A stretch of 64,000 nucleotides of DNA from Fibrobacter succinogenes (GCA_902800815.1 CADCGB010000012.1:1-64000), one strand, 5' to 3'. Positions 1 through 64,000 are shown, numbered from the stretch's first letter. The notes: generated by a model not told the origin, from the sequence alone. Numbers and translations: made by a program.

Positions 1-367
1 CTTGCATGGGCTAACAGACCGCCTACCCGATTATTTCGAGGTAACCGGGCCCAAGAATTATAGGCCATTTTCTCCGAACCCTTCCGTCGCAATCCACACG
101 GATTCTCGCGATGAAACCTACAGGCTTGGAATTTGCAAAATCAAGACTTCGCTTGGACATCTGGTGGAATGCTACGATACGGAACGAACGCTTTGCGACA
201 TCATCAAGAACAGCCGAAAGATCGATGCAGAAATTTACGGCAAAGCGCTCAGGCTTTACGCAAAATCAAAAGACAAGAATACCCGCAACCTACTCCATTA
301 CGCCCAAATATTGAAAATAGAGAACAAAGTGGCGGAACTTATGACGGTGGTACTAAATGAAGATTAA
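1..367 (+). CDS. abiEi: AbiEi-type antitoxin / transcriptional regulator, 5'-truncated by window edge
   Basis: The frame is open from base 2 to the stop at 365-367, about 121 residues, so the N-terminus lies outside the window. The visible start LHGLTDRLPDYFEVT matches the LHGLTDRxP segment near the middle of AbiEi antitoxins. The usual N-terminal winged helix would therefore be upstream and unseen. In AbiE (type IV) systems this protein represses the operon and neutralises the nucleotidyltransferase toxin AbiEii. The stop overlaps the next gene's ATG by 11 bases, as expected for an abiEi-abiEii pair. The stretch looks more AT-rich than leuS next to it, consistent with recent transfer. Family assignment is by motif reading only. 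Confidence 0.75.
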   Translation, partial: LHGLTDRLPDYFEVTGPKNYRPFSPNPSVAIHTDSRDETYRLGICKIKTSLGHLVECYDTERTLCDIIKNSRKIDAEIYGKALRLYAKSKDKNTRNLLHYAQILKIENKVAELMTVVLNED

Positions 368-1030
368 TAAGAATTCCCTGCAAGCGAGAATCAACAACCT
401 CTCCAAAGAAATGAACGTTCACGCCAACGTCTTGCTCGTATCGTTCTTCTTTGATGCATTCATTTCAAGATTGGCCAAGTCAACATACGCCAACAAGTTT
501 GTTTTCAAGGGCGGTTTCTATCTCGCTACATTGCTCGGCGTAAAGAACCGCTACACCGCCGACATTGATTTCCTTTTGAGAAGGGAAACTATGGACGAGA
601 ATAGATTGAGGAAAATTTTCACTGACATCATCGCAATCGATGCAGACGATTCTATCTCTTTTGAAATGAAACCATTGCGTTCCGAGCCTACAACCTAGAA
701 ACGGTTGTTGCTGAAAAACTTCAAACCATTCTTTTCCGAGGATTGCTCAATAGCCGCTGCAAAGATTATTACGACATCTACATCATCAATCAATTGCAAA
801 GGAACAACATCAATATTCCTGACTTGAAGAAATCTTTTGAAACAACTTGCCAATACCGCAAAACTCCCTTTGAAAAAGAGGAAGCTCTTTTGCTTCTAGA
901 AGAAATTTCAAAGAGCGACATTCTTCAAACCCGCTGGAAGAACTACGCAAAAAAATCTTCGTTTGCAAAAGGCATCACGTTTGAAGCAACGATTGAAGCA
1001 TGCAAAGAGATTCTTGATTGTATTTTCTAA
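357..1030 (+). pseudogene. abiEii: AbiEii-type nucleotidyltransferase toxin, broken by internal deletion and frameshift
   Basis: The first part (ATG at 357, overlapping abiEi) carries the nucleotidyltransferase core KGGFYLATLL followed by RYTADIDFLLRR. It then stops at 696-698. A second frame, open from 665, continues ETIAFRAYNLETVVAEKL and LNSRCKDYYDIY, the AEKL and RxKDxYD motifs of the C-terminal half of AbiEii, to the stop at 1028-1030. The frames differ, and the central block normally lying between DIDF and AEKL (about 50 residues, including the DxGxGD strand) is missing. This implies a deletion of roughly 150 bases, not a multiple of three, near 663-675. The toxin is therefore probably inactive while the antitoxin may persist. 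Confidence 0.75.
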
Positions 1031-1059
1031 AAAAGACCGCAGCGATTAGGCTACGGTCT
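1029..1059 (-). terminator. Rho-independent terminator of leuS
   Basis: A 10-bp stem with one mismatch (1034-1043 against 1050-1059, loop GATTAG) is followed on the minus strand by six T (complement of 1029-1034). It lies 57 bases past the leuS stop and overlaps the end of the convergent AbiEii remnant. Confidence 0.75.
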
Positions 1060-1115
1060 GTAATTCTATGGATCCTATCGCGTCTTTACAGACGCTCCAG
1101 GATGACAGTCGGGTT

Positions 1116-3803
1116 TTACTTCACCACAATGTTCACAAGCTTGCCGGGGACCACGATGGACTTCACGACGGTCTTCCCGTTCATGAACTCCTTCATGCGG
1201 TCGTTATCCATGGCGAGCTTTTCGAGGGCGGCCTTGTCCATGTCCTTGGCAACAGATGCCTTCGCGCGGACCTTGCCGTTCACCTGGAACACGACTTCGA
1301 CGGTGTTTTCCACGGCCTTGGAGTGGTCGGCTTCGGGCCAAGCAACATTCGTGAGTGATTCGTTGTGTCCGAGGATGCTCCACATTTCTTCGGCGATGTG
1401 CGGGGCAAACGGGTGCAGCAACTTCACGAACGTTTCGCATGGTTCGCGGTAGCGCTTGTCCATCTTCATCATTTCGTTGTTGAAGATCATCAACTGGCTG
1501 ATCGCGGTGTTGAAGCTCATGTTCTCGATGTCGCTCGTGACCTTGATGACGGTCTGGTGCATCACCTTCTCGATGGCTTTGGGAGCAGTCTCGTCAACGA
1601 ACACCGGGGCTTCATCGCTGTCGCCGACAACAGAACGCCAGGCGCGGCCGAGGAAGCGGTTCATGCCTTCAATGCCCTTGGTCTGCCACGGCTTCACGGC
1701 ATCCAGCGGGCCCATGAACATTTCGTACAAACGAAGGCTGTCGGCACCGTAGTCGCGCACCACGTCATCCGGGTTCACGACGTTCTTCAGGGACTTACTC
1801 ATCTTCGCCACGATCTGCTTGAGCTCGATGTCGGTTCCCTTCTTGAAGAACTTTCCGTTCTTCTCTTCGACTTCGTCAGTCGGGACCTTGGAGCCAGCGG
1901 CGTCTTCGTAAGCGAAGGCGAGAATCATGCCCTGGTTGAAGAGTTTCTGGAACGGTTCGTCGGTAGAGACGAGGCCGAGATCGAACAAGACCTTGTGCCA
2001 GAAGCGGCTGTAGAGCAAGTGAAGCACAGCGTGTTCAGCACCACCCACATAGAGGTCAACCGGCATCCAGTACTTTTCAAGTTCCTTTGCCACAAATGCA
2101 TCGCCGTTGCAAGCGTCGATGTAGCGGAGGTAATACCAGCAAGAACCAGCCCACTGCGGCATGGTGTTCGTTTCGCGAATACCCTTGCGGCCGTTCTTAT
2201 CGACGACCTGGAGCCATTCGGTAGCGTTTGCGAGCGGAGACTGTCCGCCGTCACCCGGCTTGTAGTCCTTGAGTTCCGGCAACAGCACCGGCAGTTCGGA
2301 ATCATCGACAGTAGAGATTTCGCCGTCTTCCCAGTGGATAATCGGGAACGGTTCGCCCCAGTAGCGCTGGCGGCTGAAGAGCCAGTCGCGGAGCTTGTAG
2401 TTCACGGTGGCCTTACCGATCTTGTTGGCTTCGAGCCATTCGATGACCTTCGCGATGCCCTGCTTCTTGTTGAGGCCGTTCAGGCAAAGCGTGTCGTTTT
2501 GGCTGTTGATGTAGGTGCCGTCGGCAGCCCAGCATGCTTCCCCTGCGAGGACCTTCGGGCGAACATCTTCGGGGCAGCTAGCATCGGGTTCCATGATGCA
2601 GATGACGGGCAGGTTGAACTTCTTCGCGAAATCGAAGTCGCGGGTGTCGTGAGCAGGCACTGCCATGATGGCGCCGGTACCGTAGCCGGTCAGAACGTAG
2701 TCGGCAACCCACACCGGAATCTTGGTGCCGGTGAGCGGGTTCACGGCGTAGCTACCGGTAAACACGCCGGTCTTTTCCTTCGCAAGTTCGGTACGGTCGA
2801 GGTCGCTCTTCAAAGCGGCGGCGTGCACGTATTCTTCCACGGCAGTCTTCTGTTCGGCAGTCGTGAGTTCCGGCACCATCGCGTGTTCCGGGGCGACGAC
2901 CATGTAGGTGGCACCGAACAGCGTATCGCAACGGGTCGTGTAAACGCGGAGCTTCTTTTCGGTCGGCTTGCCTTCAGCATCGGCAATCGGGAAATCCACT
3001 TCGGCACCGTAGCTCTTGCCGATCCAGTTCTTCTGCATGTCCTTCACGCCCTGCGGCCAGTCGAGTTTGTCAAGGCCCTTCAGCAGGCGGTCGCCATACA
3101 GCGGGATGCGCATGAGCCACTGCTTGAGGTTACGGCGTTCCACTTCCTTGGTGCCGCACTTTTCGTGGCTGCCGTCATTCAAGACCTCTTCGTTCGCGCA
3201 AACAATCTTGCAGTGCTTGCACCACCACACCTGAGCGTCGGCGTAGTAAGCGAGGCGCTTGGAATCCTTGTACTTGCGGACTTCGGCAACACCCTTGGCT
3301 TCCACGTCGGCAGGAATCGGAAGCTCTTCGATGGGGCGGCCCTTCTGCTGGTCTTCATCGAACCAGGTGCCGTAAAGGCGCTTGAAAATCCACTGCGTCC
3401 ACTTGTAATACTTGGGGTCGGTGGTGTTGACTTCCTTGTTCCAGTCGTAGCTTAAGCCGAGGCGCTTGATCTGGCGGCGGAAATTGTCGCAGTTCTTCTT
3501 GGTGGTAATGGCCGGATGCGTACCGGTCTGAATAGCGTACTGTTCAGCGGGGAGGCCGAAAGCGTCCCAACCCATCGGGTGGAGCACGTTGAAACCGCGG
3601 CTGCGCTTGTAACGGCAGATGATGTCGGTGGCGGTGTAACCTTCGGGGTGGCCCACATGGAGGCCAGCACCGCTCGGGTACGGGAACATGTCCAGGCAGT
3701 AATACTTGGGCTTGGACTTATCTTCGCCCGTCTTGAAAGTTTGATGTTCTTCCCAGTAGGCTTGCCACTTGGTTTCGATCTCTTGCGGATTGTACTTTGC
3801 CAT
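1116..3803 (-). CDS. leuS: Leucyl-tRNA synthetase
   Basis: Charges tRNA-Leu with leucine in the cytoplasm (class Ia synthetase). The 895-residue length fits bacterial LeuRS (about 820-900). The HIGH-type motif reads HVGH at residues 49-52 within [14 protein letters not shown]. The KMSKS motif reads [15 protein letters not shown] near residue 667. Between them lie the editing-domain segments [17 protein letters not shown] and a CxxC-type zinc-ribbon stretch ([13 protein letters not shown]). The C-terminal anticodon-binding and tail regions are complete to NIVVK. The ATG at 3803 gives the standard N-terminus ([14 protein letters not shown]). A CTATATTTTA element lies 28-37 bases upstream, and the gene ends at a good terminator (1029-1059). 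It appears monocistronic. Confidence 0.98.
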
Positions 3804-3844
3804 AGTTCTATCCTTTTAATTTTTTCGGGCTAAAATATAGAACT

Positions 3845-3950
3845 TTTGCGTAAGGCGAGTGAAGCGGAATTGCTTGCAATTCCATTTCCGAGCCGAGCAA
3901 AAGACGCTCGAAGAGCGTCAAAGCCCGGGAATGCGGCTTGCAATCCCGGG
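3845..3950. repeat. Cluster of three hairpin-forming palindromes between leuS and a lipoprotein gene
   Basis: Three inverted repeats lie in about 100 bases: GGAATTGC/GCAATTCC (3866-3873, 3876-3883), GACGCTC/GAGCGTC (3903-3909, 3913-3919) and CCCGGGAATGC/GCAATCCCGGG (3924-3934, 3940-3950, one mismatch). The text between them (GCGAGTGAAGCG, GAGCCGAGC) resembles words in the repeat region near 41.1 kb. This suggests a dispersed intergenic repeat. The middle hairpin also works as a terminator. Confidence 0.6.
3899..3919 (-). terminator. Probable terminator of the Cys-rich lipoprotein gene
   Basis: On the minus strand GACGCTC-TTC-GAGCGTC is followed by TTTTGC. The hairpin is a perfect 7-bp stem with a 3-base loop. 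It lies about 60 bases after the lipoprotein stop, inside the palindrome cluster. Confidence 0.55.
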
Positions 3951-3982
3951 GTGAGATATCCACAATTTGTGTATTTACAAAT

Positions 3983-5050
3983 CTACTCTGCCGGATCCTC
4001 GCAATTAGGGGCACCGTAGTATTCGCTGACAGCCCATCCAAAAAGGTAATCGTAAACATAAATGGCGCTTCCATACCATGGATACTGCTCGGTAATCTCC
4101 GCTGGCGGCGTATAACAGCACCGATTTTCGCCTTCCTCTTTCGGCTCACCACAATGGGCATATACCTTCACATCATCTATAACAAGACGCTTCCATTCGT
4201 TATTCAAGCATAAAGAGTAACACGTCGCGGAAGTCTTTGCAGACTTGAGCGTAGAATCGATCTTATTGTTGCCATCTTCAGTACACGCCTCGGCCGGAAC
4301 AGAACACGAATCTGCCGGGTCATAGCTGAATTCCTTACATTCAAGGTCGCTGTATACGCCCTGAAGCGCCCAGCCATCTTCAGTGTACTTATAGAGGATG
4401 CTATGAGACGGGTATGTCACCTTAAATGTACTATAGCCGACATTGCAACACTCATCACCCACCTTTGTCTCTGCCGTGGTGCACTTGGCGAGGGCCCCGT
4501 TAATCGAAGTCCATTTGCCTTTAACGCACATGTAGTAGAAATTGTCTTCGTAAGTCCCCAAGCTCTGCTCAAAGTGCGATTCGGCAACAGACTCTACAAC
4601 GCCTTCATTTTCTTCGTTGCATTCTTTTTTTGGACCCGTATGGCAATCGGCTTCGTCCCAGGATCCCTCTCCTGCATACTTGTAGCACGTCCAGACATCA
4701 GAGCCGAACTGGAAGCCCGAAAAAGTAGACTGCACTCGACAAAGGTCGCCCTTCTTCACTCCGGTCGTGTCGCAGGATACCCATTGTGGACGTTGAACCC
4801 TCTTACCCTGCTCGCACCGATAGTACGTATATGAATAACCGTACTTGGCATTGCCCGCCATCAACGAATCGACAGCACCTTCGTTGTCGCATGCTTCCGG
4901 ATCAGACGAAGATTCCGGCGTAGACACCGAGGAAGACGATTTTACCGGTTCCTCATTACTTGCAGACGAGGAATCGTCGCAAGCAACAAAAAACATCAAC
5001 GGGAAAGCAGCAAAAGCCGCAAGCAGCCTTAAAGAATTCTTCTTCACCAC
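3983..5050 (-). CDS. Cys-rich lipoprotein with three degenerate internal repeats, function unknown
   Basis: The N-terminus (KKNSLRLLAAFAAFPLMFFVAC) is a lipoprotein signal peptide with lipobox FVAC. It is followed by a Ser-rich linker typical of Fibrobacter lipoproteins (SSSSVSTPESSSD). The rest is about 300 residues with roughly three repeats. Each repeat has an acidic entry (CDNEGAVDSL, CNEENEGVVES, CTEDGNNKIDS), an aromatic strand ending in Cys (YYRCEQG, YYMCVKGKW, CYSLCLNNEW) and a GDxC or NRCC step. Many paired cysteines suggest a disulphide-stabilised surface domain. The start is a GTG. The SD AGGAGG sits 5 bases before the GTG at 5050 and 8 before the in-frame GTG at 5047; the latter spacing is better. 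No catalytic motif is recognised. Confidence 0.8.
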   Translation of the reverse strand: MVKKNSLRLLAAFAAFPLMFFVACDDSSSASNEEPVKSSSSVSTPESSSDPEACDNEGAVDSLMAGNAKYGYSYTYYRCEQGKRVQRPQWVSCDTTGVKKGDLCRVQSTFSGFQFGSDVWTCYKYAGEGSWDEADCHTGPKKECNEENEGVVESVAESHFEQSLGTYEDNFYYMCVKGKWTSINGALAKCTTAETKVGDECCNVGYSTFKVTYPSHSILYKYTEDGWALQGVYSDLECKEFSYDPADSCSVPAEACTEDGNNKIDSTLKSAKTSATCYSLCLNNEWKRLVIDDVKVYAHCGEPKEEGENRCCYTPPAEITEQYPWYGSAIYVYDYLFGWAVSEYYGAPNCEDPAE

Positions 5051-5245
5051 GATATCCTCCTAAGAATTTTCTCCCATCGTCCTCGCCATTAAGATACAAT
5101 TCCCATTCAGCAAAGACTAATTTGTATGTTGTTTATAGCGTAAAATTACCCTTACGTTTCAAAAAAATAAGGTTTTGGGCATAAAACAGGGATATTTTCC
5201 CAAACCAGATGGATGCGTTCACCCCTCAAAAACTATATTTGGCGC

Positions 5246-6262
5246 ATGAAATTCTTCAAATCCATACTGGCACTTGCCGCACTTTCTGCAACGGTCGCCC
5301 TCGCCCAAAGCGAATACCCTGCCGAGACCGACCCGGCATGGATTGCCTCGCAAAATGGGGGCAGCACCGAACTGAACGACGGTTCCGAAGAACCGAACCC
5401 CGACTGCATCGGGGATGGCTGCGGAGAACAGGCTGCGTCCGCTCCGGTAAAGTCTGCCGAAGCAACACGCAAGTCCTGGGAAAAGGAAGACGCCAAGGGC
5501 CCGGCCGACGAGGATGAATGCACCCCGGCAGACTCCCTGCTCCCCGAATGCCAGGAAGAGACCGTCGCAAGCGACGATGACGACGATGTGGATGACGACA
5601 CCTACGACCGCTACGTGAACGACAATACCGACATTTCCCGTGCAAGCCGCGAAGGGTTCTCCAGCGGATTCTCGCTCGGATTCAGGGTTGCAGGCGGCCT
5701 GAACAAGATTTTCCTGGGCGAAGAATTCGATGACTGGGGAATCGGGTACGAGGCCAATGGCGGCATCATCACATTGACGAAGCTTGGAAACTCCGGACTG
5801 TATGCCTCGGCGGAACTTTCCGTCGGCTACTACCGCTACCGTTACGAGGCCAAGCTCGACGAAGAAGACTACAACGAACAGGACGAAGCAACCCTCAACG
5901 TGGTGCTGTTCGAGGTACCCGTGGTGCTCAAGTACGCCATCGGTGGCGGAAACCTCACCCTGGGGCTCGGTGCCAGCATCGGCCTGAAACTCACGGGATC
6001 GTCGAAGTTCAAGCAGACCATCGAGACCAGCACGCTGACCGAGACCGACACATCCGAGGACGACCTTATCCCCTCTGCGGGCGTGGAAGTCGGCGGCATC
6101 TTCGAAATCGGATACACCATAAACAAGAACTTCGCCGTTGACCTGCGACTGAACCAGCGCGTGCTGAACCTCCTGAACCAGGACGTGGTCGCCGTGACCT
6201 CGATGACCGGCATGAAACTGCTCGCATCGCACGCGACACTCGGCTTCTCGCTGTTCCTCTAG
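5246..6262 (+). CDS. Outer-membrane beta-barrel protein (small OmpA/PorT-like barrel) with acidic N-terminal linker
   Basis: The signal peptide is MKFFKSILALAALSATVALAQ. I chose the ATG at 5246 because it begins this signal sequence; an in-frame ATG at 5213 adds 11 residues and fits less well. About 110 acidic, Pro/Glu/Asp-rich residues follow (including a DDDDDVDDD run), then about 200 residues of alternating aromatic/hydrophobic strands ending in LGFSLFL, a typical barrel C-terminus. It is paralogous to the next gene (6391-7224): both have a LKLTGSSxF segment followed by LNLLNQ near the C-terminus. The role is unknown; an 8-10 strand envelope barrel with an acidic periplasmic or surface linker is inferred. 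Confidence 0.8.
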   Translation: MKFFKSILALAALSATVALAQSEYPAETDPAWIASQNGGSTELNDGSEEPNPDCIGDGCGEQAASAPVKSAEATRKSWEKEDAKGPADEDECTPADSLLPECQEETVASDDDDDVDDDTYDRYVNDNTDISRASREGFSSGFSLGFRVAGGLNKIFLGEEFDDWGIGYEANGGIITLTKLGNSGLYASAELSVGYYRYRYEAKLDEEDYNEQDEATLNVVLFEVPVVLKYAIGGGNLTLGLGASIGLKLTGSSKFKQTIETSTLTETDTSEDDLIPSAGVEVGGIFEIGYTINKNFAVDLRLNQRVLNLLNQDVVAVTSMTGMKLLASHATLGFSLFL

Positions 6263-6390
6263 CCTAAAAACCGAAAAATCGGTATAAAAAGCCCCGCCTC
6301 TAAGTAAAAAAAAGTTTGCCACACTCCCTTTGGACAAAATAAATTTATAATAAGGGGGGTGTTTAACTTTGGATTTATTATAATTCTAGC

Positions 6391-7224
6391 ATGAAATCGA
6401 GAATTGCTCCATTCCTGGCAGCGACATTCCTAGCTGTGTTCACTCCATCCTTCGCGGATGAGTTCGATGACTTTGACAACGACAATACCGCAGTCTCTGC
6501 CGGTAGCGATGCATCAAGTTCAGATACATACGATGGTTCGCAAGCTAGCGAATTCGCAGACGATGCCGAATATGCGGCGGAGTACGCACAGTACCGCAGG
6601 GAGAAGACCTCCAAGGCAGAAATCAACCGCCAGCGTACCGAAGGCTTTGCAAGGACAATCATCCTGGGCGTCCACGCGAGCGCGGGCGTAAACACGTTTA
6701 TCGGCCAGGACACCGAAGGCTGGGGTCTCGGCTTCCAAGGCGCGGCAGGCCTCTCGGTGCAGTTGCCTCTCGGCGTCAAGAACCTGAACATGGTTCCCGA
6801 ACTGGTATTCTCGTACCGCTACTACTCTTACGCGACTGACACCGAATTCGGCGACGATGATGCAAGCATCAACATCATGCTCTTTGAAATCCCGCTCATC
6901 GTGCGTTACACGTTCGTCGACCTCAACATGTTCGTGGGTCTGGGCGTGAACCTCGGCCTCAAGCTTACGGGTTCTTCAGAGTTCAACCAGAACATGGACA
7001 TGGGTGACAACAGCACGCGTACCAATACTCTCGCCACCACGGGCTTCGAAGTGGGCGTGGCACTCGACCTCGGCTACATGGTGACCCGCTGGGTGCAGGT
7101 GAACTTGCGCTGCGTGCAGGGATTCACGAACCTCCTGAACCAGACACTCAATGCGGAAGTCGCCTTCAAGGATGCAAACTTCCTTACATCGTACGTGATG
7201 ATGGGCGTGAGCTTCCTGTTCTAG
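6391..7224 (+). CDS. Outer-membrane beta-barrel protein, paralogue of the preceding gene
   Basis: The signal peptide is MKSRIAPFLAATFLAVFTPSFA. It is followed by a short Asp/Ser-rich linker and a barrel of about 200 residues ending VMMGVSFLF. Motifs GLKLTGSSEFNQ and TNLLNQ align with GLKLTGSSKFKQ and LNLLNQ of the upstream paralogue, which points to an old tandem duplication. The linker here is about half as long. The 128-base gap before it contains TATAAT at 6379-6384 just upstream of the ATG, so it may have its own promoter. A strong terminator follows at 7261-7286. Confidence 0.8.
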   Translation: MKSRIAPFLAATFLAVFTPSFADEFDDFDNDNTAVSAGSDASSSDTYDGSQASEFADDAEYAAEYAQYRREKTSKAEINRQRTEGFARTIILGVHASAGVNTFIGQDTEGWGLGFQGAAGLSVQLPLGVKNLNMVPELVFSYRYYSYATDTEFGDDDASINIMLFEIPLIVRYTFVDLNMFVGLGVNLGLKLTGSSEFNQNMDMGDNSTRTNTLATTGFEVGVALDLGYMVTRWVQVNLRCVQGFTNLLNQTLNAEVAFKDANFLTSYVMMGVSFLF

Positions 7225-7260
7225 TTAGCAATTAGTTATTGGCCAATAGCCATTAGAAAA

Positions 7261-7286
7261 AGCGGGTTTCGAGCCCGCTTTTTTTC
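7261..7286 (+). terminator. Terminator after the paired barrel genes
   Basis: AGCGGG (7261-7266) pairs with CCCGCT (7274-7279) and is followed by a run of T to 7286. It lies 36 bases after the stop at 7224. Confidence 0.85.
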
Positions 7287-7410
7287 TTTGATATGAATGC
7301 GGTTTCCTCGCGAGAAACGACATCCTCGCTATACGATACTTGGCAACTTGTTGCCATAGTAGAGTTATCCTCTTTGGGGAGTAGGCGAGAATCCATACAG
7401 TTATGGATAG

Positions 7411-7435
7411 AAAAGCGCCCATGCAAGCATGGGCG
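7411..7435 (-). terminator. Terminator of the aminopropyltransferase-like gene
   Basis: A 9-bp perfect stem CGCCCATGC/GCATGGGCG (7416-7424 and 7427-7435) is followed on the minus strand by CTTTTCTATCC. It lies 19 bases past the stop at 7454. Confidence 0.7.
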
Positions 7436-7453
7436 ACTACAGGTTCTATGAGT

Positions 7454-10438
7454 TTATCTCCTGATAGAACTGCGGCGGAGCTTCACGATCTCGCACTCGA
7501 TAAGGAACTTCTCCACCGGGAAGAAGCTTTCGTGTTCCTTGATGGCGTCGAGGTAGATGGCGTTAGCAAGTTCGGGTTCCTTCGCAAGCATCGCGATAAG
7601 CAGCGCATTCCGGAGGAAGAACTCGTCCATCGCCTTCATCTCGTACTTCTCGTAGAAGCCGGCCACAAGGCGGGCGGCCGTATGGTAGTCCTTGGTGCGG
7701 GCACATTCCATAATGTTGAACTCGTCCACGAACGATGCCGGGAAGGCGCCCTCGTTCACGAGCCTGCGAACCTTCACGTACACCTCGTTCGTATCGCGGG
7801 CCTCCAGCGGGATGCCTCGGATCCACTCGATATAGTCTATGCGGAACTTGACCCACAGGGGCGACCCCTCTGCAGCAGCAGGCAGTGCGGGCATTGCAGA
7901 AAGCTCAGAAACGGAATCGGGCTCCTTGACCGTAAAGCCCCTTGCGGAATCCATCTTCGCCTGCACGTCGTCGAGGTAGGCATTCAGCGCGAGCTGCTTG
8001 TACGGGTCAGCCGCATTCTGCATCATCTGCTTCACGCGGGCAGGGCGGCGCAGGGCGTTCTCGGCGGAATCGAGGTACTCGGGCCAGCACACTTCGCAGC
8101 TGTCGAACACCTGCACGATATGCGCCTGCGAATGCACGAAGCGAGCCTCTTCGGCCTTGTTGTCGACCATCGGCGTGAAGATGCTGTTCGGGGCAACGCC
8201 GTCCATGAGCGACTGCACCATCTTGGAGGTGAACAGGAAATTCTGCTCGCCGAAGAATTCCGGGTCGCGATGGATGCGATTGAATTCCTTCACAAGCGTG
8301 CTATCGGTGCTGAAGCGCGATATCGCCTTCTGGTAAACAGGTTCGTCGCTCGCGATAATGATGATGTCGGGTTCCTCCGGCGCCTTGTACAGGCTCACGT
8401 ACGGGAACGCGACATCGAGCGCCTTCAATATGTTCAGGAACAGCTGGTCGTTGAACTCGTAAGTCTGGATCCACTGCACCCACAGGCCACCCGGCTTGAT
8501 GTAGCGGCGCATCTTGGTGTAGAACTCGTGGCTGAACAGGCTCGCCACGCCGGAGACCCACGGGTTGCTGGGCACGCTGATTATCAGGTCGTACTTGCGG
8601 CGGTTCGTGAGGAAGAACGTCTGCGCATCGTCAATGTAGATATGGATGCGCGGGTCATCGTAACCACGGGAGTTCCACGGGTAGAACCCCTTCGCGAGGT
8701 CCATCATCTCCTGTTCAATCTCAACGCAGTCGAAATCCTTCAGGAGCGGGTCGGCAAGCAGGTAGTGCGCGCCCATGCCACTCCCGAAGCCAACCATTGC
8801 GGCATCGTAGGGTTGGTCCTTCACTGCCATGGGCATGAACGCCGTTGCCGCCTGGGTCAGTTCGTCCCCCTCGATGGGGCGTGAACGATCCTTGCCCAGG
8901 CTCGCATCGGCCTTGCCGTTCGTCTTGATGTAGTAGTGGACCTTCGATTCATGGAAACTGATGGTGGCCGTCTTGCCATCGCGCACAATGATCTTCTCGT
9001 CCGGATGGAGGTTCTTGTAGGCACGGAACGCGCCCGAAGTAATCAGGTGCGGGTCGAAATTCACCAGCAGCGAAGGCAGCATCATGAACGCGCAAATCAC
9101 GTAGAACGCCACGCTGTAGCGGAACCGCTTGCGATAAACGACAAGCAGCATAAAGCCAATCGCAAAGTCGAGGAAGGCGGCAAGCACGAGAGCGCCCTTG
9201 AGTTGCAGCAACGGGAGCAGCAGGAGTCCGCCACCCGCAGAACCGATGATGGAGCCAACCGTATTCCAGCCGTAGACCTTGCCAATCGGGGCCTCGCTCT
9301 TGAACGCACGCGTAAGGATAACCGTAATAATCGGGAGCGTCATGCCCGCAAAGAAACTCGTGGGCACCATCCACAGCACGGAGAGCGCATACTTGAAGAG
9401 GCTCCAGCAAACATAACCATCATTCGTGGGATTGAATATCTGGTTCGCCTCGTTCATCATCTCCCAGAACGGCTTGTGGAAGTACAGCGTACACAGCGCA
9501 AAGAACGCCATGAATATCTGCGCTAGTGAAAGCACGATGAGCGAATCCTTCTTGAGGAGCTTGCCGCTCACGGCACTGCCTATAGCAAGGCCCAGGATAA
9601 ACGCCGAAAGCATCTGGTCAAAGCTGTGGCTCGAAGACCCCATCAACAAGCTGAGCAGGCGAATCCACACGATTTCATAGACAAACGATGTGAGGCCGGT
9701 GATACCCGCAATCCAGAACCAGGTGGACTTCGGGGGCATCGCAAGCTTGTGTTCTGCCGCGTAGTCCTCGTTCAGGGGCTCGCGGGTAGCACTCTCGGTA
9801 ACATCGTCCTCGTCATCCTCGTGATTCGGCGAAGTCGTAAACCCAATAAAGCCAAAAATCATCGCGAGCAAGAAGTTTATCGAAGCGGCTACACACAAGG
9901 TAACATGGTTGCCGAGTACCGGAATGAGCGTGTAGCTTGTCACCAAAATGCCGATGGCAGAACCGAAACTGTTCGTGAAGTAGAGCATCGGGAGCGAGAC
10001 TTCCGCACCACTCTTACGCATGAGGCCTGCCGCAATGAAGGGGAACGTCATGCCCACCGCAATCGCAATCGGGAGCGTAGAACCCGTCGCAAGCACCACC
10101 TTCGCAATCTCCGCGCCGGTAAAGCCGAGGCCCGCAATCCATTCGCTATCGAAGAAGAACCCCGTAAGCGCGTTGTACAGCGGGTGGTACGCCACTCCAC
10201 CGATACCGATGGCAAGTTCCACCGCGGCATACCCGAGCAGCGGGCGCTTGACCTTCTCGACCATCTTGCCCGCAATAAAGCTGCCTATGGCAAGGCCGCC
10301 CATGTAAATGCAGAGCGTGAGCACCTGGCCGTAACTGGAATGCCCGAGGAAGAGTTTAAGGTAACGCGCCCACGAACCTTCGTAAATCAGGCCAGCAAAG
10401 CCCGAAAGCGCAAACAGGAAGTAAATAAGAATGTTCAT
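7454..10438 (-). CDS. Fused membrane transporter-like / spermidine-synthase-like protein (994 aa)
   Basis: The first 470 or so residues hold about 12-14 hydrophobic segments in two blocks separated by a hydrophilic loop near 210-245. Both blocks contain the repeated phrases FAGLIYEGSWARYLKL and TSFVYEIVWIRLLSL. This is the pattern of the fused MFS/spermidine-synthase family. Residues from about 480 to 720 form an AdoMet/dcAdoMet-type Rossmann domain: VGFGSGMGAHYLL, then CVEIEQEMMDLAKGF, IDDAQTFF, and IISVPSNPWVSGVASLFSHEFY, the aminopropyltransferase loop region. The last 270 residues are helical and unassigned. Polyamine aminopropyl transfer or a related reaction at the inner membrane is likely but unproven. 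The gene starts close to an AT-rich leader and ends at its own terminator. Confidence 0.85.
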   Translation of the reverse strand: MNILIYFLFALSGFAGLIYEGSWARYLKLFLGHSSYGQVLTLCIYMGGLAIGSFIAGKMVEKVKRPLLGYAAVELAIGIGGVAYHPLYNALTGFFFDSEWIAGLGFTGAEIAKVVLATGSTLPIAIAVGMTFPFIAAGLMRKSGAEVSLPMLYFTNSFGSAIGILVTSYTLIPVLGNHVTLCVAASINFLLAMIFGFIGFTTSPNHEDDEDDVTESATREPLNEDYAAEHKLAMPPKSTWFWIAGITGLTSFVYEIVWIRLLSLLMGSSSHSFDQMLSAFILGLAIGSAVSGKLLKKDSLIVLSLAQIFMAFFALCTLYFHKPFWEMMNEANQIFNPTNDGYVCWSLFKYALSVLWMVPTSFFAGMTLPIITVILTRAFKSEAPIGKVYGWNTVGSIIGSAGGGLLLLPLLQLKGALVLAAFLDFAIGFMLLVVYRKRFRYSVAFYVICAFMMLPSLLVNFDPHLITSGAFRAYKNLHPDEKIIVRDGKTATISFHESKVHYYIKTNGKADASLGKDRSRPIEGDELTQAATAFMPMAVKDQPYDAAMVGFGSGMGAHYLLADPLLKDFDCVEIEQEMMDLAKGFYPWNSRGYDDPRIHIYIDDAQTFFLTNRRKYDLIISVPSNPWVSGVASLFSHEFYTKMRRYIKPGGLWVQWIQTYEFNDQLFLNILKALDVAFPYVSLYKAPEEPDIIIIASDEPVYQKAISRFSTDSTLVKEFNRIHRDPEFFGEQNFLFTSKMVQSLMDGVAPNSIFTPMVDNKAEEARFVHSQAHIVQVFDSCEVCWPEYLDSAENALRRPARVKQMMQNAADPYKQLALNAYLDDVQAKMDSARGFTVKEPDSVSELSAMPALPAAAEGSPLWVKFRIDYIEWIRGIPLEARDTNEVYVKVRRLVNEGAFPASFVDEFNIMECARTKDYHTAARLVAGFYEKYEMKAMDEFFLRNALLIAMLAKEPELANAIYLDAIKEHESFFPVEKFLIECEIVKLRRSSIRR

Positions 10439-10548
10439 GGCATAAATTTATATAAAAATATTCCTCGGCTTATAAAGAGTCCTGATTTTGGGGCATCAGG
10501 CTTCTTTGGATTAATGCTTGGATTAGAAGTGGAGATGTTCTTGATGTC

Positions 10549-12420
10549 TCAGTCAGGACGTATGGTCCAATTACTGGTGTCTCCATCGAAGTTGCTATGG
10601 AAGAACATCCCATAATCGTCGGTCACATTGGATACGTCCCATTTGCTGATGTCGCCGTTGAAATTGCTATGGGAAAACATATCACTCATGTCGGCCACAT
10701 TCGACACGTTCCACTGGCTAATGTCTCTATTGAATTTGGAATAGCAAAACATAGCGCGCATATTAGTCACGTTAGACACATCCCACTTGCTAATGTTGCC
10801 GTTGAACTGGCTACCCCAGAACATTTCGCGCATGTTGGTCACATTGGAGACGTTCCACTGGCTGATGTTGCCATTAAATGGGCTTTTACGGAACATCCCG
10901 CTCATATCGGTGATGTCCGAAACATCAATATCGTTCAGGTCGCATTCGGGTCCGAACACCTTAATTCTTTCTTCAATAAGATTTCTCAAAATTTCTTTTT
11001 TATCAAGAGCGGTTGCTGTTAAAAACTGTTTTTTTAAGTAAGTACAACGAACCCAGCCATCCTGATTTAAATTTTTTGGGGATACATCCCATTCGCTGAT
11101 GTCACCGTTGAATGAACTTTCTTTAAACATACTCCTCATGTTCGTCACTTTGGACACGTTCCACTGGCTGATATCGCCATTGAATAAGCTATTGCCGAAC
11201 ATCCAACCCATGTCGGTCACATTAGACACGTCCCACTGGCTGATGTCGCCATTGAACGAGCTTCCTTTAAACATACCCCCCATGTTCGTCACTTTGGATA
11301 CATTCCATCTGCCGATGTCACCATTAAAAGGATTGCGAAGCCTACAAACGGCACATTGATCAGAAACAATAATTTTTTCGAAAAACATTCTACTCATGTC
11401 GGTTACGTTGGAAACATTCCACTCGCTGATATCGCCGTTAAATTGACTACCAGAAAACATTCCGCTCATGTTCGTCACTTTGGACACGGCCCACTGGCTG
11501 ATGTCGCCATTGAACTGGCTACCAAAGAACATTTCGCACATATTAGTCACATTGGATACGTTCCACTGGCTGATGTCGCCATTGAACGAGCTTTCTTTAA
11601 ACATGCTCCTCATGTTCGTCACATTAGACACATCCCACTTACTGATGTCGCCGTTGAATGAACTACCGTAGAACAACCAGCTCATATCGGTGATGTCCGA
11701 AACATCGATATCGTTCAGGTCGCATTCGGGTCCGAACAGCTTAATTCTTGCATCAATAAGATTTACCAAAATTGCATTTTTATTGAGAGCGGTTGCCGTT
11801 GAAAAAAGTTTTTTTAAGTAAGTACAACGAACCCAGCCATCCTGATCTAAATTTTTCTTGGATACGTTCCACTGGCTGATGTCACCGTTGAATGTGCTAC
11901 AGTTGAACATCATGCTCATGTCGGTCACGTTGGATACGTCCCACTCGCTGATATCGCCGTCGAATGTGCTACAGTTGAACATCCAGCTCATATCCGTCAC
12001 TTTGGACACATCCCACCTACTGATGTCGCCGTTGAATGTGCTATAGTTGAACATTCCACTCATGTTAGTCACATTGGATACGTTCCACTGGCTGATGTCA
12101 CCGTTGAATGTGCTACAGTTGAACATCATGCTCATGTCGGTCACATTGGATACATCCCACCTACTGATGTCGCCAGTAAACGGATTTTTTTCATCATTTT
12201 CATCACCCCAACAAACGCCTTCAAACATACGGCTCATGTTAGTTACTTTAGACACGTCCCATTCGCTAATGTCGCCGTTGAATGAGCTTCCAGAAAACAG
12301 CCAACTCATATCGGTGATGTCCGAAACATCGATGTCGTTCAGGTCGCATCTAAATCCCTCGGTCTGAATGCGGTTCTTGATGATTTTTTTCAGTTCTTCT
12401 TTATTTGCGGGTTTAAGCAT
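10549..12420 (-). CDS. DUF285/BspA-type leucine-rich repeat protein, 19 repeat units, no signal peptide
   Basis: Nearly the whole 623 residues are copies of a 25-residue unit of the form SxFNGDISxWDVSxVTxMxxMF. I count 19 units in blocks of 6, 8 and 5. Each block is introduced by a leader of the type [26 protein letters not shown], seen three times with matching DNA near 12300, 11690 and 10910. This repeat family occurs in BspA-like surface proteins and Mycoplasma DUF285 proteins and forms an elongated beta-solenoid. The N-terminus [14 protein letters not shown] carries no signal peptide, unlike most relatives. The SD AAAGGAG precedes the ATG by 6 bases. It lies 17 bases after the membrane-protein gene and probably shares its transcript. 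DNA-level repeats make it prone to copy-number change. Confidence 0.85.
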
Positions 12421-12437
12421 TGTAAACTCCTTTAAAA

Positions 12438-13637
12438 TTAATGACCACCTTCAGTAAGACCGAATTCCCGGCGGGCCCAAGTTTGCATATAGGGCAGAAT
12501 TTCCTTGTAAGGCACCACGATCATCACGCTACCGTGGGTGTGCTCGCCGATATCGAAAGAGTAACCGTCAAAACCGATACCGTCCTTCAAGAAAGAAGGC
12601 TCCAGCTTGAAATCCATGCCGATGGCATTGGGACGGGCATCGTATTTTTCCGCATATTTGCGAAGAAGCAATACAATTTTTTCCTTTTCATCTGGATTGA
12701 AAATAGTGGAATCAACCAGCAACCCGTCTCTCTTCGAGAATGTCCGATGATACTCGTAAAAGTATCCTCCGGCGGCACCGGCATCGTACCCGGCGTTCGA
12801 AATATAATAGGTCGTCCACAGCAGTGAATCAAACGCAACATCTATACTGTCCTGGCGTTCATATTTGAGTGTGGCGGCGACTTCCGTATGGGCGCTGTCA
12901 TAGTACCAGTCACCGGGATAATTCCTGAGTTCGAATTCAATGCTCCTCTTGTATTCTTCCGCCTGACGGTAAAGGGCTCTTTTTTGAATTTCTCCTAAAT
13001 GTCTGGCATCAAGGACCGTGTCAGCATCGGTCAAGTCATCGCCCAGCAGCCCCTTGATGATTTTCTGGTGGACCCATTTAGGATAAACCTGGAACCTCGG
13101 CAACTTCCAATGCAAGGAAACCTTGTAAAACCTGTTGCTGTCGAGTATTGTTCCATAATTGGTGAATTGCATACAGCCCTTCATTTTCGTGGGGTCGCAC
13201 TCAATCAATTCGTCGTCATGCATGGCGATTTCCGCCTTGACCCGCTCCAGATCGCTTTTTCCAATCAGGCTGTATTCCGTTTTCATGTCGGCAAGCATGG
13301 AATGGATTTTATCCACCTTCTCCGCCATACCGGACAAGTCTTTATCATACTGATCCTGCAATGCAACCGTCAGTTCCTTTTTTGGGGTAACTTCCGATTC
13401 TTTGGAATCGCTTTTGAATAAAGCAAGCGAGCAGGCAACTACCGCGACAAGGTATGCTGCCGATAAAATCGAGCTTACTATTTTTTTTGTCCTGGAACCC
13501 GTTGGGCTCGGCCTGTTCATAATGGCGAGTACAAGCGCCACTACGGCAAGCGGAAGCAGGAATAGGTACATTCCGCCCCGCGACACAAGGCCCATGAGAA
13601 GGCCGGCCAAGATAAAAAGCGTTTCAAAAACTGCCAT
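12438..13637 (-). CDS. Membrane protein of unknown function (399 aa)
   Basis: Three hydrophobic segments lie in the first 75 residues ([49 protein letters not shown]). They are followed by a Lys/Glu-rich coiled-coil-like stretch (residues 80-130) and a soluble domain of about 270 residues with no motif I recognise. The SD GGAG sits 6 bases before the ATG and lies inside the 3' end of the upstream 22-codon ORF. The downstream neighbour is the leucine-rich repeat gene 17 bases away. Together with the tiny ORF these form a three-gene unit of unknown role that looks more AT-rich than its surroundings. Confidence 0.75.
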
Positions 13638-13640
13638 ATT

Positions 13641-13709
13641 CTACTCCTGCATATCGTCAGCGAATGCCATGGCGACAAAAGAAAGGGTGATACCGATTAG
13701 CGGTTTCAT
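13641..13709 (-). CDS. Putative 22-residue hydrophobic peptide with its own Shine-Dalgarno
   Basis: MKPLIGITLSFVAMAFADDMQE reads as a very short signal-peptide- or leader-like peptide: a positive start, a hydrophobic core and an AFA-DD junction. A GGAG lies 7 bases before the ATG at 13707-13709. The stop precedes the next ATG by 3 bases, and the SD of the next gene (GGAG, 13644-13647) lies inside this ORF's last codons. That arrangement suggests translational coupling to the membrane-protein gene. It could be a regulatory leader peptide or a small secreted or membrane peptide; no homologue is recognised. Confidence 0.5.
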   Translation of the reverse strand: MKPLIGITLSFVAMAFADDMQE

Positions 13710-13783
13710 GATGTTACTCCTGTATAATTATCGTAGGCAGTTCCGCCAATGTAAAGTCAGCCCGTAAAAAATTTTCTGCAAAG

Positions 13784-13826
13784 GCAAAAAAGCGAAAAGC
13801 CTTGTGCAGATCTGCATCAAGGCTTT
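13784..13826 (-). terminator. Terminator of the FKBP-DUF1538-PII operon
   Basis: AAAGCCTTG (13796-13804) pairs perfectly with CAAGGCTTT (13818-13826). The loop is itself palindromic (TGCAGATCTGCA). On the minus strand the hairpin is followed by TCGCTTTTTTGCC. It lies about 45 bases past the last P-II-like gene. Confidence 0.8.
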
Positions 13827-13868
13827 GAAAGTTAAGAAGGGGTGCCCTGCAAAAAAGCCGGGTGTTTT

Positions 13869-14264
13869 TTATTTAGTTTCTTCGGCGGTTTCGCTAGGCT
13901 TCTTGAATATGGGCATCTTGATGGTCTTGCCATCCTTGTCGACCGCCTTCCACGGGGTAAGCCCCACCACGTCTTCTACGGGCAGCGAGAACGCGATTCC
14001 CTGCCCCATGGTATCGAGGCCCGCCTTCTGGTACAGCGCATGCAGCACGGCATCCTTGATTTTTGAATCCACGAGGATCATCACGATTTCCTTTTCGGGC
14101 TGTATCGCAATGTGGAAGAACGATTCGGCCTCCTTGTTCGCCGTACCACGGGCGTTCAGGATAGTGCCACCGCGTGCACCGGCATCCTTCGCCGCTTCCA
14201 TCACGGTTTCCGAGAATCCGGTATTCACAATGCAGAAGATGACTTCGTGGTTGAATGCACTCAT
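13869..14264 (-). CDS. P-II-like small signalling protein (second of two)
   Basis: 131 residues with the P-II ferredoxin-like pattern: EVIFCIVNTGFSETVMEAAKDAGARGGTIL, then an ARGT T-loop-like region, then EKEIVMILVDSKIKDAVLHAL. P-II proteins are trimeric sensors that bind nucleotides and regulate membrane transporters. The canonical uridylylated Tyr of GlnB is not evident, so it is a divergent member. Its ATG overlaps the preceding P-II-like gene's stop by 4 bases (ATGA), so the two are translationally coupled. The C-terminus has an added charged tail (KKPSETAEETK). Its position after a DUF1538 membrane protein matches the known pairing of DUF1538 with P-II-like proteins. Confidence 0.75.
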   Translation of the reverse strand: MSAFNHEVIFCIVNTGFSETVMEAAKDAGARGGTILNARGTANKEAESFFHIAIQPEKEIVMILVDSKIKDAVLHALYQKAGLDTMGQGIAFSLPVEDVVGLTPWKAVDKDGKTIKMPIFKKPSETAEETK

Positions 14265-14686
14265 GCTTCGTTCCTCCGTACCGCATCGCGGTTATCGCTC
14301 AGGAAGTTGAAAATGGACTTGCCGATGATGCTCGACATCGGGATCGTGTAGGCAATGCCCTTGCCGCCCGCAATAGTATTGAACTTCTCGTCAAGGCTAT
14401 CAAGGGCCGCGCGCAGGTTGTTCTCGCCAATGACGCTGAAGATGACCGCACGGTCGGAATCCGCAAGGCCCATCGCCGTCGCAATCTCGCGCGGGGCGGT
14501 ACCGTGCCCGAACACGACCATCTGCATGTTCACGCCAAAAGACTGGATATGGTCCATGTAGAAATCCGCCTTCGGGCGGTTCACGACGGTCACAAGAATC
14601 TTGAGGCGGTTCATGGACACGCGGGAGCGTCCGTTTGACCGCCCGTAAAGCCTTCTTGCTATGCTTGACTTCTTGATCTCTGCCAT
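14261..14686 (-). CDS. P-II-like small signalling protein (first of two)
   Basis: 141 residues. After about 24 basic residues, MNRLKILVTVVNRPKADFYMDHIQSF begins a P-II-type fold, followed by VVFGHGTAPREIATAMGL and DRAVIFSVIGENNLRAALDSL. A shorter start at the internal Met (residue 25) would give a conventional P-II length. The upstream ATG at 14686 leaves only 7 bases after the DUF1538 stop. It is divergent from its partner, so the two may form a heteromeric regulator of the membrane protein. Assignment rests on pattern and context. Confidence 0.65.
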   Translation of the reverse strand: MAEIKKSSIARRLYGRSNGRSRVSMNRLKILVTVVNRPKADFYMDHIQSFGVNMQMVVFGHGTAPREIATAMGLADSDRAVIFSVIGENNLRAALDSLDEKFNTIAGGKGIAYTIPMSSIIGKSIFNFLSDNRDAVRRNEA

Positions 14687-14693
14687 GGTCTAC

Positions 14694-16226
14694 CTACACA
14701 AAGTCGATAATCTGCTCGTCGTCGGCATCCTGGATGCGGCGCATCATCATGCGGTTCTTTAACTTGTTCGTAGCGATAGCCTTGAAGCCCATCACCTGGA
14801 TGGTAATGAGCGGAGTCATCGCGACCATCGCGACAATCCCGAAGGCATAACTCAGTATGGAATCGCCCCCATCGTGAATCACGGAGCACGCGCCAATCGC
14901 CAGCGGGAGAATAAAGCTCGAGGTCAAGGGCCCGCTTGCGACTCCACCCGAGTCAAACGCGATGGCGGTATAGAGCTTGGGCACAAAGAACGAGAGCGCA
15001 AGGGAAAGGAAGTAACCCGGAATCAGGTAGTAGATAATCGGGAACCCGATGATAATGCGGATCATCGAAAGCCCGATGGAAAGCCCGACACCTACGGAAA
15101 GCGCAATGAGCATGGAGCGTTTGCTCACGAGACCGCCGGTGATGTCTTCTACCTGCTTGTTGAGCACGTGAACCGCAGGCTCGGCGAGCACCACCACCAT
15201 CCCGATAATAAAGCCAGATACGACGAGCGCGCGGGGCATTTTTGCGAGATTGCACCCAAGTTCAAAACCCACGGGCATAAACCCGACCGTCACCGCCGTA
15301 AGGAATATTACGAGACCCACGAAGGTGTAGCAGATACCGAAAGACATCTGCACGAGCTTGGAGCGCGAAAGCCTGAGCACCACGAACTGGAGGGCGAGGA
15401 AAAATACCACGATAAGCCCGAGGGCCACAAGCACTTCCTTCGCGACGGCGCCGACCGTCGGGAAAAAGTTATGCCCGAGGCTCGCATCGATGGAATAGCT
15501 TGCAGGAGAAAGTTCGTACGTGAGGTTCCCCTTCGCGAAAAGCACGAGCCCCATAAGCGCAATAATCGGGCCGATGGAACAGAGGGCGATAAGCCCGAAG
15601 CTGTTCTCGTTCGCGCGCTTACCACCGATGGCACCCGCAACACCCACACCGAGCGCCATGATGAACGGCACCGTAATCGGGCCCGTAGTCACGCCGCCCG
15701 AATCAAAGGCGAGCGGCACGAACTGTTCCTTGCCGAAGGTAAGCATGAGCATACCGAGCATGAACAGCGCCATGTAGAAGAAAATGATGATGGTCGAGAG
15801 GTCCTTCTTCCAGACCACCTTCATGATGGCAAGGAGCAGGAAAAGCCCTACACCGATACCCACGGTAACAATAAGCAGCACCGGCTCGACCGCATTCTTC
15901 ACCTGCTCGGCAAGTACCGAGAGGTCAGGCTCCGCGACCGTAATGAGCACGCCCATCACAAAGCAAACCGAAACGAGCAACAGCAACTTGCGCGACTTGG
16001 TAAGGCCCGAGCCCACATGCTCGCCCATCGGCGTCATGGCAAGGTCGGCACCCAGGTTAAACAACCCGATACCAATCACCAGGAACACCGCGCAAATACA
16101 AAAAACGACAAGTTGCTTTAGCGAGAAATCAACCAGCGGGGTGAACGAAAGCACGAGGACTATAAGCGTCACGGGTAAGACAGACGCGAAAGACTCCTTC
16201 AGCTTTTCGGACAAGATTTTTAGCAT
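14694..16226 (-). CDS. DUF1538 membrane protein, internally duplicated (510 aa)
   Basis: A polytopic protein of about 14 hydrophobic segments built from two homologous halves. Each half carries GxxLxxxAEPxVxxLxxQV (ITVAEPDLSVLAEQV, VVLAEPAVHVLNKQV) and AFDSGGVxxGPxT (AFDSGGVTTGPIT, AFDSGGVASGPLT), the signatures of the DUF1538 family. The substrate is unknown to me; an ion or small-solute transporter regulated by P-II partners is the likely role. Some organisms encode the halves as two genes, whereas here they are fused. Its ATG shares a base with the stop of the FKBP gene, and the two P-II-like genes follow at 7 and -4 bases, giving a tightly coupled operon. Confidence 0.85.
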   Translation of the reverse strand: MLKILSEKLKESFASVLPVTLIVLVLSFTPLVDFSLKQLVVFCICAVFLVIGIGLFNLGADLAMTPMGEHVGSGLTKSRKLLLLVSVCFVMGVLITVAEPDLSVLAEQVKNAVEPVLLIVTVGIGVGLFLLLAIMKVVWKKDLSTIIIFFYMALFMLGMLMLTFGKEQFVPLAFDSGGVTTGPITVPFIMALGVGVAGAIGGKRANENSFGLIALCSIGPIIALMGLVLFAKGNLTYELSPASYSIDASLGHNFFPTVGAVAKEVLVALGLIVVFFLALQFVVLRLSRSKLVQMSFGICYTFVGLVIFLTAVTVGFMPVGFELGCNLAKMPRALVVSGFIIGMVVVLAEPAVHVLNKQVEDITGGLVSKRSMLIALSVGVGLSIGLSMIRIIIGFPIIYYLIPGYFLSLALSFFVPKLYTAIAFDSGGVASGPLTSSFILPLAIGACSVIHDGGDSILSYAFGIVAMVAMTPLITIQVMGFKAIATNKLKNRMMMRRIQDADDEQIIDFV

Positions 16227-17575
16227 TACTCGCCCAGGTACTCCACTGCAAATATGAGCGTCGCGCCGCCCGGAATCGGGCCCGCGCCGCGGCTCCCGTA
16301 GCCAAGTCCAGGAGGAATCATGAGGATGCGCTTTTCACCCGGGAGCATGCCCGCGACACCCAGGTCCCAACCGCGAATCACGCGGCCCTGCCCGAGCGGG
16401 AACACGAAGGGCTGCCCGCGGTCACGGGAACTGTCAAACTTGTAGCCGTTCGTCATCCAGCCGGTATAATGCACCTTCACCGGAGAACCCACCTTCGCGG
16501 GTTCGCCTTCGCCCTGCTGGATTACCGCATAGCGCAGGCCCTCGGAACCGTTCTCGAACGTGAGCGTCGTCGTATCGGGGAAGAAGTCCATGCTTGCCGC
16601 GAGTTCCGGGTCTACCATGGATTCCACAAGTTCAACGCGGAACACAAGCGTGGAGTTCGGCGGGATCATCGTGAACGCGCTCGCGCCGTATCCCATGGAG
16701 GGGGCAACGCGAAGCCAGCGGACACCGCCCTCGCGCATACCGTCAAGACCGGATTCCCAGCCCTTGATCATCTTGCCGGCACCGAGCACCACCTCGAAAG
16801 GCTTGCCCAGGTCCTTGGAACTGCCAAACTTGCGGCCCGCAACGAGCCACCCCGTGTAATGCACCTTCAGGGTAGAGCCAGCAACCGCAGGCTTGCCCGT
16901 GCCAACCTTCTCGTCATAAATCTTGAGGCCCTTGTCCTTCTCCTTCCATGCAAGCTTGTTCACATCCTTCGGGAACACGTCGGGTTCCATCGGCTTTTCG
17001 GCAGAGACAAGTTCCACCTCGAAATACAGGTCGGAATACGGAGGAATTCCCTCGAGCGAATTCTCGCCATACGCCAGCACGTAGGGAATCGTAAGCTTGC
17101 GGACCTCGCCCACCTTCATGCCCAAAATACCCTTGTCCCAGCCGGCAATCACCTGGCCCACGCCAATCGTGAACTCGAGCGGTTCACCACTTGCATACGT
17201 ATCGGCAAAGGGCGTAAGCGTATCTGCAGAAGCCTCTTCCACAAGCGAACTATCCACAGCGGCACTGTCCGCGACCGCAACCGTATCTACCGGAGCCTTA
17301 GCCTTCTTGTCCTTCTTCGATTTCGTGTCCTTCTTCGCCGTAGCGGCAGCAATGGAATCTGCCTGGGCTTTCGCGATAGAATCCTGGGCCGCAGCGACCT
17401 TCAGGCTGTCGTAATGGAGCATGTCGGCATACAGGTAGCCCTTGTAGTGCACCTTGATGAGCTGGCCCGCACGAATCTCGTCGCCATCACCGGTTTTTAC
17501 CACTTCTACATTGAAAGGGACCGCCCATACTACGCTGGAAAACAACAGAACAATAAAAATCTTGAATTTTGACAT
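16226..17575 (-). CDS. Triple-domain FKBP-type peptidyl-prolyl isomerase, exported
   Basis: The signal peptide is MSKFKIFIVLLFSSVVWA. Three FKBP domains follow, at about residues 21-192, 200-315 and 325-449. Each has VHYxGxL/W, F-xxGxGxVIxGWDxGxxGMxxGE and GYG...IPPxxTLxFxVEL signatures. Domain 1 is interrupted after HYDS (residue 57) by about 70 Lys/Ala/Asp/Ser-rich residues before the PLEFTIGVG strand, which splits the domain in an unusual way. Domains 2 and 3 look intact. Role: folding of envelope proteins in the periplasm or outer membrane. It is the first gene of the operon with DUF1538 and the two P-II-like genes (1-base overlap). A TCTATATTGC element lies 56-65 bases upstream. Confidence 0.9.
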   Translation of the reverse strand: MSKFKIFIVLLFSSVVWAVPFNVEVVKTGDGDEIRAGQLIKVHYKGYLYADMLHYDSLKVAAAQDSIAKAQADSIAAATAKKDTKSKKDKKAKAPVDTVAVADSAAVDSSLVEEASADTLTPFADTYASGEPLEFTIGVGQVIAGWDKGILGMKVGEVRKLTIPYVLAYGENSLEGIPPYSDLYFEVELVSAEKPMEPDVFPKDVNKLAWKEKDKGLKIYDEKVGTGKPAVAGSTLKVHYTGWLVAGRKFGSSKDLGKPFEVVLGAGKMIKGWESGLDGMREGGVRWLRVAPSMGYGASAFTMIPPNSTLVFRVELVESMVDPELAASMDFFPDTTTLTFENGSEGLRYAVIQQGEGEPAKVGSPVKVHYTGWMTNGYKFDSSRDRGQPFVFPLGQGRVIRGWDLGVAGMLPGEKRILMIPPGLGYGSRGAGPIPGGATLIFAVEYLGE

Positions 17576-17652
17576 AAAAACTCCTACTCTACAAGATAGA
17601 AAAATGCTAGTTTTGAAAAAAAGAGGAATTGCAATATAGAACGGGAAAGATT

Positions 17653-18219
17653 ATGCTCTCTGTCGTCATTGTCATCGTTATCGTACTCCTGTCCATAATC
17701 CTCGCAGGGATCGGTGCTTACGTGGTCATCCACAGCGCCGACGAAAAAGAGGAAATCAAGCCGGTCATCGACGTGTCCGGCAAGTACGCCGTGGTGGTCC
17801 GCCCGGCAAGGGAATCCATTACCGCCGTAAAGCCTTCCGAAAACTCGATCCGCGCATGGCTCGAAACGCAGGCGCAACTCACCCCCGAACAGCGCAAGGA
17901 ATACCTCGACAAGTGGAACCGCAGCATCGAGGAAACCATCCGCACCATCGACGAGGGCGACCAGAACGGCACCGTCACCTACCGCATAGAACTTGGCCCC
18001 AAGGGCAAGGAATACGTGAAGTTCGTCCACGAGGAGAACTTCATTACCCGCGAGCAGATCAGAAACCACGCAGAAATTCTCCCGCCGTACGTTCTCGGCT
18101 GCGATTGCAAGCTTTTGCCCAAGCAGCCCTGGGAAAACCCGAGCAAGTCGGGCTGGAAGGCGGTTCTCCCCACGCACGGAAGCAGTTACGACGTTCCGGA
18201 CTGGAGGCACCTTGCATAA
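17653..18219 (+). CDS. Single-pass membrane-anchored protein of unknown function
   Basis: 188 residues from the ATG at 17653 (GGGA 6-9 bases upstream). A TTG at 17629 in the same frame would add 8 residues but is less likely. The first 25 residues are a strongly hydrophobic anchor (LSVVIVIVIVLLSIILAGIGAYVV). The rest is soluble and charged, with a helical central stretch (LTPEQRKEYLDKWNRSIEETIRTI) and a C-terminal CDCKLLP segment. No family is recognised. It overlaps the following PorV-like gene by 8 bases, so the two are probably translationally coupled and may act together in the envelope. Confidence 0.7.
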   Translation: MLSVVIVIVIVLLSIILAGIGAYVVIHSADEKEEIKPVIDVSGKYAVVVRPARESITAVKPSENSIRAWLETQAQLTPEQRKEYLDKWNRSIEETIRTIDEGDQNGTVTYRIELGPKGKEYVKFVHEENFITREQIRNHAEILPPYVLGCDCKLLPKQPWENPSKSGWKAVLPTHGSSYDVPDWRHLA

Positions 18220-20398
18220 ATCCCTACTTTCCGCGCTCCTTTTTGCACCAGCACTCTCGCTTGCCGCAGGTTCGGCAATCATTACGCTCGAAATGCCCGT
18301 TGGCGCACGCCAGCTCGGTATGGGCGAAGTGGGCGCAGCGCTGGCCGACGACGCTACCGCCATGTACTACAACCCCGCAGGTCTCGCCTTCGGGCCGCTT
18401 GCCGATGAATGGAAGGTATCGTTCCCCGCCGATGCAAAGACGACCCCACACTTTACCAACATGGCAAGCCGTGCCAAGAACGGGTTCTTCTCCAAGAGCG
18501 AACTCTGGGCAGGTACCGTCAACGGCATCCTCAAGTTTGATAGCGAGCAGTGGGTAGACTACCACACCGTGACGCTGCAGGGCAACGCTAAAGTGAAGGA
18601 CGCCGTGCGCGTATTCGCGGGCACCGAACGCGGGCTCGACGAATACACCCGCCAGGTCAAAAAATTCAACGACATCAAGAATGCCGACGACGAATCGCAC
18701 GTGGTGGAAGTAAAGATCCCGTGGAACCTCATCGTTAAGGACACCATCACGGCACTCCTCTACGAGAGCCGCACAGAAAAGCTCTGGGTAGGTACCCCCA
18801 AGACACTCTACCGCTTTGACGGCAAGGCATGGAAGAGCTATGAGGACGAAATCGGCAGCCACCGCATCACTGCGCTCGAGAACCAGGGTGCATCGCTCTG
18901 GATCGGTACCGACAACGGCCTGTTCCTCTACCGTAACGGTCAGTTCGAGCAGAAGGGCAAGGTGCTCCCGAGCCAGAAGATTAACGCGCTCGTGTGGTCC
19001 GAAAGCCGCAAGGAACTGTTTGTCGCCGTCGATGGCGCAGGTATTGCAAGGCTCGTGCCCAAGAAGAGCGTGAACGACAAGGACCGCTGGAGCCTCTTCA
19101 ACGAAGAGGACGGCATCATGGACCTGCACCCGACCGCACTCGCCGTCGACAGTTCCGCACACGTATGGGCGGCGCACAAGGGCGGCCTGAGCCACTTCAA
19201 CCTGCGCAAGTGGGAACAAGTGCAGTTCGACGGCAACGTGGTGAACGACATCTCGGTGGACCAGAAGGGCCACATCTGGATTGCGACCGACAAGGGCGTG
19301 TGGCGCCACCTCCCCGACTACGCGACCGCAAGCGGGCGCAAGGCGGAACTTGAACGCGGAGTCGCCGAAGAGGAAGGCAGCGTCAAGAAAGAGGACGAAT
19401 GGCTCCACTTCCACTCCGGCAACGGACTTTCCACGAACAAGGTGTGGAAGGTGCTGCCGCAGGGTAACGACGTGTGGTTCAGCACCGCAAACGGCATGGA
19501 AATCTACAAGGATGCCGACTACCAGCTGAGCGCCTTCTACGAAAAGCTCCTGCCGGTACTGAACATCCCCGACCTCTACCACCTCTTTGGCGGCATGACC
19601 GTCCCCGTTGCGGAATGGGGAACGCTCGGGTTCTTCGTGAACTTCGTGAGCTTCGGTTCGACCGTCGTCTCGGGCGACGTGGACGCCGATGACCTGGTGG
19701 CCTACAACAGTTCCGAAATCGTGGGCGGCGTAAGCTATGGCACGCGCTTCCCGAACAACTGGGGCCTGGGCCTCTCCATCAAGTTGTTCTATTCCGACCT
19801 GAGTTCCGGCGCGGGCGCCGGTGAAGAGGAAGCAACCACCTTCGGCTACGCCTTCGATATCGGCGTACTCAAGAAGGACCTGTTTATAAACAAACTAAAC
19901 TTCGCCCTCGTGCTCGCGAACATCGGCCCGAGCGTGTACTACGTAGACAAGACCATCGAGGACCCGATTCCGCTTACCTGGCGCCTCGGGCTTTCGTACG
20001 AGATTCTCTCGCTTGCCGACTACAGGCTCACCATCGCCGCAGACTACAACCGCGAAGTCGTTTTCGACGACGACAAGGGTGACCCCGAGCCGTTCTATAT
20101 CAGTAGCTGGAAGTCGCTGTTCCGCCCCGAACGTGGCGGTCACGGATTCGAGAGGTTCAAGAACTCCCTGTTGCAGGGCGTGTTCAACACCGGTCTCGAA
20201 TTCATCTACGCGAACACCGTGGCGCTCCGCCTCGGCTACCTCTACGACCAGACGGGCAAGCGTAACGAAGCGGATTTCGGTATTGGCTTCATGATTTCGG
20301 ATGTGCTGCAGTTCGACCTCGCGACCATCATGGACGTGGGTGACAACGATGGCGTACGCGACGGACAGATGCGCTTCGGCGCCCTGTTCAAGTTCTAA
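18212..20398 (+). CDS. PorV/PorQ-like outer-membrane barrel with an inserted beta-propeller
   Basis: The start is a TTG at 18212 with a strong SD (GGAGG at 18203-18207) inside the preceding gene. The signal peptide LLSALLFAPALSLAAG is followed by the PorV/UPF0164 N-terminal motif GARQLGMGEVGAALADDAT and AMYYNPAGLA. Residues of about 75-430 form a propeller of the two-component-regulator type, with blades LWVGTPKTLYRFDG, LWIGTDNGLFLY, IWIATDKGVWRH and VWFSTANGMEIY. From about residue 445 (LNIPDLYHLFGG) the barrel resumes and ends GALFKF. PorV proteins shuttle type IX secretion cargo. Placing a propeller between the first barrel segment and the rest is unusual; the propeller probably sits in the periplasm or at the surface. 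It ends 6 bases from a convergent gene. Confidence 0.8.
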   Translation: MHKSLLSALLFAPALSLAAGSAIITLEMPVGARQLGMGEVGAALADDATAMYYNPAGLAFGPLADEWKVSFPADAKTTPHFTNMASRAKNGFFSKSELWAGTVNGILKFDSEQWVDYHTVTLQGNAKVKDAVRVFAGTERGLDEYTRQVKKFNDIKNADDESHVVEVKIPWNLIVKDTITALLYESRTEKLWVGTPKTLYRFDGKAWKSYEDEIGSHRITALENQGASLWIGTDNGLFLYRNGQFEQKGKVLPSQKINALVWSESRKELFVAVDGAGIARLVPKKSVNDKDRWSLFNEEDGIMDLHPTALAVDSSAHVWAAHKGGLSHFNLRKWEQVQFDGNVVNDISVDQKGHIWIATDKGVWRHLPDYATASGRKAELERGVAEEEGSVKKEDEWLHFHSGNGLSTNKVWKVLPQGNDVWFSTANGMEIYKDADYQLSAFYEKLLPVLNIPDLYHLFGGMTVPVAEWGTLGFFVNFVSFGSTVVSGDVDADDLVAYNSSEIVGGVSYGTRFPNNWGLGLSIKLFYSDLSSGAGAGEEEATTFGYAFDIGVLKKDLFINKLNFALVLANIGPSVYYVDKTIEDPIPLTWRLGLSYEILSLADYRLTIAADYNREVVFDDDKGDPEPFYISSWKSLFRPERGGHGFERFKNSLLQGVFNTGLEFIYANTVALRLGYLYDQTGKRNEADFGIGFMISDVLQFDLATIMDVGDNDGVRDGQMRFGALFKF

Positions 20399-20404
20399 GA
20401 TCTA

Positions 20405-22915
20405 CTAGTCCTTGACGCAGCGGATTCCGAAGCGGAAGCGGTTGTCATCGCTTTTACGAACAGGCCTCTTGAAGACGGTCTTGCGCACGTCATTGACTCC
20501 GTTCGACGACATGATGTAGTAGTAGCCTGCATCGTTATCGATATCTTCTGCACCGATACACGCCACGGCCTCGTCCCTGACATTGACCATGTCGTAGCCC
20601 TCATGATCCTGGTAGCAGGTGTTCGGGACAACCGCAAAGCCGTACTTATCTGTACCCTGGTTGTACCAAGGCCAGCTGAACGTGTATCTCAAATCGATGG
20701 CATATGTCGCCGAATCATTTGCCTTGGCATAAGCGAGCAGGCTATCCCAATCCGCAGTAGTCGAGACATGCCAGCCATCCGGGCAGATGGATCCCGTCGA
20801 ATCAAACGGGTAGGTGTAGTGTAGCCCGTAAATGTCGCAGGAATCTTTCTTGCAGAGGCTATTATCCGATACATACTTGAGGTTTTCCGCCATCCATGTC
20901 GTGCCGTTGATTTCTACGGTCCTATATTCATGGCCATCGCGTTCATCGACAAGCGTACCGTATGTACCCTTGTATCCGTACACCACTTTCTCTTCGCTCA
21001 CGCAGCGGACGTTAAACTTAGTGTTTCCTTTGGCGTTCGCTTTAGAAACAAACGCAGAATCATCCGCATAGCCAACTTTATGGGCGGACAAGGCATATAC
21101 AAGAGAATCATTCAGTTCCGTACTTGACCACAGGTAGGTTGCCGTATCGCCAAAATCATCCCTGCCGTTCCATATATACCCCATCATTATAAGCGAGAAT
21201 CCCGAACTGTTCGTTCCCTTGTAGGTATCATTCTCCTGGGACACCAGATAACGTGCTTTCCTATTATTAGACGCTATATACACCAACGTATCAAAGTCTT
21301 CCTTTGTGGGTAGGCGCCAACCTGCTGGGCAGGCAGTCATGGCATCTTCATGCCGATAGAACCTTCCATAGCGCATGCACGAGAACGAATTAACATCGCG
21401 GGTTCCATTATAACACACGCTGCTGTCCGTCTCGAAATTCAGGTTCTCCGCCATCCACTTGGTATGCCCGATGTTTATGGTCTTGTACGTCCTGTTATCG
21501 CGGCTATCGGTAAATTCCCCGTACTCGAGTTCGGGGTTCATGTAACTCAAGGTATCGTCCTTGAGGCGCCCCTTCATGCAAAGCAGCCCGGACACGTTCG
21601 CGGTATCGTTCTTGATTGTCGCGATATTCGAGCCTTTCGCAAATACGACACTTCCCGTTATTTCGCCCTTCTTGTTCCCCCCTATCAGGAACCTGGCCTC
21701 ATTGCCATCCGTGGGCTTAATGCCGAGACCAAATGCGTCAAAGGCATAGTCGTCACCCCAGCCTTCCTGTGCCTTGAGCATAAACCCGGCAAAGCACTCG
21801 CCACCGACATAAGCGAGAAGTTCTTTCCACTCGCTCTCTCTCGGGATATGCCATCCGAAGGGGCACGCCTTCTTGCCGTTAGCCTCGAGATACACATACC
21901 TGCCATTGATTTTCAAACTACCGTCTTCGTATATGGAGCACTTATTTTCGCCATTCTTGTTGCAGGCTCGGGTAGAAAGCGAACTGTTTGGTTCAGCGCC
22001 ATTACACACCTTCCGGTCTTCGCCACGGACACCGAATGTCGACGTAGGATTATTTATATCGGGAACCAAGTCTCCCTTTATGCACCGCAATGCAGCAGGA
22101 GACGCAAAATTCGTAGCCGCCTTGTCTTTGATATTTTTTGAGTCAAATGCCATGAAATACGGTGTGATATTTTCACTACCACTGGTCTGCGTAGCCGTAA
22201 AGAAATTTAACGCAGCCGATTTATTCGTCCCCTTTTCGGGAATGGCAACGGTAAAACCATAATCATCAGTTCCTTGATAACTCGACGCGTTATCCTTAGA
22301 AAATAGAGCCGGAGCCAACCCCTTATACTCGTAGAATGTGGGTGTCGATCCGTAGAACTTATTAAGCAGGGCCAACCAATCCCCCCTCGTCGGAATCCTC
22401 CATCCATCCGGGCAGATTCCCTGGAGAGGCTGGGCACAAACAATGTTGTGTCCACAATAGGATTTTGTGGAGTCGATAACCTCGCCCCAGGTATAGATTC
22501 TTCCATACTTGGTGCAGTCCTTATCATCACCTTCGTGGCAACCGAGGCTAGATGCCGGCGCGTAGTTCAGGTTCTCTGCCATCCAGGTCATCCCATCAAC
22601 GGTAATGGTCCCGTACTCACGCCCGTCACGCTTGTCAACAAACGTTTCCTTCTCGATTTTAGAGACGTCGGGAAGGTTTCTCGATGAGGACGACCCCGCG
22701 CTAGAAGAAGACCCGCTGGAACTGGAGCCCTTCTTGCTGGAACTGGAACCGCTCTTGGAATCGCCAGAACCCTCATCGCCATCGGAATCGCTAGAATCAT
22801 CTTCCAGGGAAGAATCGTCATCGTTGGCAATAAAGCCGGAATCGTCGTCCCCGCAAGAGGTGATAGCAAGCACGAAAGCCACCACCAGGAAAAAAAGAAA
22901 TTTTTGCTCCTTCAT
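20405..22915 (-). CDS. Lipoprotein with four Fib_succ_major-type domains (836 aa)
   Basis: The lipobox AITSC follows a hydrophobic signal. An Asp/Ser-rich linker (many SSSS blocks to about residue 80) comes next. Four copies of the Fibrobacter major paralogous domain follow, at about residues 85-295, 300-450, 470-645 and 655-836. Their signatures are DxRDxxEYxTxxxxxxTWMAENLxY, YGRxYxW/H and CPxGWxxPxxxDWxxL. The second copy is degenerate and lacks the WMAENL part. The fold resembles C-type-lectin-like surface domains, so a carbohydrate or matrix adhesin is possible but unproven. The start ATG is preceded by GAGG/AGGG. The large number of cysteines per copy suggests disulphides. Confidence 0.85.
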   Translation of the reverse strand: MKEQKFLFFLVVAFVLAITSCGDDDSGFIANDDDSSLEDDSSDSDGDEGSGDSKSGSSSSKKGSSSSGSSSSAGSSSSRNLPDVSKIEKETFVDKRDGREYGTITVDGMTWMAENLNYAPASSLGCHEGDDKDCTKYGRIYTWGEVIDSTKSYCGHNIVCAQPLQGICPDGWRIPTRGDWLALLNKFYGSTPTFYEYKGLAPALFSKDNASSYQGTDDYGFTVAIPEKGTNKSAALNFFTATQTSGSENITPYFMAFDSKNIKDKAATNFASPAALRCIKGDLVPDINNPTSTFGVRGEDRKVCNGAEPNSSLSTRACNKNGENKCSIYEDGSLKINGRYVYLEANGKKACPFGWHIPRESEWKELLAYVGGECFAGFMLKAQEGWGDDYAFDAFGLGIKPTDGNEARFLIGGNKKGEITGSVVFAKGSNIATIKNDTANVSGLLCMKGRLKDDTLSYMNPELEYGEFTDSRDNRTYKTINIGHTKWMAENLNFETDSSVCYNGTRDVNSFSCMRYGRFYRHEDAMTACPAGWRLPTKEDFDTLVYIASNNRKARYLVSQENDTYKGTNSSGFSLIMMGYIWNGRDDFGDTATYLWSSTELNDSLVYALSAHKVGYADDSAFVSKANAKGNTKFNVRCVSEEKVVYGYKGTYGTLVDERDGHEYRTVEINGTTWMAENLKYVSDNSLCKKDSCDIYGLHYTYPFDSTGSICPDGWHVSTTADWDSLLAYAKANDSATYAIDLRYTFSWPWYNQGTDKYGFAVVPNTCYQDHEGYDMVNVRDEAVACIGAEDIDNDAGYYYIMSSNGVNDVRKTVFKRPVRKSDDNRFRFGIRCVKD

Positions 22916-23205
22916 ATAAGCCCTAAACCTCCGTTATATCAAGTTATATTTTTCTGCAACGGGAATCAAGCCCCACGGGCAGCAATTTTGACCTTCTTGT
23001 GTTTTTCGCAAATTTGGCTACGGTTGTCAAAATAAATATTACACAAAATTTCACTATTTAAACGTAATTTCAAATATTTTAAACACGATTGAATATTATT
23101 TTTACACACTTTCAACACGGAATCTACACGCCGGAAGGGCAAAAAAACTAGGATTTAGGCCCCTATAAATCTATTTCTTACACAGCACAAATCAGGAGTG
23201 TATTT

Positions 23206-25623
23206 ATGCAGAAAAAGTGTATGGGATGGATTGCCGCGGCAGCGCTCGCGGCCGGGATGGGGGCAACGGCCTCCGCAGCGGAAGGGGATGCCTACACCTG
23301 GCCCGCCTACCGCGCTGACCTCGATTACGACACAAAGTCTAACCTGGGCGAAATCAAGCCGCCCACCAAGTTCAACAACAACTGTTCGGGCGTGACCGGC
23401 AAAAAGGCCGGCAAGTGGTGGGCCTTCTACTGGGGCAAGGATCGCGACAGCCGCATTACCGACGTGACTATCGACAGCATCCTCAAGAAATACGATACCG
23501 ACTTCGAGTACCTCTACAACGAGATGGGCTGGGCTCCGGACGCACAGGCGCAAGACGGGCAATACAGCGCCGTGTACTACTACGGTTCGGGCACGTGCGC
23601 GGGCGGCGCAAAGACCGACACTACCGGCGGATGGCAGACATGGGTCGCGGGCTACACGGCCGTCGCGGCATCGTTCTACCCGCTGTACAGTTTCAACACG
23701 AGCTGCCCTTACCGCGATCGCGTGGCACAAATGGATGCGATGATCCACGAGGGCATCCACTCGATGACAAACGGCTACCCCGGCGCAAAGGAGGCACACT
23801 GGTTCCAGGAAGCGGGCAACACCTGGATTCAGCAGGACATGTTCAGCCACCGCGAAGGCGTCTATAGCGGCATGGGATTTTTGAACGCGGCGACGGTAAT
23901 CGCGCCCTTCATGCCCATCGAATGCTACTCGGGCTGGCTCATCGACGGCACCTTCGGCGGCCCCGGCGCTCAGGGCGTTACCGGCAAGAACCAGCGTTCG
24001 CTTTTGGGCGGCGCGCAGTACAGCAACATATTCCCCACGTTCATGGGTACCTGGCTCGGTACGGGGTCCGTGCGCTGGGTGTACGGCCACGCCTACGGCA
24101 AGACGACCTACCTGCTCGAAACCTACGGTCTCGACATCGGCCTCGGCGACGAGGGCGTGCGCAGGCTCATCACGGAATTCCGTGCAAGGCTCGCCATGCT
24201 CGACATGAAAAAGTGGTCCAACGAAATCAAGAACCTGCTGAACCAGAATTTTGGAAGCAACACCTACTGGGAACAGGACTACTGGGACAACGGCAAGTAC
24301 AGCTACACCTGGAAAATGACTCCGTACCAGAGCGTGACCGTAAGCAACGGCGACTGGGTTCCGAACCAGGACTTGACTCCGGGATGGTCGGGCTCGAACG
24401 TAATCCCGCTCAAGCTCAAGGACGGCGCGACACAGATCAGCATGACGCTCTACCCGAACGGCTCGCACTCTACGAACGACAACATGCGACTGGTGCTCGC
24501 CTACCGCGCCACGGACGGCACGCCGGTGTACAGCGCGCCCGTGAAGGGCAACGAGACCGCTATCCTCAAGATTGACAAGACCCCGAGCAGCACAGGCGGC
24601 AGCAAGATGGCCTTCGCCATCGTGGTGAACACCGACTACAACTACTCGAAAAACCCCGACATGCGCACCTACCACTACGATTACCGCCTCAAGCCCGAAG
24701 AAGGAATCAACGGCGCAGGCGACGCGAACACGAAATACTACAACGACTTCAAGCTCGACTACAAGTGGCCCGAAATCGGCGATGCACCCATTGCATCGAG
24801 CAGCAGCGTTGCACGGAGTTCCAGCAGTGTAACGCCCGCAAGCTCCAGCAGCGTGAAGCCGGTTTCTTCGAGCAGCGAGAAGCCCGCGAGCTCGAGCAGC
24901 ATCGCTACGCCGGCAAACACTGCAGCGACATATGAAATCAAGGTGACCCTCCCCATCGACGACAACTACGCAAGCGTCACCGCCTCCTTCGACGTCGCCG
25001 AAGTTGCAAGTAAGCTCGGACTCACCGCTAATACACTCACGCAGGCAACCTTCTTCGCGCAGGAACCCAGCGGGAACAAGGTAACCGAATCTACCGCGAA
25101 CGCACCTGGCCACTGGTTCGGCAAGGCGGGCAACGTGGTGGAATGGGGCGAAACAGCCTACGTGTTCAGCGAAGCGGATATCCCGAAGGGGACGCTCTCC
25201 ATCGGGCACTACCCGAACCGAGTGAACAACGGCGAAACATACAACTTCACGCAGGGACTCGAGTACAACGGGAAGGCGGTGCTCTTCAAGGTGACGGTCA
25301 CGCTCACGAACGAGCAGGGCAGCGAAGGCGGCGAATCGACTACCGCACTGATGTACGGCCTCAAGGGAATACCGACGCACATGGAACTCTCCCTTGCCCG
25401 CAGGAACCTCAACGTGCGATACACGCTCCCGAACCGCGACAACGTGAAGATAAGCCTGTTTACCGGATTCGGCGCGCTAATCGACCAGAAGGCGACGGGA
25501 ATCCAGAACGCAGGCGGGCACGTGCATACCTTCGACATGAGCGAGATGCCCACGGGCACCTACATCGTGAAGGTTTCCACCGGAAGCTACCACGAGGCAC
25601 GCCCGATAAACATTACCAAATAA
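23206..25623 (+). CDS. Secreted HEGIH protein (putative metalloprotease-like) with DUF4859-like domain and C-terminal sorting-like domain
   Basis: SD GGAG is 8 bases before the ATG. The signal peptide ends ...ATASAAE. The N-terminal domain of about 500 residues contains MDAMIHEGIHSMTNGYP and, a short way on, AHWFQEAGNTWIQQD. HEGIH fits HExxH and a downstream Glu may be the third zinc ligand, so a zincin-like fold is possible. A Ser-rich linker lies near residues 527-565 (ARSSSS, ASSSS blocks). It leads to a domain with ITLPIDxxY-type and GHWFGKAG motifs like DUF4859. The final 75 residues (VRYTLPNRDNVKISLF ... GTYIVKVSTGS) resemble type IX secretion or Fibrobacter C-terminal tails. Substrate unknown. 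A terminator follows at 25647. Confidence 0.75.
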   Translation: MQKKCMGWIAAAALAAGMGATASAAEGDAYTWPAYRADLDYDTKSNLGEIKPPTKFNNNCSGVTGKKAGKWWAFYWGKDRDSRITDVTIDSILKKYDTDFEYLYNEMGWAPDAQAQDGQYSAVYYYGSGTCAGGAKTDTTGGWQTWVAGYTAVAASFYPLYSFNTSCPYRDRVAQMDAMIHEGIHSMTNGYPGAKEAHWFQEAGNTWIQQDMFSHREGVYSGMGFLNAATVIAPFMPIECYSGWLIDGTFGGPGAQGVTGKNQRSLLGGAQYSNIFPTFMGTWLGTGSVRWVYGHAYGKTTYLLETYGLDIGLGDEGVRRLITEFRARLAMLDMKKWSNEIKNLLNQNFGSNTYWEQDYWDNGKYSYTWKMTPYQSVTVSNGDWVPNQDLTPGWSGSNVIPLKLKDGATQISMTLYPNGSHSTNDNMRLVLAYRATDGTPVYSAPVKGNETAILKIDKTPSSTGGSKMAFAIVVNTDYNYSKNPDMRTYHYDYRLKPEEGINGAGDANTKYYNDFKLDYKWPEIGDAPIASSSSVARSSSSVTPASSSSVKPVSSSSEKPASSSSIATPANTAATYEIKVTLPIDDNYASVTASFDVAEVASKLGLTANTLTQATFFAQEPSGNKVTESTANAPGHWFGKAGNVVEWGETAYVFSEADIPKGTLSIGHYPNRVNNGETYNFTQGLEYNGKAVLFKVTVTLTNEQGSEGGESTTALMYGLKGIPTHMELSLARRNLNVRYTLPNRDNVKISLFTGFGALIDQKATGIQNAGGHVHTFDMSEMPTGTYIVKVSTGSYHEARPINITK

Positions 25624-25646
25624 CTGACTCCTCATTCCACACCAAC

Positions 25647-25675
25647 AAGCCTCCGACATTGTCGGAGGCTTTTCT
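25647..25675 (+). terminator. Terminator of the secreted HEGIH protein gene
   Basis: A perfect 11-bp stem AAGCCTCCGAC/GTCGGAGGCTT (25647-25657, 25661-25671) with a 3-base loop, followed by TTCTTTT. It may also serve the convergent prmA. Confidence 0.9.
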
Positions 25676-25709
25676 TTTCAAGAATGTGCGGAGCTAAGAA
25701 TACGCAGGG

Positions 25710-26552
25710 TTAGGATTGTGCAAGCACGCTCCACCACTCAGTACTGATTCTTTCTTGCTTCACCTTGAAGCCGGCTTCCTCGAACCACTTGAGGATATAA
25801 TCCTTTTCTGTCAGGAGCTGTCCCGAGATAATGAGTTCCCCGCCCGGTGCAAGCAGGTCCTCGATATCGTCGCGCAGGGGCCAAAGTTCGCTCCGGATCA
25901 TGTTGCACAAGATAACGTCAAACTTCGCGCCATCCCGGAAGGCATCCAGGAATCCGAGGATGCAGTCGCTCTCGCCAAAACCGTTGCGTTCGAAGTTTTC
26001 CGCAATACAGGGAATCGTGAGCGGGTCAATCTCGGTACCTACCGCAAGTTTCGCGCCAAGGCGGCGGGCAAACATCGCGAGGATTCCCGTTCCCGTACCG
26101 ATGTCGAGCACCGTCTTTCCCGTAAAGTCGATGTTTTCCATGAGGGCGGCACAACTGCTCGTAGTATCGTGCTCTCCGGTACCGAACGCAGTCTTCGCCT
26201 CGAGTTCCAGCACGACGGCATCGGGATTATCGGGCGTAAACTCCACCCAGGGCGGGCGCACCCACAGCCTCGGGGAAACGGACACGGGCTGCGCGCGGTC
26301 ACGCCACCACTTGTCCCAATCCTTCGCGGGCTCATCGCTCAACGTAAAATGGTACTGCGGGAACTCCGCCACAATGCGGTCGCGCTCGGCCTTGTCGCCG
26401 GTATAGAAGCAGAAGTCCGTACGGCCTTCCGCCTTGGGGTCCAGTTCCTCGAGCGTCGCCACTCCCGCCTCAAAGAGCAGGTAGCTTGCAAGTTCAAATT
26501 CTTCCGTGGGGCAATAGCCCTCGGCCTTGTACCATGTATCGACTTTCTGCAT
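25710..26552 (-). CDS. prmA: Ribosomal protein L11 methyltransferase
   Basis: Trimethylates L11 using AdoMet. The 280-residue length fits PrmA (about 290). Motifs: KDWDKWWRDRAQPVSVSPRLWVRPPW (N-terminal L11-recognition to linker region), TAFGTGEHDTTSSC, VLDIGTGTGILAMFA (AdoMet motif I), VGTEIDP, and FDVILCNMIRSEL, which replaces the usual NI post-motif with NM. The ATG at 26552 gives the conserved beginning. The terminator of the upstream lipoprotein gene lies only 19 bases ahead, so prmA must have its own promoter there or depend on read-through. Confidence 0.92.
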   Translation of the reverse strand: MQKVDTWYKAEGYCPTEEFELASYLLFEAGVATLEELDPKAEGRTDFCFYTGDKAERDRIVAEFPQYHFTLSDEPAKDWDKWWRDRAQPVSVSPRLWVRPPWVEFTPDNPDAVVLELEAKTAFGTGEHDTTSSCAALMENIDFTGKTVLDIGTGTGILAMFARRLGAKLAVGTEIDPLTIPCIAENFERNGFGESDCILGFLDAFRDGAKFDVILCNMIRSELWPLRDDIEDLLAPGGELIISGQLLTEKDYILKWFEEAGFKVKQERISTEWWSVLAQS

Positions 26553-26570
26553 GTGGTGAAATTTACAAAT

Positions 26571-26600
26571 AAAAAAGCGCCCCCGGCAAAAGCCGGGGGC
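26571..26600 (-). terminator. Terminator of the B12-uptake operon
   Basis: A perfect 9-bp GC-rich stem GCCCCCGGC/GCCGGGGGC (26579-26587, 26592-26600) with loop AAAA. On the minus strand it is followed by GCTTTTTT. It lies 26 bases past the stop of the propeller lipoprotein. Confidence 0.9.
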
Positions 26601-26625
26601 AACATCACAGGCTATGCACCATCAA

Positions 26626-27762
26626 CTAGAACAGCACGACGCTGTACGGGGCAAGCATGCCTTCCGGACCTTCGAGGGCTTCGGCCTCGCCGTCCACAAC
26701 CTTGAACACCTTCTCGGCACCCATGCTGCGGTCGCCAACGAGCACCACGCCATCATTCACGGCAATAGAGCCTTCGGCATCGGCAACACCCTTGATCGCC
26801 TCGACCTTCTTGTCCTTGATAACAACCTTCATCAGCGGGACATCGCCCCAGGCCTTGTAGGCGCCAACGTAGGCAACACCGTCATCGGCGGCAAAGGAGT
26901 ACACGCCACCACCGAGCTTTTCGCCAGTAACGACAAATTCAGACTTGCCGTCCTTCACGTTCACCTTCTCGATACCGCGCTTGTCATCGGCATCGGTACC
27001 ATAGGAGTCATTGTATTCGCCGAGGCTAGCCACATAGAGTTCACCATCGAGGAAAGCCATGGCCGTCGGGTTCTTCGCCTTCAGCTGCACAGTATCCTTG
27101 AAGTCGCCCGTAGAGGCATCGTAGATAGCGAGGAGGCCAGCCGGATAGGTGCTCACCCAGTTTTCGTCCATCGTGTAACGCTGCATCAGCACGTAGAGCT
27201 TGCCATCCTTGACTTCGACATCGGCCACGTACGGAGACGTTTCGCCTTCGTAAGCAAACTTGCCCACCTTGATGGACTTTGAAATCTTGCCGTCCTTGGT
27301 AGAAATCTTCACGAGGGAGTCGGCATTCTGCAGGGCGACCCAGGCATTTTCCTTGTCAAAGGCCATGTCGACCGGGTTTGCACCACCATCGAGAGCAACC
27401 TGCCAAACCACGGCATCCTTACCATCGGATTCCAACTTGTCGGGGTTTATCTTCGAAATATTGTCGGCACCCATGCGTTCAAGCACGTAGAGGTCACCGC
27501 CATTGGCCATCACCTTGCTATCCTGGTAGAACTCAAGTGACTTCTTGGAAATCTTGCCGTCCTTGTCAATCCAGCGGAGTTCACCCGTCGTGTAGTCGGA
27601 ACCGAACACGACACCCGTCAGGGAGGTTTCCACCGCAGGTTCTTCGGCAGGGGCGCTGGAGCTGGAGTCGTCACCACAGGCGACGACACCGAACGTAAGT
27701 CCCGCAAGGGCAAACGCCACGAGGGACTGCTTTACGATAGATTCAGTTTTCATCTGTTTCAT
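26626..27762 (-). CDS. Surface beta-propeller lipoprotein, candidate BtuG-like cobalamin-binding protein
   Basis: The lipobox FGVVAC follows a signal peptide and a short Ser-rich linker (GDDSSSSAPAEE). About 340 residues of repeated four-strand blades follow, of the type GxLYVLxxxxxD...KI or VxVKDGK (GGDLYVLERMG, ENAWVALQNADSLVKI, DGKLYVLMQRY, DGELYVASLGEY, DGVAYVGAYKAW), six to seven blades in total. It lies 40 bases after the BtuB-like receptor, under the same cobalamin riboswitch. In Bacteroides, BtuG is a seven-bladed propeller lipoprotein that captures B12 for BtuB. Matching architecture and position make this the best guess, although sequence identity was not tested. SD AAGGA is 6 bases before the ATG at 27762. 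Confidence 0.75.
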   Translation of the reverse strand: MKQMKTESIVKQSLVAFALAGLTFGVVACGDDSSSSAPAEEPAVETSLTGVVFGSDYTTGELRWIDKDGKISKKSLEFYQDSKVMANGGDLYVLERMGADNISKINPDKLESDGKDAVVWQVALDGGANPVDMAFDKENAWVALQNADSLVKISTKDGKISKSIKVGKFAYEGETSPYVADVEVKDGKLYVLMQRYTMDENWVSTYPAGLLAIYDASTGDFKDTVQLKAKNPTAMAFLDGELYVASLGEYNDSYGTDADDKRGIEKVNVKDGKSEFVVTGEKLGGGVYSFAADDGVAYVGAYKAWGDVPLMKVVIKDKKVEAIKGVADAEGSIAVNDGVVLVGDRSMGAEKVFKVVDGEAEALEGPEGMLAPYSVVLF

Positions 27763-27802
27763 GTTTTTTCCTTTTCTGGCTTTACGCTATTGAGCGCGGG
27801 GG

Positions 27803-29842
27803 CTAGAACCCCTGTATGATAGTGAACTTGTATTCGCGCCCCGGCATGGGGAACGGCGTGTAGAAATTCCTGTACTTCTCGTCGGTAATGTTTGCCACCG
27901 ACAAAGCGAGGCGGGTCTTCTCGAACGGGCTATACGCAAGGTCGGCACGGTGTGTCGCTACCGCAGGCTGTTCCATGCGATTGGCGCGGTCGCTGTACAT
28001 CACGCTACGCCATTCCGACACCCACGAAAAGTCGAAATGCAGCGGCAGGTGGAACGTCGCGCCGGCATAATACGACTGCTCCGGCTCGCCGGGGAGCATA
28101 TTCCCCTCGTAACTGCCGTTCGAGCGGTCCTTCGTCTTCTGGAAAGTCGCGCGCAGCACTACGTCCATAAACTTCGTAGGACTACTGTTCAGTTCGAATT
28201 CCGCGCCACGTACCAGCGAACGCGCGATGTTTTCCGCCCGCAGGAGTTCCACCATAATCACCCAGCAGATTCCGTCCTCGATATGCGACTCGAAGTAGGC
28301 CGCCCGCAGAGTCGTACGATTCCCCGGGAACTTGAACAGTCCCGAAGCCTCGAAGCGAGTAGCCTTCTCGCGCTTCAGATCCGGATTCGAGAGCGCACCC
28401 GGGAAGGTGCCGTAAAGTTCCATCAGGGCGGGCTGCTGGTAAAAGCGCCCTATCGAAATCTCGCCCGTCAGTGGGGATTCAGCCGCCCCCAAGCGCGAAT
28501 ACACCCTTCCAGACAAGGTAGCATCGCGGTCACTCGCCTCTTCCAAGAAGTGCGAACCCGAAGGCTGTACAAACACGCCATCGTCCAGGTTATCCTTGAG
28601 CAACTGCAGCGAGCCCTCGGTACCGATACCGCCATACTTGAAAATCTGGTAATACAGGTCACCCGACGTCAAGAACGAAAAGCGGTCCAGCGCCCAGTCC
28701 TTCGAATTGCCCCGCGCCTCCGCACGTTCCCACTCCCCCGCAATGCGGGCCTCGGCCCTGAAGCGTTCCACGGGAGTCCATTCCGCAGAAACCTCGGGCA
28801 CAAGCTTGTATGTCGCCGCACCGTAATTGATAAAGTTCTTGTTCCCATAACCCACGTGGTCCAGCGGGTAGTACGTGCTGGAAAGGTTCTTGTCGAACCT
28901 TGCAGAGATTCCCGCATTAAAATACAGCGCATCGTCAAAATAGCCCTTCGATTCCAGGCCGTAGCGGATCAATGCGGATTCGCCCACAAACTTCGCCACC
29001 TTGGTCTGCTCGTCCTCCTTTCCGGGGTTACCGCCCTCGTACCGTGAAGCAGTCACAGACAAAGTAGAGAAATACCCGTTCGTATGCAACATACGGAACT
29101 GCACGTTACCCGACACGTCCGTGTACTGCGCATTCTCGCGAGTCGAGGTGTAGTCGTCATCGGTGTTATACTGCGTGCCGTTCCGGTTCGTGTATTCATA
29201 GTCGTTGTCGGAATGCCTCGCCGCAAACGAGGAGGCAAACATGATGCTGTCCGTCACCGGAGCCGCCACCTGGAAGGCTCCCTCCCACGTATTGTGGTTC
29301 CCGTAAGCCACCAGCGCGCGGCCGCCCTTCCTTATGGAATTCCGTGTCACAAAGTTCACCGCGCCGCCAAGGCCCGAAACGCCGAACTTCGCCGGAACAT
29401 TCCCCTTGTAGATCTCGACCTTTTCCATCTGGTTCAAGTCAATGGAGGCAAGGTTTACCGCACCGCCGCTCGCATCGTTCAGCGGTACACCATCTACGCA
29501 GACCAGGATATTCCGCGCCGCAATCCCACGAATCGAAACCGTCTGGAAACTGCCCATGCCGCCTTGCTTGTACGCCTGTATGCCGGGGAGTGACGAAAGC
29601 AAATCCGCAGCGGTAAGCGCCTTGCCCTCCCAGGCAGAAGACTCTATCTCGGTATAGCCCGCATCGCGCGTCGGCATGTAATCGTCACCCTCGACCTCCG
29701 ACACGCCCAGGTCCTGCGCGGGGGCGTTTTCATCGATAGCGACATCCTTGGAAGATTGCGAAACCTGCGCGTAGGCACCGGCCCATGCACAGCACAAAAA
29801 CACCGCATACACAGCGGCTTTGCAGAATGACGTCGTTCGCAT
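27803..29842 (-). CDS. btuB: TonB-dependent outer-membrane receptor, vitamin B12 (BtuB-like)
   Basis: 679 residues. The signal peptide ends AGAYAQ. A plug domain spans about 55-180 (ALTAADLLSSLPGIQAY, VSIRGIAARNILVCVDGVPLND, VEIYKGNVPAKFG, GLGGAVNFVTR). It is followed by a 22-strand-type barrel whose C-terminus reads REYKFTIIQGF. The last residues NITDEKYRNFYTPFPMPGR fit the BtuB/FhuA barrel ending. Substrate is assigned from the cobalamin riboswitch directly upstream (29848-30045) rather than from barrel residues. SD GAGG is 5 bases before the ATG. It is the first gene of a two-gene operon with the propeller lipoprotein. Confidence 0.9.
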   Translation of the reverse strand: MRTTSFCKAAVYAVFLCCAWAGAYAQVSQSSKDVAIDENAPAQDLGVSEVEGDDYMPTRDAGYTEIESSAWEGKALTAADLLSSLPGIQAYKQGGMGSFQTVSIRGIAARNILVCVDGVPLNDASGGAVNLASIDLNQMEKVEIYKGNVPAKFGVSGLGGAVNFVTRNSIRKGGRALVAYGNHNTWEGAFQVAAPVTDSIMFASSFAARHSDNDYEYTNRNGTQYNTDDDYTSTRENAQYTDVSGNVQFRMLHTNGYFSTLSVTASRYEGGNPGKEDEQTKVAKFVGESALIRYGLESKGYFDDALYFNAGISARFDKNLSSTYYPLDHVGYGNKNFINYGAATYKLVPEVSAEWTPVERFRAEARIAGEWERAEARGNSKDWALDRFSFLTSGDLYYQIFKYGGIGTEGSLQLLKDNLDDGVFVQPSGSHFLEEASDRDATLSGRVYSRLGAAESPLTGEISIGRFYQQPALMELYGTFPGALSNPDLKREKATRFEASGLFKFPGNRTTLRAAYFESHIEDGICWVIMVELLRAENIARSLVRGAEFELNSSPTKFMDVVLRATFQKTKDRSNGSYEGNMLPGEPEQSYYAGATFHLPLHFDFSWVSEWRSVMYSDRANRMEQPAVATHRADLAYSPFEKTRLALSVANITDEKYRNFYTPFPMPGREYKFTIIQGF

Positions 29843-29847
29843 CGTTC

Positions 29848-30045
29848 CTCAACACAGCGCTTCCCGCAGTTCTTCTGGCTCGGGGATCAACCTACTCCCG
29901 GCTCCTTCACATGCGACTCATCGCACATTGGTTCATGCCGGTTTCGTCCTCCCTTACAGCGGCGCGACCGCCCCCGGCTTTCACGGGGTTCTCTCCTTGC
30001 AAACTGCCCGGCTGGGCCGCCTGCAAGAGCTTTTCAGGGCACAGG
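29848..30045 (-). promoter_or_regulatory. Cobalamin riboswitch
   Basis: On the minus strand the leader contains the typical B12-aptamer order. First GAGAACCCCGTGAAAGCCGG and GGGCGGTCGCGCCGCTGTAA, the conserved CCGxxAAA and GCCxCTGTAA core (about 29951-29998). Then GGAGGACGAAACCGGCATG, and a GTGCGATGAGTCGCAC-like stem. Last the B12 box GAGCCAGAAGAACTGCGG (29864-29881). The box lies 22 bases before the start codon, close to the SD GAGG, so control at translation initiation by sequestering the RBS is likely. No clear terminator hairpin is seen in the leader. A GCTATATTTC element (30057-30066) just upstream may be the promoter. Confidence 0.88.
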
Positions 30046-30111
30046 AAACTTTTCAAGAAATATAGCATCTTTTTCTACGCATATCATGCGTTAATAATTT
30101 ATATTATCACT

Positions 30112-31116
30112 ATGCTGTACATCTACCAATTCCCCGACTGGACGCATTTCCGCTTCGATTCCAAGAAGGTGCTCGACGCACTCGGCAAGGCGCGATTCGC
30201 CGAGGGGAAACTCGCCGGCATCTACGACATCTGCGGTAGCCGAGAATTCGAGAACAGGATTATCGCCGAGGACATCGCCGCGAACTTCGCGATAGACTCG
30301 CACGCCCTCGATTCAGAAGCCGTGCTCGCTGAAGTCCTGCTCAAGGCGCAGGGGAACGAAGTACACATCAGGAACTACCTGGGCGCAGTGGCGAACTCCG
30401 CAAACCCGCTCACGCTTGAGCGCCTCGAAAGCTGGCACCAGGGATACGCCCGCACAAGGGGAATGCGCGATACCGGGAGCACAATCACCGCAGGCAGCAT
30501 CCAGTTCACCGGACCCGGGCCCGAAAGGCTCCACGGCGAAATGGAAAACTTCCTGAACTGGTTCGAGACTACACCCATGGACGGCATGATCAAGGCCGCC
30601 ATAGCACACTTCTGGTTTTTGACCCTCCGCCCCTTCCACGAAGGCAACGGAAGGCTCGCACGCGCCATCACCACGCTGCAACTCTGCAGGGGCCGCAACT
30701 CCACGCACCTGATTTACGCACTGAACGCGCAGATACTAAAGAAGCATGACGAGTACCTCAGCATTATTAATAGGACACAGTGCGGGAACGGAGACATTAC
30801 GGAATGGATACTCTGGTTCCTGGACCAGATAAGAAACGCAATACAGACAAGTGAATCCATGCTCGAGGCAGGTCTCAGGCGCTTCCGTTTCCAGGCAAGG
30901 CATTCGGGCACGCCTACGGGCGAACGCGAGCAGGCGCTACTCGAAGCCGCAATCGCGGGTACAATCCCCAGGGAGTTTACGGCAAAGGATGTCGCCGCCC
31001 TTTTCGGGACAAGCCACGACACCGCACTGCGCGAGATTCAGAGCCTGATAGAAAAGGGGCTTGTCGCCGCAAGCAAGAAGGGCGGGCGCAGCCGCACCTA
31101 CAGCGTGGTGGAATAG
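30112..31116 (+). CDS. Fic family protein with DUF4172-type N-terminus; catalytic His replaced by Arg
   Basis: 334 residues. The N-terminus LYIYQFPDWTHFRFD matches DUF4172. The Fic core follows: PERLHGEMENFLNWFE, IAHFWFLTLRPFHEGNGRLAR. Fic enzymes transfer AMP or related groups using HPFxxGNGRxxR; here the first His is Arg173 (codon CGC at 30628-30630). The alpha-inhibition motif usually read as SxxIEG is NFAIDS (residues 58-63), so the inhibitory Glu is also absent. The C-terminal 75 residues form a winged helix (FTAKDVAALFGTSHDTALREIQSL ... YSVVE). Start ATG 30112 has no clear SD and lies just after an AT-rich block, so a leaderless or very short transcript is possible. AMPylation is doubtful; a regulator is possible. 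Confidence 0.85.
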   Translation: MLYIYQFPDWTHFRFDSKKVLDALGKARFAEGKLAGIYDICGSREFENRIIAEDIAANFAIDSHALDSEAVLAEVLLKAQGNEVHIRNYLGAVANSANPLTLERLESWHQGYARTRGMRDTGSTITAGSIQFTGPGPERLHGEMENFLNWFETTPMDGMIKAAIAHFWFLTLRPFHEGNGRLARAITTLQLCRGRNSTHLIYALNAQILKKHDEYLSIINRTQCGNGDITEWILWFLDQIRNAIQTSESMLEAGLRRFRFQARHSGTPTGEREQALLEAAIAGTIPREFTAKDVAALFGTSHDTALREIQSLIEKGLVAASKKGGRSRTYSVVE

Positions 31117-31157
31117 TTTATCGCAATTATTAAACGTCGTTGCGTTTATTGGAGTCT

Positions 31158-32681
31158 TTAAACGGCGCCGCCGTTCTCGCGCATGCGCCTGCGGGCGCGG
31201 CTACCGGGCCTATTGCGGCGATGGCGCCTGCGAGCGTTATCATTCTGGCTGTTATTAGTTTGTTCGCCATGCGGTTTGCCACCCTGCGGCATTCCGCCAG
31301 CAGGTTGCACTCCTGCACCACCTTCGCGCAGTTGCTTTTCAAGACGCTTCTTGTCGTGGGAAAATTTATGCGCAGTTTTTTCGTGCACAGGCTTCTGGTC
31401 CGGTTTCTGCGCAGGATTTTGTGCCGGCTTCTGCGTTTGCTTCTCGCGGGACTTTTCCGCACGGGCCTGCGCCTCGCTGCGGTTCATGCGACCGCGTGAA
31501 TTGCGCATCATGCTCTCGGCGGTCTCCTTCTGCGGGGGCGGCAGCTTATCGTATATCGCCTGGTCGCCTTCCGGAATCCTGATGCGGGTCAACTTCTCGA
31601 TGGCACGCAGGTCCTGCTCCTCGTCGGGCGAACAGAAAGAAATCGCTATGCCGTCCTTGCCCGCACGCGCAGTGCGGCCAATGCGGTGCACGAACGTCTC
31701 GGGCACATCGGGTAGGTCATAGTTGAACACGTGCGAAACATCGTCCACATCAATCCCGCGGGCGGCAATATCTGTCGCCACAAGCACGCGAATCTTTTCG
31801 CTCTTGAAGTTCCCGAGGGCTTCCTGCCTGCGGTTCTGACTCTTGTTCCCGTGAATCGCCGCACACTTGACGCCCGCCTTCTCCAAGACGCGCGTAATCT
31901 TGTCGGCCCCGTGCTTGGTGCGGCTGAACACGAGCACTTTCTTCATCTCGGGGTGGGCAAGCAGGAGTTCCTTCAACAATGCTCCCTTACGGCGCTTGTC
32001 GATGCGGTAGAGTTCCTGATGGATGCGCTCTATCGGGGTGCTCTGCGGGGCAACTTCCACACGTACCGGATCCGGTCGCAAAATCGTCGCCGCAAGCTTC
32101 GTGATATCATCGGGCATGGTCGCGCTAAAGAACAGGTTCTGGCGCACCTGCGGCAAGAGAGCCACCACCTTGCGGATATCGTGAATGAACCCCATGTCAA
32201 GCATGCGGTCCGCTTCATCGAGCACAAAGAATTCTAGCGCCTTCAGGGATACCGCCTTCTGGCCAATCAAGTCGAGCAGCCTTCCCGGAGTCGCCACCAG
32301 CACATCCACGCCGCGCACCAGGTTACGCTTCTGCGAGGCATCGTTCACCCCGCCAAAGATGCACGCCGTCGAAATCGCGGTAAACTGCGCGTACTGCCTA
32401 AAGCATTCCTCCACCTGTATCGCGAGTTCGCGGGTCGGCAGCAATATGAGTGCACGGCAGGTCTTGGGCGCACGGAACTTTCCGGAATCGAGCAAGCGCT
32501 GCAGTATCGGCAACGCAAACGCCGCCGTCTTCCCGGTACCCGTCTGGGCGATTCCCAGAAGGTCACGGCCCTCCAGCAGGCTCGGGATGGAGCGCTCCTG
32601 AATCGGGGTCGGTGTCTCGTAGCCCACGGCGCGCACGGCACGCTGCAGGGGATTTGCAAGGGGAAGTTCCGAAAATAGCAT
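31158..32681 (-). CDS. rhlE: DEAD-box RNA helicase, RhlE-like
   Basis: 507 residues. Motifs in order: Q motif YETPTPIQERSIP, Walker A AQTGTGKTAAF, PTRELA, TPGR, DEAD in VLDEADRMLDMGF, SAT in FFSATMP, then RecA2 motifs VATDIAARGIDVDDVSHV and HRIGRTARAGK. These are all the RNA helicase motifs of the RhlE subfamily. The last 130 residues are a basic, low-complexity RNA-binding tail (repeats of QKPAQ/PDQKP, then RRRHRRNRPGSRARRRMR). Role: ATP-driven RNA unwinding in ribosome assembly or RNA decay. TATCTTTG lies 9 bases before the ATG, suggesting a very short leader. It ends 41 bases from the convergent Fic gene with no obvious terminator. Confidence 0.93.
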   Translation of the reverse strand: MLFSELPLANPLQRAVRAVGYETPTPIQERSIPSLLEGRDLLGIAQTGTGKTAAFALPILQRLLDSGKFRAPKTCRALILLPTRELAIQVEECFRQYAQFTAISTACIFGGVNDASQKRNLVRGVDVLVATPGRLLDLIGQKAVSLKALEFFVLDEADRMLDMGFIHDIRKVVALLPQVRQNLFFSATMPDDITKLAATILRPDPVRVEVAPQSTPIERIHQELYRIDKRRKGALLKELLLAHPEMKKVLVFSRTKHGADKITRVLEKAGVKCAAIHGNKSQNRRQEALGNFKSEKIRVLVATDIAARGIDVDDVSHVFNYDLPDVPETFVHRIGRTARAGKDGIAISFCSPDEEQDLRAIEKLTRIRIPEGDQAIYDKLPPPQKETAESMMRNSRGRMNRSEAQARAEKSREKQTQKPAQNPAQKPDQKPVHEKTAHKFSHDKKRLEKQLREGGAGVQPAGGMPQGGKPHGEQTNNSQNDNARRRHRRNRPGSRARRRMRENGGAV

Positions 32682-32724
32682 AGCGGCCCCAAAGATAGAA
32701 AAGCACGCCCGCTTTTCCTAGAGT

Positions 32725-33642
32725 CTATTCCTCGATGCCCATGAGCCGCATTGCGGCCTTCCAGGTCTCGCGATTCTCGAATCCGTCTCGCTTTCCGCCA
32801 CCGTAGCGGGCGTGCGCGAACTCCTCTACAATCGGTTCCCAGCCTTCGAGCTTACCGTCCTTCACGAGGGCGTCCAGGTTCACCGCGGTGGCATTTTCCC
32901 AGCCCGCATTCATACCGGCATCATTACCGAACTTCTCGAAAACGAACTCCTTCACGACGCCTTCCAGTTCCAGGAGCCATTCGCGGCTGTCAGCCACGTT
33001 CACGCGCTGTTTCAATACCGTCATGCGCTCACGCAGGGCCTCCTGGGCGGCGTTCTTGGCCGTAGCCGCCGCCCGTGCCGCAGCACGGCGTTTCGCACGC
33101 CAGAGGCCCGCCAGGAGTACGCAGACGGCCACCACGGCACCCACCGCAATCGGCAGCGGGTTGAACGGCTCATTCACACGGATATCCACGCTCTCGCTCC
33201 GCAGGTCAAGCGGCTGCCCCATCTGCGTGGGGATCTCGAAGCGCAGTGCCGGAATATGCAGGTTTCCCGTATCCTGCGCCGCAATCTTGTAGGTAAAGGT
33301 AATCGAGGCGATTTCCTTGCCGTCCTTGACGGACCGCGCCGATTCCTGCGACATGGCTACCTGGGTAAGCCCCTTCGCATTCACCGAGCCTGCAGGCACC
33401 ACCAGCAAGGCGCTGCCCTGCACGCTCCAGCTGACCGTCACCGGGAACTCAAACGTATCGCCTACCGTAATCGCGGGCATACCGTCCGCCGGCCCCGCCG
33501 TAATCGAAATTCCGAGCTGTTCGGGCGTCGGCATCGCCGGCGCAACCTCACCCGAGTCTAAAGATGCACCCGAATCCAGTGCGCCTTCCGCACCCGAATC
33601 TAATTCCGCAACATTTTCCGCATTCAGAGAATCGTTTTCCAT
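32725..33642 (-). CDS. Membrane protein resembling a BatD-type protein
   Basis: 305 residues from ATG 33642. An in-frame upstream ATG at 33744 adds an implausible Trp/Phe/Cys-rich stretch, and GTATATTGC only 7 bases before 33642 suggests a promoter there. After an acidic Ser/Ala stretch comes an Ig-like domain (about 60-165: SITAGPADGMPAITVGDTFE, TVSWSVQGSALLVVPAG). One membrane segment follows (PIAVGAVVAVCVLLAGLW, about 178-196), then an Arg/Ala-rich cytoplasmic helical domain. The Ig-plus-one-TM-plus-helical order is that of BatD proteins, though it is much shorter than typical BatD and no bat operon is beside it. Confidence 0.5.
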   Translation of the reverse strand: MENDSLNAENVAELDSGAEGALDSGASLDSGEVAPAMPTPEQLGISITAGPADGMPAITVGDTFEFPVTVSWSVQGSALLVVPAGSVNAKGLTQVAMSQESARSVKDGKEIASITFTYKIAAQDTGNLHIPALRFEIPTQMGQPLDLRSESVDIRVNEPFNPLPIAVGAVVAVCVLLAGLWRAKRRAAARAAATAKNAAQEALRERMTVLKQRVNVADSREWLLELEGVVKEFVFEKFGNDAGMNAGWENATAVNLDALVKDGKLEGWEPIVEEFAHARYGGGKRDGFENRETWKAAMRLMGIEE

Positions 33643-33721
33643 GCCTTGCAATATACAAAAAGCCGAGAGTCGCGCACATCCCCACTCCTGCCATAAACTT
33701 CCCCATATCTGCAATCCCAGT

Positions 33722-33755
33722 AAAAAAAAAAACGGCCACCCCAAGGGGTAGCCGT
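33722..33755 (-). terminator. Terminator of the GH8 lipoprotein gene
   Basis: An 11-bp stem with one mismatch (ACGGC-C-ACCCC against GGGGT-A-GCCGT, 33732-33755, two-base AA gap) is followed on the minus strand by eleven T (complement of 33722-33732). It lies 27 bases past the stop. Confidence 0.85.
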
Positions 33756-33781
33756 CTAATTTCAGCAGACTATTCTGCGCC

Positions 33782-35176
33782 TTACAGCGGGAGCGTCGCC
33801 GGCTTCACGAACAATCCGTTCAGGAGTTCGCCAAACATAGTCATCAGGATATGCGGGAAGTAACTGAACCCGCTCATCGTCCTGGTATTGAAATCAGCCG
33901 TGCAAGCATCAAGCCAGGCCTGGTTTCCGCCCATACCCGTCAAGCACCAAGCTCCATGGAAATGGGGCTGCAGGTTTTCCTTCTGGAGCGTACTGTCGGA
34001 CATACCCGTAACGGCAGAATAGATATGCATACCGGCCTCCGAAGAAAGCATTGCCGGATTGCCTCCTGTCTTCGCCGTAATGAAGTTATTCATACCGGTA
34101 AGCACCTGCTGGGCTCGCGCATCCTGCGTCCAGTAGTAGTCCCATGCGATACGCCAAGGCACGCGAACAGCCTCGTGGAAGAATCTCCAATAAGTGCTGC
34201 CCGCAGATCCGTTCTTCGGGTCAATCGGGCTTCCGTTCACATCGGTCCAGTCCGGAATCAGGCCCGGGCCCTTCGCCTGCACAGCCTGCATGTAGGTGTA
34301 CATCGTATTGAGCACGTCCGTCCAATCGTGAGCCTTGTCCACCAGGGCAAACAGCTTAAGCGCAATCGGGGAGAAATAGCTCAGGTTGAAAGCACTCGTT
34401 TCCTTTGTCCATGTTGCCGTATTGCCAGAATAAATCATGTGCTTCGGGCTAATTTCCTTTTCCCAGATGGCCGTAGCAATCAGGATGGCGTCATCTAGGT
34501 ACATCTGATTCCCGGTCGAATAGTAGGCAAGAATCAGGGCCGTTGCGATATCCAGGTCGGCATCCGCCGCCGAGGAAGAGTTTGACGGGGAAAGTGTCGA
34601 TTCGTACGAGTACGTACCCACCTTCCACGGCATCAGGTTAGACTCCATATAGTCGCGGTAGCCCTTGTTGTAGGTCCACAAGGAATTGAATGCCGTAAAA
34701 TCATTAAGAAAGAACGAAATCAGCATGGAATAACCGATCGCTTCCGATACGGTGCATCCACGCTTCTTGTAACTGTCATGGCTCTCTTCAATAACGCAAT
34801 AGGAGTCATTCTGGGTATCCCATATGATACGGGCCGGCTCTAGGCCAGAAGCGACGTAATTTCCAAAGATTACTGCCCAGTCAAGGGCCGCATTCGGATA
34901 AAGCGCAGCCTCCTGGGAATACGTCCTGTAGTAGGTCGCCTTCCAGAGGGCAGCCCAGTTCAAGGCAACCGTGGCATTTGCCGTAGTGGGCAGAATACCG
35001 TAACTCTGGGTCACAGGCGTAACCGGCTGGCCACCGCCAATATCGGCAGAAGATGCCGGGATAGGGGTACCGCCACCGGGCGTTACCGGAGCCGACGAAG
35101 CAGGTTCATCACCGCAAGCCGAGAACAACATGAAAGCACTAGCAGCGAGCGCAGATAAAAGCCATTTGCGTTTCAT
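33782..35176 (-). CDS. Glycoside hydrolase family 8 lipoprotein (endoglucanase-like)
   Basis: The lipobox FSAC follows a signal peptide, then a Pro/Ser/Gly-rich linker (APVTPGGGTPIPASS) to about residue 55. The GH8 catalytic domain follows. Features: VSEAIGYSMLISFF carrying the general-acid Glu (normally SEGxxYGM), ADADLDIATALILAYY carrying the central Asp region, and VRVPWRIAWDYYW, which matches the TPWRxxxDYYW segment seen in the other GH8 here. Family members hydrolyse beta-1,4-glucan, xylan or chitosan. Anchored on the cell surface or in the periplasm by the lipid. It is shorter than the secreted GH8 at 36579 and lacks a C-terminal sorting-like tail. It is one of the enzymes of the glucan-degradation region. 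Confidence 0.85.
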   Translation of the reverse strand: MKRKWLLSALAASAFMLFSACGDEPASSAPVTPGGGTPIPASSADIGGGQPVTPVTQSYGILPTTANATVALNWAALWKATYYRTYSQEAALYPNAALDWAVIFGNYVASGLEPARIIWDTQNDSYCVIEESHDSYKKRGCTVSEAIGYSMLISFFLNDFTAFNSLWTYNKGYRDYMESNLMPWKVGTYSYESTLSPSNSSSAADADLDIATALILAYYSTGNQMYLDDAILIATAIWEKEISPKHMIYSGNTATWTKETSAFNLSYFSPIALKLFALVDKAHDWTDVLNTMYTYMQAVQAKGPGLIPDWTDVNGSPIDPKNGSAGSTYWRFFHEAVRVPWRIAWDYYWTQDARAQQVLTGMNNFITAKTGGNPAMLSSEAGMHIYSAVTGMSDSTLQKENLQPHFHGAWCLTGMGGNQAWLDACTADFNTRTMSGFSYFPHILMTMFGELLNGLFVKPATLPL

Positions 35177-35304
35177 TAAAAACCTCTCTGATTAACCTAT
35201 AATATACTTTAGTATTTGTCTTTTATCTACAAAATAACCAAAAAAAAAGCCCGAAGCCCACACAATAGGCCATTTCTGTGAACCATATCACCTTTTGCTG
35301 AAAC

Positions 35305-35336
35305 AAAAAGCCCCGGACTTTCATCCGGGGCTTTTT
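35305..35336 (-). terminator. Bidirectional terminator after the secreted CBM-like protein gene
   Basis: A perfect 13-bp stem AAAAAGCCCCGGA/TCCGGGGCTTTTT (35305-35317, 35324-35336) with a 6-base loop. It has T runs on either strand and lies about 20 bases past the stop at 35356. Confidence 0.92.
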
Positions 35337-35355
35337 AAATTTTCAGTTCAGTCGA

Positions 35356-36264
35356 TTATTCGAGAACAATCTTCTGAGTGAGCTTCACGCTCTTGCCAGC
35401 AACGCGGAGCATGTAGACACCGGCGTCGAGGCTGGAGAGGTCCATAGCGGAGCTGACGGTAGCAGACTTCACAACCTGGCCCTGGAGGTTGATCACTTCA
35501 GCCTTGGCGGAAGTGAAGCCAGAGAACGTGATGGTGCGGCCAGAAAGCATAGCCTTGGCAGAACCGGCAACGGCAGCAGACTTGATGCCGACAGTACCGC
35601 ACTTGCCAAGAGAACCGATCTGCTGGATGAAGAAGTCACCAGAAGTGCCGGCCTCGCCTTCGAACTTCAGCTTGATGGCTGCAGTGGAAGCAAGCACGAC
35701 AGACTGGTCAACAGTAACGCCCCAACCGGAGGCCTGCTTGAACTTGGTCCACGGGAAGTCGGTCGTAGTAGCAGCAGCAACCTTCGGCACGGTAGCCTTG
35801 TAGTTGTTGTACTTAGTCACGGTAGCTTCGTTAGCAACACCGAGTTCGATGCCGAAACCGAGCGAAGACGTGTAGGCCAAGCAGATGCCCTGCCAAGCGC
35901 TAATGTCAACACCTTCCTGCTTTTCGCTCCAAATGTTGAAGCCAACACCGGAATACGGATATTCACAACCTTCACCGAGGGAAATGGAACCCTTGATGCC
36001 GCCGTAAGCTTCAACGAGCGGACCATAGAAGTTACCATAGGCGTTTTCTTCGACATCGGCAGGCCAAGTGAACTTGGACGTACCCTTGTCGTTTTCGTCA
36101 GTGTATTCGTACCAATAACCGGAGGTCGAGTCAGTGGAACCAGTTTCAACCCTACCTTCGGTATCTTCCGCGCCATTCCAGAGGAATGTCGGGTTGACTG
36201 CACCCTGGGCAAAAGCCATGGCTGCAGCGCCAGCAACGGCTGCAAGTGTCATTTTCTTGTTCAT
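35356..36264 (-). CDS. Secreted CBM-like (CIA30/CBM11-type) protein with C-terminal sorting-like domain
   Basis: 302 residues. The signal peptide MNKKMTLAAVAGAAAMAFAQ is followed by a jelly-roll-like domain (about 25-225). It shows GYWYEYTDENDKGTSKFTWP, YSGVGFNIWSEKQEGVDISAWQGI and FFIQQIGSLG, similar to CIA30/CBM11-type beta-sandwiches that bind beta-glucans. The last 75 residues (AKAMLSGRTITFSGF, VINLQGQVVKSATVS, GVYMLRVAGKSVKLTQKIVL) resemble type IX secretion tails and match those of the adjacent GH8 and GH5. No catalytic residues are evident, so it is probably a carbohydrate-binding accessory protein. TATATTTGC lies 55 bases upstream. It is divergent from the GH8 gene at 36579. Confidence 0.75.
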   Translation of the reverse strand: MNKKMTLAAVAGAAAMAFAQGAVNPTFLWNGAEDTEGRVETGSTDSTSGYWYEYTDENDKGTSKFTWPADVEENAYGNFYGPLVEAYGGIKGSISLGEGCEYPYSGVGFNIWSEKQEGVDISAWQGICLAYTSSLGFGIELGVANEATVTKYNNYKATVPKVAAATTTDFPWTKFKQASGWGVTVDQSVVLASTAAIKLKFEGEAGTSGDFFIQQIGSLGKCGTVGIKSAAVAGSAKAMLSGRTITFSGFTSAKAEVINLQGQVVKSATVSSAMDLSSLDAGVYMLRVAGKSVKLTQKIVLE

Positions 36265-36578
36265 AGTATCTCTCTCTTTTTTAATTGTGAACGCCCCCGT
36301 GAGGGGACATGGTTTAATGCAAATATATCTTTTTTTTCCGAATAGGCAACACCCCGAAACAAAAAAAGAAGCTTTTTCCGAAAAAAAGTTCGTTTCATCA
36401 CACTTTTGCTCATAAACCGGCGATGAATGGTAAAAAAAAGGGACGTTACACCCCGAACCGGCATCCGAAGTCCGACTTTAGTGCGACCTGCATCACTGTA
36501 AAAAGAAATTTACTAGAAATGTCATATATATAGGGTATCTTTTATAGTGAAAAACTGAATTCTCGGGAGTGTATGTAT
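36265..36578. promoter_or_regulatory. Divergent intergenic region between the CBM-like gene and GH8
   Basis: About 300 bases with no gene. On the minus side are AGAGAGAG just ahead of the ATG at 36264 and TATATTTGC (36319-36327). On the plus side are TTTAC (36510-36514), ATATATATA and TATCTTTTA (36536-36544), then the SD GGAG (36567-36570). Long A tracts and a CCGAAAAAAAG/AAAAAAAAG repetition lie between. A bent-DNA or regulatory role is possible, but no operator is defined. Confidence 0.5.
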
Positions 36579-38687
36579 ATGAAGTTACGTATTTTAGCAG
36601 TGTTTGCGATAGCCGCACTATTCTCTGGCACGGCCCTTGCCGCGCCAGCCTTCCCGTTCCCGCAGAACCAAGTCTACCCCCAGGGAAACACGGTGCAGTT
36701 CGCCACCCCGAGCGCAATCAAGGCCCACTTCGACACCTGGAAAAACTGCTGGTACAAGGACATGGGCGATGGCACCGCACGCATCATCAGCCCTAACGAC
36801 AGTACCGAGATGTCCGTATCCGAAGGCATTGCCTACGGCATGCTCATCATGGTCTACATGTCGGGCTCCCAGGGCGATTACCAGAGCGAATTCAACAAGC
36901 TCTGGGCCTACTGGAAAAAATACGCCATATCTGGCGGAGCCAGTGGCATGAAATGGCACATAGACAACAACAAGGGTAAAGCCGATGACGGCAGCGCCAG
37001 TGACGCAGAATTCGATGCAGCCGTAGCGCTCGTGATGGCATCGAAGCAGTGGGGCGACGCCAGCTACCTTTCCGACGCCAAGAGTCTCATCAACTGGATC
37101 AAGAGCAACGACATGACTAGCGATGGGAGCGTGAAGCCCGGCAGCAACTGGAACAACTACTTCAACCCGAGCTATGCGGCAGTAGGCGCTTTCCACCTGT
37201 TCAAGGAAGTCACGAACGACACCTTCTGGGACACCGCCATCAAGAAGACCCTCAGCGACGTGAGCCAGTGCCAGGATTCCAAGACCGGCCTTGTGCCCGA
37301 CTGGTGCGACTGGAACAGCCACAAGGCGGTCCAGGGCAACGCAGCCATCACCAATGGCATCGGGTTCTTCGATGACGCCTGCCGCACTCCATGGCGTATG
37401 GCCTGGGCCTACTACTGGTACGGTGACACCGGCGCCAAGTCCGTAAACGACAAGATTATCCCCTGGCTCAAGCAGGCTTCGTACGAACACGCCACCTACA
37501 TCGGTGCCGGCTACAAACTCGACGGCACCATGCCCACAGGCCGCGGGTTCGTATCCTCCTCGTTCTCAGGCGGGCTCGGCCTCGCAATGGCATCTGCAAC
37601 CGCCCCCGGCTACTTCATGGAAACCTTGTACGAAACTCTCATCAACACTGAAGGCCGCATAAAGCCCGATGCCTCGAAAGGCGAAAAGTACTACCCTGCC
37701 ACCCTCAATATTCTCTACCTGCTGCTCATGACGGGCAACATGCCGAACTTCTACAACATGACCGGCTACACCCCGTTTACGCCCAACCCGTTGCTCGCTC
37801 GCCAGGTGAAGGCCCCGAATGGCACGCTCCTGCCCACAAACCCCAACACGTTCGCCGCCGGCTTCTGGAAATGGGGCGCCTATAGCGACAAGTTCGGAGT
37901 CACCAAGATGCAGCCCGATTCCGGCAGTTCCGCAATCTACCAGACGGCAAACGGCAACCGCGTGGCGGCATCCATGTATATTGCACCCGAGCCCACCTAT
38001 GATGCGACCGCCGACCTCAAGTACCCCTTCGCGGGCGTCGCGCTCTCGTTCAAGGAAGACGAAAGCAACCTCGACTTCTCCGAGGCGGCGTTCATCAAGC
38101 TGCGTATCCGCACCCAGGGCGTCATCCGTCTTGCAATACTCAACCAGGCAACCCTCGACGCCGACGAGGAAGGCGGCGAGCCGGGATACCTGTTCCACCC
38201 CTCCGAGGATTTCCAGGACGTGACTATCAGCCTCGCAACGGACAATTACGGCGACTTCACAGAACTCACCACCCCCGACTGGGCATACCCCTGGGGTGCC
38301 GCCGACGTACTCAAGGCGGTCCGCGGCATCAAACTCGAGGCAAAGATGAGCAAGGGCGGCTACGGTGAATTTGAACTCACAAGCCTAAGCGTGCTCAATG
38401 CGGCAGGGGAATCCATCGCAGCCCTCCAGGGGCTAACCTCCATACCCCAGAAAAAGGTACTTAGTGTGGCGGGGCTCCACCAGGCGGGTTCCATGGTCGA
38501 ATTTGCCGGATTCAGGAGCGGTTCACAAATTTATGTTTACGATATGCAGGGTAAAAACGTAAACAAACAGAAACTTGCAGTAACGAACGGTAGCATGTCC
38601 ATTGATCAGCTGGTCCCCAGCGCCGGTATCTATACCGTGAAGGTCAAGGATGGCTCCAATATTCAAACGATTAGGATACGAAAGTAA
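36579..38687 (+). CDS. Secreted glycoside hydrolase family 8 endoglucanase with CBM-like domain and sorting-like tail
   Basis: 702 residues from ATG 36579; an ATG at 36573 is also possible, but GGAG lies 8 bases before 36579, matching other genes here. The signal peptide MKLRILAVFAIAALFSGTALA is followed by the GH8 domain (about 22-375). It contains MSVSEGIAYGMLIMVYM (general-acid Glu), SASDAEFDAAVALVMA (Asp region) and CRTPWRMAWAYYW. Residues of about 410-620 form a CBM-like domain (GVALSFKEDESNLDFSEAAF, GGYGEFELTSLSV). The last 70 or so form the C-terminal tail (IYVYDMQGKNVNKQK ... GIYTVKVKDGSNIQTIRIRK). Substrate inferred to be cellulose or mixed-linkage glucan. It is followed after 71 bases by a GH5, probably with its own promoter. 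Confidence 0.9.
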   Translation: MKLRILAVFAIAALFSGTALAAPAFPFPQNQVYPQGNTVQFATPSAIKAHFDTWKNCWYKDMGDGTARIISPNDSTEMSVSEGIAYGMLIMVYMSGSQGDYQSEFNKLWAYWKKYAISGGASGMKWHIDNNKGKADDGSASDAEFDAAVALVMASKQWGDASYLSDAKSLINWIKSNDMTSDGSVKPGSNWNNYFNPSYAAVGAFHLFKEVTNDTFWDTAIKKTLSDVSQCQDSKTGLVPDWCDWNSHKAVQGNAAITNGIGFFDDACRTPWRMAWAYYWYGDTGAKSVNDKIIPWLKQASYEHATYIGAGYKLDGTMPTGRGFVSSSFSGGLGLAMASATAPGYFMETLYETLINTEGRIKPDASKGEKYYPATLNILYLLLMTGNMPNFYNMTGYTPFTPNPLLARQVKAPNGTLLPTNPNTFAAGFWKWGAYSDKFGVTKMQPDSGSSAIYQTANGNRVAASMYIAPEPTYDATADLKYPFAGVALSFKEDESNLDFSEAAFIKLRIRTQGVIRLAILNQATLDADEEGGEPGYLFHPSEDFQDVTISLATDNYGDFTELTTPDWAYPWGAADVLKAVRGIKLEAKMSKGGYGEFELTSLSVLNAAGESIAALQGLTSIPQKKVLSVAGLHQAGSMVEFAGFRSGSQIYVYDMQGKNVNKQKLAVTNGSMSIDQLVPSAGIYTVKVKDGSNIQTIRIRK

Positions 38688-38758
38688 ACAAGGAAAATGA
38701 CATTTTACATTATAAGCAGAGATATATAAATTATCTTTTAGCGTAAAAGGAGTCTTTT

Positions 38759-40957
38759 ATGACGATATTCAGCAAATCGATAAAGGCGATTGCAGCAGGC
38801 GCGCTCCTCCTCGGGGCGGTAGAAGCCAATGCAGCCGCTTCAACGGCCAAGCCCCTCCGCGTGGGCCCGGTACAAGTTCACGGCGTCCTCACGACAAACG
38901 GAGGCAAGATTGTGGGCCAGAAGAGCGGCAAGGAAGCCATGCTCCGCGGCATGAGCATGTTCTGGTCTGATGCTACCGGCATCCAGTACTACAACAAGGA
39001 AGTCATCAAGTGGGCCGTTGACAACCTGAAGATTGACGTGTTCCGCTATGCCATGGGTGTCCGGTACTACGATAGCGACGGAGGTACGTCCAACGCGCTC
39101 GACGCAAAGTATTCCTACTACGACAACCCAGACACGCAGACGGGTAAGATTGACCAGATGGTCGAAGCCGCCATCGAGAACGACATCTACATCATTATCG
39201 ACTGGCACAGTCACCGCGCCTACGAAAGCAACGAAAAGGCCAAGGCGAAGTCTTTCTTCAGTGAAATGGCCGCAAAGTACAAGGGCGTCCCGAACATCAT
39301 CTGGGAAGTGTTCAACGAACCTGCCGGCAGTTTCAATGATTGGGGTTCCATCAAGAGCTACGCCAACGACGTTATCGGCGGCATCCGTGCCAATTCCGAC
39401 AACCTCGCCCTTGTGGGTACGCCTAACTGGTCCCAGATGGGCCAGTGCGGAGGCGTTGACAAGAAGAATGTGGGATACGTGTTCCACTTCTATGCAGGTA
39501 CGCACTCCGTCGGCCAATACGGTGGAGCCGTGACCTCCTGTAAGAATGGCGGCAACGCCGTGTTCATTACCGAATGGGGTACCACTACCGCTGACGGCAA
39601 GAGCGATGCCAACACGAGCGCATCGTCCGAATGGACGAACTTCATGGAGCAGAACAAGATCAGTAACTGCAACTGGAGCCTGCGCCAGAAGGTGACCAAA
39701 ATCGGAAACGCTTCCGATGAAGGTTCCGCCATGTTTGCCGGCGACCAAGCGCTCACCAAGCAGTCCGAACTCGCCAGCGCAAGCTACACCAATTCCGGAA
39801 ACTTTGTAAAGAGCTACCTCACCAAGAACGCCACGGACTGGGCAGGCCAATTCACGGCGACACTTAAGAGCGGCAGTTGCTCCTTCTCTGCAACCACCGT
39901 CAAGGAAACCGCAGGCAGCGTTGCAAGTTCGCTGAAGTCGGGCTGCACCTACACCTCAAGCGACGAATCTGTCGTCACGTCCACAGGCGCCGTCAAGAAC
40001 GCAGGTTTTGTCCTCATGACCGGCAACGACGGCTCTCAGTCCATTATAATCGTTACGGCTGAGCCCAAGCAGACCGTCAGCGGGTTTGTGGACTTCAATT
40101 GCTTTACTAGCGGATCTTGCACCAAGAGCAAGACCATCAAGGACCTGGATAACGATGGCAAAAAAGAAGTGATTGCCAGCACCACCGGAACAACAGACCA
40201 GGGTTCCACACTTACGTTCACTTCCCTCAATACCGACATCGTAAAAGTCAAGAAGGCAACATGCTCCAACACTGCCGGATGCTTCGGCCAGGTAAAGGGC
40301 AGCACCGTACAGATGTTTGAATTCTCGGGGACCCTCGGCACAGCAAAGATTGTGGCGACAGCTCCGGCTGCAGCTGGCGGGTACATCGCCTTCAACGACA
40401 CCATTACCATCAATTACACCAAGACAGGCGACAAACTGGGAGACAATTTCAAGTCGATGACCGTCGATAAGGGTGCTGTCGTTGCAGGCGTGTTCGCGAC
40501 CGAGACATACTACGGCAAGTCTCCGATTACCTACACCTTTGATGGGCAGCCGACCTCCATCTATGTGGTCAACAGCGAAGGCTTCCTTATTTCCGCTGAC
40601 CAGGATGCCACGGTGACCATCAGGGCCACTGCTCCTGAAACCGCGGATAGAGCCGCAGTCGACTCGACTATCATCATCACCGTCGGTAACGGCGGCAACA
40701 CCCCGATTATGGTGCAGAAGCCGCGTGCAGCCTTCAAGGCCAAGTTCAGCAACGACGGAATGCTGCTGAGCACTCCGAAAGCGGGCCTAGCCACGGTCGA
40801 AGTCTTCACGGCCCTCGGCAACGTGGAATACACCCAGAAGGTGATGCTCGGTGCCGGCACCAACGTGGTCCCGATGAGCGGCATCAGCGCGGGCAAGTAC
40901 ATCGTCCGTGTAAGGCAGGGAAGCAATATCCAGAACTTCCTCCTCGAAAAGAAATAA
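38759..40957 (+). CDS. Secreted glycoside hydrolase family 5 endoglucanase (GH5_2-like)
   Basis: 732 residues. SD AAAAGGAG lies 6 bases before the ATG, with TATCTTTTA at 38732-38740 upstream. The signal peptide ends VEANAAA. The GH5 domain (about 35-350) has MLRGMSMFWSD, IYIIIDWHSHRA, NIIWEVFNEPAG (general-acid Glu), GYVFHFYAGTHS and NAVFITEWGTTTADG (nucleophile Glu), all typical of subfamily 2 endo-beta-1,4-glucanases. The rest is Ig-like and Thr/Ser-rich domains to about 660. A C-terminal tail follows (VEVFTALGNVEYTQKVMLG, GKYIVRVRQGSNIQNFLLEKK) similar to those of the other secreted enzymes here. It is terminated by 40985-41011. Confidence 0.93.
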   Translation: MTIFSKSIKAIAAGALLLGAVEANAAASTAKPLRVGPVQVHGVLTTNGGKIVGQKSGKEAMLRGMSMFWSDATGIQYYNKEVIKWAVDNLKIDVFRYAMGVRYYDSDGGTSNALDAKYSYYDNPDTQTGKIDQMVEAAIENDIYIIIDWHSHRAYESNEKAKAKSFFSEMAAKYKGVPNIIWEVFNEPAGSFNDWGSIKSYANDVIGGIRANSDNLALVGTPNWSQMGQCGGVDKKNVGYVFHFYAGTHSVGQYGGAVTSCKNGGNAVFITEWGTTTADGKSDANTSASSEWTNFMEQNKISNCNWSLRQKVTKIGNASDEGSAMFAGDQALTKQSELASASYTNSGNFVKSYLTKNATDWAGQFTATLKSGSCSFSATTVKETAGSVASSLKSGCTYTSSDESVVTSTGAVKNAGFVLMTGNDGSQSIIIVTAEPKQTVSGFVDFNCFTSGSCTKSKTIKDLDNDGKKEVIASTTGTTDQGSTLTFTSLNTDIVKVKKATCSNTAGCFGQVKGSTVQMFEFSGTLGTAKIVATAPAAAGGYIAFNDTITINYTKTGDKLGDNFKSMTVDKGAVVAGVFATETYYGKSPITYTFDGQPTSIYVVNSEGFLISADQDATVTIRATAPETADRAAVDSTIIITVGNGGNTPIMVQKPRAAFKAKFSNDGMLLSTPKAGLATVEVFTALGNVEYTQKVMLGAGTNVVPMSGISAGKYIVRVRQGSNIQNFLLEKK

Positions 40958-40984
40958 GCTAGACTCCTTTACGCTAAAGCATTT

Positions 40985-41011
40985 AAGTCCCGGGCACGCC
41001 CGGGGCTTTTT
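40985..41011 (+). terminator. Terminator of the GH5 gene
   Basis: A 10-bp stem AAGTCCCGGG/CCCGGGGCTT (one T-G pair) with loop CACG, followed by TTT. It spans 40985-41008 and lies 28 bases after the stop. Confidence 0.85.
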
Positions 41012-41476
41012 GTATATATACTTGCGCGGCCCCGCGATTCGCAGAAGGCCGAAGCGACTAACTGATGCGAAGACTACGCAAAGCGAACACTGAAACGAAG
41101 TGTGAGCCAAAAGCGACTCGTATCAACGAGTCGCGATGGCGATAGCGAGTGAGGAACCGGAGGTTCTTTACTTGATATGACGAACGAGCGGTCGTGTTAG
41201 AGTGAGTGTGAACGTGCGAAGCGACTCTCGTAGCAAACAAACATCTCCCCTGCTGTTTAATGTATACCCGCAATTCGCCGAAGGCCGAAGTGACTAACAG
41301 CCGCGAGGCCTTCGCAGTACAAGCGTCTAGGACGTTCCCGCAACATGCCTGTCCTTGCCGGAGCCAACTCTTGTTTTTTTGCGGAGAGATGGCGCTTCGC
41401 AAAGTGAACACTGAAACGAAGTGTGAGTGTGAACGTGCGAAGCGCCTCTCGTAGCAAACAATATTACATAAACATA
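41012..41476. repeat. Gene-free stretch with imperfect direct repeats and a perfect palindrome
   Basis: No convincing gene is seen. Three words occur twice: CG(C/A)xATTCGCxGAAGGCCGAAG at 41033 and 41269; CGCAAAGxGAACACTGAAACG at 41077 and 41398; and GTGAGTGTGAACGTGCGAAG with CTCTCGTAGCAAACAA at 41202-41240 and 41423-41461. The last pair differs by one base in 39. The order is A, B, C then A, B, C with different spacing. A perfect 9-bp inverted repeat GCGACTCGT/ACGAGTCGC lies at 41113-41121 and 41126-41134. It resembles a family of dispersed intergenic elements rather than a mobile element; no transposase is seen. Confidence 0.75.
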
Positions 41477-41503
41477 CAAAAGAGGCTCCCGAAGGAGCCT
41501 CTT
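41477..41503 (-). terminator. Terminator of the six-gene barrel operon
   Basis: A perfect 10-bp stem AAGAGGCTCC/GGAGCCTCTT (41480-41489, 41494-41503), loop CGAA read on the plus strand. On the minus strand it continues TTTGTATG. It lies 21 bases beyond the last gene's stop. Confidence 0.8.
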
Positions 41504-41524
41504 AAAACATTCTAGTTGCAAGAC

Positions 41525-42583
41525 TTACTTCTTCTTCGCGGGCTTGTAGTTCACTTCCGGGCGGAGTTCCAGGCCAATCGTCACCAGGATGGAGACGATC
41601 GGTTCGTGGTGGTCCTGAGAGAGGTCGTAAACAGCCACGCCGGAGTAGCCATTGTTCTTCACGTTCTCGGCAACCGCCTTCACGGAAGGAATACCCATGA
41701 ACACGATGGCTTCTTCCTTGCTCACGGCAATTTCGGACTGGGAGTCAGAATCGAAACTGACCTTGTAGTCCGGAGTATCGAACTTGCCCATGAGTTCCTT
41801 GTACGGCAGGTAACCTTCGTTACCGCTACCCGTACCGTTGTGCGAAGAACCGAAACCCGTAGCACCGAGGAAGGACTTGCCGTAGAAGTACACGACCGGG
41901 TTCAGGAGATCCTTCTGGATTCCCGCACCGGCAGCCTTCTCGAGGGTTTCAGCAATGAACTTTCCGCCCTGGTTCGGAACGAGCGAGGAGTTGTCCTCGT
42001 TCATCTGGTCGGGCATGAACACGTTCACGTAGCTGAGCTTGTTCATCACTTCGGCAGTGTAGGGTTCCATCGCCACATAGGGGTACATGGTAGAAGCCAC
42101 GATAGAGCCGGAGAAGGCATCCACAAGGGCATTCACCATCTTGGCGTAGTCGCCGGCATCATCCGCAGTGAGGTTCTGCCAGTCGAGTTCCACACCCTTT
42201 GCATTGTGGCTATCCACCCATTCCTTCACGTTCGAGACGAACTTCGGGAGGAGTTCATCGGAAGAGGCAATGGCCTTCAGGTTACCTTCGGCTTCCATGC
42301 CGCCAACGGAAACCACGAGGTTCACGTTGTTCGCCGCGCACATAACCGCGAGGGAATCGTAGTTGGGCGCATCGTTCTCGTCCGGGAAGGCAAGCGAGCC
42401 GTCTTCACCCGGCATAAGGGACGAATAGTGGATGTGGGTCACCGTGTTGTAGCGGATATCCTTCGGGTAGAACTGGGAATACTGGCTCCAGTACGGGAAA
42501 TAGCCAATCACCTTGTCGGCAGCGGCCTGGGACATTGCCACGCACGCAACCGCGACTGTCGTTACAATAAGCTTGAGATTCAT
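41525..42583 (-). CDS. GH18-fold (chitinase-like) protein with catalytic Glu replaced by Gln; last gene of the six-gene operon
   Basis: 352 residues from ATG 42583 (AAGGTGGG upstream; an in-frame GTG at 42595 is less likely). The signal peptide ends MSQAAA. The TIM-barrel pattern of GH18 follows: VIGYFPYWSQY, VTHIHYSSL, NLVVSVGGMEAEG (SxGG), VYFYGKSFLGATGF. At the active-site strand the usual DGxDxDWE reads KGVELDWQ, with Gln136 in place of the acid Glu (codon CAG, 42178-42176). Chitinase activity is therefore unlikely; it may be a glycan-binding protein. The mature C-terminus is basic (YKPAKKK). It lies 15 bases after the Ser-rich lipoprotein gene. Confidence 0.8.
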   Translation of the reverse strand: MNLKLIVTTVAVACVAMSQAAADKVIGYFPYWSQYSQFYPKDIRYNTVTHIHYSSLMPGEDGSLAFPDENDAPNYDSLAVMCAANNVNLVVSVGGMEAEGNLKAIASSDELLPKFVSNVKEWVDSHNAKGVELDWQNLTADDAGDYAKMVNALVDAFSGSIVASTMYPYVAMEPYTAEVMNKLSYVNVFMPDQMNEDNSSLVPNQGGKFIAETLEKAAGAGIQKDLLNPVVYFYGKSFLGATGFGSSHNGTGSGNEGYLPYKELMGKFDTPDYKVSFDSDSQSEIAVSKEEAIVFMGIPSVKAVAENVKNNGYSGVAVYDLSQDHHEPIVSILVTIGLELRPEVNYKPAKKK

Positions 42584-42598
42584 GATATTTCCCACCTT

Positions 42599-43369
42599 TT
42601 ATTCAGCAGAACTTGAACTTTCCGCGGTTGCTTCTTCGCTGCTGGAACTATCGGCAGAAGCATCGCTAGATTCGGGATTTTCGCCGCCTTCGCTCGAGCT
42701 GGATTCTTCGCCTGCGGCTTCGGAGGATTCCGGTGCGGCAGCAGAACTGGAACTTTCTTCCGGCGCAACGAAATTGTCCGGGCATTCACTAGTTTCGGGC
42801 TCGCAATCAAGGCAGTAGACGGCGGCGTCCTTTGCGCAGTAGATGTGTTCTGCAAAGCCAACATTCGGAGATTCATCCGCCTGCGTGGTTTCGCACTTTG
42901 GCACAAGGTTCACGTCGGTATCCTTGCAGAAACGGTACGGACGACCTTCAATTGCGCCATAGACAATGTACTGCCTTTCAATAGTAGCCGTATCAAGCGT
43001 AAGCGTATCAAAGATGGCCGATTCATTCTCAACACCATAGATGTTGAATTTCTTGATATAGGCACCATGGACACTAATATCAAAATCAGCTTCGGTCATA
43101 CCGCCATGCTTAATCATGAGGGCCTTTACGACTTCCTCATTGGCAATGAAGGCGTCATCATCCTTCTCGGCACCCGAAAGGGTATTCATGTAGGTTACCT
43201 TGTCCCTAATCTGCAAAGCGCGCAGATCCGGGTTAGCCTTAATAAATTCCGCAGCCGACCAATCCTTCGGAAAGTTTTCCGAAGTCGGGTTGTCCACTTC
43301 CAAGGAGGAACACGCCACAATGGCCATTAAGGCGCCAGCGGCTAAAAGAGAAATCTTCACATTCTTCAT
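42599..43369 (-). CDS. Lipoprotein with Ser/Glu-rich C-terminal tail, function unknown
   Basis: 256 residues. SD GAGG is 6 bases before the ATG. Lipobox IVAC follows a hydrophobic signal (LLAAGALMAIVAC). Residues 22-195 form an unrecognised domain with conserved-looking acidic and aromatic segments and several Cys (KCETTQADE, YCAKDAAVYCLDCEPETSEC). The last 60 residues are a Ser/Glu/Ala repeat tail (EESSSS, AAGEESSSS, EATAESSSSAE) like the linkers of other Fibrobacter lipoproteins but C-terminal here. Fifth gene of the operon, after the 716-residue barrel. It may anchor or assemble with the barrel proteins. Confidence 0.75.
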   Translation of the reverse strand: MKNVKISLLAAGALMAIVACSSLEVDNPTSENFPKDWSAAEFIKANPDLRALQIRDKVTYMNTLSGAEKDDDAFIANEEVVKALMIKHGGMTEADFDISVHGAYIKKFNIYGVENESAIFDTLTLDTATIERQYIVYGAIEGRPYRFCKDTDVNLVPKCETTQADESPNVGFAEHIYCAKDAAVYCLDCEPETSECPDNFVAPEESSSSAAAPESSEAAGEESSSSEGGENPESSDASADSSSSEEATAESSSSAE

Positions 43370-43380
43370 TTAAGACCTCA

Positions 43381-45525
43381 CTAGAAATTGACCGTCACTT
43401 CGGCGGTGATAAGGTTCTTGTCAATAGAAAGTTCTTTCTTCTCGTATCCAGAAGCATCGGCTGTCAGGCCCTGGTAATCGACACTGTTCTTGAGCATGCC
43501 GTAACGAACCGTGACAAAGGACTGCGGAGCAATGCGAACCTTCGGACCTGCGAGGATGAGCATTTCGTCAACAGCCTGCACAAAGGACATTCCAACCGGA
43601 AGCCCTGCAATGCCGGTGCCAAACGCATCGCCTTCAAACTTCTTGTTCAGCATCTGCACACCGGCCTGCAAGGCGATCGGACCCCAGATATCGGCAGTCA
43701 AGCCACCGACAATACGCTGGGCGGAACGCTTGAGGTAGGAATCCTCGGTCGTCTTCTCGAAGGATCCCTGAAGCACCAGCTTACGGCCAAGGGACGGAAC
43801 AAGACGGCCAATATCTACGCCGAGGCCGGCACCGATTGTCGTGTACTTGTTGTCGCCTTCCTGCTCGCTATACTGGGAGAAGCGGCCATTCAGCGTAATT
43901 GCATCGTCCCAGTCTGCATCGAGAGATACCGCAAATCCCTTGCGGTTCGGCGTAGCAAGGCCAAGGGGCATCGCAAGGTTCACGGACGGATCCATCATGA
44001 AGACTGCCTGCGCAACTTCCAGCATCTTCATGGTGTTCGCATCAAAACCATTGCGGTAGAAATGCGCCAACTTGTAGTTGTTGTAGAGGCGGTAGTACAT
44101 GTTCGGCGACACAGAGTAATCACTCGAAAGCACCGTCGCCTGTCCAGAACTCATAAGGGTCGACGCAGTCAGGAGGTCGGTATTGTAGACCATAAAGTAG
44201 AGGTTCTCGAGGTTACCCGAGGCGAAGCTCGATACGAGAGCCTGGTCAACATCGCCGTACATGGCGTTCGCATTGAAGATGATTCCGTTACCGAGGTAGT
44301 TCGGGGAAGAAGCAAGTTCTGACCAGAACTTCTCGTCGTTCATGAGGTACAATCCCTTGAAGTCGAAATTGAACTTGGAGAACGACCCCTTGGCAAAGGC
44401 CTGCACGAACAGGGCAGAACCATCAGCGTCGGCTTCGTCAATCGTTACATTTTCAGAAGCATTGACATCCACCGTCGATGCCACATAAACGACCGTCTTC
44501 GTACCAGCACCATCCGGGAAGGAAGTCTCTTCCACAATCTGCGAAATAACAGAGGGGTTCTTCTGCAAGAATTCCGCATCGACATCCCACCAGGACATTG
44601 CGTATTCAGCATTAAAGCCGAACACAACCGGCAGGGACGGCAGCATCTTCTTGGAATCGAATCCGAGTTCCACAGAAAGGACTTCGTTATTTTCGTAATG
44701 AATGGTATCCTTCAGGCCAATATCGCGAGAACGGGCGGAAAGACGACGGTCAAAGGCACCAACGAAGTTCGCACCGACATTCGCACCAAAAAGTTCAAGA
44801 CCGCCACGGAGACCGTAGGCATAACGGTCAGACCAGTCAAAGTCGAAGAACACCTGGTCATTCTTCTTTGCGGCGTTACGCATACGGGCGCCAGTCATCT
44901 GCGCATAGATGTTGTCGACTGCACCCACGGCACCGCTATGGTAGGCGGCGTTCAGGCCCTGCATCAGGCGACGGGACGTAGTGTCAAGGTTGCGGGCAGC
45001 AAGGGCATCGACACGGTTCTGCGCAAAGATTTCAGGTTCCTGGAGGATTTCCACCTGCGGGGTGTTGATGGTGAGCGGAGAGTAACCGACACGCATGTAG
45101 CCCAAGTTAAAATCCACATGGTTGTTCAGGATATTGCCATCATAGCTGAACCAGTGGCCAATCACGGGGTTGTTATTCTCGTCAACGCCGCTCTGCCAGT
45201 CCTTGTGCAAGCGGAGCTGCACATCGAGACGGGTTTCGGAAGAAGGCTGTGCGAGGAACTTGAGGTTCACATCGGTATAGGCCTGGTTTTCCTGAGTCGG
45301 GGACATATCCGAGAACTGGTCCGAAGAAGCCATGGAAGTGAGCGCCCCAGCCTTGGCCGTTCCGCCCACACGAAGTCCGAGAATGGACTTGTTCAGCGAA
45401 TCCAGTTTCTGCAAGAAGGAAGACTGCTTTTCGACGGTTGCAGAGTCGCCTTCAGCGAATGCAGCCACGGCAGAGAACATCAAGGCAGATGCAAAAATGA
45501 TCGAGGTCTTTTTAGTATTCATCAT
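43381..45525 (-). CDS. Large outer-membrane beta-barrel protein (third of three paralogues)
   Basis: 714 residues from ATG 45525. GGAGGG lies 6-7 bases ahead; an in-frame ATG at 45531 sits too close to that SD. The signal peptide ends AVAAFA. A short coiled segment (EKQSSFLQKLDSLNKSI) is followed by about 660 residues of alternating beta-strands ending TAEVTVNF, an outer-membrane C-terminal Phe. It contains VGYSPLTINTPQ, residues 149-160, then LQEPEIFAQNRVD, a signature also present in the two preceding genes. No TonB plug domain is seen. A porin- or substrate-binding role is inferred. It is linked to its neighbours by 9- and 11-base gaps. Confidence 0.8.
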   Translation of the reverse strand: MMNTKKTSIIFASALMFSAVAAFAEGDSATVEKQSSFLQKLDSLNKSILGLRVGGTAKAGALTSMASSDQFSDMSPTQENQAYTDVNLKFLAQPSSETRLDVQLRLHKDWQSGVDENNNPVIGHWFSYDGNILNNHVDFNLGYMRVGYSPLTINTPQVEILQEPEIFAQNRVDALAARNLDTTSRRLMQGLNAAYHSGAVGAVDNIYAQMTGARMRNAAKKNDQVFFDFDWSDRYAYGLRGGLELFGANVGANFVGAFDRRLSARSRDIGLKDTIHYENNEVLSVELGFDSKKMLPSLPVVFGFNAEYAMSWWDVDAEFLQKNPSVISQIVEETSFPDGAGTKTVVYVASTVDVNASENVTIDEADADGSALFVQAFAKGSFSKFNFDFKGLYLMNDEKFWSELASSPNYLGNGIIFNANAMYGDVDQALVSSFASGNLENLYFMVYNTDLLTASTLMSSGQATVLSSDYSVSPNMYYRLYNNYKLAHFYRNGFDANTMKMLEVAQAVFMMDPSVNLAMPLGLATPNRKGFAVSLDADWDDAITLNGRFSQYSEQEGDNKYTTIGAGLGVDIGRLVPSLGRKLVLQGSFEKTTEDSYLKRSAQRIVGGLTADIWGPIALQAGVQMLNKKFEGDAFGTGIAGLPVGMSFVQAVDEMLILAGPKVRIAPQSFVTVRYGMLKNSVDYQGLTADASGYEKKELSIDKNLITAEVTVNF

Positions 45526-45540
45526 TTTCATTCCCTCCCA

Positions 45541-47823
45541 TTAAAATTCCACGTTAATGGAGGCTTCAACAATAGTTTGTGAGAACTTGCTGGTGAACTC
45601 CGCCGGCCACCCAGCCTCGCCCTTCACGTCACTTGCATAAAGAGGCAGGTTCACAGCATCATCAGCAGTACCCAGGCCGGTATTGTAGGTGTTCTCGACC
45701 GTAATCATGCCGAAGTTCAGCGAGAGCCAGGCATTCTTGTCGAGCGTGTAGTCGAGACCGACCATCCACTGCATCTGCGTACCCTTGACCATCGGAGCGA
45801 TGCTTGCTATACCGAGGTAGTCAGCCATGCTCTGAGCCTGCTGCAAGTCATTCAGTTCCATCGTCACCATCTGGAAACCAGCGGTAACACCCAGGCGCGG
45901 CAGGTACTGCACGTAGAGCCCAGCGTTGATGAAGTCCGTCTTGAATTCCGCGGTGCCGCTCTTTACGGTACCATCAAAGCCAAGAATCGTCGGGTCGTAA
46001 TCCATGGTGCGTTCGGAATGCCTGTACGATCCAGAAATCTCAAGCGGTTTCTTGAATCCAAGCACCTTGAAGATATCAGCCTTGAGGCCGCCACCGTATT
46101 CCATGTAGGAAATATCGGTGAATCCGAAGAGCGGAGAAACCTGCGTGTAGATACCGAACAGGCCCTGAGCCTCGAACCAGTCACCCACATTCGCAATCAA
46201 CGTGGCGCGGCCACCCTCGCGGTTAGCGGTCGCCATGCCGTTGGGGAGAATCATTTGGATTGCCGGGTCAGCCATCGCATTCAGGAGAGCAATCTGAGCC
46301 TTGGAATATACATTACCCGTCCAGGAGTTCTTGTTGTACGGGGCAATGTTGTAGCTCTCGGGCTGCTTCTTGAAGCCGATGTCGTCCGTACGCATGGTTA
46401 TAGGAACCGGGGCAAACTTCGGGGCAAAGTTGTAGAGGGCATCAAACGTCGTGTAGAGCGGAGAGTTCACGCCATACTTGACCGTGTTGCCATCGTAGTC
46501 GGAGTTCTGCACGCGCTGCGCAAAGAACTTGGGCGACTGAGCCAAGTTGTTGAACCAAAGGCTGTCATTGAAGATTACGTCGCCCACCAAGCGCACACCC
46601 CAGGATTCGGTCTTGTAACCGGCATTGAGGTTCGCATTGAGGGCCATGCCACCTTGGTCTTCCTTCTTTTCGTCAAACTTATAGTAGGCATCCGGAGCTC
46701 CATCCAGGTTCTCATCAGGCCCAGGAACAGCAGCAGGGTCATCAGCTGTCGTAACGACGATTCCCGTCGAAACAACCTGGTCCGAAGACAAGGCGATTTC
46801 TGCCGTAGCATCCAAGATGATGTTCTTGTTGTTCATCATGCCCGCAACATCGCCACCCACGCGGCCAGCGAGGATAAACGTCTTTTGCGGTTGGAGTTCA
46901 TACGGATTGTTGAAAGACAAGCCAAGTTGTTCGGGGTCAGGAATAATCGTCACCTGGCCACCATCATCAAAGTAGCGGTAGGTGTAAGAGAAGTTGTCCT
47001 CGTTGTCGAAGATGTACATCATGGTACCGCCCAAGTAGGCGTTCTTCTTCAGCGGAAGGAGTTCCAAGTTACCCGCCAAGAGGAACTTGTCGGTATTGGC
47101 AGCCTGCGTTGCACCCGGCAGAGAATCGTTCGGGAGGATGTTGCCTTCCGCACCGGAAAGGTCAAGCATCTGCGCACGGTTGATTCGTGCAAAGATACCT
47201 TCGGCACGCACCTGGCCGAACACATCGTTCAAGTCCATGCGGAACTGCAGGTTCGCACCCTGGAGGTTACGCTGGTTGCCCTCGAGCAGTTGCTGCTTTT
47301 CGGCCATGTGGCGCTTGCGGGCGAACACCTGCGGTTCGTACATGATGTCGACATCCGGGGCAAACAACGTAAGCGGGGAGTACTGCTGGCGGAAGTCACC
47401 CACGACCCAGTGGAAGTTGTTGCCAATCTGGCCTTCAACGTTGAGCCACGGGACCTCGATAATCTTTGCTGCAGAAGCGAAGTAATCCTGCATGCCCGCA
47501 TAGAGGCGCAACATCGCATTCGCACGGACGCTTTCCCAGGGGCGGAAGCCGAAGTTGAAGTCGGCATTCACGAACTCGTCCCTTTCGGTATCGGGCATCG
47601 TTGCGACGCCGTACTTATCCTGATCGGTATTAAAGTAAGATGCCTGTGCGACACCACGGATGGCGCCAGTCACTTCCAAGCCGCGATGGGCATTAGCAGA
47701 ATCAACCTTGCTCGCAATCAGTTCCTGGTTGTCGGCCACAGATGCAGCGGCGACACCGGTCGAAAGCGCAAGGGCTGTCAAAGTTCTAGTCATCATTTTC
47801 GAAGCACTTTTATTGAAAATCAT
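45541..47823 (-). CDS. Large outer-membrane beta-barrel protein (second of three paralogues)
   Basis: 760 residues. GGAGG lies upstream of ATG 47823 at an unusually long 12 bases. The start MIFNKSASKMMTRTLTAL leads into a hydrophobic signal peptide ending ASVA. Barrel-like throughout, ending VEASINVEF. QQYSPLTLFAPDVD (SPLT at 149-152) and MYEPQVFARKRH match the SPLT...EPEIFA and SPLT motifs of the neighbouring paralogues. Several loops are rich in Asn, Asp and aromatic residues, consistent with ligand contacts. No catalytic motif. Middle gene of three barrel genes in the operon. Confidence 0.8.
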   Translation of the reverse strand: MIFNKSASKMMTRTLTALALSTGVAAASVADNQELIASKVDSANAHRGLEVTGAIRGVAQASYFNTDQDKYGVATMPDTERDEFVNADFNFGFRPWESVRANAMLRLYAGMQDYFASAAKIIEVPWLNVEGQIGNNFHWVVGDFRQQYSPLTLFAPDVDIMYEPQVFARKRHMAEKQQLLEGNQRNLQGANLQFRMDLNDVFGQVRAEGIFARINRAQMLDLSGAEGNILPNDSLPGATQAANTDKFLLAGNLELLPLKKNAYLGGTMMYIFDNEDNFSYTYRYFDDGGQVTIIPDPEQLGLSFNNPYELQPQKTFILAGRVGGDVAGMMNNKNIILDATAEIALSSDQVVSTGIVVTTADDPAAVPGPDENLDGAPDAYYKFDEKKEDQGGMALNANLNAGYKTESWGVRLVGDVIFNDSLWFNNLAQSPKFFAQRVQNSDYDGNTVKYGVNSPLYTTFDALYNFAPKFAPVPITMRTDDIGFKKQPESYNIAPYNKNSWTGNVYSKAQIALLNAMADPAIQMILPNGMATANREGGRATLIANVGDWFEAQGLFGIYTQVSPLFGFTDISYMEYGGGLKADIFKVLGFKKPLEISGSYRHSERTMDYDPTILGFDGTVKSGTAEFKTDFINAGLYVQYLPRLGVTAGFQMVTMELNDLQQAQSMADYLGIASIAPMVKGTQMQWMVGLDYTLDKNAWLSLNFGMITVENTYNTGLGTADDAVNLPLYASDVKGEAGWPAEFTSKFSQTIVEASINVEF

Positions 47824-47841
47824 ACTCTTATCGCGCCTCCA

Positions 47842-50391
47842 TTAGAACCATACTTTAGTTTCAGCGTAGATGTAATGACCGGTCCAGTCATTATCAGGCA
47901 CTGTTTCGTCGGAGTGGGTCGCCCACTTGTAACGGACATGGATGCCCGCACGGTCGGCAAAGTTCCAGTCGAAGCCCAGGCCAAGCGCCGTTTCGAGGTA
48001 GTTAATCGGGGCCTTGCGGTAGAAGGTCGTGGACACATCGTTGTAATGCGTCGGAGCCTTCGCTGTCGGCTTAGCGATCACGTTATCTACATAGTCGATA
48101 AGGTAACCGTATTCAGAACGGAACGTTTCAAGGCCGAGGATACCCACAAGGTGGAACGTCGGGGTAAGCGCGATTGCAGGTTCAAGCTGTCCGTAGAAAC
48201 TCCACAGGAGCATGTCGCTCTGGGATTCGCTATAAGCAAGCGGAGCAATCGTCTTGGACACACCGGAAATAGAGGCGTAGCCGCTCATCACGATGTTCTT
48301 GTCGGTACCGAACCAGTGGCCGATATCGTAGCCACCTGCGAGAGAGAGGTAGCTGGACCACTTGGTGTGGCTCGGAACCACGCTATCCTGGATCTGCTCG
48401 GCATTTTCATAGGCAACGAAGGTTTCCCACATTTCCCAGGTACCGCCACGGAGGCCGCCCTGCTGACGGTTCATCTTGAGGCCCGTACCCGGAGTAAGCA
48501 CACCGGCACGTTCCACGTATCCATTGTAGCGGGCGTTACCCGAGTCAGCCCAGAAGATCGGCTTGTGCTTGGTCCAGGAGTTCGTGGATTCCCACAGGTT
48601 GCGGCCATTCAAGCGGTAGTTGAAGAGAAGCACGTCGTCACCGTCTTCAACCTGGCTGTGCAAGCCATACTGGATATCGAGATGACCGCGGTTGAATTCC
48701 GGTTCGATCTTCAGGTTGATACCCGCCATATTGGGGGCATAGCGCATAGAACCGGAGTTGAGTGCGAATTCATCCTTGCGCCATGCGAGGAAACGGGAGG
48801 GGTTAGACATGGAGAACGGAGAGTAGAAGTCCTTCGGGAGGAAGATGGCTTCGAGGGTCATCGGCCAGCCTTCGAGGTACTTGCTCTGAGCCTTCACGTA
48901 CACACCGACCTGCGGAGTGCTCCATTCGGCTTCGTAGGAGCTCTTCTCGTAACCGGAACCGTGCTTGGCGCCGTCAGCCTTGTAGTACTTGAGCGAGTCG
49001 GTCATGCTCAAGGCCACATCGGCCATCAAGTAGAACTTCGGAGTGATGTTGCCCTTGAAATCAATAGAGGCAACGTGCGTGTTCATAATAGTGGGGTCTG
49101 CACTCAAGGCGTTGTACTGGCTGTAGAATTCGGATTCGTAGACAAGCGCTTCATCAAACACGACGCCCATGTAGTTAAGGCCAATCGTGAGGTTGTCCGC
49201 AATCTTGTTCTTGGCTAGGCGTCCGTGATAAACGGCACCGCGCAGGTCATAGTCACCGGCCATTTCGAGTTCACCCGGCTGGCCACCGTACATACGCAGA
49301 CCGTCGCGGGTACCCACGTCCATATCGGACGGCTGGGCCACCATGGCCTGGGCAGTCATGTCGAAGGGCAACTGGTAGGCGCTCACGAACACGCCACCGA
49401 AAGAGCGGTTGGTCCAGAAGGCGCGGCCGCCTTCCTTCACCGGCTTGAACACCTTTTCCTTGTAGTAGGTGCTCACAGTCTTTTCGTCTTCGAAGGTTTC
49501 GTACACCCAGGCAAAGCGGGGCATGGTTTCGCGTTCCCACATGGTAAGGGGAGAAGAGTTCGCCCAGATAACGCCGCCCGCCGTAACGTAGGCGCCAAAG
49601 ACGCCCGCACGGATGTCGACACCGAAGTTCATTTCTTCGTCGACCGTGGATGAGTAGTAGTCGGTAGAGTGGTCGAACAGCACGCGTTCGTTAGAAGTAG
49701 GCACGTCCGTCGGGTGAGTGCCCAGATTGTTGACGAACAGGCCCGAGAGGTCGAACGGGAAAGTGAAGTTCGTCCAAAGGGTCATGTAGGAGTTCGGCAT
49801 GGCCACGACGTTCGCCTTGAAGATAGCGTCGACCGCAAGGCGCGCCTTATCGGAAGCCAAGTACTCAGAGGCGTCGGGATAACTGAAGTTCTTGAGGCGG
49901 AATGCCATGAAACCCGAAACCGCGAGGGGTGCGTCATCCTTGCCCATCATGGTGGATTCCAGGCTTTCGGCAATTCCATCCAGGTTGTTCTCGGCCGTAT
50001 TCAGTTGTTCGTCCGCAGAGAGCGTCGCCGGAGCGGCAACCACGGGAGCAGGACCGGTCACAGGGGCAGCGGAAGCGAATTCCTTCTTGGGGGCTTCCTC
50101 GGGTGCAGGTTCGGCAGCGGCAGCATCTTCTGCAGCAGGTTCAGCAGCGGGCTCCTCAGCAGCAGGTTCGGCAGCAGCCTCTTCAACCGGGGCGCTTTCC
50201 TCGGCAGGTGCAGCCTCTTCGGCAGGAGCGGGTTCTTCGGCAGTCGCTGCATCAAGTTCAGCGTAGGCTGCCTCGGCGGATTCTTCCACAGCCTCTGTTT
50301 CAGGTGCGCTTGCGTAGGGGGAGTCATCCTCCTGGGCAAAGGCAAGAGAAGAGCAAAGCAAAGTCGTAAAGAGTAACGGTAATTTGCGCAT
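47842..50391 (-). CDS. Large outer-membrane beta-barrel protein with Glu/Ala/Pro-rich linker (first of three paralogues)
   Basis: 849 residues. The signal peptide ends CSSLAFAQ. Residues 30-110 are a low-complexity EAP-rich linker (many AAEEPA and EPAPEEA units), probably a periplasmic spacer. Residues 115-849 are barrel-like, ending IYAETKVWF. ANSSPLTMWERE (SPLT at 280-283) aligns with the SPLT motif of the next two genes, followed by an aromatic stretch (RFAWVYETF). The longest of the three. The gap to the CBM-like first gene is 9 bases. The linker is absent from the other two paralogues. Confidence 0.8.
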   Translation of the reverse strand: MRKLPLLFTTLLCSSLAFAQEDDSPYASAPETEAVEESAEAAYAELDAATAEEPAPAEEAAPAEESAPVEEAAAEPAAEEPAAEPAAEDAAAAEPAPEEAPKKEFASAAPVTGPAPVVAAPATLSADEQLNTAENNLDGIAESLESTMMGKDDAPLAVSGFMAFRLKNFSYPDASEYLASDKARLAVDAIFKANVVAMPNSYMTLWTNFTFPFDLSGLFVNNLGTHPTDVPTSNERVLFDHSTDYYSSTVDEEMNFGVDIRAGVFGAYVTAGGVIWANSSPLTMWERETMPRFAWVYETFEDEKTVSTYYKEKVFKPVKEGGRAFWTNRSFGGVFVSAYQLPFDMTAQAMVAQPSDMDVGTRDGLRMYGGQPGELEMAGDYDLRGAVYHGRLAKNKIADNLTIGLNYMGVVFDEALVYESEFYSQYNALSADPTIMNTHVASIDFKGNITPKFYLMADVALSMTDSLKYYKADGAKHGSGYEKSSYEAEWSTPQVGVYVKAQSKYLEGWPMTLEAIFLPKDFYSPFSMSNPSRFLAWRKDEFALNSGSMRYAPNMAGINLKIEPEFNRGHLDIQYGLHSQVEDGDDVLLFNYRLNGRNLWESTNSWTKHKPIFWADSGNARYNGYVERAGVLTPGTGLKMNRQQGGLRGGTWEMWETFVAYENAEQIQDSVVPSHTKWSSYLSLAGGYDIGHWFGTDKNIVMSGYASISGVSKTIAPLAYSESQSDMLLWSFYGQLEPAIALTPTFHLVGILGLETFRSEYGYLIDYVDNVIAKPTAKAPTHYNDVSTTFYRKAPINYLETALGLGFDWNFADRAGIHVRYKWATHSDETVPDNDWTGHYIYAETKVWF

Positions 50392-50400
50392 GGGGACCTC

Positions 50401-51138
50401 TTAAATTGCGTTGCGGAACGGGTAGTTGGACGGACCTTCGTAGGCCTTGCCCTGCTTCTTGATTACGATATCGTCAATCCAGACCTTGAAGGCCTCGTTC
50501 TCGTCCTTACGGACTTCAAGACGGAAACCCTTGAAGTTCGACCAAGCGAACGGGAGCATGACTTCACGCGTATTCTTCGCATCCCAGTACACACCGGTCA
50601 TGCCGAACAGCTTGAGCGGGATGCTGAAATGCTTCCATTCCGTGGTAATTTCACCAAGGCTCTTGGAGCGGAGCTTAACCTGCAGGGATTCGCCGTTGCT
50701 CTTCACGCCATCGTCAACGAGCACGAACAGGGCGTTTTCACCACCCTTGTCACCCTTGATCCAGAACTCGAGGACGCCTTCTTCCAGGTACGGGGTCAGG
50801 TCCACAGAACCGGCAATACAGATAGCCACGCCGGAATAGTCGCTGGCAATAAGCTCGATTTCCATGGAAAGTGCACCTTCCATGGCATACTTGTCGGTGA
50901 GGACCGGCTCGGGGTTCTCACGCGGGTACTGGTAGGTGTATCCACCGCCACGGGGAATAGCCTCGCGCATAACGACGCTTACCACGTCCTTGTCCGGACG
51001 GAAGGGTTTGGCCTCGCGCGTAACGAAGCGGGAATTGTCCCTATCCCTATAATCGCTGAAAGAAGCAAAGGAGAAAGACGCAAGAAGGAGTGAGCCCACG
51101 GCGCACTTCCAGATGATGGTCTGCAGATGTGATTTCAT
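50401..51138 (-). CDS. Exported CBM11/CIA30-like carbohydrate-binding protein, first gene of the barrel operon
   Basis: 245 residues from ATG 51138; an in-frame ATG at 51171 adds an implausible extension. GGAGA lies 11 bases ahead. The signal peptide is WKCAVGSLLLASFSFASF. The mature protein has the beta-sandwich pattern of CBM11/CIA30: AMEGALSMEIELIASDYSGVAI, LEEGVLEFWIKGDKGGENALFVLVDD, WKHFSIPLKLF, FRLEVRKDENEAFKVWIDDIVIK. No catalytic residue. Likely role: glucan binding or scaffold. It is divergent from the GH5 gene at 51386. The 247-base gap between them holds the ATGTACCCAAA repeats. Confidence 0.75.
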   Translation of the reverse strand: MKSHLQTIIWKCAVGSLLLASFSFASFSDYRDRDNSRFVTREAKPFRPDKDVVSVVMREAIPRGGGYTYQYPRENPEPVLTDKYAMEGALSMEIELIASDYSGVAICIAGSVDLTPYLEEGVLEFWIKGDKGGENALFVLVDDGVKSNGESLQVKLRSKSLGEITTEWKHFSIPLKLFGMTGVYWDAKNTREVMLPFAWSNFKGFRLEVRKDENEAFKVWIDDIVIKKQGKAYEGPSNYPFRNAI

Positions 51139-51210
51139 AAGATACAAGATCTCCAAATTCAATGGCAACAATATAACTTGTTTTTAGGGGCTTGTTTTAC
51201 GAAAAAATCC

Positions 51211-51256
51211 AAAATGGGTTTACAGATGTACCCAAATGGGGCAAAATGTACCCAAA
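51211..51256. promoter_or_regulatory. Candidate operator: ATGTACCCAAA repeated at 20-bp spacing
   Basis: ATGTACCCAAA occurs at 51226-51236 and 51246-51256, exactly two helical turns apart. The first copy forms part of an inverted-repeat-like sequence TGGG-TT-TACA-GA-TGTA-CCCA (51215-51234). Related TTTACCCAAG lies near 51292. The site sits in the divergent region between the six-gene operon and the GH5 gene, about 90-120 bases from the operon start. It looks like a binding site for a homodimeric regulator; which one is unknown. Confidence 0.45.
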
Positions 51257-51385
51257 ATCCCGATTTTTCGTCTTTTTGAGGAAAATCACACGTTTACCCA
51301 AGTAACCGAATTATTAAAAAAAAAGCAATTTTTAGCCTTAAATATGTTTAAATTGTCTATGTAAACAGCAACCGGACGGTTTTCT

Positions 51386-52681
51386 ATGAAGTTTTTCAAA
51401 TACCTAGCCCCGATTACCGCAGCATTTTTCCTGGCCAGCTGCTCCTCCGATGGCGGCGGCCTGACCAAGGCCGATGATGAACCAACATCCAGCGGATCGA
51501 CAACCCACGCCAAGGTGGACTACTCCAAGGGCCGTGCCATGAACGCACGCCTCGGAAAGGGCATCAACTTGGGCAATGCATGGGATGCCAATTCCTACTG
51601 GGGCTGCGGAACCCTGGGAAAAGGCGACGACTTTGTCTACACCATCAATGGCGTAGAGAAAAAAATTACGCTCGGCAACTCCGACCAGCTTTTCTTCGGG
51701 AATCTCCCCGCAGAACGCTACAACTTTACCTGTAACGACGGGCTTGATAACGGTTGGAACAACCCCATCAAGGACGAATACTTTACACTAATCAAACAGA
51801 CCGGATTCAATTCCGTCCGTATCCCCGTCCGCTGGCAGCACAATTCCGACCCCGTGACCCACGCCGTCAACCCGGACCGCCTGGCAGGCGTATTAGAAGA
51901 TGTCAAGTTGGCCATCAATGCGGGCCTCGCCGTGGTCGTCAGTTTCCACTGGTATCACGAGCTAATGTTCGCGGCCAACCACTCCAGGACTAACCCGGAC
52001 CTCTTCGAGTTTGAGAAAGAACATTTCGCAAGCATATGGACACAGGTGGCAACGGCCTTCGAAGCCGCGAACATCCCGGACGACATGCTTGTTTACGACA
52101 TCTTGAACGAACCGACAACGAACACTGCTGAACGCCTGAACGACGTCATGATGGTGGGCTACAACGCCATACGCGCGGTCTCCCCCGGAAAAACCATCAT
52201 GTTCGAATCCAAGCAGTCCGCCAAGTTCGCAGAAATCACCTCGCTGGAGTTGCCGGCAGACGGAAACATCATCTATAGCGGACACTACTACGAGCCCTAC
52301 GAATTCACCCACCAGGGTCACAGCTATGCCTGCCAGGGAGATGCCGCCTACGCCATGACTGCAGCCACAGACTTCAAGAACTACATCGCCACAATCAAGA
52401 AACTGTATCCGGATGTAACTGCCGGCCAGTACGTTCCGCTCAATATGGGTGAGTTCGGTGTTTCCGGCGGCGAATCCGCCAACACGCATTCCTGCGCGGA
52501 AGGCACTAATCCTCCGACCAATGCCGCAAAGGCCAAATGGGCAAAAGCGGTCATAGCAGTCGCTGAACAGTATGGCATATCCTGGCATTACTGGGGACTT
52601 GCCGGCGTCGGCGGTTTTGAAGCCTACGACAAGAAAACCGGTACCTGGCTAGACGGCTTCCCCGCAGCATTCGGGCTCTAG
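51386..52681 (+). CDS. Lipoprotein glycoside hydrolase family 5 cellulase
   Basis: 431 residues. The lipobox LASC follows MKFFKYLAPITAAFF, and a short Ser/Gly/Asp-rich linker follows. The GH5 domain begins near residue 55 with GKGINLGNAWD. It contains NSVRIPVRWQHN, VVSFHWYHELM, VYDILNEPTTN (general-acid Glu) and VPLNMGEFGVSG (nucleophile Glu). The GHYYEPYEFTHQG and WHYWGLAGVGG segments are typical of GH5 endoglucanases. It is surface- or periplasm-anchored by lipid, unlike the secreted GH5 at 38759. It ends 3 bases from the convergent lpxA. Confidence 0.92.
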   Translation: MKFFKYLAPITAAFFLASCSSDGGGLTKADDEPTSSGSTTHAKVDYSKGRAMNARLGKGINLGNAWDANSYWGCGTLGKGDDFVYTINGVEKKITLGNSDQLFFGNLPAERYNFTCNDGLDNGWNNPIKDEYFTLIKQTGFNSVRIPVRWQHNSDPVTHAVNPDRLAGVLEDVKLAINAGLAVVVSFHWYHELMFAANHSRTNPDLFEFEKEHFASIWTQVATAFEAANIPDDMLVYDILNEPTTNTAERLNDVMMVGYNAIRAVSPGKTIMFESKQSAKFAEITSLELPADGNIIYSGHYYEPYEFTHQGHSYACQGDAAYAMTAATDFKNYIATIKKLYPDVTAGQYVPLNMGEFGVSGGESANTHSCAEGTNPPTNAAKAKWAKAVIAVAEQYGISWHYWGLAGVGGFEAYDKKTGTWLDGFPAAFGL

Positions 52682-52684
52682 GAG

Positions 52685-53452
52685 CTACGGGCGGACGAGA
52701 GAACCGCCCCAGTGCTCATCGAAAAAGGCTTGGAACAGAGGTTCCGGGCCTTTTTTCAATTCCTCGATTACCTCGGCCACAGGGCGGCCGCTGCGATAGA
52801 GTTCGCGGTAGGCTCGGGAAAGTGCATCGACACGCTCTTCGGGGAACAGGTCCGGATGCAGGCGGAGCGCATGTAGGTTGAGGCCACCGTAACGGATAGG
52901 GCTCCCGCAGGCCTTGGTGCACGGGGGAACGTCGCGGTCCACCTTGTGCGTGCCGCCCACGAAGGCGTAGGCGCCCACCTGGTTGTGCTGCTGGATTCCG
53001 GTGACACCCCCGAGCGTCGCGTACTCACCGATGCGCACGTGGCCGCCAATCTGGCAGCCGTTCGCGATGACGACACCTTCACGGATATCGCAATCGTGTG
53101 CAATATGCGAATACGCCATGACTAATACTTTGTCTGCAATGCGTGTACATCCACCACCTTGGACTGTTCCACGGTTGAGCGTACAGTACTCGCGGATGGT
53201 GCAGTTCTCGCCTATGCTGAGGCGGGTCGGTTCGCCTGCATACTTTAAATCCTGCGGAGGAGCGCCGAGGATGGCGCCATCGTAAATATGAGTATTCTTG
53301 CCGATGAACACCCCGCCATACACATGCACACGGGACTCGAGAACAACGTTTTCCCCAATCTCCGCACCATCATCTACGAGGCACCACGGGCCGATGATGG
53401 CCGTTTCGTGGACTTTTGCCTGCGGGCTAACAAATGCGGATGGGTGAATCAT
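52685..53452 (-). CDS. lpxA: Acyl-ACP-UDP-N-acetylglucosamine O-acyltransferase
   Basis: First step of lipid A synthesis: adds an R-3-hydroxyacyl chain to UDP-GlcNAc in the cytoplasm. 255 residues from ATG 53452 (MIHPSAFVSPQAKV), the standard LpxA N-terminus; an in-frame upstream start at 53515 adds an unrelated stretch. Left-handed beta-helix hexapeptides run throughout. Motifs include DGAILGAPPQDLKYAG, CTIREYCTLNRGT, SHIAHDCDI (catalytic His) and ANGCQIGGHVRI, with the helical C-terminal domain present. No SD is apparent; TATCTTTA lies about 9 bases ahead. It supports a Gram-negative envelope with lipopolysaccharide. Confidence 0.95.
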   Translation of the reverse strand: MIHPSAFVSPQAKVHETAIIGPWCLVDDGAEIGENVVLESRVHVYGGVFIGKNTHIYDGAILGAPPQDLKYAGEPTRLSIGENCTIREYCTLNRGTVQGGGCTRIADKVLVMAYSHIAHDCDIREGVVIANGCQIGGHVRIGEYATLGGVTGIQQHNQVGAYAFVGGTHKVDRDVPPCTKACGSPIRYGGLNLHALRLHPDLFPEERVDALSRAYRELYRSGRPVAEVIEELKKGPEPLFQAFFDEHWGGSLVRP

Positions 53453-53486
53453 GGCGCTAAAGATAGTTTTTTCTACATTTGCGCAC

Positions 53487-54590
53487 ATGGGCGGTATAAT
53501 CATCGCATGCCTCACCGCACTCTACGTGCTCCTCTTCCTATTCTTCATAATAGGGGTTATCCGCACGCACCGCTATAGGGGTCCGAAGGCCACCCCGAGC
53601 GTAACTGTGGTCGTACCGATGAGGAACGAGGAGGAATTCGCGCAGCGCACGCTCGAGGCCCTCGCCGTGCAGGACTATGCGGGCGAATGGGAAGTCATCT
53701 GCGTGGACGACCGCTCTACGGATTCCACGAAAGAGATTCTCGAGAAGTTCGCCGCGACGCACCCGAAGTTCCGCGTGCTGTCGCTGCCGCAGGACTTGCC
53801 CGTAATCGCCAGCCCCAAGAAACGCGCACTCGAAAGTGCGTTCAAGATTGCAAAGAACGAGGTGCTCCTCACGATGGATGCCGACTGCATCCCACGCAAG
53901 AGCTGGATTACCGCAATGGCGGGCCGTTTTGTGGACGGCATCTGCATCGTGCAGGGTCCGAAGCAGAACAACGGCAGCCGCACCATGCCGCACCTTTACC
54001 AGAAACTCGAGACGCTCGGCTACACCGCAATGGAAGCCGCCGGTTTCAGCTGGGGGCACCCGATTGTCGCAAGTGCCGCATGCCTTGCCTACAAGAAGGA
54101 TCTGTTCTTCGAGGTGGGCGGCTTCGGCGACCTCATCAACCTCTCGAGCGGCGACGACGACATGCTCATCCACAAGATGATGAAAATCCCAGGAACCAAG
54201 GTCTGCTATAACCTGGACAAGGATGCCGTGATAGAGACTGCACCGGTGCACACCTGGAAGCAGTTATTCAACCAGCGCGCCCGCTGGAGCAGCAACGGCA
54301 CCAACTACGAGAGCAAGGCGTACATCTTGCTACTCACGCTCATCTACACCTACTATATCTGGATGTTCGTGAGTCCCTGGTGCGTTGCATTCCTGGATTG
54401 CCCATGGCAGTGGTGTGCATTCAGCATCGCCCCGAAAATCATCGTGGATTTCGTATTCCTGATGATCGCGTCGTGGAAACTGCACGCCAAGCGCAAGATG
54501 CTCGCATTCCTGCCGGTAGAGATAATCCAGATTCCGATGATTGTCTTCTGCGTGCCCGCAGGCATTACGGGCCTATTTAGGTGGAAATAG
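53487..54590 (+). CDS. Membrane-anchored family 2 glycosyltransferase
   Basis: 367 residues from ATG 53487. An ATG at 53451 gives 12 more residues but overlaps the divergent lpxA start codon; the choice is uncertain and neither has a clear SD. An N-terminal membrane segment (IIIACLTALYVLLFLFFIIGVI) is followed by a GT2 domain: SVTVVVPMRNEEEFAQRTLEAL, WEVICVDDRSTDST (nucleotide-sugar DD), LLTMDADCIPRKSW (DAD), SGDDDMLIHKMM and WKQLFNQRARWSSNG (RxxRW-type). Three to four C-terminal hydrophobic segments follow. Substrate unknown; it resembles processive or lipid-linked sugar transferases. It overlaps the convergent next gene by 14 bases. Confidence 0.85.
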   Translation: MGGIIIACLTALYVLLFLFFIIGVIRTHRYRGPKATPSVTVVVPMRNEEEFAQRTLEALAVQDYAGEWEVICVDDRSTDSTKEILEKFAATHPKFRVLSLPQDLPVIASPKKRALESAFKIAKNEVLLTMDADCIPRKSWITAMAGRFVDGICIVQGPKQNNGSRTMPHLYQKLETLGYTAMEAAGFSWGHPIVASAACLAYKKDLFFEVGGFGDLINLSSGDDDMLIHKMMKIPGTKVCYNLDKDAVIETAPVHTWKQLFNQRARWSSNGTNYESKAYILLLTLIYTYYIWMFVSPWCVAFLDCPWQWCAFSIAPKIIVDFVFLMIASWKLHAKRKMLAFLPVEIIQIPMIVFCVPAGITGLFRWK

Positions 54591-55917
54591 CGGATCTCGC
54601 CCAGGCCACGGCTTCGTCAGCGTTCTTGATTTCACCGTCGAGCTGGAGTTCAAAACTCTGCTTAATAATCTCGCCCATCTGCTTGCCGGGTTTAACTCCC
54701 AGGTCCATGAGCATCTTTCCCGTGAGGTAGGCCTGCGGGGCCGCCTCAAGCAAATCAAGGCCAGCGGCAGCATTCCAGAGGACATCGGCAAAGCTTTCGC
54801 TATCGGCTGCTTCAAGTTTATCGCGGGTAAAGAATGCGCGCGGAGTACATTTTACAAGCAGGCCGAGCAACTTGAGGCCACCGAGTTTTACCGCAAGGCG
54901 ACGAAGCGCCGGGGCGTTACTTACAATGGCCGTATCCAGTTCCCGGTATGCCGCCAAAAGCGGGGGAACAACCTTCAGCAGGTGAACCTCGTTCGTGATG
55001 CGTTCCAGGAACTTGAGGGACGTTTCCGCACTACCGCACAGGAGGGCGGCAAACGCGAATTCCATCGCCTGCGCCTCGGAGAGTTCGCACAGGCCTGCAC
55101 TGGACTGCCCGCCGGCAGTACATGCGTCACGCAGTTCCGCCATATTGTCAAGAATCGTTCCGAGCGTTTCCCAGGAGCCCTCGAACGGGCGGATTTCCGG
55201 GAAGTATCCATCAAGCTTAATGTCCAGGAAGGCACGGAGCCCGAGAGAAGGCTTACCCGGCTTCAATAGCCACTTCTTGAATTCCTCGAAAAGGCGCTCC
55301 ACGCTCAGGTCGTCGAGCGAGAGCGTGCGGCAGAGTTCCACCGTCTCGGGAGCGAGCGTGCACCCGAAGCGGCTAGCAAACTGCACCCCGCGCAATATAC
55401 GCAGGGAATCTTCCGCAAAGGCCGGGCCCACGTGGCGCAGCGTGTGCTTCTTGAGGTCGTCAATGCCGCCATACGGGTCACAGAGAGTCAAGTCCGGCAG
55501 TTCCATGCCCATCGCATTGATGGTAAAGTCGCGCCGGAGCGCAGCCTCCTTGAAGGACAATTTCTCGTCGGTATGCACCACGAAACCGCGATGCCCATAG
55601 CCCACCTTGCTCTCGGTGCGCGGGAACGAGAAATCGAGCGAAAGCCCCTTCATGGCGAGGTGAATCACGCCGAACGCCTTCCCGACCAGATTCGTGCGGC
55701 CATACTTCGAGAGAATCGGCACCAAAGCGTCTTGCGCCATGTCGTAGACTTCGATATCGTAGTCGCGGCAGGGCTTACCCAGGAGGGCATCGCGAACCCA
55801 ACCGCCTACCAGGAAGGCACGGCCACCCGCATCGCAGATATCGCCCGCGATTTTCAATAAGCGGGTCGGCAGTTCCGGCTCGAACCACTCCCCAGCAAGC
55901 GTCTGGATGCGCGCCAT
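54577..55917 (-). CDS. cca: tRNA nucleotidyltransferase / poly(A) polymerase family protein
   Basis: 446 residues. Class II nucleotidyltransferase head: FLVGGWVRDALLGKPCRDYDIEVY (GG and DxD), RTESKVGYGHRGF, ALRRDFTINAMGM (RRD) and EDSLRILRGVQFASRFG. These read as the ATP/CTP-binding and neck motifs of CCA-adding enzymes. The helical body lacks a visible HD domain, so CCA-adding rather than the HD-containing bifunctional form is likely, though a poly(A) polymerase cannot be excluded. It is the last gene of an operon with a lipoprotein and a propeller protein (13- and 10-base gaps). Confidence 0.85.
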   Translation of the reverse strand: MARIQTLAGEWFEPELPTRLLKIAGDICDAGGRAFLVGGWVRDALLGKPCRDYDIEVYDMAQDALVPILSKYGRTNLVGKAFGVIHLAMKGLSLDFSFPRTESKVGYGHRGFVVHTDEKLSFKEAALRRDFTINAMGMELPDLTLCDPYGGIDDLKKHTLRHVGPAFAEDSLRILRGVQFASRFGCTLAPETVELCRTLSLDDLSVERLFEEFKKWLLKPGKPSLGLRAFLDIKLDGYFPEIRPFEGSWETLGTILDNMAELRDACTAGGQSSAGLCELSEAQAMEFAFAALLCGSAETSLKFLERITNEVHLLKVVPPLLAAYRELDTAIVSNAPALRRLAVKLGGLKLLGLLVKCTPRAFFTRDKLEAADSESFADVLWNAAAGLDLLEAAPQAYLTGKMLMDLGVKPGKQMGEIIKQSFELQLDGEIKNADEAVAWARSAIST

Positions 55918-55930
55918 CTACAAGACCGCC

Positions 55931-56398
55931 TTACTGGAAACTGCCCGCCTCGGCAGCGGATGTGTCTGGAGCAACCTGCGCGGCATCTTCGCGAACAGCG
56001 GAAGATGCACCCGCATTAGTAGAATCGACCATCTTGTAGCGGTCATAGATACTTATCGTTTCCTGGCCCGAGGAATCCTTCAAGGCCTCCGAAACGGAGA
56101 TATCACCCTTCGTAGAATCCGCAGCAGCGGAGTCCGCCTGCGTACTCGCCGCATAGCGTTCATAAATGCCTTGTCTGGACTGCGCATCGGCACCACGTTT
56201 TTTCGCTTCCTCTTCGCGACATTCGCGAAGTTCATTTTCCATATAGGCGCGCTGGTCCGGGGAATACGTCTGCGTATCGAGCCGGTACTGAATTTCGGAA
56301 CACACGAGCCCCTGACGTTCTCCCGCACATGCATAAAGGCATAGGGCAATAAACATCAGCAGGCCGGCTATAGATAAATTCAAGAGCGCCTTTCTCAT
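55931..56398 (-). CDS. Small lipoprotein, function unknown
   Basis: 155 residues. SD GGAG is 5 bases before the ATG. Lipobox LYAC follows a hydrophobic signal. A Glu/Arg-rich helix (AYMENELRECREEEAKKRGADAQ is the core; two Cys visible after the anchor) leads into a disordered, Ser/Ala/Asp-rich C-terminus. That C-terminus holds two similar segments, QGIYERYAAST and ISIYDRYKMVDST, so a short IYxRY repeat. No family recognised. It sits between the propeller protein and the nucleotidyltransferase in one operon. Confidence 0.7.
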   Translation of the reverse strand: MRKALLNLSIAGLLMFIALCLYACAGERQGLVCSEIQYRLDTQTYSPDQRAYMENELRECREEEAKKRGADAQSRQGIYERYAASTQADSAAADSTKGDISVSEALKDSSGQETISIYDRYKMVDSTNAGASSAVREDAAQVAPDTSAAEAGSFQ

Positions 56399-56408
56399 AA
56401 GATCTCCG

Positions 56409-58523
56409 TCAGTGGATTACGATAAACTTTCCCCGTTCCTTTTTAGACGAGGTCCTTACGACATAATAGTACACGCCCGGAGCAACAAGCCTACCGTTTT
56501 TGCCGAATCCATCCCACTCGACCTTTCCGCCAGCAACCTCACTACCGGAGAACGAGCGTATTAGCGAACCACCTCGATTGTAGATATCAACTCGCGCATT
56601 TTCCGCGATGTGGTCTATGGTAAAACGAGCATGCTGCCCTATACGGAACGGAATCGGATACCCAATCACAGACGCACCCGCAGAATCCGTCATGAACTTA
56701 CTGGCCTCGCGCAAGTCGCTTTTCCTATAACGAGATACTCCTATTTCGTGGCCAAACCATATCATTCCAAACACATTGTCTATGGCAAGATCATGGACTC
56801 CATTTGACAGCAACCCGTCCTTGGTCGTATAGTGAGTTACCAACAAAGTATCAAACGATTCATTCTTGCGTTGCAGGCGATACGCACCCTGGTTTGTCGA
56901 CCCTAGCCAAACATTGCCATGCGGGTCAACATCTATCGCAGAAAATTCCGCACCCGAAAGGCCATTTGTGGAATTCGGCTTACGTATCGTATCGCTATCA
57001 AGTTCCATGTAACTGACATCCGTCATCGAGGCCATCCAAAGGACATTGTGCTTTTCGTCAAGCGCAAGATCGAGCGGAGTTCTCTTCTCTATGTTCGGCA
57101 GGGTTTTCACCTTGACATCGACGATTCTCCCACCATTTGCCGAAGGGGAAGGGAAACGGAACACGTCTAGCGCACCCGCCGAAAATGCCTCAGATGTCGT
57201 ACGGGAAGAAACGTAGACAATCCAGTCCGACCCCTCCTGTTTTGCCACAAGTGGCCCCGCAAAAGGCGAACTGCCCACTGCAGTGGCACAGCTAATATCG
57301 CCGTCCTTGGTAATGTAAATTAGGCTATATTTTCCGCCACTATTTGCCGTCGCCGCCAAAAAGCCAGACTTGTCTGGCGCTACCGTCGTTCCCGCAGCAA
57401 CCGTGAAATTATCAAAATACTGGTCCATGCAAGTTCCATCCGAAGGCGCTATATAGCGATGGGCCAATGTACCCAATCCCTTCATGAGCCGCATTCCCTG
57501 GCCCCAGACATGATACAGCATCATATCATCGTCCAGTACGGACATGACCTTCATACGCTTACTAAAGGCTTCCGAATAGCTACCGTACCCAAAGAAAAAT
57601 TCCAATATGTCAGACCAGTATGTACCCTTACTTATAGCACCGAATCCTTCCGGCGACACGGCAACGATACCGCCTCCCGGAATCATCTGTATCTCGTAAA
57701 CGGAGCCCAGCGTGTAGCCAAGGTACTTCGTAACATCCATCAATGTGCCCTTCTTGTTCCAGAATATGGCATCGTCTCCAACCAGGTACGTATAGTTTTT
57801 CCCTTCCGAGATCCACTTTATACGGCTTTTCCCTTCCTTAAAGAGAACAGAATCCGTGAATTCCTTGCCATCAGCGTAAATATGCAGGGAATCCTTCATA
57901 AAGATGTCGGTATCTACAAGAGTCCAGGATGCAGGGTCTACCAGTCGGAAATCTCGAGACAGGTCGGACCAGTCCATCTTACGGGCATATACACCGTGAA
58001 TGGTAGAAACGAACAGGGAATCATTGCGGATGGCAATATCCTCCGGAGGATATACGGACAGGGAAACGTTGCCCACCTGATTCACATGAAGTAACGAGGT
58101 ACCGGATTCCGTATCGAAAAAAGCCAGGCCATCTTCAAACAAGATGGCAATATACTTGCTTGCGGACACCGCCTTACTGGGAATCACACGGGAATTACGC
58201 GAGAGATAGGACCGGTTAACAACCTTCCACTTTGTTCCCTCGTAACGAGCGACAAGACCATTTTCCGAAATGGCATACAACTTGCCGTTCGCCTCGATGA
58301 CCACATAAAAGGCAGACGTTTCAAGCCCCGACTCTGATGTATAGACCACATCAATATCCGGCCCCTTAAACCGTATGCCACCATCGGTCGCAAGCACCAG
58401 GTCATCACCATTGCGGGCAATATCCCTAATAGGGAACGGCACCGAGAAATCCTGCCAATCATCATTGGCAAAGGCGGAAACTAGGCTCCCTACAAGGGCT
58501 ACTATTGAAAGAAACTTCTTCAC
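56409..58523 (-). CDS. Secreted beta-propeller protein with FlgD-like / sorting-like C-terminus
   Basis: 704 residues. The signal peptide ends GSLVSAFA. A long propeller of the two-component-regulator type follows. Its blades include DLVLATDGGIRF, LYAISENGLVARYE, SLFVSTIHGVYAR, VWLGSTNQGAYRL and IWFGHEIGVSRYR. The last 80 residues (ENARVDIYNRGGSLIRSFSG, VEWDGFGKNGRLVAPGVYYYVV) are a FlgD-Ig/type-IX-tail-like domain. No histidine kinase follows the propeller, so it is probably an envelope or extracellular sensor or binder. It lies 48 bases after an ECF sigma gene on the same strand, so regulation by that factor is plausible. Confidence 0.75.
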   Translation of the reverse strand: MKKFLSIVALVGSLVSAFANDDWQDFSVPFPIRDIARNGDDLVLATDGGIRFKGPDIDVVYTSESGLETSAFYVVIEANGKLYAISENGLVARYEGTKWKVVNRSYLSRNSRVIPSKAVSASKYIAILFEDGLAFFDTESGTSLLHVNQVGNVSLSVYPPEDIAIRNDSLFVSTIHGVYARKMDWSDLSRDFRLVDPASWTLVDTDIFMKDSLHIYADGKEFTDSVLFKEGKSRIKWISEGKNYTYLVGDDAIFWNKKGTLMDVTKYLGYTLGSVYEIQMIPGGGIVAVSPEGFGAISKGTYWSDILEFFFGYGSYSEAFSKRMKVMSVLDDDMMLYHVWGQGMRLMKGLGTLAHRYIAPSDGTCMDQYFDNFTVAAGTTVAPDKSGFLAATANSGGKYSLIYITKDGDISCATAVGSSPFAGPLVAKQEGSDWIVYVSSRTTSEAFSAGALDVFRFPSPSANGGRIVDVKVKTLPNIEKRTPLDLALDEKHNVLWMASMTDVSYMELDSDTIRKPNSTNGLSGAEFSAIDVDPHGNVWLGSTNQGAYRLQRKNESFDTLLVTHYTTKDGLLSNGVHDLAIDNVFGMIWFGHEIGVSRYRKSDLREASKFMTDSAGASVIGYPIPFRIGQHARFTIDHIAENARVDIYNRGGSLIRSFSGSEVAGGKVEWDGFGKNGRLVAPGVYYYVVRTSSKKERGKFIVIH

Positions 58524-58571
58524 AGTACAAAATTACGAATTTATCGCGGGCAAGAAAAGCGATAGCACCGT

Positions 58572-59135
58572 TTATTCCGCAATTTTTGTCAAGATGTCGT
58601 TTTCCCTGTAAAATCTGCGAAGTTTTTTGAACGCATGGAGGCGTCTCTTGCGAACCGCATTCTCAGACAGGCCCAAGATGCAGCTCAGTTCATGGACCGA
58701 GAAACCTCCGAGATACCGCATCTCCAGGAGCATGCGTTCAAGCGGATTCAAGAGGCCAAGCGTCTTAAAGAGAAACATACGCTGTTCCACCGTCGCCGGT
58801 CGCGAGTAGAAAGCCGCGTTCTCCTCGCTAAACGGCATGTACTCCGGAGTATCCTCGCAAACCGACGTCATGGTCTTCATCCGGTTCCGTTCACAAACCT
58901 CGTCCAGGTACGAGTTCTTCACGACCGTGATAATCCAGGGCATGATGTCAGCACGATTCATGAGATTCTGCAGATTTTCACAAAACTTGAGCGCTACCGT
59001 CTGGAAAAGGTCCCTTGCATCTTCTGCAGTGGCGCACTTTTGCTCGCATAAGGTATAGATTTCTTCCGAATGACGCTTCCATAGTTGTTCTACGGTTTTA
59101 CGAAATTCTATTTTTTCTTGTGAGTGATTAAACAT
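58572..59135 (-). CDS. ECF-type RNA polymerase sigma factor
   Basis: 187 residues. Region 2: ATAEDARDLFQTVALKFCENL, followed by MPWIITVVKNSYLDEVCER. Region 4: LLNPLERMLLEMRYLGGFSVHELSCILGLSENAVRKRRLHAFKKL, the helix-turn-helix that reads the -35. No anti-sigma gene is adjacent; the next gene downstream is the propeller protein. Its start lies 33 bases from the divergent dsbD start, so the two share a short promoter region. It probably directs an envelope-related regulon, possibly including the propeller operon. Confidence 0.9.
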   Translation of the reverse strand: MFNHSQEKIEFRKTVEQLWKRHSEEIYTLCEQKCATAEDARDLFQTVALKFCENLQNLMNRADIMPWIITVVKNSYLDEVCERNRMKTMTSVCEDTPEYMPFSEENAAFYSRPATVEQRMFLFKTLGLLNPLERMLLEMRYLGGFSVHELSCILGLSENAVRKRRLHAFKKLRRFYRENDILTKIAE

Positions 59136-59168
59136 TTGACCAATCCCATAACTGAAAGCAGAAAATTT

Positions 59169-61082
59169 ATGAATATCGCGGCGTTTTTCAAGGCAAAAAA
59201 AAATTATGCATCAACCTGTTGCTATTTTGCCATCTTTTTAGGGGTTTTGTCAACAGTTGTTACCAAAACGCAGGCTCAAGAGTTCAACATGAACGCGATG
59301 GAGCCCCCCGAGGCGTCGATGGCGTTCTCCGAAGGCAAGCTTTCTAGCAAGTCCGAGGTCACTGTCGATATCGTTGTTCCCGAAAACTGGCACGTAAACG
59401 CGAACGTCGCCGCCGACGAATTCCTGAAACCCTCGTCCATCGAGATTGCCGCACGCGGAATCGAGTTCGGCGAACCCAAGTGGCCCGAACCCATCAAGGA
59501 ATACAACGAAGTTCTCGAATTCGAGAACCTCGTGTTCAAGGGACACTTCCAGATCAAGATTCCCGTGAAGGCCGTAGCGGACGGCTACGACAGCCTTACC
59601 ACCAACGCCACCTTCCACTACCAGGCATGCGACAACTCCATCTGCCTTGCACCCGCAAGCGTGGATATCCGCATCGGCAACAAGGCGGGCGGCATAAACA
59701 CTTTAAAAAAAAACGATGAAGGCAACGGGGCGCCGGGACTAAACGGCACCGCAGGAGATGCGCAGGCATTAAACGGTGCCGCAGGCAGCGACGGCCCTGC
59801 GGGTAACGACGGCAACTCGGGTAAGGAAGGTGCCGCCGCCGTGGCGCTCCTGCTGTTCTTCGCGTTCGTTGGCGGAATAATCCTGAACCTCATGCCGTGT
59901 GTGCTGCCGGTTCTCTCACTCAAACTGTTCAGCCTCATCAAGCAGGCGGGGCAGTCCCGAAGCAGGCTCGTCGCCCTCGGGATTTCCACGACCGCAGGCA
60001 TCCTCGCAAGTTTCTGGACACTCGCCGGAATCGTAGCCGCCATCAAGGCCGGCGGCGGCGCAGCAGGCTGGGGAATGCAGTTCCAGAGTGCAGGGTTTAT
60101 CGCCTTCATGGTCGTCATCCTCACCGCATTCGCGATGAGTTTCCTCGGGGTGTTCGAAGTCTGGCTCCCGGGTAGCGCCACCACAAAGATGGATGCCGCG
60201 GGCCACAAGGCGGGGCTTATCGGAGCGTTCTTCACCGGAGCGCTGCTCGTGCTCCTGAGCACGCCGTGCTCCGCGCCCTTCCTCGGGACTGCGATGGGCT
60301 TTGCGTTTACCGCATCGACACCCGTACTCTTTTTGTTCTTTACCGCCGCAGGGCTCGGGCTTGCGCTCCCCTACCTGGTGGTGTGCGCCTTCCCCGCCGT
60401 GCTGAAGGTATTCCCCAAGCCGGGTAAGTGGATGGTCACGCTCCAGAAGGCGATGGGCGTGCTACTGCTCGCCACCGTCGCATGGCTCCTGTGGATCGTG
60501 AACCAGCAGGCAGGCGACATGGGCGTAGCACTCTTCCTGGGCATTGTCCTTGTGAGCGGAGTATTCAGTTTCATCATCGGGAAATTCGCCCCTCCGGGAG
60601 TCGCGTTCGCGCGCGAAGCGGGCGCATTTGCGGTTGCCGTGATTATCCTTGCCGGCGGCTGGTTCGCCTTCGCCGCGCCGCAATACGGAAAGATTCTGGA
60701 CGAGCGGTTCAATGCCCGCATGGCCCAGCAGGTGCTCGAAGGCGGGTGGTACCGCTACTCCCCGGAACTTGTCGCCGAGTTTGCGAAGGCCGGCAGGACC
60801 ATCTTCATAGACGCGACCGCCGACTGGTGCCTTACCTGCAAGGCGAACGAAGCCGCAGTGCTCGACCAGGAGGATTTCCGGAAGGCCATGGACAGCGCGG
60901 GAGTCATACGCATGAAGGCCGACTGGACCCGCGAAACGCCCGAAGTGAACGAACTGCTATACAGCATGGGAAAGTCGGGCGTACCCGCATACGCAATCTA
61001 CCCGAAGGGCGACAAGAGCAGGCAGGTCGTATTGCCCGAACTCTTGACTACCGGACTGATTCTCGAGGCAATCGGCAAGTAA
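59169..61082 (+). CDS. dsbD: Thiol:disulfide interchange protein DsbD with a collagen-like Gly-rich linker
   Basis: 637 residues from ATG 59169; a GTG at 59124 in frame is less likely. The N-terminal membrane segment ends TQAQ. The DsbD alpha domain has paired Cys 154 and 159 (YQACDNSICLAP). Residues 185-222 are a Gly-rich stretch with Gly-X-Y-like triplets (GAPGLNGTAGDA, GSDGPAGNDGNSG), unusual in DsbD. The CcdA-type membrane domain follows with Cys 244 (LMPCVLPVLS) and Cys 367 (STPCSAPFLG), both conserved. The C-terminal thioredoxin domain has DWCLTCKANE, Cys 554 and 557. Role: passes electrons from cytoplasmic thioredoxin to periplasmic disulphide isomerases. Divergent from the ECF sigma gene. 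Confidence 0.93.
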   Translation: MNIAAFFKAKKNYASTCCYFAIFLGVLSTVVTKTQAQEFNMNAMEPPEASMAFSEGKLSSKSEVTVDIVVPENWHVNANVAADEFLKPSSIEIAARGIEFGEPKWPEPIKEYNEVLEFENLVFKGHFQIKIPVKAVADGYDSLTTNATFHYQACDNSICLAPASVDIRIGNKAGGINTLKKNDEGNGAPGLNGTAGDAQALNGAAGSDGPAGNDGNSGKEGAAAVALLLFFAFVGGIILNLMPCVLPVLSLKLFSLIKQAGQSRSRLVALGISTTAGILASFWTLAGIVAAIKAGGGAAGWGMQFQSAGFIAFMVVILTAFAMSFLGVFEVWLPGSATTKMDAAGHKAGLIGAFFTGALLVLLSTPCSAPFLGTAMGFAFTASTPVLFLFFTAAGLGLALPYLVVCAFPAVLKVFPKPGKWMVTLQKAMGVLLLATVAWLLWIVNQQAGDMGVALFLGIVLVSGVFSFIIGKFAPPGVAFAREAGAFAVAVIILAGGWFAFAAPQYGKILDERFNARMAQQVLEGGWYRYSPELVAEFAKAGRTIFIDATADWCLTCKANEAAVLDQEDFRKAMDSAGVIRMKADWTRETPEVNELLYSMGKSGVPAYAIYPKGDKSRQVVLPELLTTGLILEAIGK

Positions 61083-61176
61083 TGAGACAAGGGAGGGACT
61101 CGTACGACGGCCCCTCCCTAAGACCCTCCCGACACGCACATATTTGCCCAATCTCAATTACTTACTTAGGGCATGG

Positions 61177-62868
61177 TCAATTATGTGCATGCGCTTTCGC
61201 ACCGTTCATTCTATAGCGCTTTTCGCCGTCACGGATAATCATGCTGTTACGCTCCCTCTGTACGAAGGGGGCGTTTTGCTTTTGGGCTGCGCCTGAAGGA
61301 AATGCACGTGGAATAACCGCCGTCTTCACGCTTTCATCGAAATAAATCTTACCTAAATAAACGGCAGGTTGCTCTCCACCACAGGAGCCTATACCCGAAG
61401 GCACGCGGTTTGCAAATTCAACTTCGCCAATCTTCAAATACACCTGATAACGAGTCTTATCACTCCCCTTTATCTTGGCACTAATTTCAAGCTCGTTATT
61501 TCCGTCAAATGTCATCACGGTATCACCGCCCGCAATAGAAATGGTTCGGCTATGGATGTCGCGGGAATCGATATCCGACAAATTATAATACGTCGGCATA
61601 GGGCACATATCCAAATCGCTCCCTTCCAGGTCCTCTAAAATGGCGAGCCTTACCGGAGCCTTCCATGTCAGGTTTCCAAAGCCCACGTTCTGGATGCGCA
61701 ACTTCGCACGTAAAATTCCGTCACTTCCCACCGTATCGCTCAGCCACGATTCGCGCAGCACAAAGCGGTAGCCCAGGTGGTCGTTGATGTACTTGAATCC
61801 CGAAAGCGAATCAACACGCGCCGGATCATAGTCGAAATCCTTCTGCGTGAAGGGCGTTTTTTTCCAGCTGTCAATCAGGTTGTTGTTCCACTGGATATTC
61901 AAGTAGCTTGTATGCGTGCGGAAGCCCTCGTACGCGAGGAATTCCGGCGTGTTGATGACCTGGTAATTCTCTGCCGTCGTAAGCGCTTCGCCACCGTAAG
62001 GCGTGTTGATGCCGTACTTCTCGAGCCAAGCAACGCCTTCTTCACGGCAAATAGAAGTATTGCAGTCGGCGCCCCAGGTGCCGTAATCGTACTGCGTTCC
62101 CAGATAACCGTCGTTGAACATTCCCACGCGGTACATGGTGTCACCCTTCGCCTTCGCGATTTCTTCGAACTTCTCGCCGCCGACATAGAAATCCTTACCC
62201 CAGTTGTCAAAGCCAAGCACCTTCGCCGAGTAGTTTCCCGTGCGCGTAAGGATTTTCAGTTCGGGTGGTGTGCTACGAAGCATCAGGTTCGTCGCCTCGG
62301 CCACGCGGTCGTATGTAATATTCGTGTCGCTGTGCATCTCGCCATAGGCACCATGCATGCCCATCTCTAGCGCCACGATTACATCGGTATTCTTCGAAAG
62401 TACGGGAGCGAGTTGTTCCACATGGCGCAACACCCACTTATGATCCGGAGTCACATTACTGCGACCGTTATACCACGGGTCGTAACAGATGCGTACAATA
62501 GCATGTGTACCATTTTCACGAATGTTGTCGAATGTCTGCTGCAATACGTTCAGCGCATCTTCCGTAAGGTCCTGACTCACGCCGCGCGTCGTATCCCGCT
62601 TTCCGCCCGTCGTATCAATCCCGAGCCAGGCATTGCTGCTGAATTCCGAAATCTCCGCACGCAAGTGAAGAAGTTTCGCCCACGGCTTTTCAATCGGCTT
62701 GCCACCCGAAGGCTTGAGATGCAGCACCTGCGGCGTATAGAACCCGCGGTCATAATTACCGAGAGTCAACATCGCATCCGTCGTATCGACATTCTGCTTC
62801 ACGAGGCCAGCCGCAAAAGCCGGCACCTGCAAAAACACCGCCAAACCAATCAAAGTAATCCATTTCAT
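61177..62868 (-). CDS. Secreted DUF4874/DUF4832-type protein
   Basis: 563 residues. The strong SD GAGGAGG lies 7 bases before the ATG. The signal peptide ends VPAFA. A TIM-barrel-like first half contains NYDRGFYTPQVLHL, HAIVRICYDPWYNG, VALEMGMHGAYGEMHSDTN and VGMFNDGYLGT, the DUF4874/DUF4832 pattern. The second half is a beta-sandwich (FVLRESWLSDTVGSDG, LRIQNVGFGNLTWKAPVRLAIL). Proteins of this type occur with carbohydrate-active enzymes, but the activity is unknown; Glu and Asp in the EMGMHG and NDG segments could be catalytic. It lies downstream of a GH9 gene with a terminator between, so it is separately transcribed. Confidence 0.75.
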   Translation of the reverse strand: MKWITLIGLAVFLQVPAFAAGLVKQNVDTTDAMLTLGNYDRGFYTPQVLHLKPSGGKPIEKPWAKLLHLRAEISEFSSNAWLGIDTTGGKRDTTRGVSQDLTEDALNVLQQTFDNIRENGTHAIVRICYDPWYNGRSNVTPDHKWVLRHVEQLAPVLSKNTDVIVALEMGMHGAYGEMHSDTNITYDRVAEATNLMLRSTPPELKILTRTGNYSAKVLGFDNWGKDFYVGGEKFEEIAKAKGDTMYRVGMFNDGYLGTQYDYGTWGADCNTSICREEGVAWLEKYGINTPYGGEALTTAENYQVINTPEFLAYEGFRTHTSYLNIQWNNNLIDSWKKTPFTQKDFDYDPARVDSLSGFKYINDHLGYRFVLRESWLSDTVGSDGILRAKLRIQNVGFGNLTWKAPVRLAILEDLEGSDLDMCPMPTYYNLSDIDSRDIHSRTISIAGGDTVMTFDGNNELEISAKIKGSDKTRYQVYLKIGEVEFANRVPSGIGSCGGEQPAVYLGKIYFDESVKTAVIPRAFPSGAAQKQNAPFVQRERNSMIIRDGEKRYRMNGAKAHAHN

Positions 62869-62885
62869 AGTATTTCCTCCTCACT

Positions 62886-62917
62886 AAAAAACGGATACGG
62901 CATCAAGCCATATCCGT
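62886..62917 (-). terminator. Terminator of the GH9 gene
   Basis: An 11-bp stem with one mismatch (ACGGATACGGC at 62891-62901, GCCATATCCGT at 62907-62917, loop ATCAA) is followed on the minus strand by six T (complement of 62886-62891). It lies just ahead of the next gene's SD. Confidence 0.85.
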
Positions 62918-62981
62918 AATATATATCTTTTTTTCGCATCAGGGTCCCGGATGCCACGCATCTAGGACAATGCAGCGCAAT

Positions 62982-64000
62982 TTACTTACTGTAAATCGCC
63001 TCGAGCGCGGCGGCCAGGTACGCAAGCGGTGCGTTCCAATTAATGGCCACCTCGTTCGTCGCATAACTGCAGCGGTCATCGATGTAGGCGAGCGCCGGCT
63101 TGTCGGCGGCGGCATAGTTCGGGCACTTCCAGGGTTCCTTGCCGTCCAGGTTAATGTCCTGCTTGCCCAGGTGCGGGCCGCCCACGAGCATGCCCGGCAC
63201 CGGATCGTCCACTAGGTCAGATTCGCTCGGGCGGTGGTGCGGGTTGCGCGGGCTCCTGTAGCCGAATCCCGTCACGTACGTAATGTCCTGTGGGTTCTTG
63301 CCCAGCAGGTAATCAAGGCACTGCTGTGCGCCATCCAGGTAACTCTTGTCGCCGGTAAGCAGGTAGGCATGCACCAGCACCATGCCGTTGTTCGCCATCG
63401 CGCTGTTGCTACCCCAATTCCAGCTCCACGGGAAAGCGGGCAGGCGGTAGGCGCTCGTGTCGCCCACGGCACGCAGGTTGTTCGCCTCGTTCATCACGGT
63501 CTTCTTCGCAGCGGCAACCAGGTCCTTGTCAAAGTCGGCGGAATCGAGCGCCACGCGGAATGCGGCAAGCATGTTCACGTCGCCCCACCAGGCGCCATTT
63601 GCCGTAAACGGATTGCCCTTCAAGTCCTTCAGGTAACCGGCGGCAGCCTTGTCGCCCTTCGCGCCGGCAACAGCCTTCGCGCGGTAGAGTTCTGCTGCAG
63701 CCCAGCGGAACTCGTCCTTGCCGTTCTCGTCACCGGGCACGTAGCCACCCGTCTGCACGTCATCGGGCTGCTTGTAAATCGCCTTCGGGTTCTTCTTCGC
63801 CCAGGCATATGCGCTTTCTGCCGCCTTGAGCATCTTGTCGGCATAAGCCTTGTCGATGTTCCTGTAGACAACGCTCGCCTGCGCCATCACGGCGGCAAAG
63901 TCAAGCGAAGCGGGCATGTTCTTGATAATCGCATAGCGCGGAGCCACGTCATCTTCGGGCAGCACGCTCCCGCCAAACTTCAAGGTCGTCACCTTGTGGT
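62982..64000 (-). CDS. Glycoside hydrolase family 9 endoglucanase, truncated at the window edge
   Basis: Only the C-terminal part (about 339 residues) is present; the reading frame runs off the edge at 64000, so the start and any upstream domains lie outside. GH9 signatures: HKVTTLKFGGSVLPEDD...RY at the visible beginning, SLDFAAVMAQAS, WNWGSNSAMANNG, GFGYRSPRNPHHRPS (substrate-binding His), then DRCSYATNEVAINWNAPLAYLAAAL, containing the catalytic-acid Glu. It ends EAIYSK without any sorting-like tail, unlike the GH5 and GH8 enzymes. Role: endo- or processive hydrolysis of cellulose. Confidence 0.93.
   Translation of the reverse strand, partial: HKVTTLKFGGSVLPEDDVAPRYAIIKNMPASLDFAAVMAQASVVYRNIDKAYADKMLKAAESAYAWAKKNPKAIYKQPDDVQTGGYVPGDENGKDEFRWAAAELYRAKAVAGAKGDKAAAGYLKDLKGNPFTANGAWWGDVNMLAAFRVALDSADFDKDLVAAAKKTVMNEANNLRAVGDTSAYRLPAFPWSWNWGSNSAMANNGMVLVHAYLLTGDKSYLDGAQQCLDYLLGKNPQDITYVTGFGYRSPRNPHHRPSESDLVDDPVPGMLVGGPHLGKQDINLDGKEPWKCPNYAAADKPALAYIDDRCSYATNEVAINWNAPLAYLAAALEAIYSK

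Follow-up and report, generated by a model that had tools for sequence, protein, structure and literature searches.

A conserved six-gene Fibrobacter operon with plug-less barrels as a candidate module for beta-glucan capture and import

Plug-less sugar channels such as LamB, ScrY and chitoporin have 16–18 strands and about 420–480 aa. Fibrobacter is a main cellulose digester of herbivores. The mechanism of its cellodextrin transport is stated to be unknown (PMC6851124, PMC4668043). The closest described system is the atypical PUL chu_1276-1280 of Cytophaga hutchinsonii. This locus lacks SusD and encodes an endoglucanase, a putative surface glycan-binding protein and a pair of neighboring outer-membrane proteins, one of them predicted to be a barrel (PMC12016534). 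It includes a tandem-CBM-like cellulose-binding protein with a CBM11-like C-terminal domain; the use of cellulose requires the outer-membrane genes of the locus, and the chu_1276 mutant is also poor on low glucose (PMC12016534).

We analyzed a stretch of 64,000 nucleotides of Fibrobacter succinogenes DNA (GCA_902800815.1 CADCGB010000012.1:1-64000), here called the window, which belongs to contig C12 in the genome of a Fibrobacter from the herbivore gut. The original prediction, made from the sequence alone, had proposed that six of its genes form an operon for a Fibrobacter-specific glucan capture or import complex.

Layout and conservation of the operon

Six real, co-directional ORFs are located on the minus strand (Table 1). 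From the CBM30 gene to the GH18 gene, the intergenic gaps are 9, 18, 9, 11 and 15 bp; the third gap, between B2 and B3, increases to 15 bp if B3 starts at its second in-frame ATG. The frame of gene 1 can be extended to 51171 via TTG and that of gene 6 to 42595 via GTG. The terminator is a perfect hairpin with a GC-rich 10-bp stem and a TTCG loop. The predicted operon of six genes spaced by 9–18 bp and ending in one terminator was confirmed in its ORFs, strand, spacing and hairpin, and Pfam matches confirmed the GH5 and GH8 genes expected on its flanks. A promoter scan of the operon region gave matches no better than those in shuffled sequences.

Table 1. Coordinates of the operon genes and neighboring features in the window
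Feature	Position	Strand	Description
Gene 1, CBM30	50401..51138	-	245 aa; secreted, single-domain glucan-binding protein, no lipobox; ATG start
Gene 2, B1	47842..50391	-	849 aa; predicted outer-membrane barrel with signal peptide, Ala/Glu/Pro-rich linker and ~22-24 strands, plug-less
Gene 3, B2	45541..47823	-	760 aa; predicted outer-membrane barrel, 22 strands (AF2)
Gene 4, B3	43381..45531	-	716 aa; barrel, B2 paralogue; second in-frame ATG at 45525
Gene 5, lipoprotein	42599..43369	-	256 aa; Cys after IVA; variable Ser/Glu-rich tail
Gene 6, GH18-fold pseudo-enzyme	41525..42583	-	352 aa; ATG start; Pfam GH18
Intrinsic terminator	41480..41503 (read 41503-41480)	-	AAGAGGCTCC-TTCG-GGAGCCTCTT and T-run, directly 3' of GH18
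GH5 cellulase lipoprotein	51386..52681	+	Divergent from gene 1; genus-conserved
GH5 cellulase	38759..40957	+	Convergent, downstream of the operon; T9SS-like tail
GH8 glucanase	36573..38687	+	T9SS-like tail
TonB-dependent receptor	27803..29842		Inside the same window; carries a TonB plug

A genome-contig scan of public genomes found the order CBM30-B1-B2-B3-lipoprotein-GH18, on one strand, in 65 of 77 homologous loci with median gaps of 9–15 bp; most of the remaining 12 loci are interrupted by contig ends. Because the order recurs with such short gaps in these 65 loci, it is more than chance, which supports the prediction of one conserved operon. B1 was detected in 49 of 61 relatives. The B2 profile matched 146 of 168 genomes of the phylum, covering 30 of 41 Fibrobacterota genera. 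An apparent loss of B2 in one locus (L089) proved to be an ORF-calling artefact, B2 being present there at 58% identity. Outside the Fibrobacterales the retained core is B1-B2-CBM30, without B3, the lipoprotein and GH18, and judged by sequence matches this core is present in most of Fibrobacterota. B3 was found only in the Fibrobacterales and in GH20-linked loci (L040, L041, L177). The divergent GH5 gene beside the operon is conserved in the genus. The idea of a Fibrobacter-specific complex had to be given up, since B2 occurs in the 30 genera and, in strongly diverged form, in a few genomes of other phyla, where its linkage to CBM and glucanase genes persists.

In S85 the tags Fisuc_1525 (CBM30) to Fisuc_1530 (GH18), equivalent to FSU_2007-FSU_2012, span exactly six genes, and the GH5 gene FSU_2005 is close by (PMC3079729). 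The latter is probably the counterpart of the divergent GH5 gene. By the order of tags, not by sequence comparison, Fisuc_1525/FSU_2007 would correspond to gene 1 and Fisuc_1530/FSU_2012 to gene 6 (PMC3079729). The middle genes, Fisuc_1526-1529, are not named in the literature searched, in which we also found no experiment that addresses the localisation of B1-B3, their binding or transport by them.

An unclassified barrel family and its partners

B1, B2 and B3 each end in the C-terminal Phe typical of outer-membrane barrels. No Pfam or NCBIfam family matched them, and a PDB sequence-profile search with B1 and B2 returned nothing significant; by these profile searches the family is unclassified. 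B2 and B3 are clear paralogues (hhalign E 4e-99). With few sequences, hhalign gave a probability of only 2% for B1-B2 and a weak 59% for B1-B3; with deep alignments (110/110/75 sequences) both reached 95%, at E values of 3e-8 and 7e-9, respectively. Profile comparison thus places the three barrels in one family, B2 and B3 being close and B1 distant. The prediction of three paralogous barrels therefore stands strongly for B2 and B3, and B1 is joined to them by the deep profiles only.

The AF2 model of B2 (mean pLDDT 77, pTM 0.79) has 22 strands. Its loops are 2–10 residues long after even strands and 7–115 after odd strands, which is the usual outer-membrane pattern. The best-conserved non-strand regions of B2, residues 147-184 (SPLT...EPxIFAxxR) and 420-534 (LPNGLATANR), lie on that side of the model where the loops are long, presumably the outer one. 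Strand 1 is preceded merely by a short, poorly modelled N-terminal stretch. The B1 model is weaker (pLDDT 70, about 22–24 strands). Both models are of moderate quality and near no known barrel, which is a point against the import reading discussed below. Foldseek matches of the B1 and B2 models include ushers, AlgE, chitoporin, MtrB, TonB receptors and SusC, all with TM below 0.5; this is generic barrel similarity, and a class assignment from it was dropped. None of the barrels matched a Pfam porin family, and the 22 strands of the B2 model do not fit a LamB-like channel, which is a trimer of 16–18-strand barrels. We infer that the barrels are outer-membrane proteins and function as pores.

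The barrels were expected to lack a plug, and Pfam searches with B1-B3 matched neither a plug nor a TonB receptor at E<=1. The gene 5 lipoprotein had no significant Pfam match, including SusD, and no NCBIfam family. Without a SusD match in the lipoprotein and a plug in the barrels, no SusC/SusD pair is recognisable in the operon, in line with the original prediction. SusD (PF07980) is absent from this genome; in a 392-genome search at 1e-10 it was detected in only 8 Fibrobacterota genomes, leaving almost all of the phylum without a match, and the Bacteroides control was positive. Since the genome has two TonB plugs, one of them in the window, TonB transport as such is present. Could B1 or B2 be a very divergent TonB-dependent receptor, with internal inserts that replace the plug and couple to TonB/ExbBD? 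The 22 strands are the TonB-receptor number, weak Foldseek matches of B1 include TonB receptors and SusC, and ExbB, ExbD and TonB go up on cellulose in S85. However, no Pfam plug domain was found, the N-terminal stretch of B2 leaves little before strand 1, and insert 420-534 lies in an extracellular loop by parity. We regard TonB-energised import as quite unlikely.

Gene 1 matched Pfam CBM30 at 5.7e-18 (65.9 bits; cut-off 27) and the CBM30 structures 1wmx/2c24 (phmmer). It had been described as a CBM11/CIA30-like binder; the binder part holds, but the family is CBM30, with CBM11 reaching only 0.01. The S85 counterpart was located to the cell envelope both with glucose and with cellulose (PMC4619616). 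Among the lipoprotein orthologues, 54 of 70 have a lipobox, and the tail is not conserved.

Gene 6 matched Pfam GH18 at 2.2e-29, covering profile positions 1-317 of 317. Its DxxDxDxE motif reads KGVELDWQ, which bears out the predicted change of Glu to Gln and adds changes of the first Asp to Lys and the second Asp to Glu. The second Asp is Glu in 69/69 orthologues. Gln takes the place of the catalytic Glu in 54/69, and the catalytic Glu is found in 0/69, so that gene 6 encodes a pseudo-enzyme. FSU_2012 has been listed as the cellulose-binding protein CBP-9 (PMC6851124), and this GH18 counterpart ranks with those CAZy genes of S85 whose expression is highest and most stable (PMC6204037). On cellulose its level falls slightly (-1.3), and more of it is present in the medium than in the outer membrane (PMC6851124, PMC4668043), an observation that speaks against import. 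A drop in envelope endo-acetylglucosaminidase activity was attributed to the FSU_2012 protein (PMC6851124). Because GH18 proteins of this type have lost the catalytic residue, the activity more likely comes from another source, and the "chitinase" label of FSU_2012 is called into question. A second GH18, FSU_3030, is recorded in the S85 genome paper.

Genomic context and the proposed function

In relatives the barrel genes are linked to importer and catabolic genes. In most genera of f10, f13 and f7 the core adjoins SBP5/DppBCDF or SBP5 genes; in most of those of f10 and f13 it stands either downstream of SBP5-DppB-DppC-DppD-DppF or divergent from this gene set. A GH94 cellobiose phosphorylase gene is located 3' of CBM30 in six genera (g29, g30, g31, g33, g38, g39) and near the core in g4; genome-wide, most genomes sampled have just 1–3 copies of GH94. 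In f3g5, B1-B2 come after SBP1-MalF-MalG with a GH1 gene nearby, and the CBM30 partner is usually a lipoprotein with CBM30 and CBM11. Of these CBM30-CBM11 partners, that of L166 was examined: it contains a GH51-like domain, shares 50% identity with a protein encoded in this genome and is taken as the Cel51A orthologue. The CBM30-CBM11-GH51 protein adjoining B1-B2 in relatives matches gene 1 at 40% across its CBM30. In S85, Cel51A has the highest mean expression among all CAZy genes (PMC6204037). The f3g5 genomes also carry a second, paralogous copy, in which canonical GH18 genes accompany CBM30-B1-B2-B3-GH20 (L040, L041, L177), as if the barrels had been refitted for chitin. Such canonical GH18 genes adjoin relatives' barrel operons outside the order.

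In this genome the orthologous SBP5-Dpp importer and a GH9 cellulase gene are on the same contig, just beyond the end of the window (L207), and the second SBP5 homologue lies outside any cellulase cluster. The importer and GH94 are not adjacent to the six-gene operon in Fibrobacter. Like the rise of ExbBD/TonB on cellulose and the two TonB plugs of the genome, this is a point against the import reading.

Outside the phylum, the B2 search matched 2 of about 224 genomes of other phyla, one of them with the order GH9-B1-B2-CBM9-CBM11-like (L182). In 395 genomes of a SusD-rich phylum, which is taken to be Bacteroidota, the search gave 6 matches; 4 of these 6 loci have a B1-B2 pair with gaps of 0–13 bp. 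L222 reads SSF sodium symporter-B1-B2-LP-CBM30 lipoprotein (385 aa)-GH3-GH16, and L219 reads LacI regulator-B1-B2 with GH3 and an MFS_2 transporter. L220, where the B1 ORF was not called, was left out. For the distant pairs, profile comparison gave E 3e-22 (B1) and 2e-35 (B2), supporting both orthologies. A short, weak hit in one genome (G606, 1.6e-4) was discarded.

The main argument for an import role is that the B1-B2 pair occurs with inner-membrane importers of four types and, as far as its neighbors are identifiable, with genes for glucan or chitin. The conserved linkage of CBM30, the GH18 fold, GH5 and GH8 to outer-membrane barrels is SusCD-like, and the context of CBM30, cellulase, importer and phosphorylase genes fits the proposal of a part like that of SusCD. 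The operon probably specifies a module that captures beta-glucan oligosaccharides (in Fibrobacter, cellodextrins) at the outer membrane and imports them, and is thus probably the long-missing door for cellulose fragments. The CBM30 protein and pseudo-GH18, kept on the cell surface together with the lipoprotein, would bind glucan chains, which the neighboring cellulases GH5, GH8 and Cel51A would cut. B1 and B2, with the paralogue B3, would form a substrate-specific porin-like assembly, a putative physical complex that may act independently of TonB, and through it the products would reach the periplasm. The Dpp-type SBP_5 ABC importer could then carry the products inward, and GH94 phosphorolysis would follow import.

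The barrels might instead merely display CBM30 and pseudo-GH18 for sticking to cellulose, with no transport. Family membership or published reports mark CBM30 and CBP-9 as binders of glucan or cellulose, and in S85 the counterparts belong to the envelope with either glucose or cellulose as substrate. Such an adhesion module is nevertheless unlikely: relatives keep the core pair without B3, the lipoprotein and GH18 beside importers and phosphorylases that adhesion does not need, and two to three large barrels with conserved inserts would be costly anchors. It is very unlikely that the barrels export or hold surface cellulases, as an AlgE-like exporter or a type IX partner would. The alginate exporter AlgE and pilus ushers are among the Foldseek matches and the neighboring cellulases bear T9SS-like tails, but the structural similarity is generic, the T9SS has its own components, and deep relatives tie the pair to import and catabolism genes, not to secretion genes.

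The capture and import reading proposes named, deletable genes for the outer-membrane step of cellodextrin uptake, genes whose context ties them to the importer, to Cel51A and to cellodextrin phosphorylase. More tentatively, B1-B2 may represent a new, widespread class of glycan importer, a plug-less hetero-assembly of two ~22-strand barrels with CBM30/CBM11 binders that works without TonB and takes SusCD's role in Fibrobacterota and scattered other phyla.

Comparison with known systems

As in SusCD of Bacteroidota, surface glycan binders, a large outer-membrane barrel and linked glycanases occur together, and import is suggested by context. Unlike SusCD, this operon has no plug and no SusD, and its two to three barrels belong to another family with no recognisable sequence relation; the module would be SusCD-like yet non-homologous. 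LamB, ScrY and chitoporin share the plug-less channel, and chitoporin is among the B2 Foldseek matches, but B2 is larger in modelled strand number and stands in tandem with B1. The Cel51A protein of F. succinogenes (CBM30-CBM30-CBM11-GH51; FSU_0382) has an orthologue that in deep relatives is encoded together with B1-B2, much as in an operon; in Fibrobacter Cel51A is encoded elsewhere, and the stand-alone CBM30 occupies its place beside the barrels. Gene 6 resembles the chitinase-like GH18 lectins in its fold and in the lost catalytic Glu, but it is bacterial, lies in an envelope operon and has a counterpart reported as cellulose-binding.

The chu_1276-1280 locus has already been called a new kind of PUL, and it is the barrel family itself that is unclassified. 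The layout B1-B2-LP-CBM30 lipoprotein-GH3-GH16 of L222 is that of chu_1276-1280, CHU_1279 being ~385 aa by construct lengths. Compared by layout alone, the Fibrobacter operon adds B3 and the pseudo-GH18. By this likeness chu_1276-1280 is probably related to the B1-B2 module, and the cellulose systems of Fibrobacter and of Cytophaga, both so far unexplained, may belong to one family.

Genomic surroundings of the operon

Features around the operon
Feature	Position	Strand
TonB-dependent receptor with plug domain	27803-29842	-
Fic/DOC protein with DUF4172	29785-31116	+
Second GH8 gene	33782-35176	-
Small protein with T9SS tail	35356-36264	-
Intergenic stretch flanked by two convergent terminators	41100-41480	
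L207: GH9 cellulase and SBP5-DppB-DppC-DppD-DppF, directly beyond the window end	contig C12:62000-71513	

The ABC importer at L207 is a complete set; in deep relatives, its orthologue is joined to B1-B2. Only two plug domains were found in this genome, one of them in the tabulated receptor, which lies about 12 kb from the operon; the start of its gene overlaps the Fic/DOC gene on the opposite strand. The second GH8 gene and the T9SS-tailed protein adjoin the first GH8 gene, giving a longer glucanase island. Downstream of the operon, the intergenic stretch contains repeated near-identical segments (cgcttcgcacgttcacactcac occurs twice) and a further hairpin at 41134-41113.

The GH18 protein

The GH18 protein (41525-42583, minus strand; its strain S85 counterpart by tag order is FSU_2012) is annotated as chitinase. 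The catalytic Glu was missing in 69 of 69 orthologues, and published work may have wrongly attributed chitinase activity of the envelope to FSU_2012.

SusD and barrel genes elsewhere

Phylum-wide, SusD-family genes were detected in eight Fibrobacterota genomes at 1e-10, perhaps reflecting lateral transfer or contamination. Three loci (L040, L041, and L177) carry a paralogous second barrel operon in the order CBM30-B1-B2-B3-GH20. It is accompanied by canonical GH18 chitinases and is apparently a chitin version of the same barrel module. Very distant B1-B2 pairs occur in other phyla (L182, L183, and L218-L222): the L182 pair follows a GH9 cellulase, the paralogues at L183 stand in tandem, and the L222 pair lies within a GH3/GH16/sodium-symporter locus.
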